Of a stretch of DNA of 64,000 bases, positions 1-64,000 are shown piece after piece (position 1 is the stretch's first letter; the number at the start of each line of letters is the position of its first letter). The notes below the pieces were generated by a model. The model did not search any database. It saw only the letters and a program-made list of their open reading frames with translations, and was not told the origin of the DNA. The stretch lies in the NCBI RefSeq assembly GCF_000730165.1, contig NZ_CP022111.1:1612001-1676000 (forward strand). Reading direction: 5' to 3'. A program made the translations under genes and the position numbers. The DNA comes from Nitrospirillum viridazoti CBAmc (GTDB lineage: Bacteria > Pseudomonadota > Alphaproteobacteria > Azospirillales > Azospirillaceae).

Positions 1-16
1 GATTTCGGTTCGTACT

Positions 17-2425
17 TCAATGCCGAATCACGTCGTCCTTACCGTCTTCCGCGGCTTTCGCGGCAACAGGCTCAACGACTTCCGGCTCCGACCACTCGAT
101 CGGCACCAGCGGCTGTACCAGGGCGTTGGCCAGCACCTCGTCCGCCGTCGACACCGGGATGATGGTCAGGCCGCGCTTGACGTTGTCGGGAATGTCAGCG
201 AGGTCCTTCTCATTATCCTTTGGAATCAACACGGTCTTGATGCCGCCGCGCAAAGCCGCCAGCATTTTCTCCTTCAGGCCACCGATGGGCAGAACCCGGC
301 CGCGCAGGGTGATTTCGCCGGTCATGGCGACATCCTTGCGCACGGGAATGCCTGTCAGCACCGACACGATGGACGTGGTCATCGCGACGCCGGCGGACGG
401 ACCGTCCTTAGGCGTAGCTCCTTCGGGCACGTGGACGTGGATATCCTTGCGCTCGAAAAGCGTCGGTTTGATGCCGAACTGGGCGGAACGGGACTTCACG
501 AAGCTCTCGGCGGCCTGCACCGATTCCTTCATGACGTCGCCCAGCTTGCCCGTGGTGGTGACGCGGCCCTTGCCGCGCAGCATCACCGCCTCGATGGTCA
601 GCAACTCGCCGCCCACTTCGGTCCAGGCAAGACCGGTGGTGCAGCCCACCAGATCCTCCTTCTCCGCCTCGCCATAGTGGTACCGGCGCACGCCGGCATA
701 CTTGTCGAGGTTGCGACGGGTGATCGACACCTTGTCGACCCCCTTCATCAGGATCTCCTTGATGGCCTTGCGGGCCAGGTTGGCGATCTCACGCTCCAGG
801 CTGCGCACGCCGGCTTCCCGGGTGTAGTAGCGGATGAGGTCGCGCAACGCGTCATCGGAGATGGTGAACTCGCCTGCCTTCAGGCCGTGGGCCTTCAGCT
901 CCTTGTCGATCAGGTGGCCACGGGTGATCTCGATCTTCTCGTCTTCGGTGTAGCCCGACAGCCGGATCACCTCCATGCGGTCCAGCAGGGGCTGGGGCAT
1001 GCGCAGGGTGTTGGCCGTGCAGACGAACATCACGTCGGAGAGGTCGTAGTCCACTTCGAGGTAGTGATCGTTGAAGGTGCCGTTCTGCTCGGGATCCAGG
1101 ACCTCCAGCAGGGCGGAGGACGGATCGCCCCGCCAATCGGCGCCCAGCTTGTCGATCTCGTCCAGCAGGAACAACGGATTCGACGACTTCGCCTTCTTCA
1201 TGCCCTGGATGACCTTGCCGGGCATGGAGCCGATGTAGGTGCGGCGGTGGCCGCGCACCTCGGCCTCATCCCGCACGCCGCCCAGCGACACGCGGACGAA
1301 GTTGCGGCCCGTGGCCTTGGCGATGGACTTGCCGAGCGAGGTCTTGCCGACGCCGGGCGGGCCGACGAGGCACAGGATGGGACCCTTCACCTTGTCCATG
1401 CGCTGCTGCACGGCCAAGTACTCCAGGATGCGCTCCTTGACCTTCTCCAGACCATAGTGATCGGCATCCAGGATGGCCTCGGCCCCCTTGATGTCCTTCT
1501 TCACCTTGGTGCGCTTCTTCCACGGAATGGACAGCATCCAATCCAGGTAGTTACGCACGACGGTCGCCTCGGCGGACATGGGGCTCATGGTCCGCAGCTT
1601 CTTGACCTCGGCCAGCGCCTTTTCCCGGGCTTCCTTGCTGAAGCGGGTCTTGGCGATTCGCTCCTCAAGCTCGGCGACCTCGTCCTTGCCATCCTCGGAC
1701 TCGCCGAGTTCCTTCTGGATGGCCTTCATCTGCTCGTTCAGATAGTACTCGCGCTGGGTCTTCTCCATCTGCCGCTTGACGCGGTTACGGATGCGCTTTT
1801 CCACCTGCAGCACGCCGATCTCGCCTTCCATGAAGGCGTAGACCTTCTCCAGCCGCTCACCCACCGTCGCCGCTTCCAGAAGCTGCTGCTTCTCCGGAAT
1901 CTTCAGCGCCAGGTGCGAAGCGATGGTGTCGGCCAGCTTGCCCGGTTCCTCGATCTGGTTGACCGAGACCAGGACCTCCGGCGGGATCTTCTTGTTCAGC
2001 TTGATGTACTGTTCGAACTGGGCCACCGCGGCGCGGGCCAGGGCCTCCGCCTCCTGCGCTTCGCCCGTCTTTTCCTCGATGGGCTCGGCATAGGCCTGGA
2101 AGAAGTCCTCGTTGCGCTCGAAACTGACGATGCGCGCGCGCTGCCCGCCTTCGACCAGCACCTTCACCGTCCCGTCGGGCAGCTTCAGCAGCTGCAGCAC
2201 GGTGCCGATGGTGCCGACGGAATAGATGTCGTCGGGCGTGGGATCGTCCTGGGCGGCGTTCTTCTGGGTGACCAGCAGAATCTGCTTGTCATCCTTCATC
2301 ACGTCTTCCAGCGCGCGCACCGACTTTTCGCGCCCCACGAACAGGGGCACGATCATGTGCGGGAACACCACGATGTCGCGCAGGGGGAGGACCGGGTAAA
2401 GGGTTCCTCGGGTGGCTTCCAACAT
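17..2425 (-). CDS. lon: Lon ATP-dependent protease
   Basis: This is the cytoplasmic AAA+ serine protease that degrades misfolded and short-lived regulatory proteins. The 802-residue protein is close to the usual Lon length (about 780-810). In order it shows an N-terminal substrate-binding LON domain starting near [20 protein letters not shown], a helical linker, an AAA+ module with Walker [10 protein letters not shown], and a C-terminal peptidase domain with the catalytic-serine motif PKDGPSAG and a later catalytic lysine region. The C-terminus is acidic and Ala-rich, as in many alphaproteobacteria. It is the last gene of the tig-clpP-clpX-lon block, all on the minus strand, separated from clpX by about 360 bp that includes the clpX terminator, so it probably has its own promoter. 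The identification is very secure. Confidence 0.98.
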
Positions 2426-2696
2426 AGATCTGACCTTCCACTCAGAATCTCAGCGGCCAGCCCATAATGGGCCTGGCCCGCCATCCACCAGCCGCCCCGT
2501 CATGGGCGCGGCGTCGGGAGGTCGCCCTGGTAACGTGGCACACCGATCCCCCCCCTTCAAGGGCTTGAACCCGACGAAATCTGCGCTACGGAAGGGGTAG
2601 GCGGCGGGAAAATCGCGCTTTTGCAACCATGTCGCCCGCCATTTGGGGCTCTCGCGTTCCCAAGTGCCTGGATTCCGGACCAATTCTGCGGCGAAG

Positions 2697-2742
2697 GCAA
2701 AATAAAACCCGGGAAACCCCCATGATCAGGGATTTCCCGGGT
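2697..2742 (-). terminator. Rho-independent terminator after clpX
   Basis: On the minus strand, just past the clpX stop, a 10-bp perfect stem (ACCCGGGAAA pairing with TTTCCCGGGT, 2707-2742) is followed directly by a T-rich run (TTTATTTT). This is a textbook intrinsic terminator and separates clpX from lon. The rest of the 2426-2785 gap holds no convincing gene and probably carries the lon promoter. Confidence 0.85.
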
Positions 2743-2785
2743 CTTAAAACTATCCGAACTGGCTATCGCGGATGCACGGGGCCCG

Positions 2786-4051
2786 TCAGGCGACGGGTGC
2801 TGCCTCCGCCTTGCGGTCAGCGTAGATGTACAGCGGCTGGGCGCGGCCCTCGACCACCTCGCCATTGATGACGATCTCATCCACGCCCTGCAGGCCCGGC
2901 AGATCGAACATCGACTCCAGCAGGATGGATTCCATGATGGAGCGCAGGCCACGGGCGCCGGTCTTGCGCTGGATGGCCTTGTTGGCGATGGACTTCAGGG
3001 CCTCTTCGGCGAAGGAGAGCTTCACGTCCTCCATCTCGAACAGGCGCTGATACTGCTTCACCAGCGCGTTCTTGGGCTTGGTCAGGATCTCGATCAGCGC
3101 TTCCTCGTCCAGGTCGTTCAGCGTCGCCACCACGGGCAGACGGCCGACGAATTCCGGAATGAGGCCGAACTTCAGCAGATCCTCAGGCTCCACCTCGCGC
3201 AGCACATCGCCGGTGCGGCGGTCGTCCGGGCCCTTCACATCGGCGCCAAAGCCGATGGACGTGCCCTTGCCGCGGGCGGCGATGATCTTCTCCAGGCCGG
3301 CGAAGGCGCCGCCGCAGATGAACAGGATGTTGGTCGTGTCCACCTGCAGGAATTCCTGCTGCGGATGCTTGCGCCCGCCCTGGGGCGGCACGGAAGCGAC
3401 GGTGCCTTCCATGATCTTCAGCAAGGCCTGCTGCACGCCCTCGCCCGACACGTCGCGGGTGATGGACGGATTATCGGACTTGCGGCTGATCTTATCGACC
3501 TCGTCGATGTAGACGATGCCGCGCTGCGCCCGCTCGACATTGTAGTCGGCGGCCTGCAGCAGCTTGAGGATGATGTTCTCCACGTCCTCGCCCACGTAAC
3601 CGGCTTCGGTCAGCGTGGTGGCGTCGGCCATGGTGAAGGGGACGTCGATGATGCGGGCCAGCGTCTGGGCCAACAGGGTCTTGCCGCAGCCGGTGGGGCC
3701 GATCAGCAGGATGTTGGACTTCGCCAGTTCGACGTCGCTGTGCTTGGTGCCGTGTGCCAGCCGCTTGTAGTGGTTGTGCACGGCGACCGAGAGCACGCGC
3801 TTGGCGTGGCTCTGCCCGATGACGTAGTCATCCAGCACCGCGCAGATGTCGCGCGGGGTGGGAACGCCGTCGCGGGACTTCACCAGCGTCGTCTTGTTCT
3901 CTTCGCGGATGATGTCCATGCACAATTCCACGCATTCATCGCAGATGAACACCGTGGGGCCGGCAATGAGCTTCCGCACCTCGTGCTGGCTCTTCCCGCA
4001 GAAGGAGCAGTAGAGGGTATTCTTCGAATCGCTGCCGGTCGACTTGGTCAT
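2786..4051 (-). CDS. clpX: ClpX, ATPase/unfoldase subunit of ClpXP
   Basis: ClpX unfolds tagged substrates and feeds them to ClpP. The 421-residue protein starts with the zinc-binding domain: paired cysteines in CSFCGK and CDECVELC within the first 50 residues. The AAA+ ATPase follows with Walker A GPTGCGKT, Walker [10 protein letters not shown], and a C-terminal small domain. I chose the start [11 protein letters not shown] at 4051 because the ten upstream in-frame residues are not part of the family. It lies 265 bp downstream of clpP on the same strand and ends at a strong terminator. Length and motifs match the family closely. Confidence 0.97.
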
Positions 4052-4265
4052 AAAAGCTCCGTACATCACCGGGACAGTCACCCGGAGCCATCACGATGAC
4101 GGAACCGGGGCCCGATCCTCCCGGGATCGGCCGGCGGACAAGGGGATGAAACACCGCTCACCCGCCACTGCCTGCCCATTCAACACCACGGAACGCTGGG
4201 CTTTCAACCCCCCGTGTGTCTCTTCGTGTCCGAACACCCATACCGGGGTATCCCGGTGGGGGCGT

Positions 4266-4291
4266 TCCGGCGGAAGGTTAATCCCGCCGGA
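4266..4291 (-). terminator. Hairpin downstream of clpP
   Basis: A perfect 8-bp GC-rich stem (TCCGGCGG with CCGCCGGA, 10-nt loop) lies 25 bp past the clpP stop. It lacks a long T-tract, so termination is possible but less certain than for clpX. It may instead be an attenuating or mRNA-stabilising hairpin. Confidence 0.5.
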
Positions 4292-4316
4292 GCCCGGACG
4301 CTAAACCGTTGGCACC

Positions 4317-4952
<636 letters not shown>

Positions 4953-5008
4953 GCCTGCTCCAGCGCTGCGTCCGACCCGGGGGCCATCCCCGGGCCCGTT
5001 GCCGGTCC

Positions 5009-5031
5009 GGGGGAGGGACGATCCCTCCCCC
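5009..5031 (-). terminator. Perfect hairpin between tig and clpP
   Basis: A perfect 10-bp stem with a 3-nt loop (GGGGGAGGGA / TCCCTCCCCC) lies in the tig-clpP spacer. There is no T-tract, so it could be a partial terminator or a processing hairpin that sets different tig and clpP levels. Confidence 0.45.
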
Positions 5032-5083
5032 ATTCCGTTTGAATACCGAGGCCCGTCAGAAACCGAAGACGGGAGACGCGACC

Positions 5084-6421
5084 TTAGGCCGCCTCTTCCT
5101 CATCGGGGTCCTGCATCAGCTCTTCAGCCGACACGGGCTTCTCCGTCACCTTAACCTGTCCCAGGATGAAGTCGACAACCTTGTCTTCAAAAACCGGGGC
5201 CCGCAGGCTTTCCACCGCCTGGGGGTTGTTCTTGAAGAAGTCGAAAACCTCACGCTCCTGGCCCGGGTAGCGCCGCACCTCGGCCAGCACGGCCTGGTTC
5301 AGCTCTTCCCTCGCCACCGTTATATTGTTCTTCTGACCGATCTCGGAAAGGACCAGGCCCAAACGAACACGCCGAACGGCGATGTCGCGGTACTCCTTCC
5401 GGAGTTCCTCCTCGTCCTTGCCGGCGTCCTCACCGGCGTCGCCGGCCTTCAGCTCGTCCTGCAGGCGCTTCCAGATCTGGTCGAACTCGATGTCCACCAT
5501 GCCCTGCGGCACCTCGAAGCTGTGCAGCTCGGCCAGCTGGTCCAGCAGGGCGCGCTTGGCGCGCAGGCGGCTCATGACGGTGTAGTCGCCGCCCAGGCGG
5601 TCCCGGATCACGGTCTTCAGCGCGGCCAGGTCGTCGAAGCCCAGGCCCTTGGCGAACTCGTCGTCGATGGTCGCCTCGACCGCCTGCTTCACTTCCTTCA
5701 CGTCCACCTCGAACACGGCGGCCTTACCGGCCAGCTCGGCGGCGTGGTAGCCCTCGGGGAAGGTGACGTTGACGGTGCGGTGGTCACCGGCGCGGGTGCC
5801 CTCCAGCTGTTCCTCGAAGGTGTCGATGAAGCTGCCGGAGCCCAGCTCCAGCTCATGGCCCTCGCCCTTCATGCCCGGGCGCTTCTCACCGTCGACCGAA
5901 CCGTCGAAGTCGATGACGACGATGTCGCCCTTGGCGGCCGGACGGTCCTCGGTCAGCGGCGCGGAGGTCTTGCGGCCGGCGGCGATGCGACCCACGGCCT
6001 CATCCACCTGCTCGTCGGTGATCTCGACCACCGGCTTCTCGATGGCGACGCCGCCGAGGTCGGCGGGCTCGAATTCCGGCAGCACTTCGTAGGCCAGCTT
6101 GAACTCCAGGTCGCTGGCGCTCTCGACCTCGAACTTCACGATCTCGACCTTGGGCTGCAGGGCGGGACGCAGGCTGTGCTGCTCGACCACCTTGGCGGCG
6201 CTGTCGGACATGGCCTTGTCCAGCACCTCACCCATCACCGACTGCCCATAGCGCTGCTTCAGCACCGACATCGGCACCTTGCCCGGGCGGAAGCCCGGCA
6301 TGCGCACGGTCTTGCCAATTTCCTTCAACTGGGCGTCCACGCGGCCGGCCACGTCGGCGGCGGGGATGACGACCGTGTATTCGCGGCGCAGGCCTTCGGT
6401 GCTGGTCTCGGTGATGTTCAT
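5084..6421 (-). CDS. tig: Trigger factor (ribosome-associated chaperone)
   Basis: Trigger factor binds the ribosome exit tunnel and catalyses prolyl isomerisation on nascent chains. The 445-residue protein has the N-terminal ribosome-binding domain with the tail signature [17 protein letters not shown] near residue 45. A central FKBP-type PPIase domain follows, with [14 protein letters not shown] and LELGSGSFI. The last part is the long helical C-terminal substrate-binding region with an acidic tail (DPDEEEAA). The start [15 protein letters not shown] was preferred over a longer open frame that reads through the tRNA-Leu gene. It is the first protein gene of the clp/lon block. Confidence 0.97.
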
Positions 6422-6529
6422 GGGACTATTCGAACCTGTCTCTTTGATCGGCCCCGGATGCCGGCGTTCCCGGCCTCTGGGTGCCCGGGGCCGGACGGAC
6501 CACGGGCGGTTGGGTTGATATCTCGTGCT

Positions 6530-6614
6530 TGGTGCGGGCGAAGGGACTCGAACCCCCACGACTTTCGTCACCGGAACCTAAATCCGGCGCGTCTACCAGT
6601 TCCGCCACGCCCGC
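6530..6614 (-). tRNA. tRNA-Leu (anticodon UAG)
   Basis: The minus strand from 6614 to 6530 folds as an 85-nt class II tRNA. The acceptor is GCGGGCG with matching 3' CGCCCGC, then discriminator A and an encoded CCA. The D-arm is GGCGGAACTGGTAGACGCGCC-like, the anticodon stem CCGGA/TCCGG encloses loop TTTAGGT (anticodon TAG), a long variable arm is present, and the T-arm contains GGTTCGAGTCC-type sequence. It sits about 110 bp upstream of tig on the same strand. Confidence 0.95.
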
Positions 6615-6976
6615 GGCCAAACCCGGCTCTAGGATCGCTTGGGCGCCCCGTTCCCAGAAGCCCGCCCCCGCCGACGCCGGCGGCGCCAATGGGGAATAGG
6701 CATGGAAATAGCGCCCGGACCCTTCCAGGCGCCGTCCGATCTATAGCACCCGCGCACCCGCGTAAATAGGAATCTAGGCCAGGGGTGGGGCCTATCAAAG
6801 GGCCGAGCGCCGCCCGCCCCGCCCCGCCGGTCAGCCCCGCCGGCCAGACCGAAAGTGGGGCCATTGCGAAGCCCATCGACGAATCACCCCATGAAGCCGG
6901 CTATCGGCGGCAGCGAAGTGCTTGTTATGTTGTACTTCCCCAAGGACAACCCGCGCCAACCGAGGTTCCCCGCCGC

Positions 6977-7681
6977 ATGACCGCCGCCGCCATGACCGCC
7001 CCATCGCCGCCGCCCCTCACTCCCAATCTGCCCCGCCCCGCCCTGACCACCGACCGGCTGCCCGGCCGCACGGTGGATCTGGAACGGATCGACTTGGACC
7101 GCCATGCCCCCGGCCTGTGGCTGGCGATCGGCCAGCACGCTGGCCTGTGGGACCACATTCCCGGCGGCCCCTTCGCGGACGAGGCCGCCTTCACCCAATG
7201 GCTGCGCGACCGCCTGCCCCGGCCGGGGCAGACCATGTACGCGGTGATGGACAAGACGGGCGGCGCGCCGGTGGCCGCCGGCCTGCTGCTGCTGCTGAAC
7301 GCCAACCCCGACATGGGAACGGTGGAGATGGGCCTGGTCTACGGCCCCTCCCTCAGCCGCAAGGTGACCGGGACGGAAGGCGTGTTCCTGCTGATCGACT
7401 ACGCGCTGGGCCAAGGGGCGGGCCAATCGGGCTACCGCCGCCTGGAATGGCGCTGCGGCCCGCCCAACGTCGCCTCCATCAAGGCGGCGCTGCGCTACGG
7501 CTTCACCCATGAGGGGCTGCTGCGCCAGACCCTGTGGCTGAAGGGCCGCAACTGGGACAGCAACGTCTTTTCCATTCTGGATGCGGAATGGCCCGCCCGC
7601 CGCCAGCGCTTGGCGGCTTGGTTGGCACCGGAGAACTTCACGGACGACGGGACCCAGATCAGGGCACTGGCGGAGTTCTGA
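6977..7681 (+). CDS. GNAT family N-acetyltransferase (RimJ/RimL type)
   Basis: This is a cytoplasmic acetyl-CoA-dependent acetyltransferase; its substrate cannot be read from the sequence. The 234-residue protein opens with a Pro-rich stretch and then the RimJ-like entry LTTDRLPGRTVDLERIDL. A core fold follows with a conserved MGLVYGPSLSRK strand/loop and the RRLEWRC...ASIKAALRYGFTHEG segment, where the N-acetyltransferase fold closes. Proteins of this type acetylate ribosomal protein N-termini or small molecules. I chose the start at 6977; an ATG 15 bp later is also possible. It converges with the transketolase-like gene, the two separated by a hairpin. Confidence 0.85.
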   Translation: MTAAAMTAPSPPPLTPNLPRPALTTDRLPGRTVDLERIDLDRHAPGLWLAIGQHAGLWDHIPGGPFADEAAFTQWLRDRLPRPGQTMYAVMDKTGGAPVAAGLLLLLNANPDMGTVEMGLVYGPSLSRKVTGTEGVFLLIDYALGQGAGQSGYRRLEWRCGPPNVASIKAALRYGFTHEGLLRQTLWLKGRNWDSNVFSILDAEWPARRQRLAAWLAPENFTDDGTQIRALAEF

Positions 7682-7715
7682 GGGTTTAGCCACCCTCAAG
7701 CGGCGGTCGCTGGCT

Positions 7716-7745
7716 GCCACCGGCATGAGGGTTCATGCCGGTGGC
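7716..7745. terminator. Bidirectional hairpin between convergent genes
   Basis: A perfect 12-bp stem (GCCACCGGCATG / CATGCCGGTGGC, 6-nt loop) sits in the 75-bp space between the ends of the acetyltransferase and transketolase-like genes. The position and strength suggest a shared terminator, though neither side has a long T-tract. Confidence 0.65.
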
Positions 7746-7756
7746 TTGGTCACGTA

Positions 7757-10120
7757 TCAACCCAAAAGCACCTTGGCGCACGCGTCGACGATGGCGTCGG
7801 CGTCCAGGCCCTGGACCCTGTACAGGTCGGGGATGTCGGCGGACTGGCCGAACGTCTCGACCCCCAGGGCCGCCACGGTCTGGCCGCGCACCGAGCCCAG
7901 CCAGGACAGGGTGGCGGGATGGCCGTCGACGACGGTCACCAGCTTGGCACCGGCCGGCAGGGCCGACAGCAGGCGGTGGACATGGGCGTCCTCACCCCGG
8001 CCCTCCCGTTGCGCCGCTGTCCAGCCGGCATGCAGGCGGTCGGGGGAGGTTACCGCCAGCAGGCCGGCGCCGGGGCAGTCCTCCAGCACCTGGGCATGGG
8101 CTTCCAGCGCCTCGGGCGCCAGGGCGCCGCAATAGGCGATGGCGAACTCCGCGTCCGGCGCCGGCGGGCGCAGCCAGTATCCGCCCGCGATGACAGCGTC
8201 GCGGTCCAGGCCCCGTTCCCGCCCCTGGCCCCGCTTCGGCTGCTCCACCTGGCGGGTGGTGAGGCGCAGATAGAGGGAGCCGCCGTCCGGCCGCTGCATG
8301 TGGTCGAAGCCCCAGGCCATGATGGCCGCCAGTTCATCGACATAGGCGGGCTCATAGCTGGAGACGTTGGGCAGGCCCATGCCGATCAGCGGCGTGGCGA
8401 TGGACTGGTGCGCCCCGCCCTCCGGCGCCAGGGTGACGCCCGAGGGGGTGGCCACCACCATGAAGCGGGCGTCCTGGTAGGCGGCATAGTTCATGGCGTC
8501 CAGGCCGCGCTTGATGAAGGGGTCGTAGAGCGTGCCGATGGGCAGCAGCCGGGCGCCGAACAGGTCATGGCTGAGGCCCAGGGCCGCCAGCATGAGGAAC
8601 AGGTTGTGCTCGGCGATGCCCAGCTCGATGTGCTGGCCACCGGGCGCGCCTTGCCAGCGCTGGGCGGAGACCACCTTCTGTTCGCGGAAGATGTCCTGCG
8701 TCTCGGTGCGGGCAAACAAGCCGCGCCGGTTCACCCAGGGGCCCAGGTTGGTGGACACGGTGACGTCAGGGGAGGTGGTGACGATTCGGGCGGCCAAGTC
8801 ATCGTCGCCCTTGGCGATCTCACCCAAAATCTTGCCGAACCCCTCCTGCGTCGACATGCGGGCACCCAGATCCACCACCAGGGCCGGTGGCACGGGGACG
8901 ATGGCGCCCTTCAGGCGGCGGCTCGCCTTACCGGGACCGGTACCCTGGGCGAAGGGCACACTGTCCAGGAAGGCCTCCAGCGCCACCGGATCGATGTCCA
9001 GGCCGGCGTGGCGGTCCCATTCCTGGCCGTCCTTCAGCCCGCAGGCGGCCTTGAAGGCGGCCATCTGGTCCGGGTTCATCAGGCCGGAATGGTTGTCCTT
9101 GTGCCCCTGGAAGGGCAAGCCCCGGCCCTTGACCGTGTAGGCGATGAAACAGGCCGGGCGGTCGTCGGTGGTGCCGTGGAAGGTTTCCAGCAGGGTGGGC
9201 AGGTCATGGCCCGCCAGATTGGTCATAAGGGTGCCCAGGGCCGCGTCGTCATGGGCGTCCAGGATGTGACGGATGCCGCGCGTGTCGCCCAGGTCGTGGG
9301 TCAGTGCCTCGCGCCAGGCGGCCCCGCCCTTGAAGGTCAGGGCGGAATACAGCTGGTTGGGACAGGTGTCGATCCACTGGCGCAGGGCGCCGCCGCCCTC
9401 CTGCGCGAACGCGGCCTCCAGCTTCTTGCCGTACTTCAGGATCTGCACGTTCCAGTCCAGGGAGCGGAACATGCCCTCGATGGGCACCCACAACCGGTCC
9501 GACACCACGCTATCCAGGCTCTGGCGGTTGTAGTCGATGATCCACCAGGTGTTGCGCAGGTCGTGCTTCCATCCCTCCAGCATGGCTTCGAAGACGTTGC
9601 CCTCGTCCATCTCGGCGTCGCCCACCAAGGCCACCATGCGGCCCTCCGGCTGGTCCGACAGGCCCTTCAGGCGCACATAGTCCTGCACCAGGGAAGCGAA
9701 GGCGGTGACCGCCACCCCCAGGCCAACGGAACCGGTCGAAAAATCGACGTCCTCCGTGTCCTTGGTGCGCGAGGGGTAGCTCTGCGCCCCGCCCAGGGCG
9801 CGGAAGCGCTCCAGCTTTTCCCGCGTCTGGCGGCCCAGCATGTACTGGATGGCGTGGAAGACAGGGCTGGCGTGGGGCTTCACCGCCACCCGGTCCTGCG
9901 GCCGCAGCACGTCGAAATACAGCGCCGTCATGATGCTGGCCAGCGAAGCGCTGGAGGCCTGGTGGCCGCCCACCTTCAGCCCATCGCGCGAGGGGCGGAT
10001 GTGGTTGGCGTTGTGGATGGTCCAGGCCGAGAGCCAGAGCACCTTGCGCTCCAGCGCCTCCAGCAGGCGGATCTTGTCGGAGTGGGTGACCGGAGCGGCG
10101 GTCGAGGCGGCGTCGGGCAT
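7757..10120 (-). CDS. Transketolase-like thiamine-diphosphate enzyme
   Basis: This is a large ThDP-dependent enzyme of the transketolase / homodimeric 2-oxoacid dehydrogenase E1 superfamily. The 787-residue protein carries the N-terminal ThDP domain with GGHQASSASLASIMTALYF and VKPHASPVFHAIQYMLGRQ, then the GDAEMDEGN metal/ThDP motif near residue 170. A pyrimidine-binding domain follows with the catalytic-type glutamate segment HIELGIAEHNLF, then a C-terminal domain. It is longer than ordinary transketolase (about 660 residues) and closer to AceE-like E1 proteins. I therefore hesitate between transketolase activity and a pyruvate-dehydrogenase-like role; no E2 or E3 gene is nearby. The start MPDAASTAAPVTHSDK was chosen over an upstream in-frame ATG. 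Confidence 0.85.
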   Translation of the reverse strand: MPDAASTAAPVTHSDKIRLLEALERKVLWLSAWTIHNANHIRPSRDGLKVGGHQASSASLASIMTALYFDVLRPQDRVAVKPHASPVFHAIQYMLGRQTREKLERFRALGGAQSYPSRTKDTEDVDFSTGSVGLGVAVTAFASLVQDYVRLKGLSDQPEGRMVALVGDAEMDEGNVFEAMLEGWKHDLRNTWWIIDYNRQSLDSVVSDRLWVPIEGMFRSLDWNVQILKYGKKLEAAFAQEGGGALRQWIDTCPNQLYSALTFKGGAAWREALTHDLGDTRGIRHILDAHDDAALGTLMTNLAGHDLPTLLETFHGTTDDRPACFIAYTVKGRGLPFQGHKDNHSGLMNPDQMAAFKAACGLKDGQEWDRHAGLDIDPVALEAFLDSVPFAQGTGPGKASRRLKGAIVPVPPALVVDLGARMSTQEGFGKILGEIAKGDDDLAARIVTTSPDVTVSTNLGPWVNRRGLFARTETQDIFREQKVVSAQRWQGAPGGQHIELGIAEHNLFLMLAALGLSHDLFGARLLPIGTLYDPFIKRGLDAMNYAAYQDARFMVVATPSGVTLAPEGGAHQSIATPLIGMGLPNVSSYEPAYVDELAAIMAWGFDHMQRPDGGSLYLRLTTRQVEQPKRGQGRERGLDRDAVIAGGYWLRPPAPDAEFAIAYCGALAPEALEAHAQVLEDCPGAGLLAVTSPDRLHAGWTAAQREGRGEDAHVHRLLSALPAGAKLVTVVDGHPATLSWLGSVRGQTVAALGVETFGQSADIPDLYRVQGLDADAIVDACAKVLLG

Positions 10121-10281
10121 ACCGTGGTTCTTCCCTGAGGCTGGGGCGCACGCCACCGCGAGGGGAAGCGCCACCCGATCGTTGCCCAGGGTTATAGACC
10201 CGGCCGCGCCGGGCCTGAAGTCCGGTATTTAAAAATTTGCCCCTTGAAAGTTTTGATGCCGTTTCGCCGTCGGCGGGGCCA

Positions 10282-12180
10282 TCACGCGTCCAGCGCCCCC
10301 GCCTGGCCATCCCCTGTCTGGGCCCCACCCGGGTCCACCCCGCGCAGCGCTTCCTCAATGGCGGCGCGCAGGACCTCGGGCAGGTAGGGCTTGTGAATCA
10401 GGACGCAGCCGGTGGCCGACGCCTCCTGGATGCGGGCGGTGTCGGTATCGCCGGTGACGATGATGCCAGGCAGATGGCGCCGCATCTCGTTGCCTAAGCG
10501 GGCCACCAGTTGCACGCCGTTGAGGGGACCAGGCAGGCGGAAGTCGCTGATCACCAGGCCCGGCAGGCGCACGGCGTCGCGCATGGCGGCCAGGGCGTCG
10601 TCGGAGCCGGCGGCGGTGATGACGCGATAGCCCCAACTCTCGATGATGGCGCCCAGCGCCATGCGCTGCAGGGCGTCGTCCTCCACCGCCAGGATGGTCC
10701 GCGGGTCGCTCTCGCGCTGGGCCGGGCGCTGGCCGTCGCGGGGAAAGGCCAACAGGCTGTCCTTGGCGGCCGGAGCCCCCACAGCGGGGGCCGCCGGCAC
10801 GCAAGGCACCAGGACGGAGAAGACCGAGCCGCGGCCGGGAACGGAGCGCACGGTGACGGTGGTGCCCAGCAGGCGGGCCATGCGGCGCACGATGCCCAGC
10901 CCCAGGCCCAAGCCCTTGGTCCGGTCACGTTCCGGATTGCTCAGCTGGACGAAATCCTCGAACACCGTGTCCAGCTCGGCGGCCGCGATGCCCACGCCCG
11001 TATCCCACACCTGGACCAACATGGATCGGCCCCGGCGGCGGGTGGAAACCAGGACGCGCCCACCCCGGCCGGTGTAGCGGATGGCGTTGGACAGCAGGTT
11101 GCGCAGGATGCATTTCAGCAGGACGGGGTCGGTGTCCGCCTCCCCAAGCGCCGCCTGCGGGCCGGTCTTGGCGGCGGTGCGCAAGCGGATCTCCACTCCC
11201 GCCTTCTCGGCATCGCCCCGGATGGCACTGACCAAGCCGGCCACCGTCGCCTCCAGACCGAAGCGCTGCGGGTTCGCCGTCACCGTGCCAGCGTCCAGAA
11301 CCGACACGTCCAGCAGGGCGCGCAGCAGCTCCTCCCCCGCCGACAACGCCTCGCCCATGCCGCCGATGAGCTTGCGATCCAGCGCATTGGCCAGACCGTT
11401 GGCGGGCGTGGCGCTGGAACCGCCGCCACCGCCGGCCGCCGTGGCGACAGCGGCGCGGCCGTTGACCGCCCGCTCGCTCAGCATGTTGTGATAAAGCCGC
11501 ATGGTCTGCAGCGGCTGGCGCAAATCGTGGCTGATCGCGGCCAGGAAGACGGACTTGGCGCGGTTGGCTCTTTCCGCCTCCTCCGCCCGCGCCTGGCTTT
11601 CGGCCACGGCGGCGCGGAGCGACTCATAAAGCTGGACGTTGGTCAGGGCCACGGCGGTGGAATGGGCGACCGCCTGCAGCAATGCCACCTCTTCCGCCTT
11701 CGGCATGCGCACCGTCGCCCAATAGGCGCCGATGGCGGCCACCGGCTCATCCGTGCGCACCGGCACCATCACCAGGCTTTTCACAAAGGTGGGGCGGTAG
11801 GCGTCATGCGGAATGCGATCATCCTGGTAGATGTCGGGGATGACGGCCGGCTGGCGGTTCAGCATGACCCAGCCGGAAATGCAGGTGGACAAGGGGAAGC
11901 GCCGGCCCTTCCACAGCGGGCCGATGGCATCCTCATCCGCGTAGTGGCACAGGTCGCCATCCCGCAGGACGAAGGTGACACCGTCGGCACCGCTCAGCGC
12001 CCTGGCCGCCAGACGCACCACGGCCATGACGCTGGGCACGTCCCGGCAAAAGGACAAGGCCTGGACCAGATCCACCAGGTCGCCCACAGGGCCGGTAAAG
12101 TTCACGGGAGGGAACGGAGCCGCGGCGGAAGGCGCGTCCGGAATGGGCGCCGGCCGCACCGGGACCGCCCCAGAGGACAT
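10282..12180 (-). CDS. Hybrid sensor histidine kinase (GAF-HisKA-HATPase-REC)
   Basis: This is a soluble two-component hybrid kinase of 632 residues with no membrane segment. An N-terminal GAF-type domain (about residues 30-190, including VKSLVMVPVRTDEPVAAIGAYW) probably senses a small ligand or redox state. A coiled-coil linker leads to the HisKA phosphoacceptor in FLAAISHDLRQPLQTM. The HATPase shows the N-box NLLSNAIRYTGRGG and glycine boxes VWDTGVGI and GLGLGLGI. A C-terminal receiver has the likely phospho-aspartate in LVISDFRLPG. The start at 12180 is supported by GGAAAG five bases upstream. Having both kinase and receiver with no adjacent output gene suggests a phosphorelay to an unlinked partner. 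Confidence 0.9.
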   Translation of the reverse strand: MSSGAVPVRPAPIPDAPSAAAPFPPVNFTGPVGDLVDLVQALSFCRDVPSVMAVVRLAARALSGADGVTFVLRDGDLCHYADEDAIGPLWKGRRFPLSTCISGWVMLNRQPAVIPDIYQDDRIPHDAYRPTFVKSLVMVPVRTDEPVAAIGAYWATVRMPKAEEVALLQAVAHSTAVALTNVQLYESLRAAVAESQARAEEAERANRAKSVFLAAISHDLRQPLQTMRLYHNMLSERAVNGRAAVATAAGGGGGSSATPANGLANALDRKLIGGMGEALSAGEELLRALLDVSVLDAGTVTANPQRFGLEATVAGLVSAIRGDAEKAGVEIRLRTAAKTGPQAALGEADTDPVLLKCILRNLLSNAIRYTGRGGRVLVSTRRRGRSMLVQVWDTGVGIAAAELDTVFEDFVQLSNPERDRTKGLGLGLGIVRRMARLLGTTVTVRSVPGRGSVFSVLVPCVPAAPAVGAPAAKDSLLAFPRDGQRPAQRESDPRTILAVEDDALQRMALGAIIESWGYRVITAAGSDDALAAMRDAVRLPGLVISDFRLPGPLNGVQLVARLGNEMRRHLPGIIVTGDTDTARIQEASATGCVLIHKPYLPEVLRAAIEEALRGVDPGGAQTGDGQAGALDA

Positions 12181-12460
12181 CGCGTCTTTCCATCCCATAC
12201 CGACCGTCCCTGACACGCCTTCGAGGGCATACCGGTATGGCGAAGTGCCGGCCGGCCTGGCCATCATCGAGAGTGGCCCAGGTGGACGATATGGGGGATT
12301 CCCCCAACTATTCCAGGCCGTTCCCGGGGACTACCACCTCCGGTTAGGCACACACGGCCGGCCTGGTGGTGACAATGAGGGTGCCGGGCCTGGGTGGGGC
12401 CGGGTTGGAAAGTATGGTTTCGCAGGAAGAGGTTTGAGCCCACCGCCCAGGCGGCGGCCG

Positions 12461-12712
12461 TCAGCTGGCGACCCGCTCGTTGAACAGGCGGCTGAAGCTT
12501 TCGGCCGACAGGGTGCGTTGGTCCGGGGCGCAGCTGCCTTCGGGCAGGTTGTTGCGCACCATGAAGCGCACGTGCGGGATGTGGAAACTGTCCGTGGTGA
12601 TGGTCAAAACCTCCGCCGTTTCCGTCACGCTGCCGGAAACGACCCGACGATACTGCGCGCCAACCTGCAACGGATCGTCCAGGCGTGACCGGCGGAAGAG
12701 AGAGAAGCCCAC
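12461..12712 (-). CDS. Small conserved hypothetical protein
   Basis: This 83-residue protein begins at a GTG with a strong AGGGGGA ribosome-binding site seven bases upstream. It reads VGFSLFRRSRLDDP, then a compact beta-rich stretch (YRRVVSG...ETAEVLTITTD, IPHVRFMVR) and ends RTLSAESFSRLFNERVAS. I recognise this as the style of small alphaproteobacterial hypothetical proteins with a conserved IPHVRF motif, but know no function. No signal peptide or membrane segment is visible. A longer in-frame start at 12835 has no comparable ribosome-binding site. Its downstream neighbour is the hybrid kinase, 280 bp away. Confidence 0.6.
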   Translation of the reverse strand: MGFSLFRRSRLDDPLQVGAQYRRVVSGSVTETAEVLTITTDSFHIPHVRFMVRNNLPEGSCAPDQRTLSAESFSRLFNERVAS

Positions 12713-13198
12713 ACTCGTCCCCCTAATAAAGCAGGCCCGGCACTCCGCCCAATGAACAGGGCGTTTATTGGCGCCGACGCCAGACGTTCGGGATAAAGGC
12801 CCCGTCGCCTTGCCCCGCCTGCGGTATCTCGACATGGGTCGGCACCATTCCCTCAGTTCCCAATACTTCGGGAAGCTGGCGCGCCCGAGGCCCGGTCCAG
12901 ATACAAGCGCCGGAAGCCCAGTGGGGGCGGAAATGGTTACTGTGCCGGCCAGTCACGCCCCGGGTCGGGGGCAAATGCCGCGAAGCAGTTTGAATCTATA
13001 TCGAGAGTATCCCATTGTTTTAGTGCGGGCAATGCTTTTGCCATATGGCAAATATGGCATTTTAAATATTCCCGACGCGGCAAGCCATGGCGGTTGGTCT
13101 GCGCGGAAAGGAAAGGCTTAGTCGGCGGCGCAAAGAACGGTAGGTTTATATACAATTTTATAGGATTTTTATTTAGCATCTCTCCGCCCGCCTTGCCG
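12713..13198. other. AT-rich intergenic stretch with palindrome
   Basis: About 485 bp with no credible gene, and clearly more AT-rich in its second half than the core DNA around it. It contains a perfect 14-bp palindrome TTGCCATATGGCAA at 13038-13051, followed by AATATGGCATTTTAAATA. It could hold an operator or small RNA, but nothing can be assigned from sequence alone. Confidence 0.5.
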
Positions 13199-14785
13199 TC
13201 ACGCCGCCGCCAGATCCGCCAACAGGGCCGGCACCTGTTCGGGCAAGTCCTCGGCCACCAGGCCGGGACCGAAGCGCAGGGCGGCCTGGGCGTGCAGCCA
13301 GGCGGCGGCCAGGGCGGCATGCCAGGCGTTCATGCCGCCGGCCAGCAGGCCCAGGCACAGGCCCGCCAGGACGTCGCCCGACCCGGCGGTGGCCAGGGTG
13401 GGCGGGCCGCCGGCCTCAATGGCGGCGCGGCCATCGGGCCGGGCGATGACTGTGTCCGGCCCTTTCAGCAGGATGACCGCGCCCAGGTGGCGGGCGGCGG
13501 CCCGGGCGCGCGTCAGTTTATCCCCCGCCAGTGCGGCATGCCCGGCCCCGAACAGGCGGGCGAATTCGCCCTCGTGCGGCGTCAGCACCACCCGGCCCGC
13601 CAGATGGGTCCCCAGCGCGTCCGCTTGACCGGCGAAGGCTGTGAAGATGTCGGCGTCCAGGACGAGGCCGAAGCCGGCGCCCCCTGAGCCGGTATCCACT
13701 GGGCCGGCGCCCACCGAACCGCCCTGGCGCCGGCCGGCGGCGGCGACCAGGGCGCGCAGCAGCGCCTGGCCATCGTCGTCCGTGCCGGCGCCCGGACCCA
13801 GCACGGCTGCGGTGATGCGCGGATCGGCCAGAATCGCCTCGGCGGCGTGAAGGTCCGCCATGGGGCGTACGATCTGGCTGGGGCTGGAAAGACGATAGAT
13901 CAGCTCCGCCGCGGGCGGGCTGGCCACCGTCACCAGGCCGGCGCCGGCCCGCTGCGCGGCGCGTGCCGCCAGACGCGCCGCCCCGGTCATGACCGCCCCG
14001 CCCAGCACCAGCGCATGGCCCCGCCGATATTTATGGTCATCGATGCGGGGGCGCGGCAGGTGGCCGGTGAACAAGGCCGGCCCGTTCTCCCACACGTCCG
14101 TGGCCACCGCCGGGTCCGCCAGCACGGCATCGGGAATGCCGATGTCGGTCACGATGGTGGCGCCGCAGGCCACGCGGCCGGGCAACAGCAGATGCCCCGG
14201 CTTTTTGCGGAAGAAGGTGACGGTGACGTCAGCCCGGACCATGACGTCGCCCACCGGCGCGCCGGTATCGGCGTCCAGGCCGCTGGGCACGTCCACCGCC
14301 AGCACGACGGCCCCGCCCCGGCGCGCATCAGCCATGGCCGCCACAAGCGCCGCCGCCATCCCCGTCAAGGGCCGGGACAGCCCCACGCCGAACAGTGCGT
14401 CGATCACCACTGTCGCCCCGGCGAGCACGGCCGGGGCGGCCTCCAGCACCGAGTCCCGCCCCCAGATCTCCACCCAATCGGCCGCCGCCAGGGCCGCATC
14501 ACCCGTCAGCCGACCCAGATCACCCAGCAGGGCCAAGCGCACGGGCCAGCCGGCGGCGGCCAGATGGCGGGCTGCCACGAATCCGTCGCCGCCATTGTTG
14601 CCCGGCCCGCACAGCACCGTCACCGGACCCAGGCCGAAGCGCGCCATCACCACGCCGGCCACCGCACGGCCCGCATGCTCCATCAAGGTGATGCCCGGCA
14701 CACCTCCCGCGATGGCGGCGGCATCGGCGGCGCGCATGTGGGCCACGGACAGCAGGGCGCGGGCGGAAGCGGCGGTCGGAACCAT
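13199..14785 (-). CDS. nnr: Bifunctional NAD(P)H-hydrate epimerase/dehydratase
   Basis: This enzyme repairs hydrated, inactive NADH and NADPH: the N-terminal half epimerises NAD(P)HX and the C-terminal half dehydrates S-NAD(P)HX using ADP or ATP. The 528-residue protein carries both domains. The YjeF_N epimerase shows MEHAGRAVAGVV and CGPGNNGGDGFVAARHL near residues 30-80, with VIDALFGVGLSRP. The ribokinase-like YjeF_C dehydratase shows GPGAGTDD, LTPHEGEFARLFG and the anion hole AGSGDVLAGLCLGLLAGG. I chose MVPTAASARALLSVAH as start. It diverges from the neighbouring Gly/His-rich protein. It is a housekeeping metabolite-repair gene and the family assignment is secure. Confidence 0.95.
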   Translation of the reverse strand: MVPTAASARALLSVAHMRAADAAAIAGGVPGITLMEHAGRAVAGVVMARFGLGPVTVLCGPGNNGGDGFVAARHLAAAGWPVRLALLGDLGRLTGDAALAAADWVEIWGRDSVLEAAPAVLAGATVVIDALFGVGLSRPLTGMAAALVAAMADARRGGAVVLAVDVPSGLDADTGAPVGDVMVRADVTVTFFRKKPGHLLLPGRVACGATIVTDIGIPDAVLADPAVATDVWENGPALFTGHLPRPRIDDHKYRRGHALVLGGAVMTGAARLAARAAQRAGAGLVTVASPPAAELIYRLSSPSQIVRPMADLHAAEAILADPRITAAVLGPGAGTDDDGQALLRALVAAAGRRQGGSVGAGPVDTGSGGAGFGLVLDADIFTAFAGQADALGTHLAGRVVLTPHEGEFARLFGAGHAALAGDKLTRARAAARHLGAVILLKGPDTVIARPDGRAAIEAGGPPTLATAGSGDVLAGLCLGLLAGGMNAWHAALAAAWLHAQAALRFGPGLVAEDLPEQVPALLADLAAA

Positions 14786-14910
14786 GGGCGGACACTCGGG
14801 CGATTGAACGACCAGGGGTTGATGCCGGCGGCAGCAAGACAACGCCTCGCTGGCGGCGGCAGAATTTCCCAAGTACAATGGCGCCGTCCGCAACCACCCG
14901 TCGAGGGCTT

Positions 14911-15972
14911 ATGTCCGCCATTTGGGGACCGGGTACGCTGATCCTGGCCAGTTGGGCCACCATCGCCGCCTGGGGCGGCCACCTTCTCACCAGACGACAA
15001 AAGCGCCTAAGGGCCGTGTTCGTCCACGACCTCTCCCTGGCGACGGAGCGCTTCCGCAGGCGGCATGACCTGGACGCTGCCGACGCCGCTTTCTGGGAAA
15101 TGGAGTTCCGGCGTTATTTCGGCCTGATGGCCGCCCCGCCGGGATGGGCGGCAAAACAGCCCTTGGGCGCACCCGACAGCCTGGTCGACGACTATTGGCA
15201 CGAGCTGGTGCTGTGCACCGCCCTTTATGCCGCCTACTGCCAGGCCTCGGCCGGCCGCTTCATCCATCATCATGTCGGCGCCGGTAGCGCGGAGGCCTAT
15301 GCCCGCACCTGGATCGCCTACAAGGAGTGCTACGGGGCACCCGATCCGTCAGCATGGCCGGCACCCAGCCCCCTGGCTGTGGCCTGGGTGAGCAAGACGC
15401 GGAGTGACGGCGGCGGCGCGACCGACTCGTCCTCCACCGCCGGGGATGATGGCGGCGGCCAAGGTCACCATCACGGCAGCGGTGGGCACGGGCATGGCGG
15501 ATGTGGCGGCCATGGCGGGTGCGGGGGCGGCAGCTGCGGCGGGCACCAACCTCGTCCGCGGATCCGACTATGCCGAACCGGCCGCGTCGAACCGCCGCAC
15601 CAGGGTCTTGGGCGCCACCGCGCGCCATTGGCGGTGCAGCAGACCCATCACCTTGTCCAAAGAGCTCTGGTCGGGAATGGCGGACAAGCGCGCCAGCACG
15701 ATGGGCCAACCCACATAATGGTCGGTCAGATGATAGACGGCCGGCTCGATAGCCATCAGCAGGACGCGCTCGTCCGTGTCCACACCGGTGACGACCAGGG
15801 TGTCGCCATCCTCGCGCAGGCGGGTCAGGAGCTTGCCGCGCACCTTCAGCGCCGGCGTGCCATAGGAGATGCCATCCTCCACACCGGGCCAAGCCAGGGC
15901 CTGGGCGCGGACGTCGTCGAAGCTGAAGGTCATGGCGCGCCGCCCGGATTGCCTGTCGCGCGGGCAGTCTAG
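14911..15972 (+). CDS. Gly/His-rich-tailed protein of unknown function
   Basis: The first 165 or so residues look like a genuine conserved domain: an N-terminal hydrophobic segment (GTLILASWATIAAW), then a helical region with DDYWHELVLCTALYAAYC resembling glycine-rich-domain (GRDP-like) proteins. A tail very rich in Gly, His and Cys follows (GHHHGSGGHGHGGCGGHGG), which could bind metal. After about residue 215 the frame stays open only because it runs antisense through the entire MmcQ/YjbR gene, and the predicted sequence there looks random. The true C-terminus probably lies near 15,550, with the in-frame stop lost or shifted. Start chosen at 14911 with GAGG upstream. Confidence 0.6.
   Translation: MSAIWGPGTLILASWATIAAWGGHLLTRRQKRLRAVFVHDLSLATERFRRRHDLDAADAAFWEMEFRRYFGLMAAPPGWAAKQPLGAPDSLVDDYWHELVLCTALYAAYCQASAGRFIHHHVGAGSAEAYARTWIAYKECYGAPDPSAWPAPSPLAVAWVSKTRSDGGGATDSSSTAGDDGGGQGHHHGSGGHGHGGCGGHGGCGGGSCGGHQPRPRIRLCRTGRVEPPHQGLGRHRAPLAVQQTHHLVQRALVGNGGQARQHDGPTHIMVGQMIDGRLDSHQQDALVRVHTGDDQGVAILAQAGQELAAHLQRRRAIGDAILHTGPSQGLGADVVEAEGHGAPPGLPVARAV
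15568..15933 (-). CDS. MmcQ/YjbR family protein
   Basis: A 121-residue protein of the MmcQ/YjbR fold, a small alpha/beta domain resembling a double-wing DNA-binding structure; the cellular role of the family is unclear. Recognisable features are the N-terminal helix MTFSFDDVRAQALAWPGVED, the GTPALKVRGKLLTRL strand pair and the HYVGWPIVLARL segment typical of the family. It overlaps on the opposite strand with the tail of the Gly/His-rich reading frame, and I consider this gene the real one in the overlap. A second family member lies at 22992-23336. Confidence 0.88.
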   Translation of the reverse strand: MTFSFDDVRAQALAWPGVEDGISYGTPALKVRGKLLTRLREDGDTLVVTGVDTDERVLLMAIEPAVYHLTDHYVGWPIVLARLSAIPDQSSLDKVMGLLHRQWRAVAPKTLVRRFDAAGSA

Positions 15973-16006
15973 CGCCGCCGCATGGTGAAAGGATCCGGAA
16001 AAGCAG

Positions 16007-16031
16007 AAAGGCGCCCGGTGAGGGCGCCTTT
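16007..16031 (-). terminator. Terminator downstream of tRNA-His
   Basis: On the minus strand a perfect 10-bp stem (AAAGGCGCCC / GGGCGCCTTT, 5-nt loop) is followed by CTGCTTTTCC. It lies about 30 bp past the tRNA 3' end. A second perfect 9-bp inverted repeat (TCCTTATAC tat GTATAAGGA, 16036-16056) sits between the two. Confidence 0.75.
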
Positions 16032-16059
16032 GCTATCCTTATACTATGTATAAGGAGGA

Positions 16060-16136
16060 TGGGGCGATGGATGGGACTCGAACCCACGACCGCTCGGACC
16101 ACAACCGAGAGCTCTACCAGCTGAGCTACCACCGCC
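16060..16136 (-). tRNA. tRNA-His (anticodon GUG)
   Basis: The minus strand folds as a full tRNA: acceptor GCGGTGG with 3' CCATCGC, TAGCTCAG in the D-arm, anticodon stem CTCGG/CCGAG around TTGTGGT (anticodon GTG), and T-arm GGTTCGAGTCC. The 3' end is C73 plus encoded CCA, and a G precedes position 1. This is the G(-1):C73 pair that identifies histidine tRNA, and here it is genomically encoded. Confidence 0.96.
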
Positions 16137-16390
16137 GCCGTGAGGCGGGTTTCTGCACCACCTGCCCCTGCCCCGTCAAGCATTCTGATAAAATAATCTT
16201 CACATGCCGGGGTCGCGTCCCGCGACAGGCTGCAATCGAGGCACTGGCATCCCCACAAATCAGCCACACCGCCACCTCAAAGGACAAAATACAGGCTGTT
16301 GATTAATTTTTGTGCTGTCGTCTGCATAAGAAGCGCGCATACGTTGGGGCCACCGGGGCCGGAGGGCCGGGCCCGCCCCATCCGCCGGGT

Positions 16391-16406
16391 TGGCATGGGG
16401 CGTGCT
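16391..16406 (+). promoter_or_regulatory. Sigma54 (-24/-12) promoter upstream of glnB
   Basis: TGGCATGGGGCGTGCT matches the consensus TGGCACGNNNNTTGCW at 10 of 12 fixed positions, including the invariant GG and GC at the exact 12-bp spacing. It sits about 215 bp before glnB. An RpoN promoter driven by NtrC fits the known nitrogen control of glnBA in Azospirillum. I found no convincing paired NtrC site, so enhancer placement is open. The remainder of 16137-16620 has no gene. Confidence 0.7.
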
Positions 16407-16617
16407 ATCCTGTTGCCCCGGTCCGGCCGGGCCACATGGGGGCGGCGACGCCTGTTGCGGGATGCGCCCCACCCGTGTTGTCTATGGGCCAGACACCGAA
16501 TTGAAAATCGTGGGGGGTTTCCGGCATCAGTTTCCAGGCATGCGGCCCCGTTGGGTTCCGCAGTCCCGGCACCGGCGCCGACCATCCCCCGCCCTTGAAG
16601 CGAAGGCGTGGCCGTAA

Positions 16618-16959
<342 letters not shown>

Positions 16960-17031
16960 CGCCGGTTCGCCGGATGCCGCCTCGCGTCGGGTGGCATGGA
17001 CGGGAACGGCCGGGCGCGTCGCCGTCCGGGA

Positions 17032-17058
17032 TATCAATGGTCATTGATCATTGATCAT
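17032..17058. repeat. ATTGATC direct repeats upstream of glnA
   Basis: In the 243-bp glnB-glnA spacer, TCAATGGTCATTGATCATTG is followed by ATCAT, giving tandem ATTGATCA-type units with near-palindromic character. This may be an operator for an independent glnA promoter. No protein can be named. Confidence 0.35.
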
Positions 17059-17202
17059 AGGTTTGGGGCTGGCGGCCCGGGATGGGAGTAACCCAAGGCG
17101 CCGGAACATTATGGGATGGGGGGGGCGCAGCGATGTTCCCGCCCATGCACGTGAAATCAGTAGTCACCCAACATCTCCCAGAACTTTAGGGAACCCATCA
17201 AG

Positions 17203-18612
17203 ATGTCCGATATCGCGAAGTTCTTCGACCTGGTTAAGGAGCACGACGTCAAGTACGTCGACTTCCGTTTCACCGATCCGCGCGGCAAGCTGCAGCACAC
17301 CGCCCAGCACATCAGCACCGTGAACGAGGAGATGTTCACCGATGGCGTGATGTTCGACGGGTCGTCGATCGCCGGTTGGAAGGCCATCAACGAGTCGGAC
17401 ATGATCCTGATGCCCGACCCCGCCACCGCCGTCCTGGACCCGTTCGCCGCCCAGCCGCTGCTGACCGTGTTCTGCGACGTGCTGGAGCCCTCCACCGGCC
17501 AGCCCTACAAGCGCGACCCGCGCTCCATCGCCAAGGCCGCTGAGAACTACATGGCCAGCGCCGGCATCGGCGATACCGCTTACTTCGGTCCCGAGGCCGA
17601 GTTCTTCGTGTTCGACGACGTGAAGTTCGAAGTCTCGATGAACCGCGTCATGTACGAGTTCGACAGCGAGGAAGGCCCCTACACCTCCGGCAAGGCTTAT
17701 CCGGAAGGCAATCTGGGCCACCGTCCGGCCGTCAAGGGCGGCTATTTCCCAGTCGCCCCGATCGACGCCGGCCAGGACCTGCGCGCCGAGATGGTGACCG
17801 TGATGGCCGATATGGGCGTCGAGGTCGAGAAGCACCATCACGAAGTGGCCGCCTCGCAGCACGAACTGGGCATCAAGTTCGGCACCCTGGTCAGCATGGC
17901 CGACACCATGCAGATCTTTAAGTACGTGGTGCACAACGTCGCCCACGCCTACGGCAAGACCGCCACGTTCATGCCGAAGCCGGTGTTCGGGGACAATGGT
18001 TCGGGCATGCACTGCCACCAGTCCATCTGGAAGGACGGCAAGCCGCTGTTCGCGGGTTCTGGTTACGCCGACCTGTCCGAGACCGCCCTGTACTACATTG
18101 GTGGCATCATTAAGCACGCCCGTGCCCTGAACGCCTTCACCAACCCGCTGACCAACAGCTACAAGCGTCTGGTTCCGGGCTACGAGGCGCCGGTGCTGCT
18201 GGCCTACTCCTCGCGCAACCGGTCGGCTTCCTGCCGCATCCCGTTCGTGAACAGCCCGAAGGGCAAGCGCGTCGAAGTCCGCTTCCCGGACCCGGGTGCG
18301 AACCCCTACCTGGCCTTCGCCGCCATGCTGATGGCTGGTCTGGACGGCATCCAGAACAAGATCCACCCCGGCGACGCGATGGACAAGAACCTGTACGACC
18401 TGCCGCCGGAAGAGCTGAAGGAAGTGCCGACCGTCTGCCGTTCGCTGCGTGAGGCCCTGGAGTCCCTGGCCGCCGACAACGCCTTCCTGAAGAAGGGCGA
18501 TGTCTTCACCGAGGACTTCATCAACAGCTACATCGACCTGAAGATGGAAGAAGTGCTGGCGTTCGAAACCTCGCCGCATCCCATCGAATACAAGATGTAC
18601 TACTCCGTCTGA
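17203..18612 (+). CDS. glnA: Glutamine synthetase type I
   Basis: Glutamine synthetase joins ammonia to glutamate using ATP, the entry point of nitrogen assimilation; the enzyme is a cytoplasmic dodecamer. The 469-residue protein matches the GS-I-beta length. Signature regions include [17 protein letters not shown] near the N-terminus, the glutamate/metal motif PEAEFFVFD, the ATP-site region [16 protein letters not shown] and [10 protein letters not shown]. The adenylylation tyrosine sits at about residue 398 in [10 protein letters not shown], so activity is expected to be controlled by GlnE. It is downstream of glnB, with AGGGA before the start and a strong terminator after it. Confidence 0.98.
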
Positions 18613-18648
18613 TTGGATCGGCTTCCCCCGGGAAGCCTCCTGTCGGGA

Positions 18649-18681
18649 AAGGGCCGTCCAGCCGGGCGGCCCTTTTCTTTT
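18649..18681 (+). terminator. Rho-independent terminator after glnA
   Basis: A perfect 8-bp GC-rich stem (AAGGGCCG / CGGCCCTT) is followed by TTTTCTTTT, 37 bp after the glnA stop. Confidence 0.85.
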
Positions 18682-18906
18682 GCGCTGAGCGCGCCCCGCC
18701 CCCTCTTTCGCACCCTTGCCCGCCGCCGTCCTGTACCGGAGGATAGAGCCAGGCCCCTGTCCACCGCCGATGGCAGACGTTAAGCTTAGGCGATGACGTG
18801 CCTTTTCCCGGCCGGGGCACCGCCTGGGCAGCGGTTGCCGCCCGGACATGTAAGGCCCAGATGCCGGGATTGGCCCGACGGCGGATCGCAAGCGGAAGCA
18901 TGGCTC

Positions 18907-20715
18907 ATGGCACAGTCCTCCGGCCCCCGGTCGCTTGAAATGGGAACGGCGGAAATGGTCGCCACCGCCCCGCTCCTGCCCCCGGCCGATTTGTCCAACC
19001 GGATCGCGCGTACCGCCGGCGGGTTGACCTTGCGGCTGCGCCTTCTGCTGGCCTTTGGCCTGCTAACCCTGGGCGTAGCGCTGGTGGGCGGGCTGGCCAT
19101 GGACCGGCTGGGCGCGCTCAACGACAAGGCGGCCGTCATCCGGGACAACTGGCTGCCCAGCACGGCGGTGAACGGGCAGATGATCTCGGCCATCAAGAGC
19201 CATCGCCTGGCGGAGGCACGGCTGTTGTTCGCCCCTGAGGCCGACCTGGAACGCAGCCTGCAGGCGCTGGACCAGCGCAACCAGGATGTGGAGATCGCGC
19301 GCCGCGACTATCAGCAATATATCGTGATGAACACGGAGGACGAGCAGCGCCTGAACGCCTTCGACCAGGCCTGGGCCGCCGGACAGCAGTACCAGATGCG
19401 TCTGCGCGACCTGGTGCGGGAGCATGACCGGGACCAGGCCATCGCCCTTTACAACGGGCCGCTGCGCGACGCCGATACTCAGGCGACCGACGCCATCCTG
19501 CGCGACCTGGCCTTCAACGTGAACCAGGGTCGGGCCACGGCGCGCGAGGGCAACGCCATCTATGCCGCCACGCGTGCGCTGCTGTGGTCAGCCATCGGCC
19601 TGGCGGTGGTGACGGGCGCCGGCCTGGCCTGGCTGGCCATCCGTACCATCGCGGCCCCCATCCAGGCCATGACCCTGGCCACCGAGGCCTTCGCCCAAGG
19701 CCATTACGGCCATCCCCTGCCCTGCACCGACCGGCGGGACGAAATCGCCGGCTTGGCCGCAGCCCTGGCCGTGCTGCGTGACAAAAGCGCGGAGCGTGAC
19801 CGGTTGATCGCCACCCGCACCAATGAGGCGCAGTCCCTGTCCGCCGCCAAGACCGAGGCGGAGACCAACCTGGCCACGCTGCGCCAGCTGCAGGACCAGT
19901 TGGTGGAATCGGAGAAGCTGGCCGCCCTGGGGTCCCTGGTCGCCGGTGTGGCGCACGAGGTGAACTCCCCTCTGGGCGTGGCCGTCAGCGCCAGCAGCAC
20001 CCTGGCGCTGGAGACCAAGCGCTTTCTGGCGGCCATCGAGGCCGGGCAGCTGCGGCAGAGCACGGTGGACCGCTTCGCCCGTGTGGCGCGTGACAGCACC
20101 GACCTGCTGGAGCGCAACCTGGACCGCGCGACCACCCTGGTGCAGCACTTTAAGCAGGTGGCGGTGGACCGCGCCAGTTCCCAGCGCCGCCGTTTCAACC
20201 TGGGCGAAATGGTCTCCGATACCCTGACCACACTGGGCCCCATGCTGCGGCGCGCCTCTTACAGGGTGGAGACCGCCATCCCGGATGGCATCGACCTGGA
20301 CAGCTACCCCGGCCCCCTGGGTCAGGTGCTGACCAACCTGATCCAGAACGCGGAACTCCACGCCTTCGACGCGGCCCTGCCGGCGCGGGAACGCCAGACC
20401 ACCGGGCAGTTGCTGCGCATAGAGGCCAGCCGCAGCGCGCGGGATGTAACCCTGCGCGTGCAGGACAACGGTGCCGGGATGGGCGAAGATGTGCGGCGAC
20501 GCTTGTTCGAACCGTTTTTCACCACCAAGATGGGCCAGGGGGGATCAGGCCTGGGCATGCATATCGTCTACAACATCGTCACGGGTATCCTGGGCGGGGC
20601 CATCGCTGTGGCCTCCACGCCCGGTAAGGGAACGACCGTAACGCTGACGGTGCCCCTGATGGCGCCCCACAACGCCGACGACGAGCCGTCGTCCTCACCG
20701 GGAGAGCCCGGCTGA
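18907..20715 (+). CDS. Membrane sensor histidine kinase with HAMP domain
   Basis: This is an inner-membrane two-component kinase of 602 residues. A first transmembrane helix (LRLRLLLAFGLLTLGVALVG) leads to a periplasmic four-helix-bundle type sensor region. A second helix (LLWSAIGLAVVTGAGLAWLA), a HAMP linker and a coiled coil follow. The HisKA phosphoacceptor is in LVAGVAHEVNSPLGVA. The HATPase has N-box LTNLIQNAELHAFDA and glycine boxes VQDNGAGMGE and GGSGLGMHIV. Its stop overlaps the start of the next gene (TGATG), so the two are translationally coupled and very likely cognate partners. The start at 18907 is a choice; an upstream in-frame ATG exists but adds low-complexity residues. Confidence 0.9.
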   Translation: MAQSSGPRSLEMGTAEMVATAPLLPPADLSNRIARTAGGLTLRLRLLLAFGLLTLGVALVGGLAMDRLGALNDKAAVIRDNWLPSTAVNGQMISAIKSHRLAEARLLFAPEADLERSLQALDQRNQDVEIARRDYQQYIVMNTEDEQRLNAFDQAWAAGQQYQMRLRDLVREHDRDQAIALYNGPLRDADTQATDAILRDLAFNVNQGRATAREGNAIYAATRALLWSAIGLAVVTGAGLAWLAIRTIAAPIQAMTLATEAFAQGHYGHPLPCTDRRDEIAGLAAALAVLRDKSAERDRLIATRTNEAQSLSAAKTEAETNLATLRQLQDQLVESEKLAALGSLVAGVAHEVNSPLGVAVSASSTLALETKRFLAAIEAGQLRQSTVDRFARVARDSTDLLERNLDRATTLVQHFKQVAVDRASSQRRRFNLGEMVSDTLTTLGPMLRRASYRVETAIPDGIDLDSYPGPLGQVLTNLIQNAELHAFDAALPARERQTTGQLLRIEASRSARDVTLRVQDNGAGMGEDVRRRLFEPFFTTKMGQGGSGLGMHIVYNIVTGILGGAIAVASTPGKGTTVTLTVPLMAPHNADDEPSSSPGEPG

Positions 20716-22961
20716 TGGCGAACCCGGCTGAGGCCCTGATCCATATCGAGGACGACCGGGGGACCGCCCGGCAAAGCGGACCGGGCTGGCGCATCCTGGT
20801 TGTCGACGATGACGAGCAGGTGCACCTGGCCACCCGCCTGGCATTGGAGGGTATGGACTTCCGTGGCCGGCTGCTGACGCTGGACAGCTGCTACACCGCC
20901 TGGGAAGCGTTCGAGTACCTGGCCGGCACGCCCGACATCGCCGTCGTGCTGCTGGACGTGGTGATGGAGGATGAACGCGCCGGCCTGGATCTGGTGCGCC
21001 GCATCCGGGAGGAATTGCGCAACGACCAGGTGCGCATCGTGCTGCGCACGGGCCAGCCGGGCTATGCCCCGGAGCTGGAGGTCATCCGCCAATACGACAT
21101 CAACGATTACAAGGCCAAGACCGAGCTGACGGTCACCCGCCTCGCCTCCAGCATCATCACCGCCCTCAGGTCCTATGAGCAGATCGTGGCCCTGGACCGG
21201 CATCGCCGGGGACTTGAGCAGGTGATCAAGGCCTCCGCCGACCTGTTCAGCGAGCGCAGCCTGAACGAGTTCAGCGCCGGCGTCCTGATCCAGCTGGCGG
21301 CCCAGATGGGCATAGAGCCCGAGGGCCTGTTGTGCGCCCAGGGCACGGTGGATGGCCCTGTCATCGTGGCCGCCGCCGGCCGCTTCGCCGGCCACATCCG
21401 CAAGCCCCTGGCCAGCCTGGGCAATATGGAGATCGAGGCCGCCTTGCTGGAGGCGTTTTCCCGCCGCGAGGGGTTCAAGAGCCGGGGCGGCGACATCCTG
21501 TACCTGCAATCGGGCAGCGCCCACCCGGCGGCCATCTACATGTCCACCCCCACGCCGGTGGACGAGCAGAAGCGCGACCTGGTGCGCCTGTTCACCATCA
21601 ATGTGGCGCTGGGCTTCGAAACGGCGACCCTGTTCGAGCACCTGCGGTCCGTCGCCTTCACCGACCCCCTGACCGCCCTGCCCAACCGGGCCGGCTTCAT
21701 TGCGGCGTTGGACCGGGCGGCGTCCGGCCAGAACCTGGTGGTCATCCTGCTGGACCTGGACCAGTTCCACTTCATCAACGCGCGCCTGGGCTTCCAGGTG
21801 GCGGACGCCCTGCTGCGCGCTGTTGGGCACCGTTTGGTAGCCAATTTCCCCGAAGCCGTGGCCGTCAGCCGCTTCGGCGGTGACCGCTTCGCCCTCGCCC
21901 TGCCCGCCCCCGCGCAGGCGGACCTGTCGCTGGCCCTGCTGGAAAGCCGGCTGGAGGTGGCGTTCGAGACGGGATTCGACGTCGCCGGCCGCCACGCCAG
22001 CCTGTCGGCCACCAGCGGCTGCACGTTCACCGTCACCGGCGCGACCGGTGGCCCTGACGGCCAGCCGGCCGGTGACCTGCTGGTGCAGCAGGCGTCATTG
22101 GCCTTGAAGGATGCGAAGTTGCGCGCCCGTGGCCGGCTGATTGCCTTCAATCTGGAGCTGGAGCGGCGCAACCATGCCGGCTTGGCCCTGCTGGCCGAAT
22201 TCCGTGCCGCCCTGCGTAACCGCGAACTGGTGCTGCACTACCAGCCCAAGCTGGACCTAATGACCGGCCGGCCGGTAGGGGTGGAGGCGCTGGTGCGCTG
22301 GCAATCCCCCCGGCATGGCCTACTTATGCCGGCCCAGTTCCTGGATCTGGCGGAGGCCAGCGGCCTGGTGCTGCCCATGGGGCTGCAGGTGCTAGAGATG
22401 GCCATACGCCAGCGCCGCGCCTGGCGGACGGAGGGATTGGACATCCCGGTCGCTGTCAACGTCTGCGCCTTGCAGGTGCAGCAGGCGGATTTCCTGCAAG
22501 GCATCGACGGCGTGCTGTTGGCGCAGGAGGCCGCCGCCGAGGGCATCGAGATGGAGATAACCGAGTCCGTCTTCGTCGGCGATGACGCGCGCACGTTCGA
22601 CCATATCCAGGGCCTGCGGGACCGGGGCTTCGGCGTGGCTCTGGACGATTTCGGCACCGGCTATTCATCGCTGAGCTACCTCAACCGCCTGCCGGCCACG
22701 ACGGTGAAGATAGACCGACGCTTCGTCCAAGGCATGAACCGGGACGCCAAGTCGGACATGCTGGTGCGCGCCATCATCCAGGTGGCGGCGGTCATCGACG
22801 CCAAGGTCGTGGCCGAGGGCGTGGAGACGGAGGACCAGGCCGAACGGCTGCGCGCCCTGGGCGTGCCCGTAGCCCAAGGCTTCCTCTACAGCCCCGGCCT
22901 GCCGGCGGAGGAGCTGGCCATCTGGTGGCTGAAGCAGGACGCGCCAGAGGTTAAGGACTAA
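20715..22961 (+). CDS. Response regulator with DUF3369, GGDEF and EAL domains
   Basis: A 748-residue cyclic-di-GMP signalling protein. A receiver domain (about residues 30-150, phospho-aspartate in VVLLDVVMED) is followed by a DUF3369/GAF-like region. A GGDEF domain has signature FGGDRFAL, altered from GGDEF, suggesting weak or no cyclase activity. An EAL domain follows with VGVEALVRW, plus LDDFGTGYSS and KIDRRFVQGM, typical of active phosphodiesterases. The likely net role is phosphorylation-controlled breakdown of c-di-GMP, with the degenerate GGDEF perhaps binding GTP. It is coupled by a 1-bp stop/start overlap to the upstream histidine kinase, which probably phosphorylates it. Confidence 0.92.
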   Translation: MANPAEALIHIEDDRGTARQSGPGWRILVVDDDEQVHLATRLALEGMDFRGRLLTLDSCYTAWEAFEYLAGTPDIAVVLLDVVMEDERAGLDLVRRIREELRNDQVRIVLRTGQPGYAPELEVIRQYDINDYKAKTELTVTRLASSIITALRSYEQIVALDRHRRGLEQVIKASADLFSERSLNEFSAGVLIQLAAQMGIEPEGLLCAQGTVDGPVIVAAAGRFAGHIRKPLASLGNMEIEAALLEAFSRREGFKSRGGDILYLQSGSAHPAAIYMSTPTPVDEQKRDLVRLFTINVALGFETATLFEHLRSVAFTDPLTALPNRAGFIAALDRAASGQNLVVILLDLDQFHFINARLGFQVADALLRAVGHRLVANFPEAVAVSRFGGDRFALALPAPAQADLSLALLESRLEVAFETGFDVAGRHASLSATSGCTFTVTGATGGPDGQPAGDLLVQQASLALKDAKLRARGRLIAFNLELERRNHAGLALLAEFRAALRNRELVLHYQPKLDLMTGRPVGVEALVRWQSPRHGLLMPAQFLDLAEASGLVLPMGLQVLEMAIRQRRAWRTEGLDIPVAVNVCALQVQQADFLQGIDGVLLAQEAAAEGIEMEITESVFVGDDARTFDHIQGLRDRGFGVALDDFGTGYSSLSYLNRLPATTVKIDRRFVQGMNRDAKSDMLVRAIIQVAAVIDAKVVAEGVETEDQAERLRALGVPVAQGFLYSPGLPAEELAIWWLKQDAPEVKD

Positions 22962-22991
22962 GCCGTCTTCTTGCGCGCCCTCGTCGGCCAA

Positions 22992-23336
22992 TTATCCCCT
23001 TTTTCTGGGCCGTGTCGGCCCCAGGGCCATCGCCAGACGCCAGGCAGCCGTCAAAGCGCCGGTCAGCGTGGCCTCATCCGCTGCCGCCAAGGCCACATGG
23101 GTGGCGCCACCCCGTCCCCAGCCGCCGGGAACCGGTTGGAATACGGCCGGGGCCGCTGCCACCCTCATCTCTTGCTCCTCCACTGCCAGCTGGACCATAC
23201 CGCGCCCGTCCCCCTCGTTTTGATCAAGCGTGGCGAAGATGCGGTTACCCACGCGAAAATCGGCATGGCCCATGTGCGCGCCTTCCTCCACCCCCGCCAG
23301 CGAGCGCGCGATGCGGCGGAAATCGTCTGGCGTCAT
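22992..23336 (-). CDS. MmcQ/YjbR family protein
   Basis: A 114-residue small protein of the MmcQ/YjbR fold. Family features are the N-terminal helix MTPDDFRRIARSLAGVEEG, the ADFRVGNRIFATLDQ strand pair and the alanine-rich C-terminal helix ending in a basic tail (GPTRPRKRG). It converges with the GGDEF/EAL gene and is divergent from the following acetyltransferase. It is distinct in sequence from the other member of this family in the window. No functional partner can be inferred. Confidence 0.88.
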   Translation of the reverse strand: MTPDDFRRIARSLAGVEEGAHMGHADFRVGNRIFATLDQNEGDGRGMVQLAVEEQEMRVAAAPAVFQPVPGGWGRGGATHVALAAADEATLTGALTAAWRLAMALGPTRPRKRG

Positions 23337-23427
23337 GGCGGCAATTCCCCAAAGCGACGGGACAGGCGGTGATGCCAGTGTATCATCAACAGCTTAAGGC
23401 ATGGATCGAAGATGGGAGAGGGACACC

Positions 23428-23970
23428 GTGGCCTACACCTTGCGCAAGGCGACATTGGCGGACAAGCCGGCGTTGCAGGCCTTGATCCAGGCCTCCGCCC
23501 GGGGCCTGAGCGGGGACCACTACACGCCCGAGATGGTGGAGGGCGCGCTGGCCGGCGCCTTCGGCGTGGACAGCGACCTGATCCATGATCAGACCTATTT
23601 CGTGGCGGAGGAGGCGGACGGCCTCTTCGTCGGCTGCGGCGGGTGGAGCCGGCGCATGACCCTGTTCGGCGGGGATGCCCGCCCGGATCGTAGCCCGCAG
23701 ATGCTGGACCCGGCCCGCGACCCCGCCCGCATCCGCGCCTTTTTCGTCCATCCCCAGCGCGCGCGCCAGGGCATTGGCCGCGCCCTGCTGGAAGCTTGCG
23801 AGGCGGAAGCGCGGGCGGCGGGCTTTCAGGCGCTGGAACTGATGGGCACCCTACCCGGCGTCCCGCTCTACCGCGCCCTGGGCTTCCACCCCACGGGCGA
23901 GGTGCTCCACCCCCTGCCCAACGGGCAGACCATCGCGTTCGTGCCCATGCGCAAGGAGTTGGGGGCTTAG
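23428..23970 (+). CDS. GNAT family N-acetyltransferase
   Basis: A 180-residue acetyltransferase, presumably cytoplasmic. It begins YTLRKATLADKPALQALI, the usual first strand and helix of the fold. The acetyl-CoA binding motif is clear in IRAFFVHPQRARQGIGRALL, and the C-terminal part LMGTLPGVPLYRALGFHPTGE is classical. I placed the start at a GTG preceded by GGGAGAGG six bases upstream; an in-frame ATG 27 bp earlier is the alternative. The substrate is unknown. A palindromic repeat element follows directly. Confidence 0.88.
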   Translation: MAYTLRKATLADKPALQALIQASARGLSGDHYTPEMVEGALAGAFGVDSDLIHDQTYFVAEEADGLFVGCGGWSRRMTLFGGDARPDRSPQMLDPARDPARIRAFFVHPQRARQGIGRALLEACEAEARAAGFQALELMGTLPGVPLYRALGFHPTGEVLHPLPNGQTIAFVPMRKELGA

Positions 23971-24017
23971 AGCAGATCGCCCAGAGGTGGAATCACCTTT
24001 GGGCGTGAAGCTGCTCG
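23971..24017. repeat. REP-like palindromic element
   Basis: A 47-bp nested inverted repeat: GAGCAG...CTGCTC outside, CGCCCA...TGGGCG next, and AGGTG GAAT CACCT at the centre. It lies between convergent genes. Elements with a GGTGGAATCACC core are, from memory, scattered through several alphaproteobacterial genomes; only one copy was noticed in this window. Confidence 0.6.
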
Positions 24018-24032
24018 CAGACAGACTCAGCG

Positions 24033-24068
24033 AGAGCCGGCTGCGTCTGGTTTTACGCAGGCGGCTCT
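24033..24068. terminator. Hairpin between convergent genes
   Basis: A long stem AGAGCCG-G-CTGCGT pairs with ACGCAG-G-CGGCTCT around an 8-nt loop containing TTTT. It abuts the stop codon of the MocR-like gene and probably ends transcription from one or both sides. Confidence 0.55.
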
Positions 24069-25491
24069 AGCCCTGCCGGATCGCCGCCGCCAGGATGCGT
24101 ACGGCGGGAGCCATCGCCGCCTCCGCCGTGCCGGCGAAGCCCAGGACGAAGCCGCCGGCGGGTGCGGATCCGTGGTAATAGGGGGAGAGGGCCGCCGCCT
24201 TGACGCCCCGCGCCAGGACGGCCTTCGCGATGGCAGCGTCGTCGCCCGGCACTCGCAACCGCGTCACCAGATGCAGGCCGGCCTCGGGATTGCCGGCAGC
24301 ATTCAGCACATCGGCGGCGTGCTCAGCCAGGGCCGCCATCAGGGCCTGGCGCCGGGCGCGATAGAGGGGGCGCATGCGCCGCACGTGAGCGGCTAGGCGA
24401 CCCTGGGTGATGAAGCGCGCCAGGATCTGTTGCGTGAGGCCCGGCGCCCCCCGGTCCTGCATCCACTTCGCATTGGCGAACCGGTCCGCCAGGGCCGGTG
24501 GCACGATGAGGTAGCCCAGGCGCAGGCCCGGGGCCAGAACCTTGCTGAAGGTCCCCAGATAGAGGACCCGCCGCCCGCCGTCCAGGGTATGCAGCGGCGT
24601 CAGCGGCCGGCCGCCGTAGCGATATTCCCCATCGTAATCGTCCTCTAGCACCCAAGCATTGGCCCTTTCGGCCCAATCAAGCAGCGCCAGGCGGCGCCCG
24701 AGGCTGAGGGTTGCGCCCAAGGGATATTGGTGGGTTGGGGCGACCAGGGCCAGGCGTGCGCCAGGCCGGGCGGCCAAGCCGGCGGCCACATCCATACCGT
24801 CGCCATCCACCGGCACGGGCACAATCTCCAGCCCCGCCGCCGCCAGGGCTGACCGGCCGGCGACATAGCCCGGCTCCTCGAACCAGACGGCGTCACCGGG
24901 AGACAGCAGGGTGCGGGCCACCAGGTCGATGCCCTGCTGGGCACCGCTGACGATAATGACCTGGCCGGGGGTGCACGCGATGCCGCGGGCCACGGCAACA
25001 TAATCGGCGATGGCGGCACGCAGCTCCGCCGTGCCGCTGGGGTGCCCATAGGCCAGCAGGTGCGCCGGACGTCCGCGCTGGGCCGCCATCCCCGCCTTGG
25101 CCCAATCGGCCCAGGGGAACTGGTCCAGGGCGGGGATGCCGACCGCCAGGGGCATGGGGGGCGCCGTCGGCGCTGTGGGACTGCCGGATGCCGGGGTGCC
25201 GGGCACGGCACGGGGTGCGATCGTGGCCACCCCCTCGGCCACGTACATCCCGGCCCCGACACGGCCCTGCACATAGCCCTCGGCCACCAGTCGATCATAC
25301 GCCTGGACAACAGTGATGCGGGCCAGCCCCTGGTCGCGTGCCAGTTCCCGGCTGGACGGCAGCCGCGTGCCGGCAGGCAGGCGGCCGGACAGGGCGGCAT
25401 CGCGGAAATAGGCGACGATCTGGTCCTGCAGCGACGTGGACGCCTGCCGGTCCAGCATCAGGCTGTTCCAGAGGGGAGCGATGGCGGACAT
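24067..25491 (-). CDS. MocR-type transcriptional regulator (GntR HTH-aminotransferase)
   Basis: A 474-residue PLP-dependent regulator. The N-terminal winged helix of the GntR family (GTRLPSSRELARDQGLARIT, VVQAYDRLVAEGYV, about residues 15-85) is fused to a class-I aminotransferase-like domain. That domain includes the EDDYDGEYRYGG segment and the PLP lysine in LYLGTFSKVLAPGLRLGY. Such proteins sense pyridoxal phosphate or amino-acid-like ligands and commonly control a divergently transcribed gene. Here that is the PaiB-like gene, 127 bp away. The specific ligand cannot be told; PdxR-like and other MocR branches are equally possible. Confidence 0.92.
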   Translation of the reverse strand: MSAIAPLWNSLMLDRQASTSLQDQIVAYFRDAALSGRLPAGTRLPSSRELARDQGLARITVVQAYDRLVAEGYVQGRVGAGMYVAEGVATIAPRAVPGTPASGSPTAPTAPPMPLAVGIPALDQFPWADWAKAGMAAQRGRPAHLLAYGHPSGTAELRAAIADYVAVARGIACTPGQVIIVSGAQQGIDLVARTLLSPGDAVWFEEPGYVAGRSALAAAGLEIVPVPVDGDGMDVAAGLAARPGARLALVAPTHQYPLGATLSLGRRLALLDWAERANAWVLEDDYDGEYRYGGRPLTPLHTLDGGRRVLYLGTFSKVLAPGLRLGYLIVPPALADRFANAKWMQDRGAPGLTQQILARFITQGRLAAHVRRMRPLYRARRQALMAALAEHAADVLNAAGNPEAGLHLVTRLRVPGDDAAIAKAVLARGVKAAALSPYYHGSAPAGGFVLGFAGTAEAAMAPAVRILAAAIRQG

Positions 25492-25618
25492 GGACGGCGC
25501 AATCCCTCATACCGGAACGGGCCTACTGGACTTATCAAAACGTGATAATTGGCGCTATGGGACAATCCAGTTTGGCGGGAAACTGCGCCATCATTCGTAG
25601 CATGGAAAGCCAGCCGCC
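25492..25618. promoter_or_regulatory. Divergent promoter region, MocR gene / paiB-like gene
   Basis: This 127-bp spacer separates two divergent genes and contains the relatively AT-rich segment TTATCAAAACGTGATAATTG. That segment includes an imperfect inverted repeat (TTATCA...TGATAA), a reasonable operator candidate for the MocR-like regulator. Confidence 0.5.
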
Positions 25619-26257
25619 ATGTACCGTCCGACACATTTCAAGGAAGACCGCTTGCCCGTGCTGCACCAAGCCATGACGGCCATCGGCTTGGCCAACCTAG
25701 TCACGGTGGGGGCGGACGGCATACCCCAGGCCAGCCCCCTACCCCTGCTGCTGCGCGCGGATGAGGGACCTTACGGCACGCTCTATGGACATGTCGCCAA
25801 GGCCAACCCGCAATGGCGGGAGACACCGGCGGGCAGCCCGGCGCTGGCCATTTTCATGGGGCCCGATGCCTATATCACCCCCTCCTGGTACGCCACCAAG
25901 GCAGAAACCGGCAAGGTGGTGCCCACCTGGAACTACGCCACCATCCACGCCCGGGGGCCCATCACCTTCTTCGAGGACGCAGACGCCCTGCTGGACCTGG
26001 TGGGCGGCCTGACCGACCGGCATGAGGGGTCCCGCACCGCGCCCTGGACGGTCGCTGACGCGCCCGCCGATTTCATCCAGGCGCAACTGCGCGGCATCGT
26101 CGGCTTTCGCCTGATGCTCACAAGCATCGAGGGCAAGTGGAAGATGAGTCAGAACCGCCCCGCCGCCGACCGCGACGGCACGGCGAACGGGCTGGCCCGG
26201 GATGGGGCCGCCGGCGTTGCCGCCCTGGTGCGGGCGGGTGGTGCAGGGGTGCCCTGA
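25619..26257 (+). CDS. PaiB-like FMN-binding negative transcriptional regulator
   Basis: A 212-residue member of the PaiB/FMN-binding split-barrel family. Characteristic stretches are MYRPTHFKEDRLPVLHQAM at the N-terminus, HVAKANPQW, ALAIFMGPDAYITPSWYATK and VPTWNYATIHARGPI. The last third has SIEGKWKMSQNRPAADRDG, conserved in the family. Although named after Bacillus PaiB, many members are flavin-binding enzymes rather than DNA-binding repressors. It is divergent from the MocR regulator, which is the usual arrangement and suggests control by it. Confidence 0.92.
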   Translation: MYRPTHFKEDRLPVLHQAMTAIGLANLVTVGADGIPQASPLPLLLRADEGPYGTLYGHVAKANPQWRETPAGSPALAIFMGPDAYITPSWYATKAETGKVVPTWNYATIHARGPITFFEDADALLDLVGGLTDRHEGSRTAPWTVADAPADFIQAQLRGIVGFRLMLTSIEGKWKMSQNRPAADRDGTANGLARDGAAGVAALVRAGGAGVP

Positions 26258-26659
26258 CTATTGGGGAAAATGCTCCACATGGGTTTCCGCGGTGCGCCCG
26301 AAGTACAGCACGCGCCGACCGGAGAAGGAGACGATGTAGCCGGCGCACCCGGCGGCCTTCGCCCTCCTGCAGAAGGCCGTATAGGAATAATCGGACGGAC
26401 AGGCTTGCGCCCATTTGATCAGTGACGCCACAGCGGCCGCGTCAAAGCGGGCTGCGACCTGATCGTCCGTGGGATGGCCTTCCAGCGCCACGCTATCGCC
26501 GTCCGGCAGGAAATAGGTGGCTGTGTTGCGGCGGTAATCGACAGTATATCCCTCAAAGCCGGACTGGATGAGCAATGCCACGATGTCCGGGAAATCCATC
26601 GACTTGTCATAGGCTGCGGCGAAGCATCTTTGAGCAATGGCGATCCGTTGCGCATTCAT
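26258..26659 (-). CDS. DUF1398 family protein
   Basis: A 133-residue protein with the DUF1398 (YbcV-like) layout. It has DFPDIVALLIQSGFEGYTVDYR, then a short strand region (TATYFLPDGDSVAL), and a C-terminal half with YTAFCRRAKAAGCAGYIVSF and YFGRTAETHVEHFP. Function is unknown; in enterobacteria the family includes phage-derived proteins. It ends one base after the paiB-like gene on the opposite strand. The next gene on the same strand upstream is a MarR regulator, about 45 bp away. Confidence 0.88.
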   Translation of the reverse strand: MNAQRIAIAQRCFAAAYDKSMDFPDIVALLIQSGFEGYTVDYRRNTATYFLPDGDSVALEGHPTDDQVAARFDAAAVASLIKWAQACPSDYSYTAFCRRAKAAGCAGYIVSFSGRRVLYFGRTAETHVEHFPQ

Positions 26660-26705
26660 GGGCGCCGTCCTTTCGCTGGAGTGAAGGTTGGAATCCGCCC
26701 GGCGG

Positions 26706-27167
26706 TCAGTCGATGGGCGCGGTGTTCAACTCATGCTTAGAGGCGATTTTGTGGAGCAGCCCTTTCAGCTGTGCCCGTTCATTGGGCAAGAGCCCGTTGA
26801 AGAAGGCGGCATCGTTCCGGTCCGCCAGTTCGGCCAGCAGGGGCACCAGCGATCGGGCCGCCGGTTCGAGGGCCAGGGTCTGGCCGCGCCTATCCTCCAG
26901 ATTGGCCTCACGCCGGACGAGGCCCTTTTCAACCAGACGGTCAGCCAGTTTGGAGATGGCCCCCTTGGTCATGCCCATCCGTTCCGCCAACACGGATGGC
27001 GCCAGCCTCTCCACGTCATATAGCACCCGCAAGAGGACCCACTCGGCCACCGTCACCCCCCGGGCCTCCACCGCGCGAGCGAAGCTTTGGGAAACAGCGT
27101 TGGACACCATCCTCAGCCAATAGCCGAGGTGGGCGTGGAGGTCCGATGGGGTATCGCCCGGGGGCAT
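26706..27167 (-). CDS. MarR family transcriptional regulator
   Basis: A 153-residue dimeric winged-helix repressor. Helices and recognition helix are visible in VTVAEWVLLRVLYD and APSVLAERMGMTKGAISKLADRL, followed by the wing motif VRREANLEDRRGQTLALE. MarR proteins usually respond to phenolic or oxidant ligands and regulate neighbours. The DUF1398 gene directly downstream is the likely co-transcribed partner. Confidence 0.92.
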   Translation of the reverse strand: MPPGDTPSDLHAHLGYWLRMVSNAVSQSFARAVEARGVTVAEWVLLRVLYDVERLAPSVLAERMGMTKGAISKLADRLVEKGLVRREANLEDRRGQTLALEPAARSLVPLLAELADRNDAAFFNGLLPNERAQLKGLLHKIASKHELNTAPID

Positions 27168-27265
27168 GCTGACCGGCTCAAATTGTTGACTAGGAAACTA
27201 AATGGCTGGCGTTTGCTTGTCAACGCCTTCCCGGTCAACACATTCCCGCGCGAACCGAGGCGGGC

Positions 27266-28195
27266 TTATTTGGCTTCAGTGCGGCCCTCGAACAACGCGT
27301 CGATTTCCTGCTGGGTGCGCAAGGCGTCGGCCGACAGGCCGGTGGTGCTGGGGATGACCATGTCCTTCACCGGCGCGGCCGGCTTCGCCGCCACCGGCTG
27401 CGCGGGCGAAACGGCACTGAACAGGGCATCGATGGTGGTCTGCGACGGCGCCTGTAGGGCGGGCCCATGCAGAAGATGAGCATCGGGCCGGGCGTCGTCA
27501 TGTTTGTACGGCAGCAGCACCTCGCGCGGGGCATCCGCCGGCGGCATAGCGGGGGCGGTCGAGGCCTGCGGCAGGGTGCGCCAAAGGCCGGTGATCACGC
27601 CCACCCGTTCCTCGATATAGCTCAAGGTGTTCACCACCTTGGCGGTGCGTTGGCCGCAGATGTCCTGGAAGGAGCAGGCCATCATCACGTCCATGCAGGC
27701 GTTCTCCAGCGCCGTCAGCAACTGACCGTCGACCATGCGGCCCGGGCGTAGACGACGCAGGGCGCCGGTCATGCGTTCCACCGTGGTCAGGATGCGATTG
27801 GTCGCCTCCTCCGTCGCGGTAACGATGGCGTCCAGCTCCGAGGTGGCGGCGCTGATGCGGTCGGCCTTAGGATCGCTGGGCTTGATGGCCGCGATTTCAC
27901 GCTTCACCAAGCGGATGGTGTTGGCCATGGCCTCCACCTCCGCCTTGAGGAAGGCGATCTCAGGATTGCCCAGCTGGCCCCCGGCCGGAGCCGGCGCATG
28001 GTCATTGCGGGAGGCCGCGATCAATCGCTGGACACTGGCAATGGTGCGCCGTAGCTCATCGGTTTCCACCGACCGGGCGCGGCGCTGAACCTCATAGAAA
28101 AAATCCCGGCCCTTGGCCGTGGCCAGCAGGGATTCCTCCATCTGCCGGTATTCATCCAGCGTCAGGCCGGAACCCCGGGTCGTCTGCATGCCCAT
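27266..28195 (-). CDS. cheZ: CheZ-like protein phosphatase
   Basis: A 309-residue, largely helical protein of the CheZ family, which dephosphorylates CheY-P in chemotaxis. The decisive segment is ACSFQDICGQRTAKVVNTL near residue 190, the CheZ active-site helix where the conserved glutamine after D(I/L)xGQ is expected. It is longer than the E. coli protein (214 residues) and has a Pro/Ala-rich C-terminal linker ending in a short conserved tail (LRTQQEIDALFEGR) likely to bind CheY. The start at 28195 has GAGAGG upstream. No other chemotaxis gene is nearby. Confidence 0.85.
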   Translation of the reverse strand: MGMQTTRGSGLTLDEYRQMEESLLATAKGRDFFYEVQRRARSVETDELRRTIASVQRLIAASRNDHAPAPAGGQLGNPEIAFLKAEVEAMANTIRLVKREIAAIKPSDPKADRISAATSELDAIVTATEEATNRILTTVERMTGALRRLRPGRMVDGQLLTALENACMDVMMACSFQDICGQRTAKVVNTLSYIEERVGVITGLWRTLPQASTAPAMPPADAPREVLLPYKHDDARPDAHLLHGPALQAPSQTTIDALFSAVSPAQPVAAKPAAPVKDMVIPSTTGLSADALRTQQEIDALFEGRTEAK

Positions 28196-28544
28196 AACGC
28201 CCTCTCGCAAATATGCCACACGGCCGGCCTGCCCCGGCTTATGGTGCTCAAGCTTAAGTTCCTCATAGGCATGACTTTTCCGTCAATATAGGCTTCCTCC
28301 GTAGACGTATGTATTTCAGATGAGTTTTACCTTACGCAATGTGGGTAGTTCTCATCACATTTGTGATAAAAGCCGCCACGTTTGTCTCGACCCCTACCTC
28401 TGCGGAAATAAAGTGACTGCCCCTTCCTGTATAAGCAACATCCTAGCTGGTGCCGCACGCGCTCCCCTGCCCTGGTGACGGTACCCAGCCGCCAGTGGTA
28501 CCGTTGACCCTATACAGGACGCCCATTTCTAAGATGAGTGACAG
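28196..28544. other. Intergenic region with palindromes
   Basis: About 350 bp without a gene. It contains ATCACATTTGTGAT (28354-28367), a perfect 14-bp palindrome, and ACGGTACC...GGTACCGT (28478-28504), an 8-bp inverted repeat with an 11-nt spacer. These are plausible operators for cheZ or for the small secreted-protein gene. Confidence 0.4.
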
Positions 28545-28829
28545 ATGCGGACCTTGCCCCACACCTTTCCCCATCACGCAAGACAGCTGGTCGCCCTGGT
28601 GCTGGCCGGCGTGGTGATGGGGGCCGGCAGCGGCGCGCTGGGGGCGGAATCGGAGGCGGAAGCCAAATCGGTGGCGCTGGAGGCCAGTTGCAAGCCTAAC
28701 AAAGTGGAGGCGGTGCAGCGCTTCGTCGGCAACAATCCCGACATCGTCTACAAGATTACCTGCCAGAACGGGAAGGACTTGGCGGTTTATGTCCGCTGCC
28801 AGGGCCGCACCTGCTTCCTGGTGCGCTGA
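28545..28829 (+). CDS. Small secreted hypothetical protein
   Basis: A 94-residue protein with a clear signal peptide (about residues 10-34, QLVALVLAGVVMGAGSGALGAE). The short mature part has four cysteines (SCKPN, ITCQNG, VRCQGRTCF) that could form two disulfides in the periplasm. I do not recognise the family. Its stop overlaps the start of the next gene (TGATG), so it was originally translationally coupled to the DUF1028 gene that an insertion sequence has since broken. Confidence 0.75.
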   Translation: MRTLPHTFPHHARQLVALVLAGVVMGAGSGALGAESEAEAKSVALEASCKPNKVEAVQRFVGNNPDIVYKITCQNGKDLAVYVRCQGRTCFLVR

Positions 28830-29058
28830 TGCCCATGCGGTGGTGGTTGGTCCCCCTGGCCCTGACCGGCCTGCTGGCCACGACGGCACTCGCGGGCGCC
28901 ACCTTCTCCATTATCGCCTGCGACCGAGACCGCTGCGGCGTGGCCGTCGCTACCAACAACCTGGCGGTGGGGGCCAGCGTGGACTACGCCCAAGCCGGTG
29001 TCGGCGCCGTCGTCACACAGTTCGAGACCAACCCGGCCATGGGCCCCAAGGGCCTAGC
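28829..29058 (+). pseudogene. DUF1028 gene, 5' fragment
   Basis: The first 76 codons of a DUF1028 (Ntn-hydrolase-like) secreted protein: a signal peptide (WWLVPLALTGLLATTALA), then the diagnostic ATFSIIACD, CGVAVATNNLAVGASVDYAQ and GVGAVVTQFETNPAMGPKGL. The gene is cut here by an IS481-family element. Removing the element and one copy of the 6-bp duplication restores an uninterrupted frame into the 3' part at 30082-30820, giving a 322-residue protein. The residual frame into the element ends after ten foreign residues. Confidence 0.92.
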
Positions 29059-30075
29059 TGTTCGGTCCCAGGGATTGATGGTGCAATGACCTCACAGGAA
29101 TGGAGGGATGCACTATGGGCCAGATACTTCACGGCAGCGCCCGCACGACAGAGGCAGTGCGTCGAGCGATACAACATAGTCAAGAGAGCTTGAGGGCCCT
29201 GGCCAGCCGGTACGGGGTCAATCAGAAGACGGTCGCCAAGTGGCGGGGGCGGCATGATGTGATGGACCAGCCAACTGGCCCAAGGGAAGCCAGATCCACT
29301 GTCCTGACTCTGGAAGAGGAAGCGGTAATCGTCGCTTTCCGCCGCCATACATTATTGCCACTGGATGACTGCCTCTATGCCCTGCAACCGACCATTCCCC
29401 ATCTGACCCGATCTTCCCTACACCGATGTCTTCAGCGACACGGCATCAGCAGGCTGCCGGAGGTGGAAGGCGACAAGCCTGCCAAGCGGAAGTTCAAAGC
29501 CTACCCGATCGGCTATTTCCACATCGATATCGCCGAGATCAGGACAGCCGAAGGCAAGCTGTACCTTTACGTTGCCATTGATCGGACAAGCAAATTTGCT
29601 TTCGTGCAGATAGCCAGGAAGACGGGGCGCTCATCCGCTTCCGCCTTCCTGGTCGCCTTGATCGGTGCTGTCCCCTACACGATCCACACGGTACTGACCG
29701 ACAACGGGATCCAGTTCACCTTCCCGCCACGATATGCCGATGGCCCGACAGCCCGGTACGTGACGCACATGTTCGACAGGCGGTGCCAGGAGAATGGCAT
29801 CGAACACCGGCTTACCAAGATCAAACATCCCTGGACCAACGGCCAGGTCGAGCGCATGAACCGAACCATCAAGGAAGCTACGGTCAAACGCTACCACTAC
29901 GACAGCCATGAACAGTTCGAGCAGCATCTGAATGCCTTCGTCGGCGCCTACAACTTTGCAAGGCGCCTCAAGACGCTTCGAGGCCTGACGCCCTGGGAAT
30001 TCATCTGCAAATCATGGACAGCTGAACCCCAGCGGTTCAGGCTAAACCCGCACCATCAATCCCTGGGACCGAACA
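29059..30075 (+). mobile_element. IS481-family insertion sequence, complete
   Basis: A 1,017-bp element with perfect 26-bp terminal inverted repeats beginning TGTTCGGTCCCAGGGATTGA on each side. It is flanked by 6-bp direct duplications CCTAGC (29053-29058 and 30076-30081). IS481 elements are known to choose NCTAGN targets and duplicate 6 bp, exactly as seen. Intact repeats, duplication and transposase indicate a recent insertion, possibly still active. Confidence 0.97.
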
Positions 30076-30080
30076 CCTAG
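29115..30080 (+). CDS. IS481-family DDE transposase
   Basis: A 321-residue transposase. An N-terminal helix-turn-helix (LRALASRYGVNQKTVAKW) binds the ends. The catalytic DDE core shows FHIDIAEIRTAEGKLYLYVA for the first aspartate, LTDNGIQF for the second and TNGQVERMNRTIKEAT for the glutamate. The start at 29115 has GGAGGG upstream. The frame runs through the right inverted repeat and its TAG stop lies in the target duplication, so the host site CCTAGC supplies the stop codon. This is a known habit of IS481. Confidence 0.95.
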   Translation: MGQILHGSARTTEAVRRAIQHSQESLRALASRYGVNQKTVAKWRGRHDVMDQPTGPREARSTVLTLEEEAVIVAFRRHTLLPLDDCLYALQPTIPHLTRSSLHRCLQRHGISRLPEVEGDKPAKRKFKAYPIGYFHIDIAEIRTAEGKLYLYVAIDRTSKFAFVQIARKTGRSSASAFLVALIGAVPYTIHTVLTDNGIQFTFPPRYADGPTARYVTHMFDRRCQENGIEHRLTKIKHPWTNGQVERMNRTIKEATVKRYHYDSHEQFEQHLNAFVGAYNFARRLKTLRGLTPWEFICKSWTAEPQRFRLNPHHQSLGPNT

Positions 30081-30081
30081 C

Positions 30082-30820
30082 CCTGATGGCCGCCGGCCAT
30101 GCCCCGGCCGATGCACTGGCCATCCTGCTGCGGGAGGATGGTGATTTCGATGGTGAGGGGGTGGAAGCCCGCCAGGTGGCCTTGGTCGACGCCCAAGGAC
30201 GCACCGCCGTCTTCACCGGGCGCGACGCGGCGGCAGCCGCTTACGCTGGTGACAGGCGCGGGCCGGGTTATGCCGTGCAGGGCAACGGTTTGGCGGGCCC
30301 CGCCGTGCTTACGGCCATGGAGGATGCCTACAAGGCCACGGGGGGCGGGTTGGAGGATAGGCTGCTGGCGGCGCTGGAGGCTGGCCAGGCGGCGGGTAGC
30401 CAGAGCATCGGCAAGCTGTCCGCCGCCTTGGTGGTGCGTACGCGCGACGGCTTCCCCCTGGATTTGGATTACCGCGTGGACGCCAGCACCCAGCCCTTGC
30501 CTGACTTGCGCGCCCTGGTGGAACGCCACCATGCCTGGCAAGCGGTGATTCGCGCCGACAGGGCGGCCCGCAAGGGCGACACGGCCGGGGCGCGGAAAGC
30601 CCTCGCCGAAGCGGCCCAATTGGCCCATGGCTGGGATCGGGTGTGGCGCCGCGCCGCCCGGGTGGCACTGGTGCTGGGCGATGCCGCCGCCGTGCGCGAT
30701 TATCTGGCGCGCATGGCCGCGGCCAATCCGGTTTGGGGCCGGCAGGAAGCCGCCGATCCCGCATATCGCGACCTGGCATCCCCGGTTGACGCGTCTAGCG
30801 CGCCCACCCCCGCCAAGTGA
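30082..30820 (+). pseudogene. DUF1028 gene, 3' fragment
   Basis: This is the continuation of the DUF1028 gene after the insertion, reading LMAAGHAPADALAILL, VALVDAQGRTAVFTGRD and GYAVQGNGLAGPAVLTAMED, all typical of the family. A C-terminal helical extension (VERHHAWQAVIRADRAAR onward) resembles a short TPR-like peptidoglycan-associated tail. A start codon at 30086 could permit translation, but the product would lack the N-terminal catalytic residue and signal peptide. The last 26 bp overlap the convergent enoyl-CoA hydratase gene. Confidence 0.88.
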
Positions 30821-31601
30821 AGGTAGGCCGGCGCTTGGCCAGGAAGGCCTGGCGTCCCTCCTCGAAATCCACGTTGCGGGCAGCCTCTTCCAGGAAAGTG
30901 GCGGCACCGGCATCGGTGACCGCCGTGGCGCCATCCTGGACGGCCTGGATGATGCGCTTGGCCGCCTGGATGGAGAATTGCGATAGGCCGCACAGGGTCG
31001 CCGCGTATTCGCGCACCGCGTCCGCCAGCGCGGCATCCTCCACCACCCGGTCCACCAGGCCGATGGCCATCGCCTCCTCCGCGCGGATCATCCGGCCGCT
31101 GAACAGCAGATCCTTGGCGCGAGCGGGCCCGACATGGTCGACCAGGCGCCTCGTGTCTTCGAACGGGTAGACGAACCCCAGCTTGGCCGGGGTGATGCCG
31201 AAGCGGGCGCCGGCCCCGGCGAAGCGCAGATCGCAATGCAGCGCCAAGCCGCAGCCGCCACCCACGCATAGCCCCTGCACCATGGCGATGGTGGGCTTCG
31301 GGCAGCGCTCCAGCGCCAAGTTGGCGGATCGCACTGCGGCGTTGAAACGGGTGACGCCTTCGGCCGTGGCAAAAAGCCCGGCGAATTCGGCAATATCGGC
31401 CCCAGCGGAAAACGCGGTGCCACCGGCACCGGTCAGTACCACCACCCGTACCTCGGGATCGGTCTCCAGCCCATGCACGAGGCCGGGCAGGGCCAGCCAC
31501 ATCTCCAGCGACAGCGCGTTGTGCTTGTCCGGGCGGTCCACCGTTAGGGTGGCCACCCCCTCCTGTACCGACAGGCTAAAGCCTGGAGCCTCCTCACCCA
31601 T
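30795..31601 (-). CDS. Enoyl-CoA hydratase/isomerase family protein
   Basis: A 268-residue crotonase-fold enzyme. Motifs are RPDKHNALSLEMW near the N-terminus, the oxyanion-hole segments GTAFSAGADIAEF and VQGLCVGGGCGLALHCDLRF, and TPAKLGFVYPFED. The family hydrates enoyl-CoAs, isomerises double bonds or cleaves acyl-CoA rings. The exact substrate is unclear because the region usually carrying the second catalytic glutamate reads KLGFVYP rather than the classical PEIxxGL(I/F)P. The start MGEEAPGFSLSV was preferred to a longer frame. Confidence 0.85.
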   Translation of the reverse strand: MGEEAPGFSLSVQEGVATLTVDRPDKHNALSLEMWLALPGLVHGLETDPEVRVVVLTGAGGTAFSAGADIAEFAGLFATAEGVTRFNAAVRSANLALERCPKPTIAMVQGLCVGGGCGLALHCDLRFAGAGARFGITPAKLGFVYPFEDTRRLVDHVGPARAKDLLFSGRMIRAEEAMAIGLVDRVVEDAALADAVREYAATLCGLSQFSIQAAKRIIQAVQDGATAVTDAGAATFLEEAARNVDFEEGRQAFLAKRRPTFTWRGWAR

Positions 31602-31669
31602 CCTGTCCACCGGTGTTAAATCAGCCGCCGGGGCATAGTGGCCGGGATCAACCGGCCCAGGCAATGGCC

Positions 31670-32518
31670 TTAGCCCCTTAAGGGACGGAAATAGCGCAGG
31701 ACAGACTGCAGTTCCGTACGCAGGCCCGAGTCCTCGCGCAACCGCGCCTGCAGGGCATTGTCGCGCTTGGCCAGATAGACCACGTGGTCCTTGGGTGGCA
31801 GGGAGCGGTAGGAGGGCTTGGCGGCCAGCGTGCCATCATCCTGCACTGTCGACAGGAAAAAAGATGACCGCATGAATTTGGAAAACAGTTTGTTCGCCCC
31901 CTCCGCCGGCTCCCGCGAAATGATTGAGCATATATAGAATAGCCTGAAGTAATAGTAATTATTATAGATGCGTTGAACGATAAAGAACTGCTCGCTTGGG
32001 GCAGAAACTTTTGAGATCAGTTGTTGATCTTTGAATCCGGCGTAGAAATAGTTCGATGCCTCGCGAGCAAACAGTAGCGGCTTTTCCCGCTCCTGGCTGA
32101 TGCGCTTGCGATAATCGATCAGCGCACGCCCCACCAGGGTCTGGATCATACGCCGTTCCACATCCAGATCCGGCGGCAAGCCCATCAGGAATTCCATCGC
32201 GGGCAGCAGCTGCACGGGATGCGTGATGGCGACGCGCTTGGCCCGCCCCTTGCCGAGCAGAGAAGCCTGCAGCCACTCGATGGTGTCGTGCGCCTGCCAA
32301 CGCAGCCGGGTCATCATGGGGATGGTGGACAGGCCGCTGGCCTGCAAGAACAGGCGTAACTGGTCCCGCCAGGATTTCTGCGGCAGGGTGAAATATTCCA
32401 CGTCGGTCAGGCGAAGGGGCGAGGCAACGCTTTCCCCCGCCACCGGCTCCGGCCGGTGGTTGAGGCTGCGTCCGAAGATGACGCCCTTGGTCTTCCGTTC
32501 CCGCTCCGCCAAGCTCAT
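31670..32518 (-). CDS. Hypothetical protein
   Basis: A 282-residue protein that I do not recognise. It has no signal peptide and is mixed alpha-helical with many aromatic residues. The central stretch (IVQRIYNNYYYFRLFYICSI) is encoded by AT-rich codons unlike the surrounding DNA, which hints at foreign ancestry or a recently acquired segment. It starts at MSLAERERKTKGVIFG, with Arg-rich N-terminal residues. It lies 69 bp upstream of the enoyl-CoA hydratase on the same strand, so the two may be co-transcribed. Confidence 0.65.
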   Translation of the reverse strand: MSLAERERKTKGVIFGRSLNHRPEPVAGESVASPLRLTDVEYFTLPQKSWRDQLRLFLQASGLSTIPMMTRLRWQAHDTIEWLQASLLGKGRAKRVAITHPVQLLPAMEFLMGLPPDLDVERRMIQTLVGRALIDYRKRISQEREKPLLFAREASNYFYAGFKDQQLISKVSAPSEQFFIVQRIYNNYYYFRLFYICSIISREPAEGANKLFSKFMRSSFFLSTVQDDGTLAAKPSYRSLPPKDHVVYLAKRDNALQARLREDSGLRTELQSVLRYFRPLRG

Positions 32519-33003
32519 GACAGCAGTCCGTCCGCCCCTACCGCCCCGTCCCTGTCCGTTCTCCACCTCACCCGTCCGCGACGCTTCGCGCGGTAATCTT
32601 CATGCGCGGGAAAGGTATCATATCTGATCACATTGATTAACTAATAGCGCGCACCACTTTCGCGAGTAGGCATACAAAATGACATTGACCGCCGCCTGTC
32701 CGTTCTGTCGCACCCCTAGATAGCGCAGGGTTGCCCGACAGCCTGACGTACCATAGCCAAGTTTGTGTCACAGACGTAGGCAGCTTTTCAGGTGGCACCG
32801 CCACTTGAACTGCCCTCTACCGTTTGCTGCCGCACAACCTAAACAGGCAAAATCCGTAAGGGATGCTGTCGCCCATGTCCCCATCTTTCCCTTCCTGCAG
32901 TTCGACCATCACAGCTGTGCCCTCATCCGGCGGGCCGGGCTACGCCTATGGCCTCTCTGGCGCAAAGGCCGCGATTGGTCTAACTACGCCGGTGGGCGGC
33001 CTG
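32519..33003. other. Intergenic region upstream of ECF sigma gene
   Basis: About 480 bp between a divergent hypothetical gene and the sigma factor. An AT-rich patch (ATATCTGATCACATTGATTA) occurs near 32620-32640. An in-frame start at 32863 would extend the sigma factor by a Ser/Pro-rich stretch, which I judged unlikely. No clear ECF promoter was found. Confidence 0.4.
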
Positions 33004-33654
33004 ATGGGACGGCCCTTCACCCGGGACGGCAGAGGCGACCCTGTGCAGCGGAGCGATGGCCAGAACCTGGCCACCAGCAGTGATGAATACCTGGTCGGCC
33101 GGGTTGCCCAGGGCGACGCGCAAGCCTTCCGGGTGCTGACGGATCGGCATTTGGACCGGACGGTCACGCTGGCGCGCCGCGTCTTGGGTGGGGCGGCCGA
33201 TGCGGAAGACGTAGCGCAGGAAGCCTTCCTGCGCTTGTGGCAACATGCTGAGCGTTTCCGCCCGGCCGAGGCCCGCTTTTCCACGTGGTTCTACCGAATC
33301 ACCGTGAACCTGTGCCTGGATCGCAAACGCCGGCCGGTACACGACACGCTTGAAAACGTGCCCGAACCGGTGGACCCATCCCTTGACGCCGTCGCCCTGG
33401 TGGAACGCTCGGAACTCGGTCGGCTGGTGGCGCGGGCGGTCGATGATCTGCCCGAGCGGCAACGGGCTGCCATTTCCTTGTGTTATGATGCCGGCCTGAG
33501 CAACGCCGAAGCCGCTGCCGCCATGGAAGTAAGTGTTGGCGCACTGGAAACCCTGTTGGTGCGGGCCCGCCGCGCCTTGCGGGCGACATTGGCGCCCCTG
33601 GCGCCGTCCGATGCCCAGGACGGTCGACGCTCACGAACGGGAGGGCCGCGATGA
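33004..33654 (+). CDS. ECF-type RNA polymerase sigma factor
   Basis: A 216-residue extracytoplasmic-function sigma factor. Region 2 is visible in LTDRHLDRTVTLARRVLGGAADAEDVAQEAFLRLW, with FSTWFYRITVNLCLDRKRR, and region 4 in LPERQRAAISLCYDAGLSNAEAAAAMEVSVGALETLLVRARRAL (split across these residues). It directs transcription of an envelope or metal-stress regulon. Its stop overlaps the next gene's start (ATGATGG), and that gene encodes a single-pass membrane protein suited to be its anti-sigma factor. A third gene encodes a periplasmic sensor-like protein. Confidence 0.88.
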   Translation: MGRPFTRDGRGDPVQRSDGQNLATSSDEYLVGRVAQGDAQAFRVLTDRHLDRTVTLARRVLGGAADAEDVAQEAFLRLWQHAERFRPAEARFSTWFYRITVNLCLDRKRRPVHDTLENVPEPVDPSLDAVALVERSELGRLVARAVDDLPERQRAAISLCYDAGLSNAEAAAAMEVSVGALETLLVRARRALRATLAPLAPSDAQDGRRSRTGGPR

Positions 33655-34172
33655 TGGACGGCATGATGACGATCGCGGAATTCGAGGATCTGGTCGACCT
33701 GCACGGCCCGGACCCAGAATTGTGGCCGGTGGCGGACCGCCCCAGGGCGGCTAGTCTGCTGGCCCAATCGGATGCGGCGCGGGTCGTGCTGACCCAAGCC
33801 GGCTTGGCCGAACAGGCACTGACGGCCATGCCCCTTGACCGGGCCAGCGCCGAGCTGCGCCGCGCCATTCTGGCCATCCCCAACGCCGCGACCGGGGGGC
33901 GGCCCGCTACCCGCATCACAGACCGTAGGTTGCTACCCCCGCGAGCGGGACTGCCCGGCCGAACCCCGGCCTTCGCCAGCGGAAGTCGCGCGGTCTGGGC
34001 GGGCGGTATTCCCGCCGCCCTGGTATCCGGACTGGCGGCGGCCGTGGTCGGCATCGTATTGGGGGTGCATGGCGTTTCCCCCCTTGCTCTGCCATCCAGC
34101 GACTCGCGAACCTCCGCCACGACCGAATACATGAAGGCCATGACTGAAATCGACACGGAGATTGGACAGTGA
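33651..34172 (+). CDS. Putative anti-sigma factor, single-pass membrane protein
   Basis: A 173-residue protein beginning with an Asp/Pro-rich cytoplasmic part (MTIAEFEDLVDLHGPDPELW) and a helical segment. One transmembrane helix follows (AALVSGLAAAVVGIVLGVHGV, about residues 120-142) and then a short periplasmic tail. Overlapping ATGA coupling to the ECF sigma gene and the topology suggest an anti-sigma role, but there is no ZAS zinc motif. The function is inferred from context only. Confidence 0.7.
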   Translation: MMDGMMTIAEFEDLVDLHGPDPELWPVADRPRAASLLAQSDAARVVLTQAGLAEQALTAMPLDRASAELRRAILAIPNAATGGRPATRITDRRLLPPRAGLPGRTPAFASGSRAVWAGGIPAALVSGLAAAVVGIVLGVHGVSPLALPSSDSRTSATTEYMKAMTEIDTEIGQ

Positions 34173-34681
34173 CCGAGGGGCGTGCGCATTCCGACCCGGG
34201 CACTTCCCCTGGAAGCCCCACCTTGTCCAAGCTGGTGATCGTCCTGCTGGCCATCTCCGTCTCGATCAATCTGTTGGTCGCGGGCATGGTCGTGGGTCAG
34301 CGCCTGGATGGCGTCCGCCTGCTCGGCCGGGTGAATGTTACCCGTGGTGACGCCAACCCCAATAACAACACCCGCCCGGGCCCCTATGACCTGTTCGTGA
34401 AGAACGCGCCGGAGCAAGTGCTGCCCTTTCTGAAGGATGCCATCGCGGCCCGCCAGGATCTGTCGCAGATCCAACTGCAACAACTGCGGGATGCTCGCCG
34501 CGAGGCGGTGCAGCAGTTGAAAGCGCAGCCCTTCGATGCCGCGGCCGCCAATGCGGCCTTCGCCCGTGTGCGCGGTTTGATCGCTGAAATTCAGCAGAAT
34601 GTGCACGAGACCGCGCTGGGCGCTTATGCCCGCGCCTACGGCCAGACACCACCTTCCGCCAACTCCGACAAGCCGCAGTAA
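34169..34681 (+). CDS. Periplasmic heavy-metal-sensor-like protein
   Basis: A 170-residue membrane-anchored protein: a transmembrane helix (LVIVLLAISVSINLLVAGMVVG, about residues 27-48), then a helical periplasmic domain of the Spy/CpxP/CnrX-like (heavy-metal sensor) type. The domain contains a repeated Q-rich helix (QIQLQQLRDARREAVQQL) and FARVRGLIAEIQQNVHE. GTG start overlaps the previous stop (GTGA). In CnrYXH-like systems the analogous protein senses metal outside and triggers sigma release. No His/Cys metal cluster is obvious here, so the signal may be misfolding stress rather than metal. Confidence 0.75.
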   Translation: MTEGRAHSDPGTSPGSPTLSKLVIVLLAISVSINLLVAGMVVGQRLDGVRLLGRVNVTRGDANPNNNTRPGPYDLFVKNAPEQVLPFLKDAIAARQDLSQIQLQQLRDARREAVQQLKAQPFDAAAANAAFARVRGLIAEIQQNVHETALGAYARAYGQTPPSANSDKPQ

Positions 34682-34786
34682 GGGGGCGCGGTTCCAACTC
34701 CACCTATAACGCGGCTTGCCCAGGCCCACCGACCATCGTCTATGATCCCCCAGCGCATGTCCTGAGGACGACGGAAGGATGGCCAC

Positions 34787-35977
34787 ATGGCCGAGGATAA
34801 AAAGGAAGTGATGGCGCTCAGCGCCGTCATGGCAACGCCCCCGGGGGAAACCACTCAGGCCTGGCCCCCCGCGGACGCCGTTGGTCGATGGACCGACGTC
34901 TATTTCAAGCGCACCCGTACCATCGTGGAGCGGCACGGCGACGTTCCCGTCACCTACGCCGTTTTCATGCGGCGGCCCGTTGTGTTCGCCCCCCGGCTGG
35001 CGCTGGACTGGCTCAAATCGGTGGCGGCGGCCCGTGGCTTCACGCCGGAAATCGAGGTCCGCTACCACGAAGGGCAGTGGATAGGTGCTGGCGAACCCAT
35101 GATGTGGATCACTGGGCCCTTCTCACAGCTCGCAGAGTTAGAGACTCTATTCTTGATGAAGCTGGGCCCAGCTTGTGTGGCCGCTCATAACGCCTTCGTA
35201 ATGAGCGCAGGCCTGCCCAAATCCGCCTTTCTGGCCATGGACGCCCGCCATTGCGCCGGTACCGAAATGGCCGACCTGATGGCCTATGCCGCCAGCGTCG
35301 GCTCAAAACGGGCCAAGCGCAAGGTCGGCGCCATTGGCTTCATCGGCAACGCCACAGATGCCACCGCCCATTATTTCGGTCAAACCCACGGCTTCGGCAC
35401 CATGCCGCACGCCCTGATCGGCTACGCCGGTTCCACCGTCAAGGCGGCCGAGCTTTACCACGATACCTTTCCCGGCGAAGCGATGACCGTGCTGGTTGAT
35501 TATTTCGGCCGTGAGGTCAGCGACACGCTCGCGGTGTGCCGACGTTTTCCTGAGCTGGCCGCTACGGGCAAGCTGTCGGTCCGACTGGACACACCCGGCG
35601 GACGCTTCGTCGAGGGCTTGGATCCTCCGCAAAGCTACGCAGTGTTGGAGCGCCGCGCGCCGGACAGCATCCGGGGATACCGGGATGAAACCGAGCTGCG
35701 CTATCTGATCGGCGCCGGCGTTTCCGCCGCCGGTCTGCACTGGGTACGCGAGAACCTGGACCAAGCTGGTTTCACCAAGGTGCGCATCGTCGCCTCAAGC
35801 GGTTTCAGCCCCGCCAAGTGCCGGGTCATGGCCGATGCCCAGGCGCCCATCGACGTGGTGGGCACCGGCAGCTTCCTGCCCGAACATTGGGGGGAAACCT
35901 ATGCCACTGCCGACATTGTCGCCTATGATGGCGTGGCCCGGGTGAAGATGGGACGCGAGTTCTTACTGAAACGCTAA
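34787..35977 (+). CDS. pncB: Nicotinate phosphoribosyltransferase
   Basis: This cytoplasmic enzyme of the NAD salvage pathway converts nicotinate and PRPP to nicotinate mononucleotide. The 396-residue protein shows the family path: N-terminal WTDVYFKRTRTIVERHGD, the MDARHCAGTEMADLMAYAAS segment, GFIGNATDATAHYFG, GTMPHALIGYAG and, near the end, VRIVASSGFSP and DVVGTGSFLPE. It is the last clearly chromosomal gene before the transposon. A strong hairpin terminator follows 17 bp after its stop, and transposon end repeats begin about 110 bp beyond the stop. Confidence 0.92.
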   Translation: MAEDKKEVMALSAVMATPPGETTQAWPPADAVGRWTDVYFKRTRTIVERHGDVPVTYAVFMRRPVVFAPRLALDWLKSVAAARGFTPEIEVRYHEGQWIGAGEPMMWITGPFSQLAELETLFLMKLGPACVAAHNAFVMSAGLPKSAFLAMDARHCAGTEMADLMAYAASVGSKRAKRKVGAIGFIGNATDATAHYFGQTHGFGTMPHALIGYAGSTVKAAELYHDTFPGEAMTVLVDYFGREVSDTLAVCRRFPELAATGKLSVRLDTPGGRFVEGLDPPQSYAVLERRAPDSIRGYRDETELRYLIGAGVSAAGLHWVRENLDQAGFTKVRIVASSGFSPAKCRVMADAQAPIDVVGTGSFLPEHWGETYATADIVAYDGVARVKMGREFLLKR

Positions 35978-35993
35978 TTCCCCAAGCAGGAAA

Positions 35994-36039
35994 GCCCCCG
36001 GGCGGCCTTTCCGTCACTCGGGAAAGGCCGCCCGGGGGC
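35994..36039. terminator. Strong hairpin terminator after pncB
   Basis: A stem of about 19 bp (GCCCCCGGGCGGCCTTTCC pairing with GGAAAGGCCGCCCGGGGGC, with 8 unpaired nt between) follows the pncB stop. It is probably the intrinsic terminator and marks the edge of core DNA. Confidence 0.85.
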
Positions 36040-36089
36040 GTTCTCGACATGATGCGGGGACGTTACTTAACGCCTTTGACTTTCATCCC

Positions 36090-36218
36090 TTTTCATGGAA
36101 ATCCGGATCTTGGACGTCTGAGAGCCTCAGGAAACCTGGGGGGCTTTTCATAGAATTCCGGATTCCTTTTCATGGAATGCCGGATTCAGGCCGGTCTTTG
36201 TCATAGAACGCCGGATTC
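36090..36218. repeat. Transposon end: four TnsB-type binding repeats
   Basis: Four direct copies of a 21-bp motif TTTTCATRGAANNCCGGATTC occur at 36090-36110, 36145-36165, 36167-36187 and 36198-36218. This is the layout of a Tn7-like end, where TnsB binds several 20-22 bp sites. The two middle copies are back to back; the others are spaced 30-55 bp. The exact terminus, expected as TGT with a 5-bp duplication, could not be placed and lies somewhere in 36040-36090. I searched by eye for inverted copies further right and found none. Confidence 0.85.
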
Positions 36219-36308
36219 GTGTCGGCTGTGTCGTTGGCCCGGCCCCTTATTGGAGTGGCCGAGGGACTTGATTCGGAGAGATATGTCGCGCACCTCGCGC
36301 CGATTTAT

Positions 36309-38168
36309 CTATCCGATGATCCGGTCGATATCACTGCGCTCATAAAGATACATCTCGCCGCCATCGACGGAGGGACCGGAAATCGGTCGTGCTCCGCTGT
36401 ACAGAAGCGTCGAGTTGACTGATTTGACATCTAAACCGCGCTGGGCCGCAACGTCTCTGGCGAGCATGTACCTTCCAGAAAAGTCGCGGAAATCCTTGTT
36501 CAAGACCTTGGCACGGCGGGTGACGCGTCCGACCTTGTCCCTGGATTTCAGGATGTCGTTTTGCACCCAAAGTCGAACCGACTTGGTCTGAACGTTCAGC
36601 TTGGCCGCAATGTCGGAAACGGCCAGAACGTCCTGGCGAAGCTTCACCGCCAACTTCTTCACCGCGTCGATGGTGAAAACCAGATTGGTAAATCCCCGGG
36701 ATCCCGCCAGCCTCCCGGCTGGAAGCAAGGTTCCCTCGACGACAGCGCGATATACCGTCGCGGCGTTCCGGTCGTCATAACTCATCGGCATGCGTCTGAT
36801 GAGGTTGGCCGTCGTGATCATGTCTTTGCCCAGCGGCAACGGCAGTTCCGTCAGTTCCAGGCGGTTGACGGCGTCCAGGAGATCCTGGACTTCTGCCCTG
36901 AGAAGCGGGTGCTTAAAGAATGTGGTGGCGATGGGCTCGGATGCCACGGTGAGAAGACCGGCGTCCTCCATCTGCCCAAGGGTCCGATCATTGACCCCCA
37001 GCATGGCCCTGGCGGCCTTGCCATCAATGTACCGCTCGACCTCGGCTTGGATGTCCAAAACCTTCTGGGGGTCGAGCCGAGAACCGAAGCCTTTGCCCGT
37101 TCCCTTGACCAAGAACATGTCGCGTTCCTCGGCCAGACGCATGAGTCGAGGCATTGAGGTCCCCAGGAGGCGAATAGCCTCCTGGGGAAGGAAGAAGGAC
37201 CGCGATGGATTGGCACGGCGCGCGCGGACGACGGCCCTGGCTTTGGTTACCAGCGTGACATCACCGGCGACATACTGGCTGAAGGTGCCGGTAATGGGCC
37301 TGAAGGCAGGATCCTTATCCTGTTTCAGGATCCATTTAGCGGTAACGCCGATGTCGCGGTACATCCGCTCGTGCTGGTCCTGACGATCAGCCGCCCCCTG
37401 CCGAAGCCAATCGATATGGCGGTAGAAGGAATGGGGCCAGTCCGCGCAGGCCTGCCAGCCGATGTTCAGGTAGGCAAGGACTCGTTCGGGATGATGCCGA
37501 CCGATTTTGACCGCCGCGACATTCAACAAGGTGTCGTGGACGCATTGGCCCAGCATGTAGATGGTCTTCAGCAGGCAGCCGACATCCATGCCTGCCAGCC
37601 CTTCCGGCGGGGGCTTACCTTCGAGGAGTGAAACAACCGCTTTCAGGCCTTCAATGTCGTCAGGGGCAGGCTCGGGGTCGATGACGCGGTAGTCGGCACC
37701 GCAATGCACGCAGTGGGTCAACTTGCTGGTCAGCCAGTTGAGTGGCCCCCTGCACTCGGCACACCGGTCGACCAGCATGACGTTGTGATGGGGGCAGGCC
37801 ACCATGAACACGAAGTCCCAGACAGCGCGATGATAAGGGGCTTCAGCCAGGCACAACGGGCAGCATTTCCGCCAGATGAGGGAGACGAGTTCCTTCGGCA
37901 GCGTGTGCCCGAGGAGGCGCACGTGTCGGGTATCGGCTGCGCGGTAGGACATGCGTTCCAGCTCGTCAGGCGTCATCGACAGGAGGTGGCGAAGGGGCTC
38001 CATGTCGGTATCCGACAGCATGAAGGCGCGGGCCGCCATGAGGCGCGGAGCTACATATGTCAGCACGGCCCAAGGGGTGGGCCTGAAGTTCTCTTCAGCA
38101 GACCTGGCGACGAAACCAAGGAACCCTTCATCAACGTAGGGCACTAGCGGGAAAATCAATTTGAACAT
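36309..38168 (-). CDS. TniQ/TnsD-family target-selection protein
   Basis: A 619-residue TniQ-domain protein expected to recognise the insertion site and recruit TnsC. The N-terminal TniQ domain carries four cysteine/histidine pairs for zinc at about residues 104-155: CCPLC, CPHH, CAEC and CVHC. A long C-terminal part contains helix-turn-helix-like units, for example VSDIAAKLNVQTKSVRLWVQ, and an Arg/Lys-rich region suited to sequence-specific DNA binding. Its size matches TnsD rather than short CRISPR-type TniQ proteins (about 400 residues or less). It starts 2 bp after the tnsC stop. Confidence 0.88.
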   Translation of the reverse strand: MFKLIFPLVPYVDEGFLGFVARSAEENFRPTPWAVLTYVAPRLMAARAFMLSDTDMEPLRHLLSMTPDELERMSYRAADTRHVRLLGHTLPKELVSLIWRKCCPLCLAEAPYHRAVWDFVFMVACPHHNVMLVDRCAECRGPLNWLTSKLTHCVHCGADYRVIDPEPAPDDIEGLKAVVSLLEGKPPPEGLAGMDVGCLLKTIYMLGQCVHDTLLNVAAVKIGRHHPERVLAYLNIGWQACADWPHSFYRHIDWLRQGAADRQDQHERMYRDIGVTAKWILKQDKDPAFRPITGTFSQYVAGDVTLVTKARAVVRARRANPSRSFFLPQEAIRLLGTSMPRLMRLAEERDMFLVKGTGKGFGSRLDPQKVLDIQAEVERYIDGKAARAMLGVNDRTLGQMEDAGLLTVASEPIATTFFKHPLLRAEVQDLLDAVNRLELTELPLPLGKDMITTANLIRRMPMSYDDRNAATVYRAVVEGTLLPAGRLAGSRGFTNLVFTIDAVKKLAVKLRQDVLAVSDIAAKLNVQTKSVRLWVQNDILKSRDKVGRVTRRAKVLNKDFRDFSGRYMLARDVAAQRGLDVKSVNSTLLYSGARPISGPSVDGGEMYLYERSDIDRIIG

Positions 38169-38170
38169 GG

Positions 38171-39163
38171 CTACAGCAGTTCCTTCAGCGCCTGATCGGT
38201 TTTACGCGGCCGGGGGAGGCTGAGTTTCTCCGTGGTGGGCGCGGGCAGCACCTTCAGGGAATGCTTATCGGACCGGAACGGATTGGGCTGTCGGCGCTCT
38301 GCCCTGACCTGTCCCCTTTCGAAGGCTTCAGCGAGGAGTTCCTGGCTTAGGCAGGGCAATGGAGAGCTGCGTTCAACCAGCGCCATTTCCGCCGCCATTT
38401 GGAGCCATTTGGTGGTTTTTCCAATTAAGCCGTCAGAAGCGATCCAAAGGCGAAATGCCATGTCATCGTCGAACAGGTTCGACGGCGCTGGGAGGCCCAT
38501 GCGTTCTTCATACATGTAGAGGAAAGATTGGTAGATATCCCGGTCCGCCTGTTTGAACCAATCGAAGGGCTCCAGACGTTCAGACCATCCATTCCGACGC
38601 TCCGACTGGGAATTTGTATCGACGACCTCGGCTCCCTCGGGCTGACCCGCGAGAATCACCGGACAGACAGCGGCGTTCAGGATGGATTTGATTAGGTCGC
38701 CTGAAGCATACGCGTTGGCTCGCTTGTTACCCGCGCTGACGATGTGCTGGATCTCGTCGAGGATGAGGAGTTTAGGCGCCGCTCTGGCCAGCGTCCGGGT
38801 AACAATATGGGTGTACTCGGACACGCTGCGATTCGAGGGAACATCGCCCAGCGCTTTTAAGATCGCGATGGCCAAGGCCTTCAGCGTCGATTGAGGAGGA
38901 ATCTCAACATATAGGACCGGGTGATAGAGATAGCGATCCCGCTGTTCAGCCGGGTACTCGTCGACAATCTCCTTGAGGAGGGTAGACTTGCCGGTACCCG
39001 TAGGCCCCAGCAACGTCAACGACCGGGCTTCCTTACCGCAACAACCAATGTCTATTGCGTTGCGAATCCACTGCTTGATTTGAGCCTGTTTAGGCAGGTC
39101 GATAGCGATTTTTACAATGTTTCTGAAGCGTTCAAGTCGCTCTTCACGATCCATGTTAGACAT
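38171..39163 (-). CDS. TnsC/TniB-type AAA+ transposition regulator
   Basis: A 330-residue AAA+ ATPase linking target selection to the transposase. Walker A is LLGPTGTGKSTLLKEI (about residue 45) and Walker B is KLLILDEIQHI; sensor residues follow in CPVILAGQPEGAEV. Start MSNMDREERLERF at 39163 overlaps the end of tnsB by 8 bp; a longer open frame upstream lies inside tnsB and was rejected. A basic C-terminal tail (TEKLSLPRPRKTDQALKELL) may contact TniQ or DNA. Confidence 0.9.
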   Translation of the reverse strand: MSNMDREERLERFRNIVKIAIDLPKQAQIKQWIRNAIDIGCCGKEARSLTLLGPTGTGKSTLLKEIVDEYPAEQRDRYLYHPVLYVEIPPQSTLKALAIAILKALGDVPSNRSVSEYTHIVTRTLARAAPKLLILDEIQHIVSAGNKRANAYASGDLIKSILNAAVCPVILAGQPEGAEVVDTNSQSERRNGWSERLEPFDWFKQADRDIYQSFLYMYEERMGLPAPSNLFDDDMAFRLWIASDGLIGKTTKWLQMAAEMALVERSSPLPCLSQELLAEAFERGQVRAERRQPNPFRSDKHSLKVLPAPTTEKLSLPRPRKTDQALKELL

Positions 39164-41306
39164 CCTTGTTTCCACCCCGACCGGTGACCCCCATACGGCG
39201 AGCCATCTCTGCAAACCTTGCTGCGCTGGAAGCTGACGAGTTGGTCCCCGAGGCCGATAAATCCGATGCGACGGGTTCGGTCGGGGACGGGAGTAGTTCC
39301 AAGACTTCCGGTGTTGGCGCGGAAGCAGTGAAGTCCTGGCCGATGTTGTCGTCCTCGTCCGGAATGGTGAATTCCCCAGCAAGAACCGAGTCCGGCAGGT
39401 GCTCCAATGCGTCCGAAATGGAAAGGTCGCTTAGCGCCGGATTGATGGGACTGGGGATCTGGTGCTTAGGGACGCCATAAGCAGCTTTCAGCCGTCGAAC
39501 CTTTCGGTCTTTGGGGACATGCTTGTCTTGGATGTACCGCTGTAGGTCGGCGTGGGCTGCCGCGACGTTGTCCTCGCTATATTTTTCCGGTCGGGCCTTG
39601 ATGAGTTTCAGGGCCAGGGTCTGCTGCACGAGTGTCACACCGCGCGCGTCGAACATCCGCCGGGAACCGGGTGATTGTTGGACGGTAACGAAGCGCTCTC
39701 GGCCGGGGTCGTAGACCTGGATGGCTCCCAGGTCTTTAGGGTCGATCTTGCACATCACCGTGCCGCCGGGGTTAAAGGCGGGGCTGGCGCGAATGCTCGC
39801 GATTTCCGGCCCGTTGTAGATCAGGTTGTTGATCCTGACGCCGTAATCGAACAGCCGCCGATGCGTTGTCAGACAGAACGCCGCTTTCAACACCTCCGGT
39901 TCGGGCAGCGGAATAATGTGGTGCCGCGCCACGCTTTCCAGCCACCGGCGATGAGGCGCGTCGTTGATTCCGGTGTGGAACTGTTGGGAATAGACGTCGA
40001 TAATCCAGCGATGGACCAGGTAGTCCAGCTCCTCCAGCGTAACGACAGGCTGCATTTCGACGGCTTCTTCGTTCCGCCGCCGATAAAAGTCTTCGAAGGT
40101 TCGACCCGGGATGTAGCGGACCAGGCTGCGGGTGAAGGTGCCGAAGAATCGTTCGATTGCCGCCTTGTCGTTGGGCGTCTCGCGGGCCGCGAAGGTGATG
40201 TTGCAACCAAGCAGCTTGAGCATCGCCGAGAAGTCATTGGCGACGAACTGGCTCCCCAGGTCCGCGAAGTAATTTTCGGACAGCCCCCAGCACGGCCACG
40301 CCCCTTTGATGTCAGGGTACTTTTCCTTCACATACGTTTTTGGGTAGGTCGCGTGATGGATGCATTCGATGGCAGCAGCGACAGATTGCTCGAAGCCGAT
40401 GTAGCGGCCAACCGGCATCCTGCTGAAATGGTCGTAAGCGATAATGACGACGGGACGGTCGATGGGATTTCCATCCTTGTCGACCACGATTAAGTCGGTC
40501 TTGAGCAGATCCAGTTCAGTGCGCTCGTGGTGGCGCTCAGTCGAGACATGTCCGGTCTTCGGCCGATAAATCCGGTCTGCCACAGCGACACCTTTCCGGT
40601 TCGCGGTGGCCACGTATCGGTCGTAGGTTTTGATTTTCCGGTAGACGGTGGAGTAGCTCGGCACCCACGTGTCGCCGGTCAGCCGATTGCGGCGCGTGAA
40701 CACGTCGCGGACCTGTCTGTAGACGTTGCTCACGTCGTACTGCATTGAATTCAGGAAGAGGCCCTCGACCGTTTCGTCAAACAGGTTCTGCGCATCGAGC
40801 TTCTGCTGTGAGCCGCGGCGCCCGCGCTGGGCAATGCGGTCCATCAAGGCCTGGAAATCGCGCCCGCTTTTCTCCCATTCGGTGATCCAACTCTGGAGCG
40901 TGCCCGGTTGAGGAGGGTGACGGTCGTTCAGCACGGCGGCCGTGGCTTCGATGACAGGGACGAGTTCCTGCCGCTTCCGGGTTTTCAGCCCACTCCTTTC
41001 CCAAGCCTGGACGTAGGTCACTCGGCGCAGGGTCCGGGCCTTCAGGTCTTCATCGACTTGGAGCTGGGCCAGCGATGTCAGGTCGCTCTTGCGGCCTTCC
41101 TTGAAGGCGCGTTCTTCAGCACCGCCGACGCGATACGCTTGTCCCCTCGCCATCAGGTCCAGCAGCTCGTCTTCGCGAACCACGAAAGGGGAGCTGTTGG
41201 CGACATCAAGGAACACCAGGTTGCGGCATGCGTCACGGCGCTCGAAAGCAACCATTCGCCCTTCGATGCGCAGGTACTGGTCGCGGAAGAGGGCAATGCT
41301 GCTCAT
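39156..41306 (-). CDS. TnsB/Mu-type DDE transposase
   Basis: A 716-residue DDE transposase that binds the end repeats and joins 3' ends to the target. HTH-type DNA-binding segments occupy the first part (including WVPSYSTVYRKIKTYDRYV). The catalytic core has the first aspartate in RTELDLLKTDLIVVD, the second in ENYFADLGSQFVAND and the glutamate in ETPNDKAAIERFFGTF. A beta-barrel and an acidic Ser/Pro-rich C-terminal tail follow, the part known in TnsB to interact with TnsC. It starts with an ATGA overlap to tnsA. Confidence 0.92.
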   Translation of the reverse strand: MSSIALFRDQYLRIEGRMVAFERRDACRNLVFLDVANSSPFVVREDELLDLMARGQAYRVGGAEERAFKEGRKSDLTSLAQLQVDEDLKARTLRRVTYVQAWERSGLKTRKRQELVPVIEATAAVLNDRHPPQPGTLQSWITEWEKSGRDFQALMDRIAQRGRRGSQQKLDAQNLFDETVEGLFLNSMQYDVSNVYRQVRDVFTRRNRLTGDTWVPSYSTVYRKIKTYDRYVATANRKGVAVADRIYRPKTGHVSTERHHERTELDLLKTDLIVVDKDGNPIDRPVVIIAYDHFSRMPVGRYIGFEQSVAAAIECIHHATYPKTYVKEKYPDIKGAWPCWGLSENYFADLGSQFVANDFSAMLKLLGCNITFAARETPNDKAAIERFFGTFTRSLVRYIPGRTFEDFYRRRNEEAVEMQPVVTLEELDYLVHRWIIDVYSQQFHTGINDAPHRRWLESVARHHIIPLPEPEVLKAAFCLTTHRRLFDYGVRINNLIYNGPEIASIRASPAFNPGGTVMCKIDPKDLGAIQVYDPGRERFVTVQQSPGSRRMFDARGVTLVQQTLALKLIKARPEKYSEDNVAAAHADLQRYIQDKHVPKDRKVRRLKAAYGVPKHQIPSPINPALSDLSISDALEHLPDSVLAGEFTIPDEDDNIGQDFTASAPTPEVLELLPSPTEPVASDLSASGTNSSASSAARFAEMARRMGVTGRGGNKDV

Positions 41307-42004
41307 AGCGCTTTCTTCCCCGTGACAAGGCAAACTGACGTGTTGGCGGATAAGGGCTGCCCCATGCTGAGCCGCAGCTTGCCTTTGAGGGCTAACCCGT
41401 AGACGTGGGCCAGGCCCGCGACCTCAGTGGCGCCGATGGCCTGGATGACCTTGCCCACGGTGTCAGCGCCGTTGGATATCGCCTCGATGACGGAAAGCTC
41501 GCTGGCCAGGTTTAAGGCCGCGCTTTTCCACCGGTTCAGTTCGACCGCGTTTTTGAACCTGGGTTCGAGGTGGACGAACCGGTCGTCGAGGCAGCGATAG
41601 TCGATCCCCAACTGGCCATACGCCGTGGTCAGGAGGTCGATGTCGCAATATCGAGCCTTCGGCCTCTGTCTCGTGTCGATGATGTCGACAGCGTAGGTGG
41701 CGGCCTCCGCCTGCACGATGAATGCGACAACGTGGGAGGTCGGCTTGCCGTTGAGGACATAGTGGGCGACGTGTGCCCTTGACTGGAACCTGATGACGGA
41801 GGGGTCTGCCTGGAGCAGGTACATGAAGTCGCGGTCAATATCGCGGTACCAGCGAGCTTGTCCTTCGACAGCTTTCCTAGTCGCGAAAATGCCACTCTGC
41901 CGGGCCCGATAACCTTTAGGCGGAGTACCATCAGCTTCTGAAAGTCGAATAGCTCCAGGCCCGAGACCTCGATCAGGTCCCGAAAACGAAATGCTCGAAG
42001 GCAT
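41303..42004 (-). CDS. TnsA-like endonuclease subunit, catalytic residues altered
   Basis: A 233-residue TnsA-family protein by position and partial similarity: RDFMYLLQADPSVIRFQSR followed by a strand pair and YGQLGIDYRCLDDRFVHLEP. In Tn7, TnsA cuts the 5' ends using E63, D114, Q130 and K132. Aligning TDFLV with VAFIV and AIQVK with AVDII gives D57, A94, D107 and I109 here. The residues needed for cleavage therefore seem lost. It may be structural only, in which case the element would transpose by copying. My alignment is by eye. Coupled to tnsB by an ATGA overlap. Confidence 0.8.
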   Translation of the reverse strand: MPSSISFSGPDRGLGPGAIRLSEADGTPPKGYRARQSGIFATRKAVEGQARWYRDIDRDFMYLLQADPSVIRFQSRAHVAHYVLNGKPTSHVVAFIVQAEAATYAVDIIDTRQRPKARYCDIDLLTTAYGQLGIDYRCLDDRFVHLEPRFKNAVELNRWKSAALNLASELSVIEAISNGADTVGKVIQAIGATEVAGLAHVYGLALKGKLRLSMGQPLSANTSVCLVTGKKAL

Positions 42005-43014
42005 AATACCCCCGCTTATTCGGTGGATTCCAAGAATAGGACCAACTGACGCCACGGCGTCGGTTTCAGGTCATATTATTTGGAGTATGTCTGCTGAATT
42101 CGCCGCAACAATTAGCCAATATTCCGTCGAATACGTGGCGTCATTCGTGCTGGCCATGATTTTGTACTCCGGCCCGGGGTAGCGGCGCAACTTACATATG
42201 CGCAGATGTGCATCAGCAACAGTTGCGCGTGACCTCAAGGTGGTGTATAAATTTAGTTAGATATGGCTAGTATTGGCCATAAAACCCTGACCCAGCCGGT
42301 ACGATCGAATCCGGGCTTGTGTATTTTCAGGGTTCAGGCTTGAGCCGCCTAACGGGCAGAGGCAAAATAAGTGCCTATCAGCCGTATGCTGGCGAAGGCT
42401 ATATCACCGCTTATGAAGTTCCCCTGGCGCATTGCGAGTCCAAATTGGGGCCGCAGATATGAGCCATGTACTTGGCGGAACATTAAGTGGTCGATCATAG
42501 CGCGTCACCGGATGTGAGGAGCCTGCCGATCATTAGACCTACTTTGGATATTCCCATCAAGAAGCAAAATGAACTTTTCCGATATAGTCTCGGCGTAAAG
42601 TCTTTATCTTAAGAACAGCCAAGTCACTGGTTGTCGGGACATTCTATATCCTGTCGAATTCGGGCGCAGTTGAGCCGCTGGTGAGGTTTCGCTTTATCCC
42701 GCATTTTCCCGAAATTACCCATTTGCGGGATAAACCCTTCAATTCCAGCGCTCAACGGTCCGCGGGTAAGTTCCAACCCCTCCGTCGCGCCTGCAACAGC
42801 AGTTCGGGTTACCGGCCACGAGGTTTCGGGAGGCATGCTCCCCGAAATCTGACCGATCAGCGAAACTGGGGGAAATTCAGGCGCCACTTCTGGGGAGTAT
42901 TCGTCCGCCACCGATAGTTTTCGAATCGAGTCCCCTCGTCGGACAAAGAGGCGTAGGCTGACCGACATGGCCACCCTTAAGGGATGGCGGGCCCAACCAG
43001 ATATGGAGGACGCG
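42005..43014. other. Gene-free stretch upstream of tnsA
   Basis: About 1 kb with no credible gene and AT-rich patches. It contains the 11-bp inverted repeat described separately at 42693-42734. I looked for inverted transposon end repeats here and found only weak partial matches near 42306 and 42508. The tnsA promoter should lie at the left side. Confidence 0.5.
42693..42734. repeat. 11-bp inverted repeat with 20-nt spacer
   Basis: TTTATCCCGCA and TGCGGGATAAA are perfect inverted copies flanking 20 nt (TTTTCCCGAAATTACCCATT). Arms and spacing resemble a recombinase or regulator binding site, but no recombinase gene is adjacent. Confidence 0.6.
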
Positions 43015-43248
43015 ATGTCCGAGAAGGCGCCCGGCTTTTGGCACGACTTGCTGATCGAGGAAATCGTCGAGGGCTTGGAATGGGCCCGATCCCCGCTGCC
43101 GGTGCTGATCCCGCCAGTAGAGCAGTTGGCTGACGTCGCGGAGGGGATGGTTCCGATCAGCCTGAAGCGGCGCCCCAATGTTCATGTCGACTTGTCGGCG
43201 CTGGTGGGCCTGAAGACGGCGGCTAACCCGACTGCGCCTCGACATTAA
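43015..43248 (+). CDS. Small hypothetical protein
   Basis: A 77-residue protein with an excellent ribosome-binding site (GGAGG five bases before the ATG) and strongly GC-rich third codon positions, which argue that it is real. It reads MSEKAPGFWHDLLIEEIVEGLEWARSPLPVL (split), is predominantly helical and acidic at the front, and has no signal peptide. I do not recognise it. It converges with and overlaps the vapC-like gene by 26 bp. Confidence 0.6.
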   Translation: MSEKAPGFWHDLLIEEIVEGLEWARSPLPVLIPPVEQLADVAEGMVPISLKRRPNVHVDLSALVGLKTAANPTAPRH

Positions 43249-43684
43249 TCGGGCTATCGTAGGGGTTCAGCAGTTCAAGGCCCGTGCTGGCGGCGATGAG
43301 GGAAAAGTGGCGTATGTTGCGGGTCGCTATTATCGCGCCCGTGTCCAGGGCTGTTGCCGCGATCATGAGGTCCCGCTCGAAGCTTGGGGTCCCGTCATGG
43401 GGAACGGAGATGGAGAGTGCCCCATGGAGCCTGGCGATCTGGCCGTCGTAGGGAATGATCGGCAGCGCCAATGTCAGGGCGCGGAACCAGAGGTCGTTGT
43501 CGTTGGCCTCGGCTATTCGGCCCTGGATACGCAGGCGGGTTATCCCGCGTTCTATCTCCGAGATCACCACGGCAGGGACCAAGAGCTGGTCGGGGGACGT
43601 GTCAGTCCACCATCTCAGCAGTTCCGGATGCTTAGTGCCGCGCCGGAGATCCGACAGGACACAGGTGTCGACAACGTATGTCAC
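43223..43684 (-). CDS. vapC: PIN-domain toxin (VapC type)
   Basis: A 153-residue PIN-domain ribonuclease. The first catalytic aspartate is in MTYVVDTCVLSDLRRG, the acidic residues of the second motif in VISEIERGITRL, and the third in FERDLMIAATALDTGAIIATRN. This is a complete set for metal-dependent RNA cleavage. The preceding gene, ending 3 bp upstream, encodes a Phd/YefM-like antitoxin, giving a standard VapBC-type operon in the cargo region, probably serving island maintenance. Confidence 0.92.
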   Translation of the reverse strand: MTYVVDTCVLSDLRRGTKHPELLRWWTDTSPDQLLVPAVVISEIERGITRLRIQGRIAEANDNDLWFRALTLALPIIPYDGQIARLHGALSISVPHDGTPSFERDLMIAATALDTGAIIATRNIRHFSLIAASTGLELLNPYDSPINVEAQSG

Positions 43685-43687
43685 CGG

Positions 43688-43966
43688 TCATTTCCCATCC
43701 TCCCCGGCCTGCCTGCCGACTATTCTGGGGATCCAGGTGAACGGGGTGTCACCGGCCCGGCCACCAGGGTAGGCGGCTGTCGATCCGGCGGCCAAGTGAT
43801 CTTTCAGTAGAGATCGAATGGCCAGCCAGTCGGCTTGGGAGATCACGACGGCAATGTTGGCGCCGCTGCTGGCGAGGGCTTGGGGGCCGTCGTGTTGGCA
43901 TGCCGTGACGACCTCGGCAACACCATCGCCGAGAGGCCCCAGTTCCCAGGAGTCCTTGTTCGCCAT
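43688..43966 (-). CDS. Phd/YefM-like antitoxin
   Basis: A 92-residue antitoxin directly upstream of the PIN toxin (3-bp gap). It has the WELGPLGDGVAEVVTACQHDGPQAL start typical of Phd/YefM proteins, with VAVVISQADWLAIRSLLKDHL-like strand and helix (here IAVVISQADWLAIRSL). It is expected to bind and neutralise the toxin and repress the operon. The family is assigned from partial similarity and operon position. Confidence 0.85.
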   Translation of the reverse strand: MANKDSWELGPLGDGVAEVVTACQHDGPQALASSGANIAVVISQADWLAIRSLLKDHLAAGSTAAYPGGRAGDTPFTWIPRIVGRQAGEDGK

Positions 43967-44298
43967 ACTGACTTAGCCTCGGCACTTCACCAGGGCGCAC
44001 ACAAGCGTATCGGGACATGCAGGGTCCGCCGGTATCTACCGGGCCTACACGCCCCAGAAAATCGCGCCCTCAGGAATTCCTGAGAAAGCCTATGCCGCAC
44101 ATTTCAGCCGGGCAAGGTCTCTTCGGATAAACGGAGCTTTGTGATTTCGAATTCAAGAGGTCGAAAAATTTCGAATCACTTGTCCTTTTTGAGCCCGTCT
44201 TTTTAAGGAAAAATCATTTCCCAGCTCACGCCGGATTTGTAATGTTTTCCAAGAAACGAAGAGAATAGATCTCAGGCAGCTTTGGGATCGGGATAGGA
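43967..44298. other. Gene-free gap with imperfect palindrome
   Basis: About 330 bp with no gene. The left part is the likely vapBC promoter. GTGATTTCGAATT and AATTTCGAATCAC (44141-44179 area) form an imperfect inverted repeat in AT-rich DNA. Confidence 0.4.
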
Positions 44299-44460
44299 AT
44301 GTGTGGTCGCTATTCCATCACGACTCCTCCAGAAGCTCTTCGTCAGCTCTTCGCCACGCTGGGTCCGCTCCCGAATTTCGCACCCCGATACAATCTTCCT
44401 CCGACCACCTCGGCGCCAGTCACCCGGCTGCATTCGGAAACCGGCGAGCGGCACCTTGGT
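44299..44460 (+). pseudogene. SRAP (YedK/HMCES-like) gene, N-terminal fragment
   Basis: The first 55 or so codons are a clear SRAP domain start: MCGRYSITTPPEALRQLF and then APRYNLPPTTSAPVTRL. The initiator-adjacent Cys2 would normally crosslink to abasic DNA. After GERHLG the similarity ends abruptly and the sequence changes into a fragment of dnaE2. The gene has therefore lost its catalytic core and is not functional as an SRAP protein. Confidence 0.85.
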
Positions 44461-44521
44461 CTGTCATCGGCGGCATTATTCCGTACCGATTCACAGCGAA
44501 GGTTTCTGTCAGTGCAGTGGA

Positions 44522-45214
44522 GAGCGGCTGGCTGGAGCGGATGCGTTTGGCAGCCTGGGCGTGGACCGGCGCCGGGCGCTATGGGAGGTCAAACGACTCG
44601 GGGACGCGCCGTTGCCGCTGTTCGAAGCCGCTGATGGCTGGGGCTTGCTGGGCGACAACCGGCCACCGGTCGAGTTCGGCGAGGAGCCCTTCCTGACGCT
44701 GCCTGCGATGCCGCTGGGCGAGGCCGTCCGCTAGGACTACCGAACCCTGTACCTGTCCTTGAAAGGCCATCCTTGCGCCCTGCTGCGCGCCCAGCTTGCG
44801 GCATTGGGGATGACGCCCGCCGTCATGTTGCCCAGTCTCAAGGACGGCGCCCGGGTGGCGGTCGCGAGCTTGGTCCTGATCCGTCAGCAGCCGGGCACGG
44901 CGTCAGGGGTGATCTTTGAGACCTTGGAGGACGAAACTGGCATCGTGAACGCCATCATTTGGCCGTCGTTGTTCGCGAAGCAGCGCCGGGAAGTGTTGAC
45001 GGCCACCATGCTGGGTGTCCATGGGCGCCTTCAGCGTGAAGGCGACGTCATCCACGTCATCGCTGACCGGCTGGTGGATCTTGGTCACATCCTCAGGGGG
45101 CTGACCGAACTGGATGGACCGTTCGAAACGCCGCTGCCGCGGGCTGATGAGGTTCGGCGGCCAGAGCCAGGCTCGTTGCGGCTGGTGTATGGGGAGGGAC
45201 GGAATTTCAAGTAA
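44522..45214 (+). pseudogene. dnaE2: Error-prone DNA polymerase DnaE2, C-terminal fragment with in-frame stop
   Basis: Only the C-terminal part of DnaE2 remains: ERLAGADAFGSLGVDRRRAL, LPAMPLGEAVR, then after a TAG stop at 44732-44734 the same frame continues DYRTLYLSLKGHPCALLRA. The OB-fold region GTASGVIFETLEDETG and HVIADRLVDLGHIL follows. Full DnaE2 has over 1,000 residues and is part of the ImuA-ImuB-DnaE2 translesion cassette. The missing polymerase domains plus the stop show decay. An ATG at 44759 could still give a short product. Confidence 0.88.
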
Positions 45215-45325
45215 ACCTACACCTGGTGGCGCCTTAAGTCCGGTTGGAACATTTTCCGTGTGTAGCAGCCACCCCAAGTCCGGCTCTGAGGCGTTGGCCT
45301 GCAATGGATGGCATACTTTATATAC

Positions 45326-46189
45326 TCAGGAGTTTCGCATAAGGCGCCGCTGAACCGCTAATGCACCCCTCTTTTTCAGAGCGGATGCAACATAATCGGC
45401 GTCTACGTCTGACATAATAGGCGGCGGCCACTTAATACTGAGGTTGCTTGGCGGCCAGATTTTGCGGAGAAATCTCGATGCTGTAACATCGAAACGCCAC
45501 CTTTCAACAAACTCAAGGTCGCGGCATCGCATAACATAAATAAAAAGGTTTTTTAAAATTTGGAACGAGGCCTGGCCATTGTATTCAGTCGGAGATGTAC
45601 CAAGAAGATGGGCATTTTCCGGGCCAGGAAGGTAAAGAAATGCATTTGATCCAAGATACGCTTGCCAGGCACTCCGCTCATAATGGCCAATCCAAACGGC
45701 CCAGCCGTGGTGAGGTGGTAATCCCGTTTGCCGGAGCAAATCTCGTTCTGCTTGAGAGGTTGTAACATCGCCAATCGAAATGTGCTCCGCTACTGTCGCC
45801 TTTACCGCAGCCCATCCAGCGATAACACTCTGTGCGTCCGGCGCAATTCGTAGCGATTGACCCTGCATTAAGGGGATCATAATCGGCTTTGCGCGATCTT
45901 CGATGTTCTTCATCCAGCCATTGTTGCAGCTCTTCCGATCACCACCACACACGCAGTGAACTTGGAGGTCGTGAATGTCCCCACCGCGCTTTATCTTGCG
46001 GATGCCCTTAGTCTCTACGGAACCTCGTTCGATCCGTTCCACCGCTTTGAACCCATCCCACTTTCGCATTGAGCGGGTAATTTCCCGGTGGGACCATCTG
46101 GGCCAAAGATGCTCCCAGGTGAGCCGCGAGGCCGGATTACCGCAAAAAATGCAACGCTCTACGATCTCAGTCACCGCTTCCTCGTTCAT
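45326..46189 (-). CDS. HNH-type putative endonuclease
   Basis: A 287-residue protein with an N-terminal treble-clef zinc/HNH-like centre: CIFCGNPASRLTWEHLWPRW and later CVCGGDRKSCNNGWM (about residues 13-95), which fit an HNH fold with metal-binding cysteines. The C-terminal two-thirds has no family I recognise. A Trp-rich region (HHGWAVWIGHYERSAWQAYL) could bind nucleic acid or a partner. It lies downstream of a truncated MucR frame and of a PD-(D/E)XK-like gene, all on the minus strand, suggesting a nuclease cassette. Confidence 0.72.
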   Translation of the reverse strand: MNEEAVTEIVERCIFCGNPASRLTWEHLWPRWSHREITRSMRKWDGFKAVERIERGSVETKGIRKIKRGGDIHDLQVHCVCGGDRKSCNNGWMKNIEDRAKPIMIPLMQGQSLRIAPDAQSVIAGWAAVKATVAEHISIGDVTTSQAERDLLRQTGLPPHHGWAVWIGHYERSAWQAYLGSNAFLYLPGPENAHLLGTSPTEYNGQASFQILKNLFIYVMRCRDLEFVERWRFDVTASRFLRKIWPPSNLSIKWPPPIMSDVDADYVASALKKRGALAVQRRLMRNS

Positions 46190-46386
46190 CTCAAGCTGCG
46201 ACAGTTATGCTTTTCTTCGAGTTGCCTTGGCGGGGGCCGGTTGGCCAAGCCAATCTGCTTGGCCAAGCCGGTGCGCTGATCGGCGTAGTTCGGCGGGACC
46301 ATCGCGTATTCCACGGGCAGTCCCCCGGTGCAATATTCTCTATGCACCAGGGTCAAGGCCGTGCGCAGATACCGCTTCAGCATCAA
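46186..46386 (-). pseudogene. MucR/Ros family regulator, truncated copy
   Basis: A 66-residue frame preserves the C-terminal MucR zone: MLKRYLRTALTLVHREYCTGG corresponds to the usual LKRHLRTxxxLTPxEYRxRWG, followed by LPVEYAMVPPNYADQRTGLA. The N-terminal zinc finger region is missing, and the segment after LTL is damaged compared with the intact copy at 50080-50517. It overlaps the HNH gene by 4 bp. Confidence 0.72.
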
Positions 46387-46397
46387 TAGCTCTATGA

Positions 46398-47654
46398 TCA
46401 GATGGGCGATACTGGTTTAAATGGAACATCATAATCAAGAGCAAGTGGGTGTGTGAGAGGCTTATTTGTTATTTTCGACAATAGAGACGTCGATGAATGC
46501 GACATATCCACTCTCGTCTTTCCAAAGAATTCCGCATTAGAGAGGACTATGACATCCATTCCTGATATGTACATACGCCGATCAATAGGAAGCGGCGCCA
46601 CTTCGCCTTTTCCTCTAGGGGGTTGCCCGCTTCGATTGCGGTGTGATGGCCACGTCTTGCCACGAAGTACTTTAACCGATCCCGGGCTACGTTTCCCAAA
46701 CGCAAGGAAATGGACGATCAGGTGATCATCACGTATCGCACCTTCATTGCCGACTGGTTCATCCAGCATCGGATACAATTTAATCCGCGTTCGACGATGC
46801 TTCCACTGGTGCTGGCTTTCGCCGTCAAGCACAAAAAATTTCCGAGCATCCTTCCTCGGATCAGAGGTTTCCCCCCATGTCTTTCCGCCTTTAACTTGTG
46901 TCGCGAGTAAGGCGCCAGTCGCCGTTGTTCTTAGATCGTCGATTCCACCATCCGTACCATTTGCCATAGTGATAGACGGCGATATAGAGCGAAAATACTT
47001 ATCAGAAGGACCGATGCGATCCGCCAAAAAACCCCAAAGTATCTCGGCTCTGCGGCCATGCGTGAACATGTGTTTCGCTGACCGCCTATATATTTCTGCG
47101 ATTTTCGATTCACCTCTTGGCAACAAATCCGGAAAATCATAATAAACGTCAGACAATAATTCTTCATCGTATTCAGAAAAATAGGTCTCGAGGGCTGGAA
47201 AAGCGGGAGTTCCCAGATTTTCTGGGTCTTCTATGGTTTTTAACATATCTAATGTTAGAATTATTGTCGACCTTGCTGGATATTTGATGCGGTAATTGCT
47301 AAGTGGCGTATTTTCGACCTCAGCTATATGACCGGATTCAGCCAGTTGTTGATGATGCGGGTGAACAAAAATTAGACCTCCCAGTTTGTCATTTTTTGAT
47401 ATTTCTATAATCTTAAAAAAATTCCCATTTTTGTTGATAGCGTCAATTAAAGTATGCGTATCATCAAGTATATCTTCCGCGGACTTCTGAGAAGATATAA
47501 CTGAACTAGTAACTTCACTGCTAGCAATGCTTCTTCTCCCAAGAGAAATCATTTCGCTTTTCGTTATAGGGCCCAGCGCACTCCTGTATAGGCTTGTTGA
47601 GTTAAGGCAGAGCTGCCACCAAATTTTTTCAATAGCTTGGTCATTTGATGACAT
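46398..47654 (-). CDS. Hypothetical protein with PD-(D/E)XK-like motif
   Basis: A 418-residue protein encoded in AT-rich DNA unlike the core, indicating transfer. No known domain was recognised overall, but residues 237-255 contain GIDD...QVK (D239/D240 and Q253-x-K255) with an upstream glutamate, E204, in RRAEILWG. This spacing is compatible with a restriction-endonuclease (PD-(D/E)XK, Mrr-like) core. The first 200 residues could be a sensor or specificity domain. Its neighbour on the same strand is the HNH protein, so the pair may be a restriction or anti-phage module. This is an inference. Confidence 0.6.
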   Translation of the reverse strand: MSSNDQAIEKIWWQLCLNSTSLYRSALGPITKSEMISLGRRSIASSEVTSSVISSQKSAEDILDDTHTLIDAINKNGNFFKIIEISKNDKLGGLIFVHPHHQQLAESGHIAEVENTPLSNYRIKYPARSTIILTLDMLKTIEDPENLGTPAFPALETYFSEYDEELLSDVYYDFPDLLPRGESKIAEIYRRSAKHMFTHGRRAEILWGFLADRIGPSDKYFRSISPSITMANGTDGGIDDLRTTATGALLATQVKGGKTWGETSDPRKDARKFFVLDGESQHQWKHRRTRIKLYPMLDEPVGNEGAIRDDHLIVHFLAFGKRSPGSVKVLRGKTWPSHRNRSGQPPRGKGEVAPLPIDRRMYISGMDVIVLSNAEFFGKTRVDMSHSSTSLLSKITNKPLTHPLALDYDVPFKPVSPI

Positions 47655-47860
47655 CGGAACACCGGTTTAGTTGGACAAGACGATGTATGGTAAACGAAAG
47701 TAGGTTGCGTTTACAGTAAGAGTGTCTCCAGCCTATCATTTCTGAGGTTCCTAATGGTGTGAGGTCATGATCTTGTCCACCCTCAAGAGACGATATAATT
47801 CACTTTCCAACCTAACAGGATGTTGAAAAACCTGATTCCGTCGCTGGGTGCCCTTTGAGT

Positions 47861-48688
47861 CTAGCCCCCATCTTGCCCCGATACATGGCAGATTGCATGC
47901 TTGCGTCTTTGGAAAACCTCGGTATCAGATGGCCATATGGCGCCGATGGAAGTCTTATCCACGTTAAACGGCAGCGGCAGCGCGAACCCGGCAGCCTGTT
48001 CCACCTTGGCGACAGACACGGCATAGGGTGTCAGATCACCCTTGGGGGTCGGCTGGTTCTGCATGATGAACGCTGCGACCTGGCCACTGCCGTCAACCAC
48101 AACCTTCCAGTACGCGGCCGGGACGCCGACCCCATCAGCGCCGATGGTTTCCACCGGTTCCTTCCAGATTGGGCCGTCCATCACGATCAGCGGCCCCCGG
48201 TCAAGAGCCCAGGCACGCGTCGCTTCCTCCAGTGCTTCCCACTCCCACTGGTTCAGGTGGGACGCCTGCGGACTCATGTTTGATAGATAGAAGCTCTCCC
48301 GCTGAACCTGTGCGTCCCATTCAAAATCGGAGTTGGGTGCAAAGTGGCCGCGGTCATACACACCGGCGTGCCCTTTATAGTCCGCGAGTTCAGCACGATG
48401 ATCAGGTGGCAGATCAGGATCGGGCGCGAATGAATCCTTGCGGGGCAGACACCCCAGCGCATGCTCAGCAGTCAGGCTCCAGGACACGAAGTCGGGGACC
48501 AGTTTCACGTCGTCGTGCAGAACGACGTAGGCCCGGCGGCACAGCGGCGTTAGACGGGGCTCAGTCCCCGACCACTGCGGAGCACCCCAAGGGGCCTGCG
48601 CCTGGCAAGCCGCCGGAATCTCTGCCGATTGCGCGCTGCCGACGCCCAAGCATGCCAGGACGACAAAAGCCCCCAAATGCACCCGCAT
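47861..48688 (-). CDS. Secreted DNA/RNA non-specific endonuclease (NUC1 family)
   Basis: A 275-residue secreted nuclease. A signal peptide (HLGAFVVLACLGVGSAQSAE) precedes the mature enzyme. The active-site motif DRGHFAPNSDF and downstream metal-binding asparagine region LSNMSPQASHLNQWEWEALE are the hallmarks of the bacterial Serratia-nuclease family. Six or so cysteines suggest disulfides in the periplasm. I chose MRVHLGAFVV as start. The last 25 residues may be foreign, because sequence similarity fades after IGAIWPSD. A role in nucleic-acid scavenging or attack on neighbours is possible. Confidence 0.9.
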   Translation of the reverse strand: MRVHLGAFVVLACLGVGSAQSAEIPAACQAQAPWGAPQWSGTEPRLTPLCRRAYVVLHDDVKLVPDFVSWSLTAEHALGCLPRKDSFAPDPDLPPDHRAELADYKGHAGVYDRGHFAPNSDFEWDAQVQRESFYLSNMSPQASHLNQWEWEALEEATRAWALDRGPLIVMDGPIWKEPVETIGADGVGVPAAYWKVVVDGSGQVAAFIMQNQPTPKGDLTPYAVSVAKVEQAAGFALPLPFNVDKTSIGAIWPSDTEVFQRRKHAICHVSGQDGG

Positions 48689-48806
48689 TACATTCCCCAA
48701 CAGTGGCGACGCTATCAGGCCGAAGCAGCCAATACGAATTGCGACCACTCCGTCGAAACCAGTGCCCGCCGTAGCAGCCCATCATTTAAGCTATTGAAAA
48801 TGTGAA

Positions 48807-48837
48807 GTTATATCCAAAATCCCTTTTTGGATATAAC
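48807..48837. repeat. Perfect 13-bp inverted repeat
   Basis: GTTATATCCAAAA - TCCCT - TTTTGGATATAAC. The arms are AT-rich with no pairing defects. It resembles a terminator without a clear gene, or the end of a lost element, and borders a decayed SEC-C fragment. Confidence 0.65.
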
Positions 48838-48840
48838 CGC

Positions 48841-49079
48841 CTCGATGAAGCCGCCAGACAAATCTCCCGCGCCATCCTGGTCTTGCACAAGGTCGCCTAG
48901 ATCGGGGCGGCGCATCCACCCGCAAAGCCAGCCCCCGTCCGTCAGACCAAGGTCGGACGCAACAACCCGTGCCCCCGCGGGTCCGGCAAGAAATACGAAC
49001 GCTGCTGCGGTGCCAACGGAGGCGTCAACCGCCAAACCCAGTGGGGACGCGCACCGCGCATGCCTAACTGGATGCCTCA
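48841..49079 (+). pseudogene. SEC-C motif protein remnant
   Basis: One frame reads LDEAARQISRAILVLHKVA, a TAG stop at 48898-48900, then [20 protein letters not shown]. The last string is a SEC-C zinc motif with CPC changed to CPR, used by many proteins to bind zinc near their C-terminus. With the in-frame stop, the cysteine change and no N-terminal part, this is a decayed tail of a SEC-C protein. No active function is expected. Confidence 0.6.
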
Positions 49080-49331
49080 GTGGCCTTCAGCTTGACGGTT
49101 ACCGGCGGCTTCAGCTGCCTTCTGGCACATGTAGTAACCGTCCTTGGTCGTGCCGTAGTAGCGGCTGCTGGGCAGGTGATATATTTGGGAATTGGGGTTC
49201 ACCCAGACCACCGGGCTCTTGCAGACCTTTGCGGCTGCGGCCGGGTCGGAATAGTGCTTCCCCTCGCCAGCCAGGGCGGCCGGAGAAGCCAAGAGGACGG
49301 CGGCAACGAGAGCGGTTGCTAAGCGGCGCAT
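49077..49331 (-). CDS. Small secreted protein (VVWVN family)
   Basis: An 84-residue protein: a signal peptide ([21 protein letters not shown]) and a mature part with two cysteines, [20 protein letters not shown], then [17 protein letters not shown]. The same architecture (VVWVN, a Tyr/Phe-His pair, RYYG/RWYA, TKxGxxxC) occurs in the gene at 62504-62797, so these are diverged paralogues. Such proteins are widespread small secreted hypotheticals in Proteobacteria; function unknown. Start chosen at the MRR methionine. Confidence 0.75.
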
Positions 49332-49453
49332 CGGTTTCACCTTTGCATATTGAGCGTGCATGACAAGTACAGTACGCGCGCCATGGCTGCAATGTCGGTG
49401 CCGTTTTACAGGGTCGTTAGCTGGCCGGTGCGGGCCGCGGCCAAACTCGGCTT

Positions 49454-49870
49454 TCAGCGCTGGCGGACCCGTTCAAAGCGGACGTGGGCGCCACCGTACC
49501 CAAGGCGCCGCCGAACAGTTTTGGTGACGCCAACGGTACGCCCGGTAGGCACCTGCTGCGAGCGCCCTTCGTTGTACGCACGCTCAGCTTTTGATGGGGC
49601 TGTTTGCACATTGAGGCGATGGAGTGCCGCCCGGGCGAGATCCGGCAGACTCGCCGCCGGAATTACCCTGCCAGTGAGACTCGACCGGCACGTCTTTGCG
49701 TAGACGCCGACGCCAATGCGAATCAGCACTGCTCGCCCAGTCAGCTTCCGAAGGACACGACTGATCTGAGATTGGCTTGCGTTAAGCCCATCAACAAAGT
49801 CGGCCCGCAGCAGAACGATTTCCGTGCTCACCCGAATTAATTCAACAGCTTGCGATTCAAGACCGCTCAT
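49454..49870 (-). CDS. DUF6088-like / AbiEi-type antitoxin-like protein
   Basis: A 138-residue protein that resembles the DUF6088 family of AbiEi-type antitoxin-like regulators. It has a winged-helix start (ASQSQISRVLRKLTGRAVLI, RIGVGVYAKT) followed by LPDLARAALHRLNV and the family tail AERAYNEGRSQQVPTGRTVG with RRRLGYGGAHVRFE. AbiE-type systems pair such a protein with a nucleotidyltransferase toxin. No such gene is adjacent, so this looks like an orphan or decayed pair. Family assignment is by memory of motifs, not by search. Confidence 0.65.
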   Translation of the reverse strand: MSGLESQAVELIRVSTEIVLLRADFVDGLNASQSQISRVLRKLTGRAVLIRIGVGVYAKTCRSSLTGRVIPAASLPDLARAALHRLNVQTAPSKAERAYNEGRSQQVPTGRTVGVTKTVRRRLGYGGAHVRFERVRQR

Positions 49871-50079
49871 CCGACGAGAATGCTCTCTGGGAAATATTAT
49901 CTATCGTTGCCGCCATAACCGGGCCGGGCAGCGTGACCTGCTGTCTGTCTTCCTTCCAAAAGCTAACCGCCTCCGCACATCCGAAGGCCTGCCAGTGGCG
50001 GCAGCGGTTGGGGAGCCGCATCTTGTGCGAACTGAGGCTCCCACCATTTCATAGCCGAAGGCGCGGCGAATTATCCGCG

Positions 50080-50517
50080 TCAGGCAGCGTTCTTGCCTTT
50101 TTTGGGCTTCGCAACACGGGTGCGGCTGCCGAGCCCGATCTCCTTGGCCAAACCCGAACGTTGTTCGGCGTAGCTCGGCGCGACCATGGGGTAGTCCGAC
50201 GGCAAGCCCCACCTAGCACGGTACTCATCTGGCGTCAGATTGTAGGCCGTGCGCAGGTGGCGCTTCAGCATCTTCAGCTTCTTGCCATCTTCGAGGCAGA
50301 CGATGTAGTCCGGGGTCACGGATTTCCGGACAGGCACAGCTGGAACCAGCTTAGCTTCAGGAACAGGTTCCGGTTCTGGGCTATCAACGCGAACTAGCCC
50401 ACCGTATACCGACTGAATTAACCCAGGCAACTCGGCAGGAGGTATCTGGTTTCTTGTCACATATGCGGATACGATATCCGTCGTCAGCTTCAGTAAGTCG
50501 TCCATGAGGAAATCCAT
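50080..50517 (-). CDS. MucR/Ros family transcriptional regulator
   Basis: A 145-residue Ros/MucR protein. The C-terminal DNA-binding region has the single Cys2His2-like finger IVCLEDGKKLKMLKRHLRTA, then YNLTPDEYRARWGLPSDYPM and APSYAEQRSGLAKEIGLG. The usual first finger cysteine pair is reduced to one visible cysteine (C in IVCLEDG), as in many MucR variants. MucR regulates exopolysaccharide, motility and often silences foreign AT-rich DNA, which is of interest inside this island. A truncated relative lies at 46186-46386. Confidence 0.92.
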   Translation of the reverse strand: MDFLMDDLLKLTTDIVSAYVTRNQIPPAELPGLIQSVYGGLVRVDSPEPEPVPEAKLVPAVPVRKSVTPDYIVCLEDGKKLKMLKRHLRTAYNLTPDEYRARWGLPSDYPMVAPSYAEQRSGLAKEIGLGSRTRVAKPKKGKNAA

Positions 50518-50571
50518 TATTCACAGCTGGCGACATGATACAGTTCCTATAAGTATCGTCCAGGAGGAATA

Positions 50572-50805
50572 TTGGGAAAGTTATTGCCGACTCAGGATTG
50601 GGTCGAAGAAATCAACGGGACCTGGGTTCGTATGGACGGAATGACGGCCCAATGCGTAGCCCCGGCTACCAGGTTTTCCTGGGCAGTGCAGCGGCCTGAC
50701 GGCTCTTGGTTATCGACCTCGCCGGTGACCAGCGGTAGCAACCCTAAGACACGGTACTTCGTCAGCGCCAACGCTGCCATGGCGGCCGCAGACCGAACCC
50801 GCTAG
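50572..50805 (+). CDS. Small hypothetical protein (TTG start)
   Basis: A 77-residue protein starting at TTG, chosen because a perfect AGGAGG sits five bases upstream. It reads LPTQDWVEEINGTWVRMDGM, then VQRPDGSWLSTSPVTSGS and ends AAMAAADRTR. It is beta-rich with no signal peptide. I do not recognise it. It is divergent from mucR, 54 bp away, and might be regulated by it. Confidence 0.55.
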   Translation: MGKLLPTQDWVEEINGTWVRMDGMTAQCVAPATRFSWAVQRPDGSWLSTSPVTSGSNPKTRYFVSANAAMAAADRTR

Positions 50806-51440
50806 CTCTCGAGGATGTCCGGCCTGCTAGGCGCCCGTCCACAGCGTCAGCGCCACGGAAGAAAGGCGTCATCCGACGATGCCGTTCGTGAACCTCTGCG
50901 TCAGGAAGGTCAGTCCTGGAATTGCCAAGCTCCGTCGGTTGAGTTCATCCCGTACTCCAGACCTCGACGGCCAAAATACCCGTCCTCTGTCTTGGCAGTC
51001 GAACGCGCGAGCGAGAAGCCTAGCGGCAAACTGTCAGTAACGCGTCCTGAACGCGGTTTATGGAAAGTTTGCCGCAGAAAAAATGTAAGGCCCAAGACGG
51101 ATTGATGGCTGAGATTGGCTATCGCTGATCCCGACATAGCGCATCGGATATGTACTCGACAGCATCGGCGCCGTGGCTCCAGCACGTAAGGTGGAAAAAT
51201 GGGTTGGCGGCCGCTGCATGCGCCCTTCGGGCCCGATCCCAATGCCGCTGACGAAGTTGGCTTGGCCGTAGAGATGCCGAGCAGCGGTCCGTTTCCAGAG
51301 CAAGCTGCGACCGTGTCGTTCGATCCAAAACGGGGTCAACTTTCTACTTTGGGGCGCCTATGATAGAAATATTACACTCATTGTGTGTATTTCCAGCAAA
51401 TGCTATAGGCAAACAATCCCATCAGCATGAGGCTTCTGCG
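50806..51440. other. Gene-poor stretch
   Basis: About 630 bp. Short open frames exist on both strands (50815-51105 plus, 50910-51242 minus), but neither has a good ribosome-binding site or a recognisable protein. Probably decayed cargo plus the promoter of the S1/P1 nuclease gene. Confidence 0.4.
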
Positions 51441-52280
51441 ATGCGCCACCACCTTTCCGCCGCCCTCATTGCGCTTTCGGTTCTTCCCGCGATGGCTCCA
51501 ACTCAGGCCTTTGCCTGGGGTGGCGACGGGCATCGGACTGTGGCCGCCATCGCCTACCAGCTGCTGACACCGACTGCAAAGGCCCAGGTGAATGGTCTAC
51601 TGGGCGACGACAGTGGCCAAGCCTTCATTAATGCCGCCACCTGGGCGGACGACATTCGCAAACCCCAGCCGGACCAGCCGTATCCAGGCAGCGGCCCTTG
51701 GCACTACGTCTCGATCCCGTTTAATGACGCGGTGTACGTCAAAGGCCGGGACTGCAAGACGGATAGCTGCGTGGTGGAGAAGATAAGCGCCTTCAATGCG
51801 CAGCTGTCTGATAGCCAGCTTCTTGAAGGCGTCCGGCGCGATGCGCTGAAGTTCGTTATCCACTTCGTCGGCGACATCCACCAGCCCCTCCACGCGTGTG
51901 AGAACGGAGATCGCGGCGCCAACGAGGTGCAGGTCACGCTGAATGGCCGAAATACCAACCTCCACAGCGTGTGGGACTCGGGCATCATCCGGGGGAGTTG
52001 GGGAAACATCGCCGCCCATCAGGCGCTGCTGACGCAACGGGCGGAAGCCGAACACGCCAAATGGGAAAATGGCACGCCCGCCGACTGGGCGACTGAGAGC
52101 CATACCATTGCCCGGCAGGTCGTCTACCCGAGCTTGGGCAACGTTCCGGCACCTGGTCCCGTTACCCCGCCGGTCGTGTTGCCCGCCGATTACGCCGCCA
52201 AAGAGGCGCCGGTTGTCGATGAGCAGATCGTCAAGGCAGGGGTTCGGCTAGCCTCCCTTCTAAATGGCGATTTCAAATAG
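51441..52280 (+). CDS. Secreted S1/P1-type nuclease
   Basis: A 279-residue zinc-dependent nuclease of the S1/P1 family that cleaves single-stranded nucleic acid. After a signal peptide (ALIALSVLPAMAPTQAFA) the mature protein begins WGGDGHRTVAAIA, giving the N-terminal Trp that coordinates zinc in this family. Further ligands are in ATWADDIR, WHYVSIP, HFVGDIHQPLHA and LHSVWDSGII. All expected zinc ligands are visible, so the enzyme should be active in the periplasm or outside. It is the second secreted nuclease in the cargo. Confidence 0.93.
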   Translation: MRHHLSAALIALSVLPAMAPTQAFAWGGDGHRTVAAIAYQLLTPTAKAQVNGLLGDDSGQAFINAATWADDIRKPQPDQPYPGSGPWHYVSIPFNDAVYVKGRDCKTDSCVVEKISAFNAQLSDSQLLEGVRRDALKFVIHFVGDIHQPLHACENGDRGANEVQVTLNGRNTNLHSVWDSGIIRGSWGNIAAHQALLTQRAEAEHAKWENGTPADWATESHTIARQVVYPSLGNVPAPGPVTPPVVLPADYAAKEAPVVDEQIVKAGVRLASLLNGDFK

Positions 52281-52309
52281 ACATTTCCCAATGAGCCGGG
52301 AAAGCAGCA

Positions 52310-52834
52310 TCACAGGAACAGCAAGTCGTCGCTGGTGCTGGGGCTGACCAGGTCGTCGAACCCTGGGACAGGGGTGGCGAATAGGCCGCCGCGCCAAGCA
52401 TCGAGGTGCCGCCGAACAACGAGAATGCCGTCCTGGGTGGCATTCGTGACCAAGGCCAGGGGCGCCTGTCCGCCGAAAAGCGGACCGCTGTTGGGACTCT
52501 TGAGCCACCGGATGCCGTCATCGTCCCGCGCAAAAATCGTTCGCAGCGCCCGGTGGATTCCCAGCACTGCGGAGATCCTGAGTAACGTATCAATGGGCAG
52601 CGCCAGCTCGGCACCGGACAGGGCCCTGGTCGCCCATCTGCGATAGGCGGAGTGCCCAGGCTTACCAAGGACGTTAAGCTGCTCTCGGGCGGTAAGCCCC
52701 CAGCGGTCAGCGATTGCCAGGAATGCCCTCATGCCGGGACCGCTGACCCGGCGGACGTCGGCGATGGCGAGGTCCATGATGACGACCATCCCAGGACCGC
52801 CGGGCGAGCCTTCCTTTCTGGTGTCGTCGATCAT
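52310..52834 (-). CDS. MbcA/ParS/Xre-type antitoxin, orphan
   Basis: A 174-residue protein with the DUF2384 C-terminal domain. It contains YRRWATRALSGAELALPIDT, LRISAVLGIHRALRTIF and the family end motif GPLFGGQAPLALVTNATQDG followed by RRHLDAWRGGLF. Such antitoxins pair with RES-domain NAD-degrading toxins, normally encoded directly downstream. Here the downstream neighbour is the convergent S1/P1 nuclease, and no RES domain is found. Start at 52834 has GGAAGG upstream. It could be a solitary antitoxin guarding against related toxins. Confidence 0.85.
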   Translation of the reverse strand: MIDDTRKEGSPGGPGMVVIMDLAIADVRRVSGPGMRAFLAIADRWGLTAREQLNVLGKPGHSAYRRWATRALSGAELALPIDTLLRISAVLGIHRALRTIFARDDDGIRWLKSPNSGPLFGGQAPLALVTNATQDGILVVRRHLDAWRGGLFATPVPGFDDLVSPSTSDDLLFL

Positions 52835-52877
52835 CACAGACCTTCCGGTGGGCCATCCAGGACGGGGCACCCAGTGA

Positions 52878-52906
52878 ATGGCGCCCCAACAAGATTGGGG
52901 CGCCAT
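52878..52906 (-). terminator. Perfect 12-bp hairpin terminator
   Basis: ATGGCGCCCCAA and TTGGGGCGCCAT pair around a 5-nt loop directly after the stop of the secreted protein gene at 52912, separating it from the antitoxin gene. Confidence 0.7.
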
Positions 52907-52911
52907 CACCG

Positions 52912-54060
52912 TCACAGATGCGGTGCGCCGTTCTGCGGCTGCGTCGGCGCAGCCTTGGCCTGGAGCGTCGCTGCATCCGTCAGTGTTACCGAAAGAACCG
53001 GGGTGCCCGATTCACCCGCGTCGTATTCCATGCTGGTCTGGACGGCGTCGAGCGCCGCATACAGCTGGAAATCCTGCGGCCGCTTACCGACGCTCTGACC
53101 CCAGCCAAAGAACCGCTGGCTGGCCGCGGCGCCGGGCGGACCATATTTCGCGATCAGGCCCTTCCGAACATCGTCGACAACGGTCTTGGTGTACGTCAGC
53201 ACCTGCCGCACGGTGATGCTGGTAGCCTTGCCGTTGGCAACCTTGAAGGTGACGCACACCGTGCCCACCGCTGGCTTCGTCAATACGGTCATCGTGGAGC
53301 CACCCCCGCACGCCTGGTCGGATCCCATGACCAAGTTCTTGTCAGTGAAGGAGGCCTTTGCAGCGGCCGTCAGCTGGCCTTCTGTCATTCCAACTTTCAA
53401 GCCGCTGACGTCGAAATCGGCGGCGGCCTTGGCAGACGGGACCGGCGCCGCTGCCGACGGTGTAAATTCCGCCAACACCTTGCCATTGTCCGCAAGCTTC
53501 AGCGTAACCTTGCTGATCGCAACCAGCACCGTATAGCGGCTATCCAGCTTGCCGTTTGGGTCGCCCACACCCACGAAATGGCCTTCGACCTGGGCGATCA
53601 CACGCTGACGGTCGACCTTACGCGCCTCCTCCATCGGCAGCGGGAGCGGAACCGGCGCTCCATTCGAGAAGCCGATTTTATAGGTACGGCCGAAAACGAT
53701 TTGGCTCAGATAGTGGCCAGGGAGCAGGTCGTTGATGGTGTACTGGCCCGCGCTCCGGTCGTACTCGCCCAGTGTCACGTTCGTCAGGACCACCAGTGGC
53801 GTCGAGTCGTCAACCTTGGCTTGGGCGGCCCGGAGCCTGGCTTCTTCAGCTTTTTGGGCTTCTGGGCGGTCAAAATGGCTGGCGGTTGTTACTGGCTTTG
53901 CGCCAGCCGCCGCGCCCGCGACGTCGAGCGGGTCGCCGCTTTTCTTGTGATAGTAGAGGGCGGCCAGCTCGCCGGTCAGCTCCTCAGCCGCTTTGGCGCC
54001 GACCGCCCCAAGCAGCATCCCAGTCGCCACGACAGCGGCGACGGCAATCTTCAAAATCAT
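52912..54060 (-). CDS. Secreted hypothetical protein
   Basis: A 382-residue protein with a signal peptide (MILKIAVAAVVATGMLLGAVGAKA, cut into two runs: MILKIAVAAVVATG / MLLGAVGAKA). The mature part is beta-rich with an N-terminal region (LALYYHKKSGDPLD, VVLTNVTLGEYDRSAGQYTI) and a C-terminal region beginning FDVSGLKVGMTEGQLTAAAK. That region carries two cysteines (QACGGG, GTVCVTF) and a possible peptidoglycan or ligand-binding repeat. I do not recognise a family with confidence. It is high-GC and well formed, so it is probably expressed. Confidence 0.72.
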   Translation of the reverse strand: MILKIAVAAVVATGMLLGAVGAKAAEELTGELAALYYHKKSGDPLDVAGAAAGAKPVTTASHFDRPEAQKAEEARLRAAQAKVDDSTPLVVLTNVTLGEYDRSAGQYTINDLLPGHYLSQIVFGRTYKIGFSNGAPVPLPLPMEEARKVDRQRVIAQVEGHFVGVGDPNGKLDSRYTVLVAISKVTLKLADNGKVLAEFTPSAAAPVPSAKAAADFDVSGLKVGMTEGQLTAAAKASFTDKNLVMGSDQACGGGSTMTVLTKPAVGTVCVTFKVANGKATSITVRQVLTYTKTVVDDVRKGLIAKYGPPGAAASQRFFGWGQSVGKRPQDFQLYAALDAVQTSMEYDAGESGTPVLSVTLTDAATLQAKAAPTQPQNGAPHL

Positions 54061-54358
54061 GACTTCCCCCACGGTGGGCTATGCGCGCCCAACGTGCATC
54101 GCCGCGACCCAGTGGGAAAGGTACGGAATCTTCTATATTGCGCTCGCGCTTAAAATGTGCCTATCGCCGTGAATCCTTGGCAGAATTCATGTCAACATTA
54201 AATAAATCCTTGCGTCATCCGCCCAATGACCATCAATTAGATCTAAATACAGTCAGAGCAGGCGGCTCATGGCGCAGAGCGCGGGCGCGCCATACAACAA
54301 ATCCCAGGGCTCGGTCCATATGGGAAATTCACCATATTGCCGCCGCTGTTCAAAACCT

Positions 54359-54700
54359 TTAGCTCAAAGCCTTCTTTTGCTTGGTTGCCTGCTTCTGAGC
54401 AGTGAGGACCATGCTAACAACTACTTGGCGGAGTTGACTGTCCATGCCCATAAGGGCCACCACAGCACGATCAATATCCGGGTCCGTAACCCGCGTCGGC
54501 TCGCCACCCATGAGCAACTCGTTAGGGCTGATGTCGAGCGCGCCACAGATCCGAAGCAGCGTGACGAAGTCGGGTTCTCGGGAATCGGACACGTACCGGG
54601 CGTATCGGGGCTGGCTCAAGCCCAGGCGTTCGGCGACCTCGGCGTCGGTTAGACCCAGCGCTTTCGACCGCGCGCGCAATCTTTCCCCAAATCCCTTCAT
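54359..54700 (-). CDS. XRE family helix-turn-helix regulator
   Basis: A 113-residue repressor-type protein. The HTH spans residues 1-60 (GERLRARSKALGLTDAEVAERLGLSQPRYARYVSDS, shown as the stretch with AEVAERLGLSQPRYARYVSD), followed by ALDISPNELLMGG typical of cro/C1-type proteins. The C-terminal half is a short helical dimerisation region. It is divergent from the LuxR-type HTH gene starting 107 bp away and may control it. Confidence 0.9.
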   Translation of the reverse strand: MKGFGERLRARSKALGLTDAEVAERLGLSQPRYARYVSDSREPDFVTLLRICGALDISPNELLMGGEPTRVTDPDIDRAVVALMGMDSQLRQVVVSMVLTAQKQATKQKKALS

Positions 54701-54806
54701 GCTGAGATTAGTGGCGCCCGGGCCGTCGACGCGCTATTACCGAATTGGCGTTCCCGAAGATGCCAGATCGGTATTTTCCCCATCGTCTCCTTGCGCGTTT
54801 GAGCCC

Positions 54807-55028
54807 ATGACCGCCCCTGCGCTGACACATCCGCTGACACCCCGGGAAGCTGAATGCCTGCGCTTGCTCGCCCGAGGCGAAAGTTCCAAGCAGATCGCCC
54901 ATACGCTGGGGTTGAGTTCCAGGTCTGTAGATGCCTACCTGGGTAGGGCTCGCAAAAAGCTTGGCGCCCGCAATTCCACGCATGCCGCCGTCATCGCCTC
55001 GAAAGCGGGCCTGTTGATCGAGCCCTGA
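54807..55028 (+). CDS. Stand-alone LuxR/GerE-type HTH protein 1
   Basis: A 73-residue protein that is essentially only a LuxR-type DNA-binding domain: LTPREAECLRLLARGESSKQ, IAHTLGLSSRSVDAYLGRAR and KKLGARNSTHAAVIASKAGL. Such single-domain proteins lack a receiver or sensor. It could act as a dimer or as a partner of larger regulators. A second similar protein follows 90 bp later. Confidence 0.82.
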   Translation: MTAPALTHPLTPREAECLRLLARGESSKQIAHTLGLSSRSVDAYLGRARKKLGARNSTHAAVIASKAGLLIEP

Positions 55029-55118
55029 AAGGCGGTAACGCCGCCAGGCCTATGATCCCCATTCCAAAATAGCGAAGTCGAGACGACGACCTCAGGCCGC
55101 CGTGCGCCGGAGATTGCC

Positions 55119-55319
55119 ATGCCTATGCCACCCTCTCCACGAGAGTTGAAATGCCTGCATCTCCTGGCTCATGGCAGTTCGCCGAAGGAGATCGCATACG
55201 ACCTGGATCTGAAGGTCATTTCCGTCAATCTGTACCTGTCCAGAGTCCGCGCGAAGCTTAATGCTAAGTCGCTGCCGCACGCCGTATTTCTCGCCTCTCG
55301 GCAGGGTCTTTTGCGGTGA
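55119..55319 (+). CDS. Stand-alone LuxR/GerE-type HTH protein 2
   Basis: A 66-residue paralogue of the preceding gene: PSPRELKCLHLLAHGSSPKE, IAYDLDLKVISVNLYLSRVR and AKLNAKSLPHAVFLASRQGL. GGAG precedes the start. Both proteins keep the order SPRE-x-CL-x-LLA-x-G-x-S-x-K(E/Q)IA, so they are a duplicated pair with sequence divergence in the recognition helix, suggesting different DNA targets. Confidence 0.78.
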   Translation: MPMPPSPRELKCLHLLAHGSSPKEIAYDLDLKVISVNLYLSRVRAKLNAKSLPHAVFLASRQGLLR

Positions 55320-55491
55320 CCTGGACTTTGCCCGGCCGCTGCTGGGCGCATTCTCTTAAGCGCCCAAGCCAAAGAATTCGCGGTCCACCATCTGCTATCG
55401 GCACGCGCCGGTACGCCGAATGGCCCAGGCGACAGCCAACTCGTGCTGAGCCCCGCCAGAAACGGACATCATTCACTCTGGAAGGAAGACC

Positions 55492-55821
55492 ATGGTTCCC
55501 CCCAATATTAGGCGCAGTGCAATCGAGATGGCCGGAAAATACAGTCGGATTGCCCGGGATCTTGAGTTGTTCTCGCAAGGAATTTCGCCGTCATCAGCGG
55601 AAATTTCTAAAGCACCTCTACTCAATTCCTACCGAATCACCAGGCGTGAATACGACATATTGGCCGGAAAATCCTATGGCCACCCCTTAATTGAGGACGG
55701 CCCTATATTTACCAGCCAGCTAATTATCTTTAACCGCGAGGATGGCTGGGCAAGGACTTTGTCGCGGTACTATCGCCTTGGGGAGCCTGCCGAGCCCAAT
55801 CAGGCGACCAGCCGCCCTTAA
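55492..55821 (+). CDS. DUF6634-like small protein
   Basis: A 109-residue protein resembling the DUF6634 family. It has ISKAPLLNSYRITRREYDIL, the GHPLIEDGPIFTSQLI stretch, and the signature end DGWARTLSRYYRLGEP. GGAAGG lies before the ATG. Function is unknown; such genes are frequent in alphaproteobacterial genomic islands and prophage-like regions. Confidence 0.68.
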   Translation: MVPPNIRRSAIEMAGKYSRIARDLELFSQGISPSSAEISKAPLLNSYRITRREYDILAGKSYGHPLIEDGPIFTSQLIIFNREDGWARTLSRYYRLGEPAEPNQATSRP

Positions 55822-55924
55822 ACTGACGCCATCATACGCAAGGTAAGCCAGCCCGGATTTTCGCGGCAGCTATGTACGCGCGCGGAAATCCGGCTCGGCC
55901 AGCCATCTGCCTGGAAACCCAATC

Positions 55925-56830
55925 ATGACCGACCGGAAGATCCGTCTGGCAGTGATGTCGGACCTCCACAATGAATTCGAGGCGGCGCAAGGCTCCAGAA
56001 GACCGACCGCGGCCTGGCTGACACTGGATGAGGGCCGCAGGCGCATCCCGGGCCATCCAACGATAGGGCCGCTACTGGATGGCCTAATCGGCGACCAGAT
56101 CGACCTCGTCATTCTCGCCGGGGACATCAATGTCGGGGTGCGGGGCATCGAATATGCCCGAGAGGTGGCACAGCTTATCGGAGCGAAGACCGTCTACGTG
56201 ATGGGCAATCATGAAGCTTACAACGGCCGCGACCTGGACCTGCTGGCCGAGGAATTCCGGAACGCCGCGGATGCGACGACAGGGTCGGTGACTTTTTTGG
56301 AGAACGAGGTCGCGGTGTTCGATTTCGACGGTCAACGCCTCTATGTCCTTGGCTGCACGTTGTGGACTGACTACGCGATGAACGGCTCCGATTCGGACGA
56401 CATCGCGCACTCGATGGAACGTGCCGGAGACAGCTTAAACGACCATGTGCGGATTTCGGTGAATGGGCAGCCGTTCACGCCGTACCTGGCCAGGAAGAGG
56501 CACCTGGCAAGCCGGGCCTGGTTGGCGGAGGAAGTGAAACGCATCCGGGCCGAAGACGGCGAAGACGCCAAAATCCTGATCGTCACGCATCACGCCCCAG
56601 TCAGGGGCGCAAGCGGACCGCAGTACGTGGGCGATCCGTTGTCACCGGCATTCGCCAGCGACCTGACGGAGGAGATAATTTCCTGGCGGCCAGTGGCCTG
56701 GATCTTCGGGCACACGCATTTCAACATGGACACCCAGATCGGCGGCACTCGCGTGGTGGCGGCTCAGCGCGGCTACCTAGGCTACGAGCCTGGATCTGAG
56801 GAATTCCGGCCCAAAGTCATTGAGGTCTAG
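55925..56830 (+). CDS. Metallophosphoesterase
   Basis: A 301-residue calcineurin-like phosphoesterase. The metal site is complete: MSDLHNEFEA (D and H), VILAGDINVG, VMGNHEAYNG, LIVTHHAPVRG and IFGHTHFNMD. The substrate is unknown: such enzymes hydrolyse phosphomonoesters, diesters or nucleotides. The following gene, 17 bp later, is a second, different metallophosphoesterase on the same strand. A fragment of a third occurs at 60725-60925. Confidence 0.9.
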   Translation: MTDRKIRLAVMSDLHNEFEAAQGSRRPTAAWLTLDEGRRRIPGHPTIGPLLDGLIGDQIDLVILAGDINVGVRGIEYAREVAQLIGAKTVYVMGNHEAYNGRDLDLLAEEFRNAADATTGSVTFLENEVAVFDFDGQRLYVLGCTLWTDYAMNGSDSDDIAHSMERAGDSLNDHVRISVNGQPFTPYLARKRHLASRAWLAEEVKRIRAEDGEDAKILIVTHHAPVRGASGPQYVGDPLSPAFASDLTEEIISWRPVAWIFGHTHFNMDTQIGGTRVVAAQRGYLGYEPGSEEFRPKVIEV

Positions 56831-56847
56831 CGACTGAGGAGAAACTG

Positions 56848-57555
56848 ATGCGACGCCCCATCGTGGCGGTGGGTGACCCCCACGGGGATTGGCAGCCGCT
56901 GCTCGAAGTGTGCCAGCGTGTGCGCCCCGCCGCCGTTCTGATAGTCGGGGACTGTGACCTGAGCCGCCCACTTCGGGAGACGCTGGCGCCTTTGTGGGAG
57001 GCTGGCATCCGGGTCCGTTATGTCATTGGGAATCATGACGTCGACAGCCCAGCCTGGTTTGCCAACCTGGTCGAGGACCATCCAACTGGGAACCTCCACG
57101 GCCGCGCCGAGGAAATAGAAGGTGTGACGGTCGCCGGATTGTCGGGAATCTACAGCGCGAAGATTTGGTTCCCAAAATCCGCTGATGAGAATCTGGGCCC
57201 GTTCTTCTGGTCGCGTGGGGAGTGGCTGCGGAAGCATCCGCACCTCCAGCGACAGCGCGACGTTGGCGCTCGGGATGGCCGTGGGTTACCCATCAAATAT
57301 CACGGCCTGATTTTTCCGGAAGATCACGACCTACTGGCGGAAATCGGGCAGGCGGAAGGAGCCGATATCCTGGTTACCCACGAGGCGCCGCCAACGTATC
57401 GGTATGGCTTTCGGGGGATCCAGCAGGCCGCGGAAGCCTGCCGTGCCAAGCTGGTCATCCATGGACATCATCACCAAAGCTATGAGGGCGTCCTACCCAA
57501 CGGCTGCAAGGTCCGCGGCTTGGCAAGAGGCGAGCCTTGGGTCGTGCAGCTCTGA
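56848..57555 (+). CDS. Metallophosphoesterase
   Basis: A 235-residue phosphoesterase with metal motifs VGDPHGDWQP, VLIVGDCD, VIGNHDVDSP, LVTHEAPPTYRYG and VIHGHHHQSYEG. A good ribosome-binding site (GAGGAG) precedes it, and spacing of 17 bp from the upstream phosphoesterase suggests an operon. Conserved Asp-Xaa-His order with PHGD resembles the PP2B/ApaH-like branch, so small nucleotide or protein substrates are possible. The specific function is not known. Confidence 0.9.
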   Translation: MRRPIVAVGDPHGDWQPLLEVCQRVRPAAVLIVGDCDLSRPLRETLAPLWEAGIRVRYVIGNHDVDSPAWFANLVEDHPTGNLHGRAEEIEGVTVAGLSGIYSAKIWFPKSADENLGPFFWSRGEWLRKHPHLQRQRDVGARDGRGLPIKYHGLIFPEDHDLLAEIGQAEGADILVTHEAPPTYRYGFRGIQQAAEACRAKLVIHGHHHQSYEGVLPNGCKVRGLARGEPWVVQL

Positions 57556-57802
57556 TGTGCGCAGTGCTTTGGTGAAGGCTTACTGACATTCAGGGTGAGT
57601 TGCTGGCCGATATCGGGTTGGCCGTCACGACGGCCTACTTCTTGGTGATGGGGCGCTCGCCAAGAGCTGGTCTATCATCATCAGGAGGCATTGCGAGCAG
57701 CAGTATTGGTTCATGTGTTGGGGGCCAACGTGATGTCGGCCGCGTTCGGCTGGAAAGCCAACAGGGAGCGGTCGTTGGGCTTCTTGATCATAGTGGCGGC
57801 CG

Positions 57803-58516
57803 ATGTCGCGGATGAGCGAGGTCACCTTCGCCACCGTCATGGCCTTCTACAGCGCGCTGACCGCGAGCATGGACCTCCTGACGGGCGCCATTCCCGCGTC
57901 CATCTGCATCTTCTTCATGGTGCTGGTACTGGACGGTAGAGAAGCGGCCCTGATATGGCGCCGCGCTGTCACCGGGCTCCTATGGTTCCTACTGACCGGC
58001 CTGCTGTGCTTCGCCCTAAAGATGGCCTTCGTGATTGGCGTTTGGGGCTGGGGTGAGCTGAAGCCCTTCACCGACGAGTTGGCTGTTCGGATGGGGCACA
58101 GCGTCGACCTGTCGGCGCCAGAGCAGGCGATGTTGGCGCCCTATGGCATCACCAGCGAAGTGCTATCCAATAGCCGGGGGCTGGCCGCCGCGTACGCTTT
58201 CGCCAAGGTGGCCTACATGATGCCCATGATGGCCTGGGGCGCCCGAGGAGTCGGCATCCTGGCATTGGGGACATCTGTGATGATGGCAACCATCGCCCTG
58301 GCCATCAGCGGTTGGCGCTTGGATCTGGCGCGGCGCACCCGGTGGCTTCTCCTGCTCGGGGCCTTCCTGGTGGTGCCGGTCTGGTACGTCGTGTTCGCCG
58401 AGCACACCATCAAGCACGCCTTCTTCATGGTGCGTATCGTAGTGTGGTCCATTTTGGTGGCCGGGATATCTGCTGGAGCGACGATTCACTCGATTAGCGG
58501 CTATCGTTCCCGGTAA
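57803..58516 (+). CDS. Hypothetical inner-membrane protein
   Basis: A 237-residue protein with about six transmembrane segments: GAIPASICIFFMVLVLDG, LLWFLLTGLLCFALKMAFV, MMPMMAWGARGVGILALG, VMMATIALAISGWRL, WLLLLGAFLVVPVWYVVF and FFMVRIVVWSILVAGIS. No transport or enzyme motif is apparent. Codon use is high-GC like the core genome. It may pair functionally with the phosphoesterase genes upstream, but the 247-bp gap argues against a tight operon. A start at 57812 is an alternative. Confidence 0.65.
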   Translation: MSRMSEVTFATVMAFYSALTASMDLLTGAIPASICIFFMVLVLDGREAALIWRRAVTGLLWFLLTGLLCFALKMAFVIGVWGWGELKPFTDELAVRMGHSVDLSAPEQAMLAPYGITSEVLSNSRGLAAAYAFAKVAYMMPMMAWGARGVGILALGTSVMMATIALAISGWRLDLARRTRWLLLLGAFLVVPVWYVVFAEHTIKHAFFMVRIVVWSILVAGISAGATIHSISGYRSR

Positions 58517-58687
58517 CTAAAGGCAAAGCTCTTTTCTGCCCGCAGCCACCACTGTCGCGCAGGAAATTCACTCCAGCATAAGGCCGAACAATCGAACTGA
58601 TACGATGGGTAATGGACACAGAATTTGCATCACAATGGTGCAAAGCCAGCTACTCAACAGTGTCCAGCACTTTACCGGAAACGGGAA

Positions 58688-58710
58688 AAGTCCCGGCATG
58701 GCCGGGACTT
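58688..58710. terminator. Perfect 10-bp hairpin between convergent genes
   Basis: AAGTCCCGGC atg GCCGGGACTT, located in the AT-rich gap 58517-58845 between the membrane protein and the Panacea-type gene. A second nested palindrome lies at 58780-58814 (CATCAAG...GATAAC TTA GTTATC...CTTGATG). Together they probably end both transcripts. Confidence 0.6.
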
Positions 58711-58845
58711 AGTGCAGGTTTTACCACATGGAATAATTGGGTAAGATAACCGTGCAAAAGATTCCCCCTATCAAGATCACATCAAGACGGATAACTTAGT
58801 TATCTTACTTGATGTTATCGTGAAACGCCCCCTTGCCGTTACAGG

Positions 58846-59907
58846 TCACAAGACAGGACCATTCTTCAGCCGATCAGCATATTGGTAAGTAATCAATGCG
58901 CCTCTGGGTGTTTCTATCCAGGCATCTTCTTCATGAGAAATCTCGACGATCCGTGTTGCACTATCGGCCGCAAAATGGGTTCGGACCTTCTCAAGAATTT
59001 CGACCTCCTCGCCGGAGAGAGTACCACTTGGCACTTGAGGTCCTTTTGCAATCACACCAGAGATGTATGGACCAATGATCTGCTCTTCGTAGGTGACCGC
59101 ACCAATTTCACTCAGGCCCGAGTACACCATTTCATACAAATGAGGGACAGGACCCAGGTTAATGGCTGCGTAGCTTAGCCCCGTAATGCTCTGTCCATTT
59201 TTTCGGAAACAAAGGAAATCGGCATAAAACATAAGCTTGTTCAGCTTAGTCTTTGGCGTTCCTCGGTCAGCCAGAATCGCAACAGCTTGTCCCAGCCGCT
59301 GAAAATCGAGAGCTCTCCCTCCAATCATCAACTTCGATGTCCCGCGTATCTGGCGGGCAAAGACTGATAAAATCGATGGAAGTGCGGATTCGTTTTCCGA
59401 TACTTTCTCGACACGCCTAGCTTGGATGGATTGGTTTTCATGGAACGCGACCTTCGATATTTCGACGATCTCTTCCGGAACCGAATGTTTGGTATTCTCT
59501 TCAAACCACGGAGCCACCTCCGCCAAACGCCATAGAGGGGGCTCTGAAGAAACCGTTGGCGATGGGAAAGCCACATTCACCGACTTGATCTCACCCGATG
59601 CATATTTTCTCAGATTCTGGCGAGTAGTATCCAAGATTTCTGCAAGATCAGTAAGGTTGACGAGGTCTGGCCCAACCTCAAGTAAGATGGCCCCTGGAAG
59701 CGCTCGATAAGAGTCAACTATCGCAGACTCAACGGCATCCCCGGCGGTTTCTGCCTCTCGATTGAAATCGAGCACAATCCGTCCTGGCCTGCCTATTGAA
59801 GCAGTGGCATCATCACAGCCACTCTCAAGCAGAGCTTCGAGATAGTTCGCACCATCCTCATCCGAGGACGCAAGGCGAAACGTTAGGCAGAATTCAAAAT
59901 TCTTCAT
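58846..59907 (-). CDS. HTH-Panacea/SocA-like fusion protein (putative antitoxin)
   Basis: A 353-residue two-part protein. Residues 1-135: a small sensor-like front (MKNFEFCLTFRL, ALLESGCDDATASIGRPGRI, FNREAETAGDAVESAIVDSY) and a helix-turn-helix (LTDLAEILDTTRQNLRKYAS). I know this front as a regulator often next to small Cys-rich toxin-like genes. Residues 210-350: a Panacea/SocA (DUF4065)-like domain, KLNKLMFYADFLCFRKNG, ITGLSYAAINLGPVPHLYEM and so on. Panacea domains neutralise diverse toxins. GGAGG precedes the start. The upstream gene (59929-60171) is only 21 bp away. Fusion of these two halves is the unusual point. Confidence 0.75.
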   Translation of the reverse strand: MKNFEFCLTFRLASSDEDGANYLEALLESGCDDATASIGRPGRIVLDFNREAETAGDAVESAIVDSYRALPGAILLEVGPDLVNLTDLAEILDTTRQNLRKYASGEIKSVNVAFPSPTVSSEPPLWRLAEVAPWFEENTKHSVPEEIVEISKVAFHENQSIQARRVEKVSENESALPSILSVFARQIRGTSKLMIGGRALDFQRLGQAVAILADRGTPKTKLNKLMFYADFLCFRKNGQSITGLSYAAINLGPVPHLYEMVYSGLSEIGAVTYEEQIIGPYISGVIAKGPQVPSGTLSGEEVEILEKVRTHFAADSATRIVEISHEEDAWIETPRGALITYQYADRLKNGPVL

Positions 59908-59928
59908 CTTTACCTCCGTCCACCTGCC

Positions 59929-60171
59929 TCAAGGATTCAGTTTTGTGCATTTCCTTACGCCCTTGATCAAGTCTTTCGCATGATTCTGCGGACTACGCGG
60001 CGTACAATTGACCGACCTCCGGCAGTAATCACCACTGCGGCAGGTGGTGTCGTTGAATGGGCACAGTAACTCGCCATAAATTGGGCTTCCTTTATAGACC
60101 AATCTCCAGCCAAGATTTACCGCCTCTTCAATTACAGCTTGAATTTCCTTATTTTGGTGCCTGGGGGCCAT
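59929..60171 (-). CDS. Small Cys-rich protein, putative toxin
   Basis: An 80-residue protein: PRHQNKEIQAVIEEAVNLGW, then GSPIYGELLCPFNDTTCRSG, YCRRSVNCTPRSPQNHAKDL and IKGVRKC. It resembles a small family with a HicA/dsRBD-like layout (usual form: K-E-I-x(n)-GW...LYCP...C...S-x-W-S-T-P-x-N-P-x-N-H-A-x-Q-[IL]-R). That family is typically encoded just before an HTH regulator. The NHA motif and cysteines are conserved here. Position 21 bp upstream of an HTH-Panacea protein suggests a toxin-antitoxin operon with the toxin first. Toxicity is inferred, not shown. Confidence 0.65.
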   Translation of the reverse strand: MAPRHQNKEIQAVIEEAVNLGWRLVYKGSPIYGELLCPFNDTTCRSGDYCRRSVNCTPRSPQNHAKDLIKGVRKCTKLNP

Positions 60172-60710
60172 GTGGATTTTCCGTAGAGATAGGCCAAAAA
60201 CTGTCAGTTGTCAAGTGACAACCAACCCAATTGAGAAGGGGCAGCAATGCAAAAAGCTTCGCGTCGCACAAGCCCTAGCTAGAGGGAGCCTACACCGATT
60301 GGCATGAAAGCGCCGACGTAGTCCATTGATAATTATAATAAAATACACTAAAATAGTGTGGTTGCGGCAGGGGAACAGCCAGTGCAAATCAGGTCTACCG
60401 CCCATTTCCATCTCAGCAAATTGACTAACTACCAAAGATTCAATTCTGAGGCGGCGTCGTTTATAGCAGCTCTCATGAGATTGAAAAGAGCGATTTGTCC
60501 CCAAGTTTTCCTTGTTCTCATCGGCCGGGCCCACGCCTTAAGCCCGCAGCAAACGACGGCAGGCCTATCAGCGGCTGATCCACATGGCCATATCTGCACA
60601 TTGCGTTGGGCCGTGGCATTCCCCGGCGAACCGTAAGCGGATGTAGTCGTGCTAGCCGGGAATATCTGGATTAAAGGATGGCAGTGCTGTTGGAAATACT
60701 CAGGAGGCAT
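60172..60710. other. AT-rich intergenic region
   Basis: About 540 bp with no gene; likely promoter of the small Cys-rich gene at its left side. Contains ACACTAAAATAGTGT (60345-60359), a short inverted repeat, within a very AT-rich patch (ATAATTATAATAAAATACAC). Confidence 0.45.
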
Positions 60711-60724
60711 TGGGCATGCCCGTG

Positions 60725-60925
60725 ATCATGGCTCCCGCTAACCATGAGTTCTATGGCAAGGCAGTCGATACCGCCGTCCCTACGCTGAAGGTTGCCGCTA
60801 CCACCAAGGACATCTCGATGCTCGACGATGAGGTCATCGTGGCGGGCACTCGGTTCCTGGGCACCGCCCTTTGGTCTGATTTTCGTATGCGCTGTTTTGC
60901 CCCCACGTCGTCCGGCATGCCATGA
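60725..60925 (+). pseudogene. Metallophosphoesterase fragment
   Basis: A 66-codon fragment that matches only the middle of a metallophosphoesterase: PVIMAPANHEFYGKAVDTAV (GNHEFY-type motif), then VAGTRFLGTALWSDF. The N-terminal SDLH motif and the C-terminal GHTH motifs are missing, so it is nonfunctional. It is distinct from the two intact phosphoesterases at 55925-57555. It was probably broken by the IS66-derived DNA that follows. Confidence 0.75.
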
Positions 60926-60939
60926 TATGCGACGATCGG

Positions 60940-61300
60940 GCCTGTCGAAGGAGGCCCGGTTGGGGCGCGGATCGTGGCGCGGCGTCATGGAATGCATCGA
61001 AACCAGTTGTATGCGTGGTGCCAGGAACTTCGCGGCGGGAAGAAGGTGGCAGGCGTCACGTTCGCGCCCGTGGTCGCGGAAGGGATGGCGGCGCCAATGG
61101 CTCCGGGTATCGAGATCGCCTGCGCGGGTGCCGTGATTCGTGTGGGCAGTGATACCGATCCAGCTCTTCTGGTGCGGGTACTGCGAACGCTGAAGCGACT
61201 GGGATGATCATTCCCCCGTCGGGCATCCGGGTTCTGGTGGCGATACGGCCGGTGGACTTCCGGCGCGGTGCCGTTGGCTGGGCTGGCTTATGGAGCGTGA
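60940..61300 (+). pseudogene. IS66-family remnant (tnpA and tnpB fragments)
   Basis: One frame (60974-61207) reads VARRHGMHRNQLYAWCQEL and FAPVVAE, then IEIACAGAVIRVGSDTDPAL and RVLRTLKRLG. This is the C-terminal half of IS66 accessory protein TnpA. The next frame begins with MIIPPSGIRVLVAIRPVDFR at 61204, the start of TnpB, and loses similarity after about 30 codons. No TnpC or terminal repeats are seen. The insertion sequence is dead. Confidence 0.8.
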
Positions 61301-61482
61301 GCAGCCTCTGGGCGCCGGATTTCCAACGACGCACAGTGGGTGACAGAGTCGCCATCCGTGGGGTCGGTGAAGCGTTCGGTGACTTGAATCCGCGTGCCGT
61401 ACAGATAGATCAGATCGGCCAGCAGCAGAGACACCTGGTCCGGCTCGGACGCGGTGATCAGCAGGGACATCGATGGCGTCAT
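61288..61482 (-). CDS. Possible small hypothetical protein
   Basis: A 64-residue frame, MTPSMSLLITASEPDQVSLL, ADLIYLYGTRIQVTERFTDP, then ending LEIRRPEAAHAP. Amino-acid composition and the beta-alpha pattern look protein-like rather than accidental. However, it starts inside the IS66 tnpB remnant on the opposite strand and no strong ribosome-binding site is visible. I do not recognise it. Confidence 0.4.
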   Translation of the reverse strand: MTPSMSLLITASEPDQVSLLLADLIYLYGTRIQVTERFTDPTDGDSVTHCASLEIRRPEAAHAP

Positions 61483-61692
61483 TCTCTCCTCCGATCCGCA
61501 TGTCAGGAACGTCACGGGGATAATGTTCTTCTTTTGTTCTTATGTCAACGGAACGACGCCTAGCTCGCCCACGCAGATAATGTGGTTCAGTAGAGCCGGT
61601 CTCACGGCCCATAGCCCGACCGCCAGGAAGCGGACAGATAGACACAGGCTCATTCGATGGACATCATCACCGGGGATGGAACGGGAGAATCC

Positions 61693-62265
61693 ATGAGACG
61701 ACGGATATCGGGGATCGGGATGCTGGGAGCCATCGCAGGCCTGTTCACCTCGTCGGCAGGTGCAATAACGCCCGCCTCGCGAGAGCAGTTGGTCTGCGGA
61801 GCGTCATCGATGATCCGGGGCGAGGTTGTTGAAGCCCGGAGCAAGGACTGCCGATTGACCATGCCCCCGAACTCAACATTCTGCGTTCCAACCGAGTTGA
61901 TCCACCTAAAGGTCCGCGTAATAGAAGTCATGTCCAATAGCCAGGATGAAATACACCAGGGCGACGTGCTCGATGTCGCCTCCTCTGTAATTTACTCGCA
62001 CCCTATTTGGGTGAATGGCTCCGATATATCTGAAATCGATTATGATAATGGCATGCGCAAGGTTCCAGATACCGGGAAGCCTTTAACCGACGACCTGGTC
62101 ACCGAGGCATTTGTTGGTAAGGAGTTCAATTTTGGCATCGCGCCGCAGAGAACCAGCACGCGTGAGAGATTCTGGGTAAAAATGTGGAAGCCAGACGGGG
62201 ACGTGCCCGTGATGTGGGAGACAACCTGCGCCCATAGCTCATGGCGCCCAAAGCCTCACCCCTGA
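61693..62265 (+). CDS. Secreted hypothetical protein
   Basis: A 190-residue protein with a signal peptide (RRRISGIGMLGAIAGLFTSS, cleavage near SAGA). The mature part has three or more cysteines (QLVCGASS, DCRLTMP, TFCVPTE) and an acidic loop-rich middle, ending ETTCAHSSWRPKPHP. GGGAG precedes the start. I do not recognise the family. It lies in high-GC DNA between decayed IS66 and two small minus-strand genes. Confidence 0.65.
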   Translation: MRRRISGIGMLGAIAGLFTSSAGAITPASREQLVCGASSMIRGEVVEARSKDCRLTMPPNSTFCVPTELIHLKVRVIEVMSNSQDEIHQGDVLDVASSVIYSHPIWVNGSDISEIDYDNGMRKVPDTGKPLTDDLVTEAFVGKEFNFGIAPQRTSTRERFWVKMWKPDGDVPVMWETTCAHSSWRPKPHP

Positions 62266-62275
62266 GGCGTTCCCC

Positions 62276-62488
62276 TCACATGACTTGGCCGCCTTCCGGT
62301 ACCTTGGCGAGCAGTAGCTGATCGACGGCATGCAGGATGCGTTTAGACAGCAGGTACTGGTCCATGTCACCCGCCGCTAACCACTCATCAGCCCGCGTGG
62401 CGGCAAAAATCGGGGCATCGGCTCCGTGCTGCTTCACCAGCACGTTGGCTGCCAACCATACGTCGCGATCGCTGATCGAATTGACCAT
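62276..62488 (-). CDS. DUF6961-like small protein
   Basis: A 70-residue helical protein similar in style to DUF6961: DRDVWLAANVLVKQHGADAP, FAATRADEWLAAGDMDQYLL and a short C-terminal stretch. A clear GGGGGAG lies before the start. These small proteins are common in alphaproteobacteria; function unknown. The gene ends 10 bp after the end of the convergent plus-strand secreted-protein gene. Confidence 0.65.
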   Translation of the reverse strand: MVNSISDRDVWLAANVLVKQHGADAPIFAATRADEWLAAGDMDQYLLSKRILHAVDQLLLAKVPEGGQVM

Positions 62489-62503
62489 CCACTCCCCCAG
62501 GCA

Positions 62504-62797
62504 CTACTGACCGTTTCTCGTCGCTCGCATGCCACCTTGCAGGGCCTCGGCCTCGCACACAAAGGCTCCCTGCTTGGTCGCCGCATACCAGCGCTGCCCC
62601 TTGAAGTGGAAGACGCCGGTTTGGGTGTTCACCCACACCACCACGTCCTTCGGACAATGAGCCGCTGCCGACTGCGCCGTCTGGAACAGCGCCACAGCAC
62701 CCGCCACCGATGCCGTGGCGCCGGTGAACAACAGTCCAACCGCCAGCAGCACGGCGGTGATCATCAGCCTGACCTGATGCACCCTCTCGCTCTTCAT
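62504..62797 (-). CDS. Small membrane-anchored/secreted protein (VVWVN family)
   Basis: A 97-residue protein with an N-terminal hydrophobic helix (MITAVLLAVGLLFTGATASV). The mature part carries HCPKDVVVWVNTQTGVFHF, QRWYAATKQGAFVCEAEA and GGMRATRNG. It is a paralogue of the gene at 49077-49331, with the same VVWVN / W-Y / TK / C order. Two cysteines could form a disulfide. Function unknown. Confidence 0.72.
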   Translation of the reverse strand: MKSERVHQVRLMITAVLLAVGLLFTGATASVAGAVALFQTAQSAAAHCPKDVVVWVNTQTGVFHFKGQRWYAATKQGAFVCEAEALQGGMRATRNGQ

Positions 62798-62879
62798 GAT
62801 CGCGCCCACTCCATCGCTTGCATTTATGAAGCTCAACGCTACCATCTTCCGCGTGCATAGCCTGACGCGGAACTCAACG

Positions 62880-63176
62880 ATGCGCTATATTACCCTGATC
62901 ACCGCCGCTATCTGCGGACTGATCTTCGGCTCGACGGCGGAAGCCCGCAGCCATGGCGGTGGGCACAATGGGCATAGCCATACACACAGCCATCGCTCCT
63001 ACAGCCATGACCATTACGTTCGCCCACACGTGACGAAGCGGGGCACCTACGTCCACGGCCACATGCAGACCAATCCGAACAAGACGCAGAACGATAACTA
63101 CTCCACGAAGGGCAATGCCAACCCGTATACCGGCCAGCCGGGAACGAAGTCACGCGACGGCCAGACGCCCCACTAA
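62880..63176 (+). CDS. Small secreted His-rich protein
   Basis: A 98-residue protein: signal peptide (YITLITAAICGLIFGSTAEA), then a His/Ser-rich stretch (HGGGHNGHSHTHSHRSYSHD) and a conserved C-terminal tail (GTYVHGHMQTNPNKTQNDNY, GNANPYTGQPGTK). The tail belongs to a widespread family of short periplasmic proteins; the His-rich part could bind metal. Function unknown. Confidence 0.72.
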   Translation: MRYITLITAAICGLIFGSTAEARSHGGGHNGHSHTHSHRSYSHDHYVRPHVTKRGTYVHGHMQTNPNKTQNDNYSTKGNANPYTGQPGTKSRDGQTPH

Positions 63177-63191
63177 CAGCGGGCCCAGAGC

Positions 63192-64000
63192 GTGATCAGC
63201 ATCTTCGTCGCCGTCACCGATTTCGACTGGTATCGGTATCTCGCTGCTCAGCCAGGTCTGGAAGAGGTCAACTTCTGGCAACCTGGCGGCAAGACCGCCT
63301 TCAAGGCCCTCAGACCAGGTGAGTTGTTCCTGTTCAAGCTCCACAGCCCGCGCAATTTCATCGTGGGCGGGGGCATATTCGGGCACGCCTCTTTCCTTCC
63401 GGTTTCCATGGCCTGGGAAGCCTTCGGCCACAGCAACGGCGCTACATCACTTACGGAGATGCGAACCAGGATAGCGCGCTATCGCCGGGAACAGCCGGAT
63501 CATCGTCAGGATTATCAGATCGGTTGCCGCCTGCTCGAACAGCCCTTCTTCTTCCCAGAGGATCAATGGATCCCGGTCCCGCCGTCATGGTCTCCCAACA
63601 TCGTCGTCGGCAAATCCTTTTCGGCCGACGACGATGATGGCCGCTTCCTGTGGGATGCTGTCCAGGATCGCCTCCAGGGCCTCCCCATGGCTGCGCCGCG
63701 TACAACCATCGATGACGACGCGCCCACCGCTAGGTACGGCGCCCCCACATTGATCACGCCACGCCTGGGACAGGGTACGTTCCGCGTCGCTGTTACCGAC
63801 AGCTATGGGCGCCGGTGTGCGGTGACCGGTGAGAAGACGCTGCCTATCCTCGACGCCGCCCATATCAAGGATTTCGGCGAAGGCGGCAATCACACTGTGG
63901 ACAACGGCCTCCTGCTTCGAACCGACATCCACCGCCTATTCGACCGTGGCTACGTCACCGTCTCCGACGATCACCGGTTCGTGGTCAGCCGCCGCCTAAA
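63192..64000 (+). CDS. HNH endonuclease, 3' end beyond the window
   Basis: A GTG-started open frame of at least 269 codons continuing past the window edge. The N-terminal part (SIFVAVTDFDWYRYLAA, RPGELFLFKLHSPRNFIVGG, GHASFLPVSMAWEAFG) looks like a PUA/EVE-like nucleobase-sensing fold. The C-terminal part is an HNH domain: RRCAVTGEKTLPILDAAHIK, GNHTVDNGLLLRTDIHRLFD and RGYVTV. The combination is seen in modification-dependent restriction enzymes. It starts about 16 bp after the upstream gene and has good GC-rich codon use. The missing C-terminus is due to the window edge only. Confidence 0.82.
   Translation, partial: MISIFVAVTDFDWYRYLAAQPGLEEVNFWQPGGKTAFKALRPGELFLFKLHSPRNFIVGGGIFGHASFLPVSMAWEAFGHSNGATSLTEMRTRIARYRREQPDHRQDYQIGCRLLEQPFFFPEDQWIPVPPSWSPNIVVGKSFSADDDDGRFLWDAVQDRLQGLPMAAPRTTIDDDAPTARYGAPTLITPRLGQGTFRVAVTDSYGRRCAVTGEKTLPILDAAHIKDFGEGGNHTVDNGLLLRTDIHRLFDRGYVTVSDDHRFVVSRRL

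Follow-up and report, generated by a model that had tools for sequence, protein, structure and literature searches.

Tn7 combines TnsA, TnsB and TnsC with TnsD and has its attachment site, attTn7, at glmS. The usual terminus of Tn7-like elements is 5'-TGT, the TnsA nuclease of cut-and-paste elements has a catalytic Glu, Asp and Lys, and target immunity of the Tn7 type disfavours insertion near the element itself. Replicative transposition is connected with a loss of TnsA activity in excerpts of two papers (PMC8649781, PMC11406308), and those of the second give cointegrates as the route of elements that have no TnsA. We analysed a 64,000-nucleotide stretch of Nitrospirillum viridazoti CBAmc (NZ_CP022111.1, positions 1,612,001 to 1,676,000; the window), in which a first-pass annotation had placed a Tn7-like transposon just downstream of pncB. 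The genus sample comprised seven Nitrospirillum genomes, including the window's own (G000) and one taken as N. amazonense BR 11622 (G002). Extended coordinates carry the window numbering on past position 64000.

The core of the element is a minus-strand operon encoding a TnsA-like protein (41303-42004), the TnsB transposase (about 39156-41306), a TnsC/TniB AAA ATPase of about 330 aa (about 38171-39163) and a 619-aa TniQ/TnsD-like putative target selector (36309-38168), with tniQ nearest the left end. The operon had been recognised in the first-pass annotation and is backed by profile and PDB matches. TniQ matches Pfam TniQ (1.5e-14) and a PDB TniQ chain (3.8e-10), TnsC matches Pfam TniB (8.8e-24), and TnsB matches the PADLOC TnsB model (1.5e-25) and, at best, a PDB TnsB entry at 4.2e-40; all of the DDE residues are present in an alignment of TnsB to a PDB TnsB. 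The TnsA-like protein has an NCBIfam TnsA_like_Actin match under the cut-off (2.7e-4) and no Pfam match, and a C-terminal HTH match in TniQ is weak and below the cut-off. The starts of tnsC and tnsB, like the overlaps and near-abutments of the genes, were judged by eye. The combination that marks a Tn7-like element, a TnsB-type DDE transposase with a TnsC ATPase and TniQ, is present. In G002, an insert of 1.8 kb with an Xre/MbcA-type gene lies between the end repeats and tniQ (L061, about 1180-2984); a homologue of this gene is found in G000 at 52310-52915.

The element spans 50,200 bp in G000, from 36084 through the end of the window at 64000 to extended position 86283 (C2:1698283), and 47,892 bp in G002. 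Its limits are set by its ends and by the continuity of relatives across them, and its GC content is 0.574, compared with 0.658 and 0.680 in the flanks. The left end (36084-36218, plus strand) has the terminus CATCCC and, at positions 10, 65, 87 and 118 of the element, four putative TnsB sites. Four direct copies of TTTTCATRGAANNCCGGATTC start at 36090 (two mismatches), 36145 (none), 36167 (none) and 36198 (one), giving a spacing of 55/22/31. The four repeats beside the tns operon that had been noticed earlier are real: with up to four mismatches to TTTTCATRGAANNCCGGATTC on a single strand, none of five base-shuffled windows contained a match. At up to one mismatch, the motif occurs in 2 of the 82 family genomes checked, G000 and G002, which are the two with the close TniQ. 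A whole-genome search at up to three mismatches found 63 places, against 24 in the control. Scattered four-mismatch matches inside the island in the window (46519 and 59435), and an isolated three-mismatch copy in the G002 island (C6, about 229634), are relics or chance.

Cargo had been expected to run up to or past 64 kb, with the second end out of view and inverted repeat copies to be sought there. One strong inverted copy does lie to the right, at extended positions 86257-86283 (from contig position C2:1698257), 22 kb past the window. The right terminus matches the left from base one, CATCCC, and the inverted ends read 5'-CATCCCTTTTCATRGAAATCC. The two site arrays are mutually inverted, that of the right end consisting of one clear and one degenerate site. 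Inverted-repeat identity over the terminal 30 bases is 23/30 in G000 and 21/30 in G002, and the G000 and G002 ends are 87% (left) and 90% (right) alike. The terminal TGT and 5-bp duplication that had been anticipated are both missing: all four ends of the two elements are 5'-CAT, and the bases outside them are unmatched.

The cargo includes a VapC-like PIN-domain gene (2.4e-12) with a small upstream gene that has no Pfam match (43223-43966, minus strand), a DNA/RNA non-specific endonuclease gene (47861-48748, minus strand; Pfam, 1e-38) and a gene for a Panacea-domain protein, a candidate defence component assigned as PDC-M06B from Pfam and PADLOC matches (58846-59907, minus strand). The cargo proteins scanned include none recognisable as a resolvase. 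Further right lie an SbcC-like gene (L033:9161-12898; extended 73161-76898) and, by eye, an SbcD-like neighbour (76902-78125), both 89-92% identical at the nucleotide level between G000 and G002, and a CAP12/Pycsar TIR-domain gene that is likely to encode a defence effector (L034:2618-3520; PADLOC PDC-S35). A short SRAP fragment and a reading frame that by eye looks like the end of a DnaE-type polymerase, at 44299-45214, are probable gene remnants.

The left neighbour of the element is a pncB-like nicotinate phosphoribosyltransferase gene (34787-35977, plus strand; best NCBIfam match 1.3e-31, under the cut-off), present in all seven genus genomes at 92-97% amino-acid identity. Between it and the element lie an inverted repeat with 23-nt arms that are 96% alike, a probable terminator (35990-36043), and a fossil: the final six codons and stop of a convergent GTA-type holin gene (36063-36083, minus strand), the same 21 nt that end the whole gene in G001. 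In both carriers the left junction falls at this point, within the holin gene and 21 nt from its 3' end, and each carrier has its own sequence of the remnant. On the right, chromosomal sequence restarts in both carriers with TTAGCCCC, 102 nt upstream of the ATG of a Cro/C1-type regulator; all five genomes compared (G000, G001, G002, G003 and G005) have this gene intact. G001 and G003 are unbroken across both junctions, as are G004 and G005 across the left and G005 across the right; G001 and G003 track G000 to base 36083, enter the convergent holin gene and rejoin G000 at 86284. The five bases outside the ends are ACTTT or ATCTT on one side and TTAGC on the other, and a 5-bp target duplication was found at the junctions of neither G000 nor G002; its loss is expected if an adjacent deletion took place. 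Three similar AGGGTAAATTTCTCCC-like repeats, seen by eye and perhaps operators, lie upstream of the regulator (extended 86284-86385; ATG at 86386) and persist in the carriers, which have lost the operon described below. An intergenic repeat of about 115 bp elsewhere in the window (23967-24079) is 82% like one beside pncB in G004.

The element was correctly reported to start within about 110 bp of the pncB stop, 106 bp lying between them in G000. However, the suggestion that pncB is its attachment gene fares poorly, because the junction is constant in the holin gene whereas the distance to pncB varies (106 bp in G000, 98 bp in G002). The proposed comparison with an empty pncB 3' site in element-free relatives instead found a phage-like operon between the same flanks. 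Occupation of the same site was seen in two genomes and possibly reflects one founding event. Our literature search found no report linking Tn7-like elements with pncB.

The interval between the junction points is filled by a phage-structural operon in five of the seven genus genomes. It measures 33-37 kb in the four that can be measured (36,785 bp in G001, 36,815 bp in G003, about 34.5 kb in G004 and about 33.2 kb in G006; the G005 locus is split over contigs), and the 36.8 kb present in G001 and G003 is missing in the carriers. The operon terminase occurs once in each of these five genomes, has no match in G000 or G002 and, at E 1e-60 across 82 family genomes, was found in Nitrospirillum only. 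In G001, the operon encodes a terminase, a portal, a capsid-position protein, tail proteins, a baseplate hub, a megatron-like protein, the holin (Pfam GTA_holin_3TM, 3.1e-17) and an endolysin-like protein. It also contains an IS-like transposase ORF, and no phage integrase was noticed among the ORFs scanned. The capsid-position protein belongs to phrog_13692, of unknown function; its best phage matches (60%) are to two Brevundimonas phages and are annotated as hypothetical, and proteins labelled major capsid or head protein in two Arthrobacter phages and an Alicyclobacillus phage match more weakly. For the terminase, identity to phage proteins reaches no more than about 50% among the best 15 of 1641 records, all of which are under 60%.

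As in gene transfer agents of the RcGTA type, the operon has Pfam GTA holin, DUF2460 and baseplate hub matches above cut-off, weaker matches to distal tail, NlpC/P60 and megatron models, and a terminase and portal; unlike them, its five matched NCBIfam models are all below their cut-offs and its terminase was found, among the 82 family genomes, in Nitrospirillum only. Divergence at four-fold sites between G001 and G003, G004 and G006 is 0.23, 0.31 and 0.34 for the operon (23, 21 and 20 of 23 chosen ORFs matched, two to the same gene) and 0.17, 0.39 and 0.47 for pncB. These values are broadly alike, and the operon looks vertically kept and GTA-like. We considered whether it could be a later invader of the element's place and rejected this idea, as in relatives the holin frame reads across the left junction, and in the carriers its final 21 nt still lie beside pncB. 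A literature search for gene transfer agents together with Tn7 returned nothing relevant by title and the start of the abstract.

The element is rare. Full-length TniQ is found at one locus each in G000 and G002 (94% identity); G005 has a 41% match over 66 residues, and G001, G003, G004 and G006 have none. At the level of the class, TniQ was found in 1 of 385 genomes (E 1e-30), the window's own, and TnsB in 3 of 385 (1e-40), the window's own and two distant ones. A wider contig scan gave one locus, in N. amazonense BR 11622, which its coordinates indicate to be that of G002, and 22 plasmid records have TniQ matches, all under 60% identity. The G000 and G002 islands are largely collinear. Between them, dS is 0.25-0.32 in the tns genes (an over-long start being used for tnsC), 0.31-0.37 in the SbcC/SbcD-like pair and vapC, and 0.66-2.2 in other shared cargo. 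The flanks give 1.08-1.34 for three genes on the left and 0.18-0.79 for genes on the right. From this set we dropped 31 ORF pairs with dN/dS of at least 0.45 or zero dS as probable wrong frames, and some of the rows retained overlap in opposite frames. In 200-bp windows, the left flank of G000 is 90-97% identical to that of G001, 82-97% to G003 and 52-89% to G002, and on the right G000 is like G001 up to the junction. These patterns fit an old island, and suggest that its tns core may have been exchanged later. G003, close on the left, is about 70-87% identical to G000 and G001 over 0.2-2.4 kb of the right flank (extended about 86484-88683), where it is no nearer to G000 than G002 is; this stretch has likely recombined beside the locus.

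Searched as part of an alignment, the TnsA-like protein matches the TnsA part of a solved TnsA-TnsB fusion (7.7e-7). At the positions that we take to be the catalytic Glu, Asp and Lys, the alignment places D57, A94 and I109, and the LERD, YTPDF and IEVK motifs of a relative (L099) correspond to IDRD, HVVAF and VDII. L099 is the one protein with a complete catalytic set among the seven TnsA proteins aligned, of which two (L100 and L103) are nearly identical and two (those of the window and G002) are 91% identical; the changes in TnsA-like proteins are Asp to Ala or Gly and Lys to Ile. Between G000 and G002, dN/dS is 0.17 for tnsA and 0.13 for both tnsB and tniQ. As judged from sequence comparison, the TnsA-like protein is under purifying selection despite loss of the catalytic Asp and Lys, and it probably cannot cut the second strand. 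A structure predicted for the protein from two sequences had a pLDDT of 33 and was set aside.

On balance, we think it probable, with some reservation, that the 50.2-kb island replaced the conserved phage-structural, GTA-like operon by replicative intramolecular transposition with adjacent deletion. The element would have inserted at one of the two sites, the holin 3' end or the region upstream of the regulator, and would next have transposed replicatively into the other site of the same chromosome. All that lay between would have been deleted, and TnsB would have made both junctions. The move would be replicative because the TnsA-like subunit is probably unable to cut the second strand. Both element ends look whole, which makes a random deletion unlikely and points to the transposase, or to recombination between two copies, as the maker of the final arrangement. 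In favour of adjacent deletion are the intact inverted ends, the identical junctions of G000 and G002, the continuity of relatives across them, the absence of the terminase from the carriers, the missing duplication, the intact DDE residues of TnsB and the loss of TnsA residues under selection. Against it, TnsA inactivity is deduced from sequence, no resolvase was recognised in the part of the cargo scanned, the termini are 5'-CAT rather than TGT, and Tn7-type target immunity should disfavour such a move. In addition, the flanks of G000 resemble those of G001, which with G003 still has the operon, so that a single ancestral event requires the resulting allele to have been exchanged later, probably among congeners; the signs of exchange are only suggestive, as tns dS is far under that of the left flank and within the range of the right. 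Insertion onto a pre-existing deletion scar was rejected, as the element would have had to hit the scar exactly and a duplication would be expected.

The main rival, which we regard as rather unlikely, is homologous recombination between two copies of the element, one sited in the 3' end of the holin gene and the other ahead of the regulator, with loss of the operon and one hybrid copy left between unmatched flanks. This would equally account for the intact ends, the absent duplication and the loss of the operon, and leaves transposition chemistry unchanged, but two copies were seen in none of the seven genomes, G000 and G002 each have a single TniQ locus, and there is no convincing relic of an internal end save the isolated three-mismatch repeat in the G002 island. 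TnsD-directed cut-and-paste insertion at a fixed site defined by the 3' end of pncB, with an incidental loss of the operon, seems improbable. In its favour, the element has its tniQ end towards pncB, which is conserved, and TniQ is long with its weak, sub-cut-off C-terminal HTH, long C-terminal regions having been proposed as attachment-site readers in excerpts of PMC10293859; however, there is no duplication, the insertion lies within the holin frame, the distance from pncB differs (98 versus 106 bp), and an incidental deletion is unlikely to stop exactly at the terminal base of the element. We give a similarly low chance to separate site-specific events in the lineages of G000 and of G002, with both sites as TniQ targets and insertion and deletion occurring twice at the same bases. 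The likeness of G000 to G001 up to both junctions, and tns dS values below those of the left flank, would suit such events. Against them, the islands are largely collinear and much of their shared cargo has diverged as far as the chromosome or further (dS 0.66-2.2), which argues for one old island. Several chromosomal genes of the right flank are also as little diverged as tns (dS 0.18-0.38).

The locus offers a naturally occurring example, exact to the base, of a Tn7-like element in place of a conserved phage-derived operon, together with a TnsA homologue that selection maintains although its nuclease residues are gone. Both speak to the ways in which Tn7-like islands become established away from classic safe sites and phage-derived clusters disappear. 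We raise, as a tentative wider proposal, a branch of Tn7-like elements in which TnsA is a conserved non-nuclease subunit and transposition is replicative and deletes neighbours; here a domesticated phage or GTA operon would have been swapped for a defence-bearing island, leaving two mutually exclusive alleles at the locus.

Like Tn7, the element has a single operon made up of a tnsA-like gene, tnsB, tnsC and a long gene of the tniQ/tnsD type, and its ends carry arrays of sites of about 20 bp. It differs from Tn7 in its 5'-CAT termini, the lack of a 5-bp duplication, a TnsA-like protein without the catalytic Asp and Lys, the position of tniQ nearest the end, and its neighbours, which are pncB and a phage holin remnant rather than glmS. 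Predicted replicative transposition is shared with Tn5053 and type V-K CAST, which have no TnsA; unlike these, the window element keeps a TnsA homologue under purifying selection, with no resolvase recognised in the proteins scanned and no CRISPR part noticed. A similar layout is seen in two Azospirillaceae loci, L100 (G040) and L103 (G031), the latter sharing its end sequences with L121 on A. oryzae plasmid NZ_CP054617.1. Scores in a scan for the 55/22/31 spacing were 86 for the window, 87 for L100, 76 for L103 and a weaker 62 for L101, the best at other loci or strands being 46-59; L102 (59) was chance-like on reading, and no convincing array was found in L097, L098, L099, L102 or L120. For the G040 element, about 110 kb of sequence rightward of the left end held two inverted matches, with four and five mismatches, and no strong right end; none was found near tnsA for the A. 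oryzae element. L100 and L103 share the tnsABC-tniQ order and the site spacing of the window but have another repeat sequence, two tniQ genes, a TnsB that is about 26% identical and, at the matching position, 5'-TGTCC, their termini being putative. That they have TGTCC where the window has CATCC suggests that the window terminus lies at the expected place, with its trinucleotide changed.
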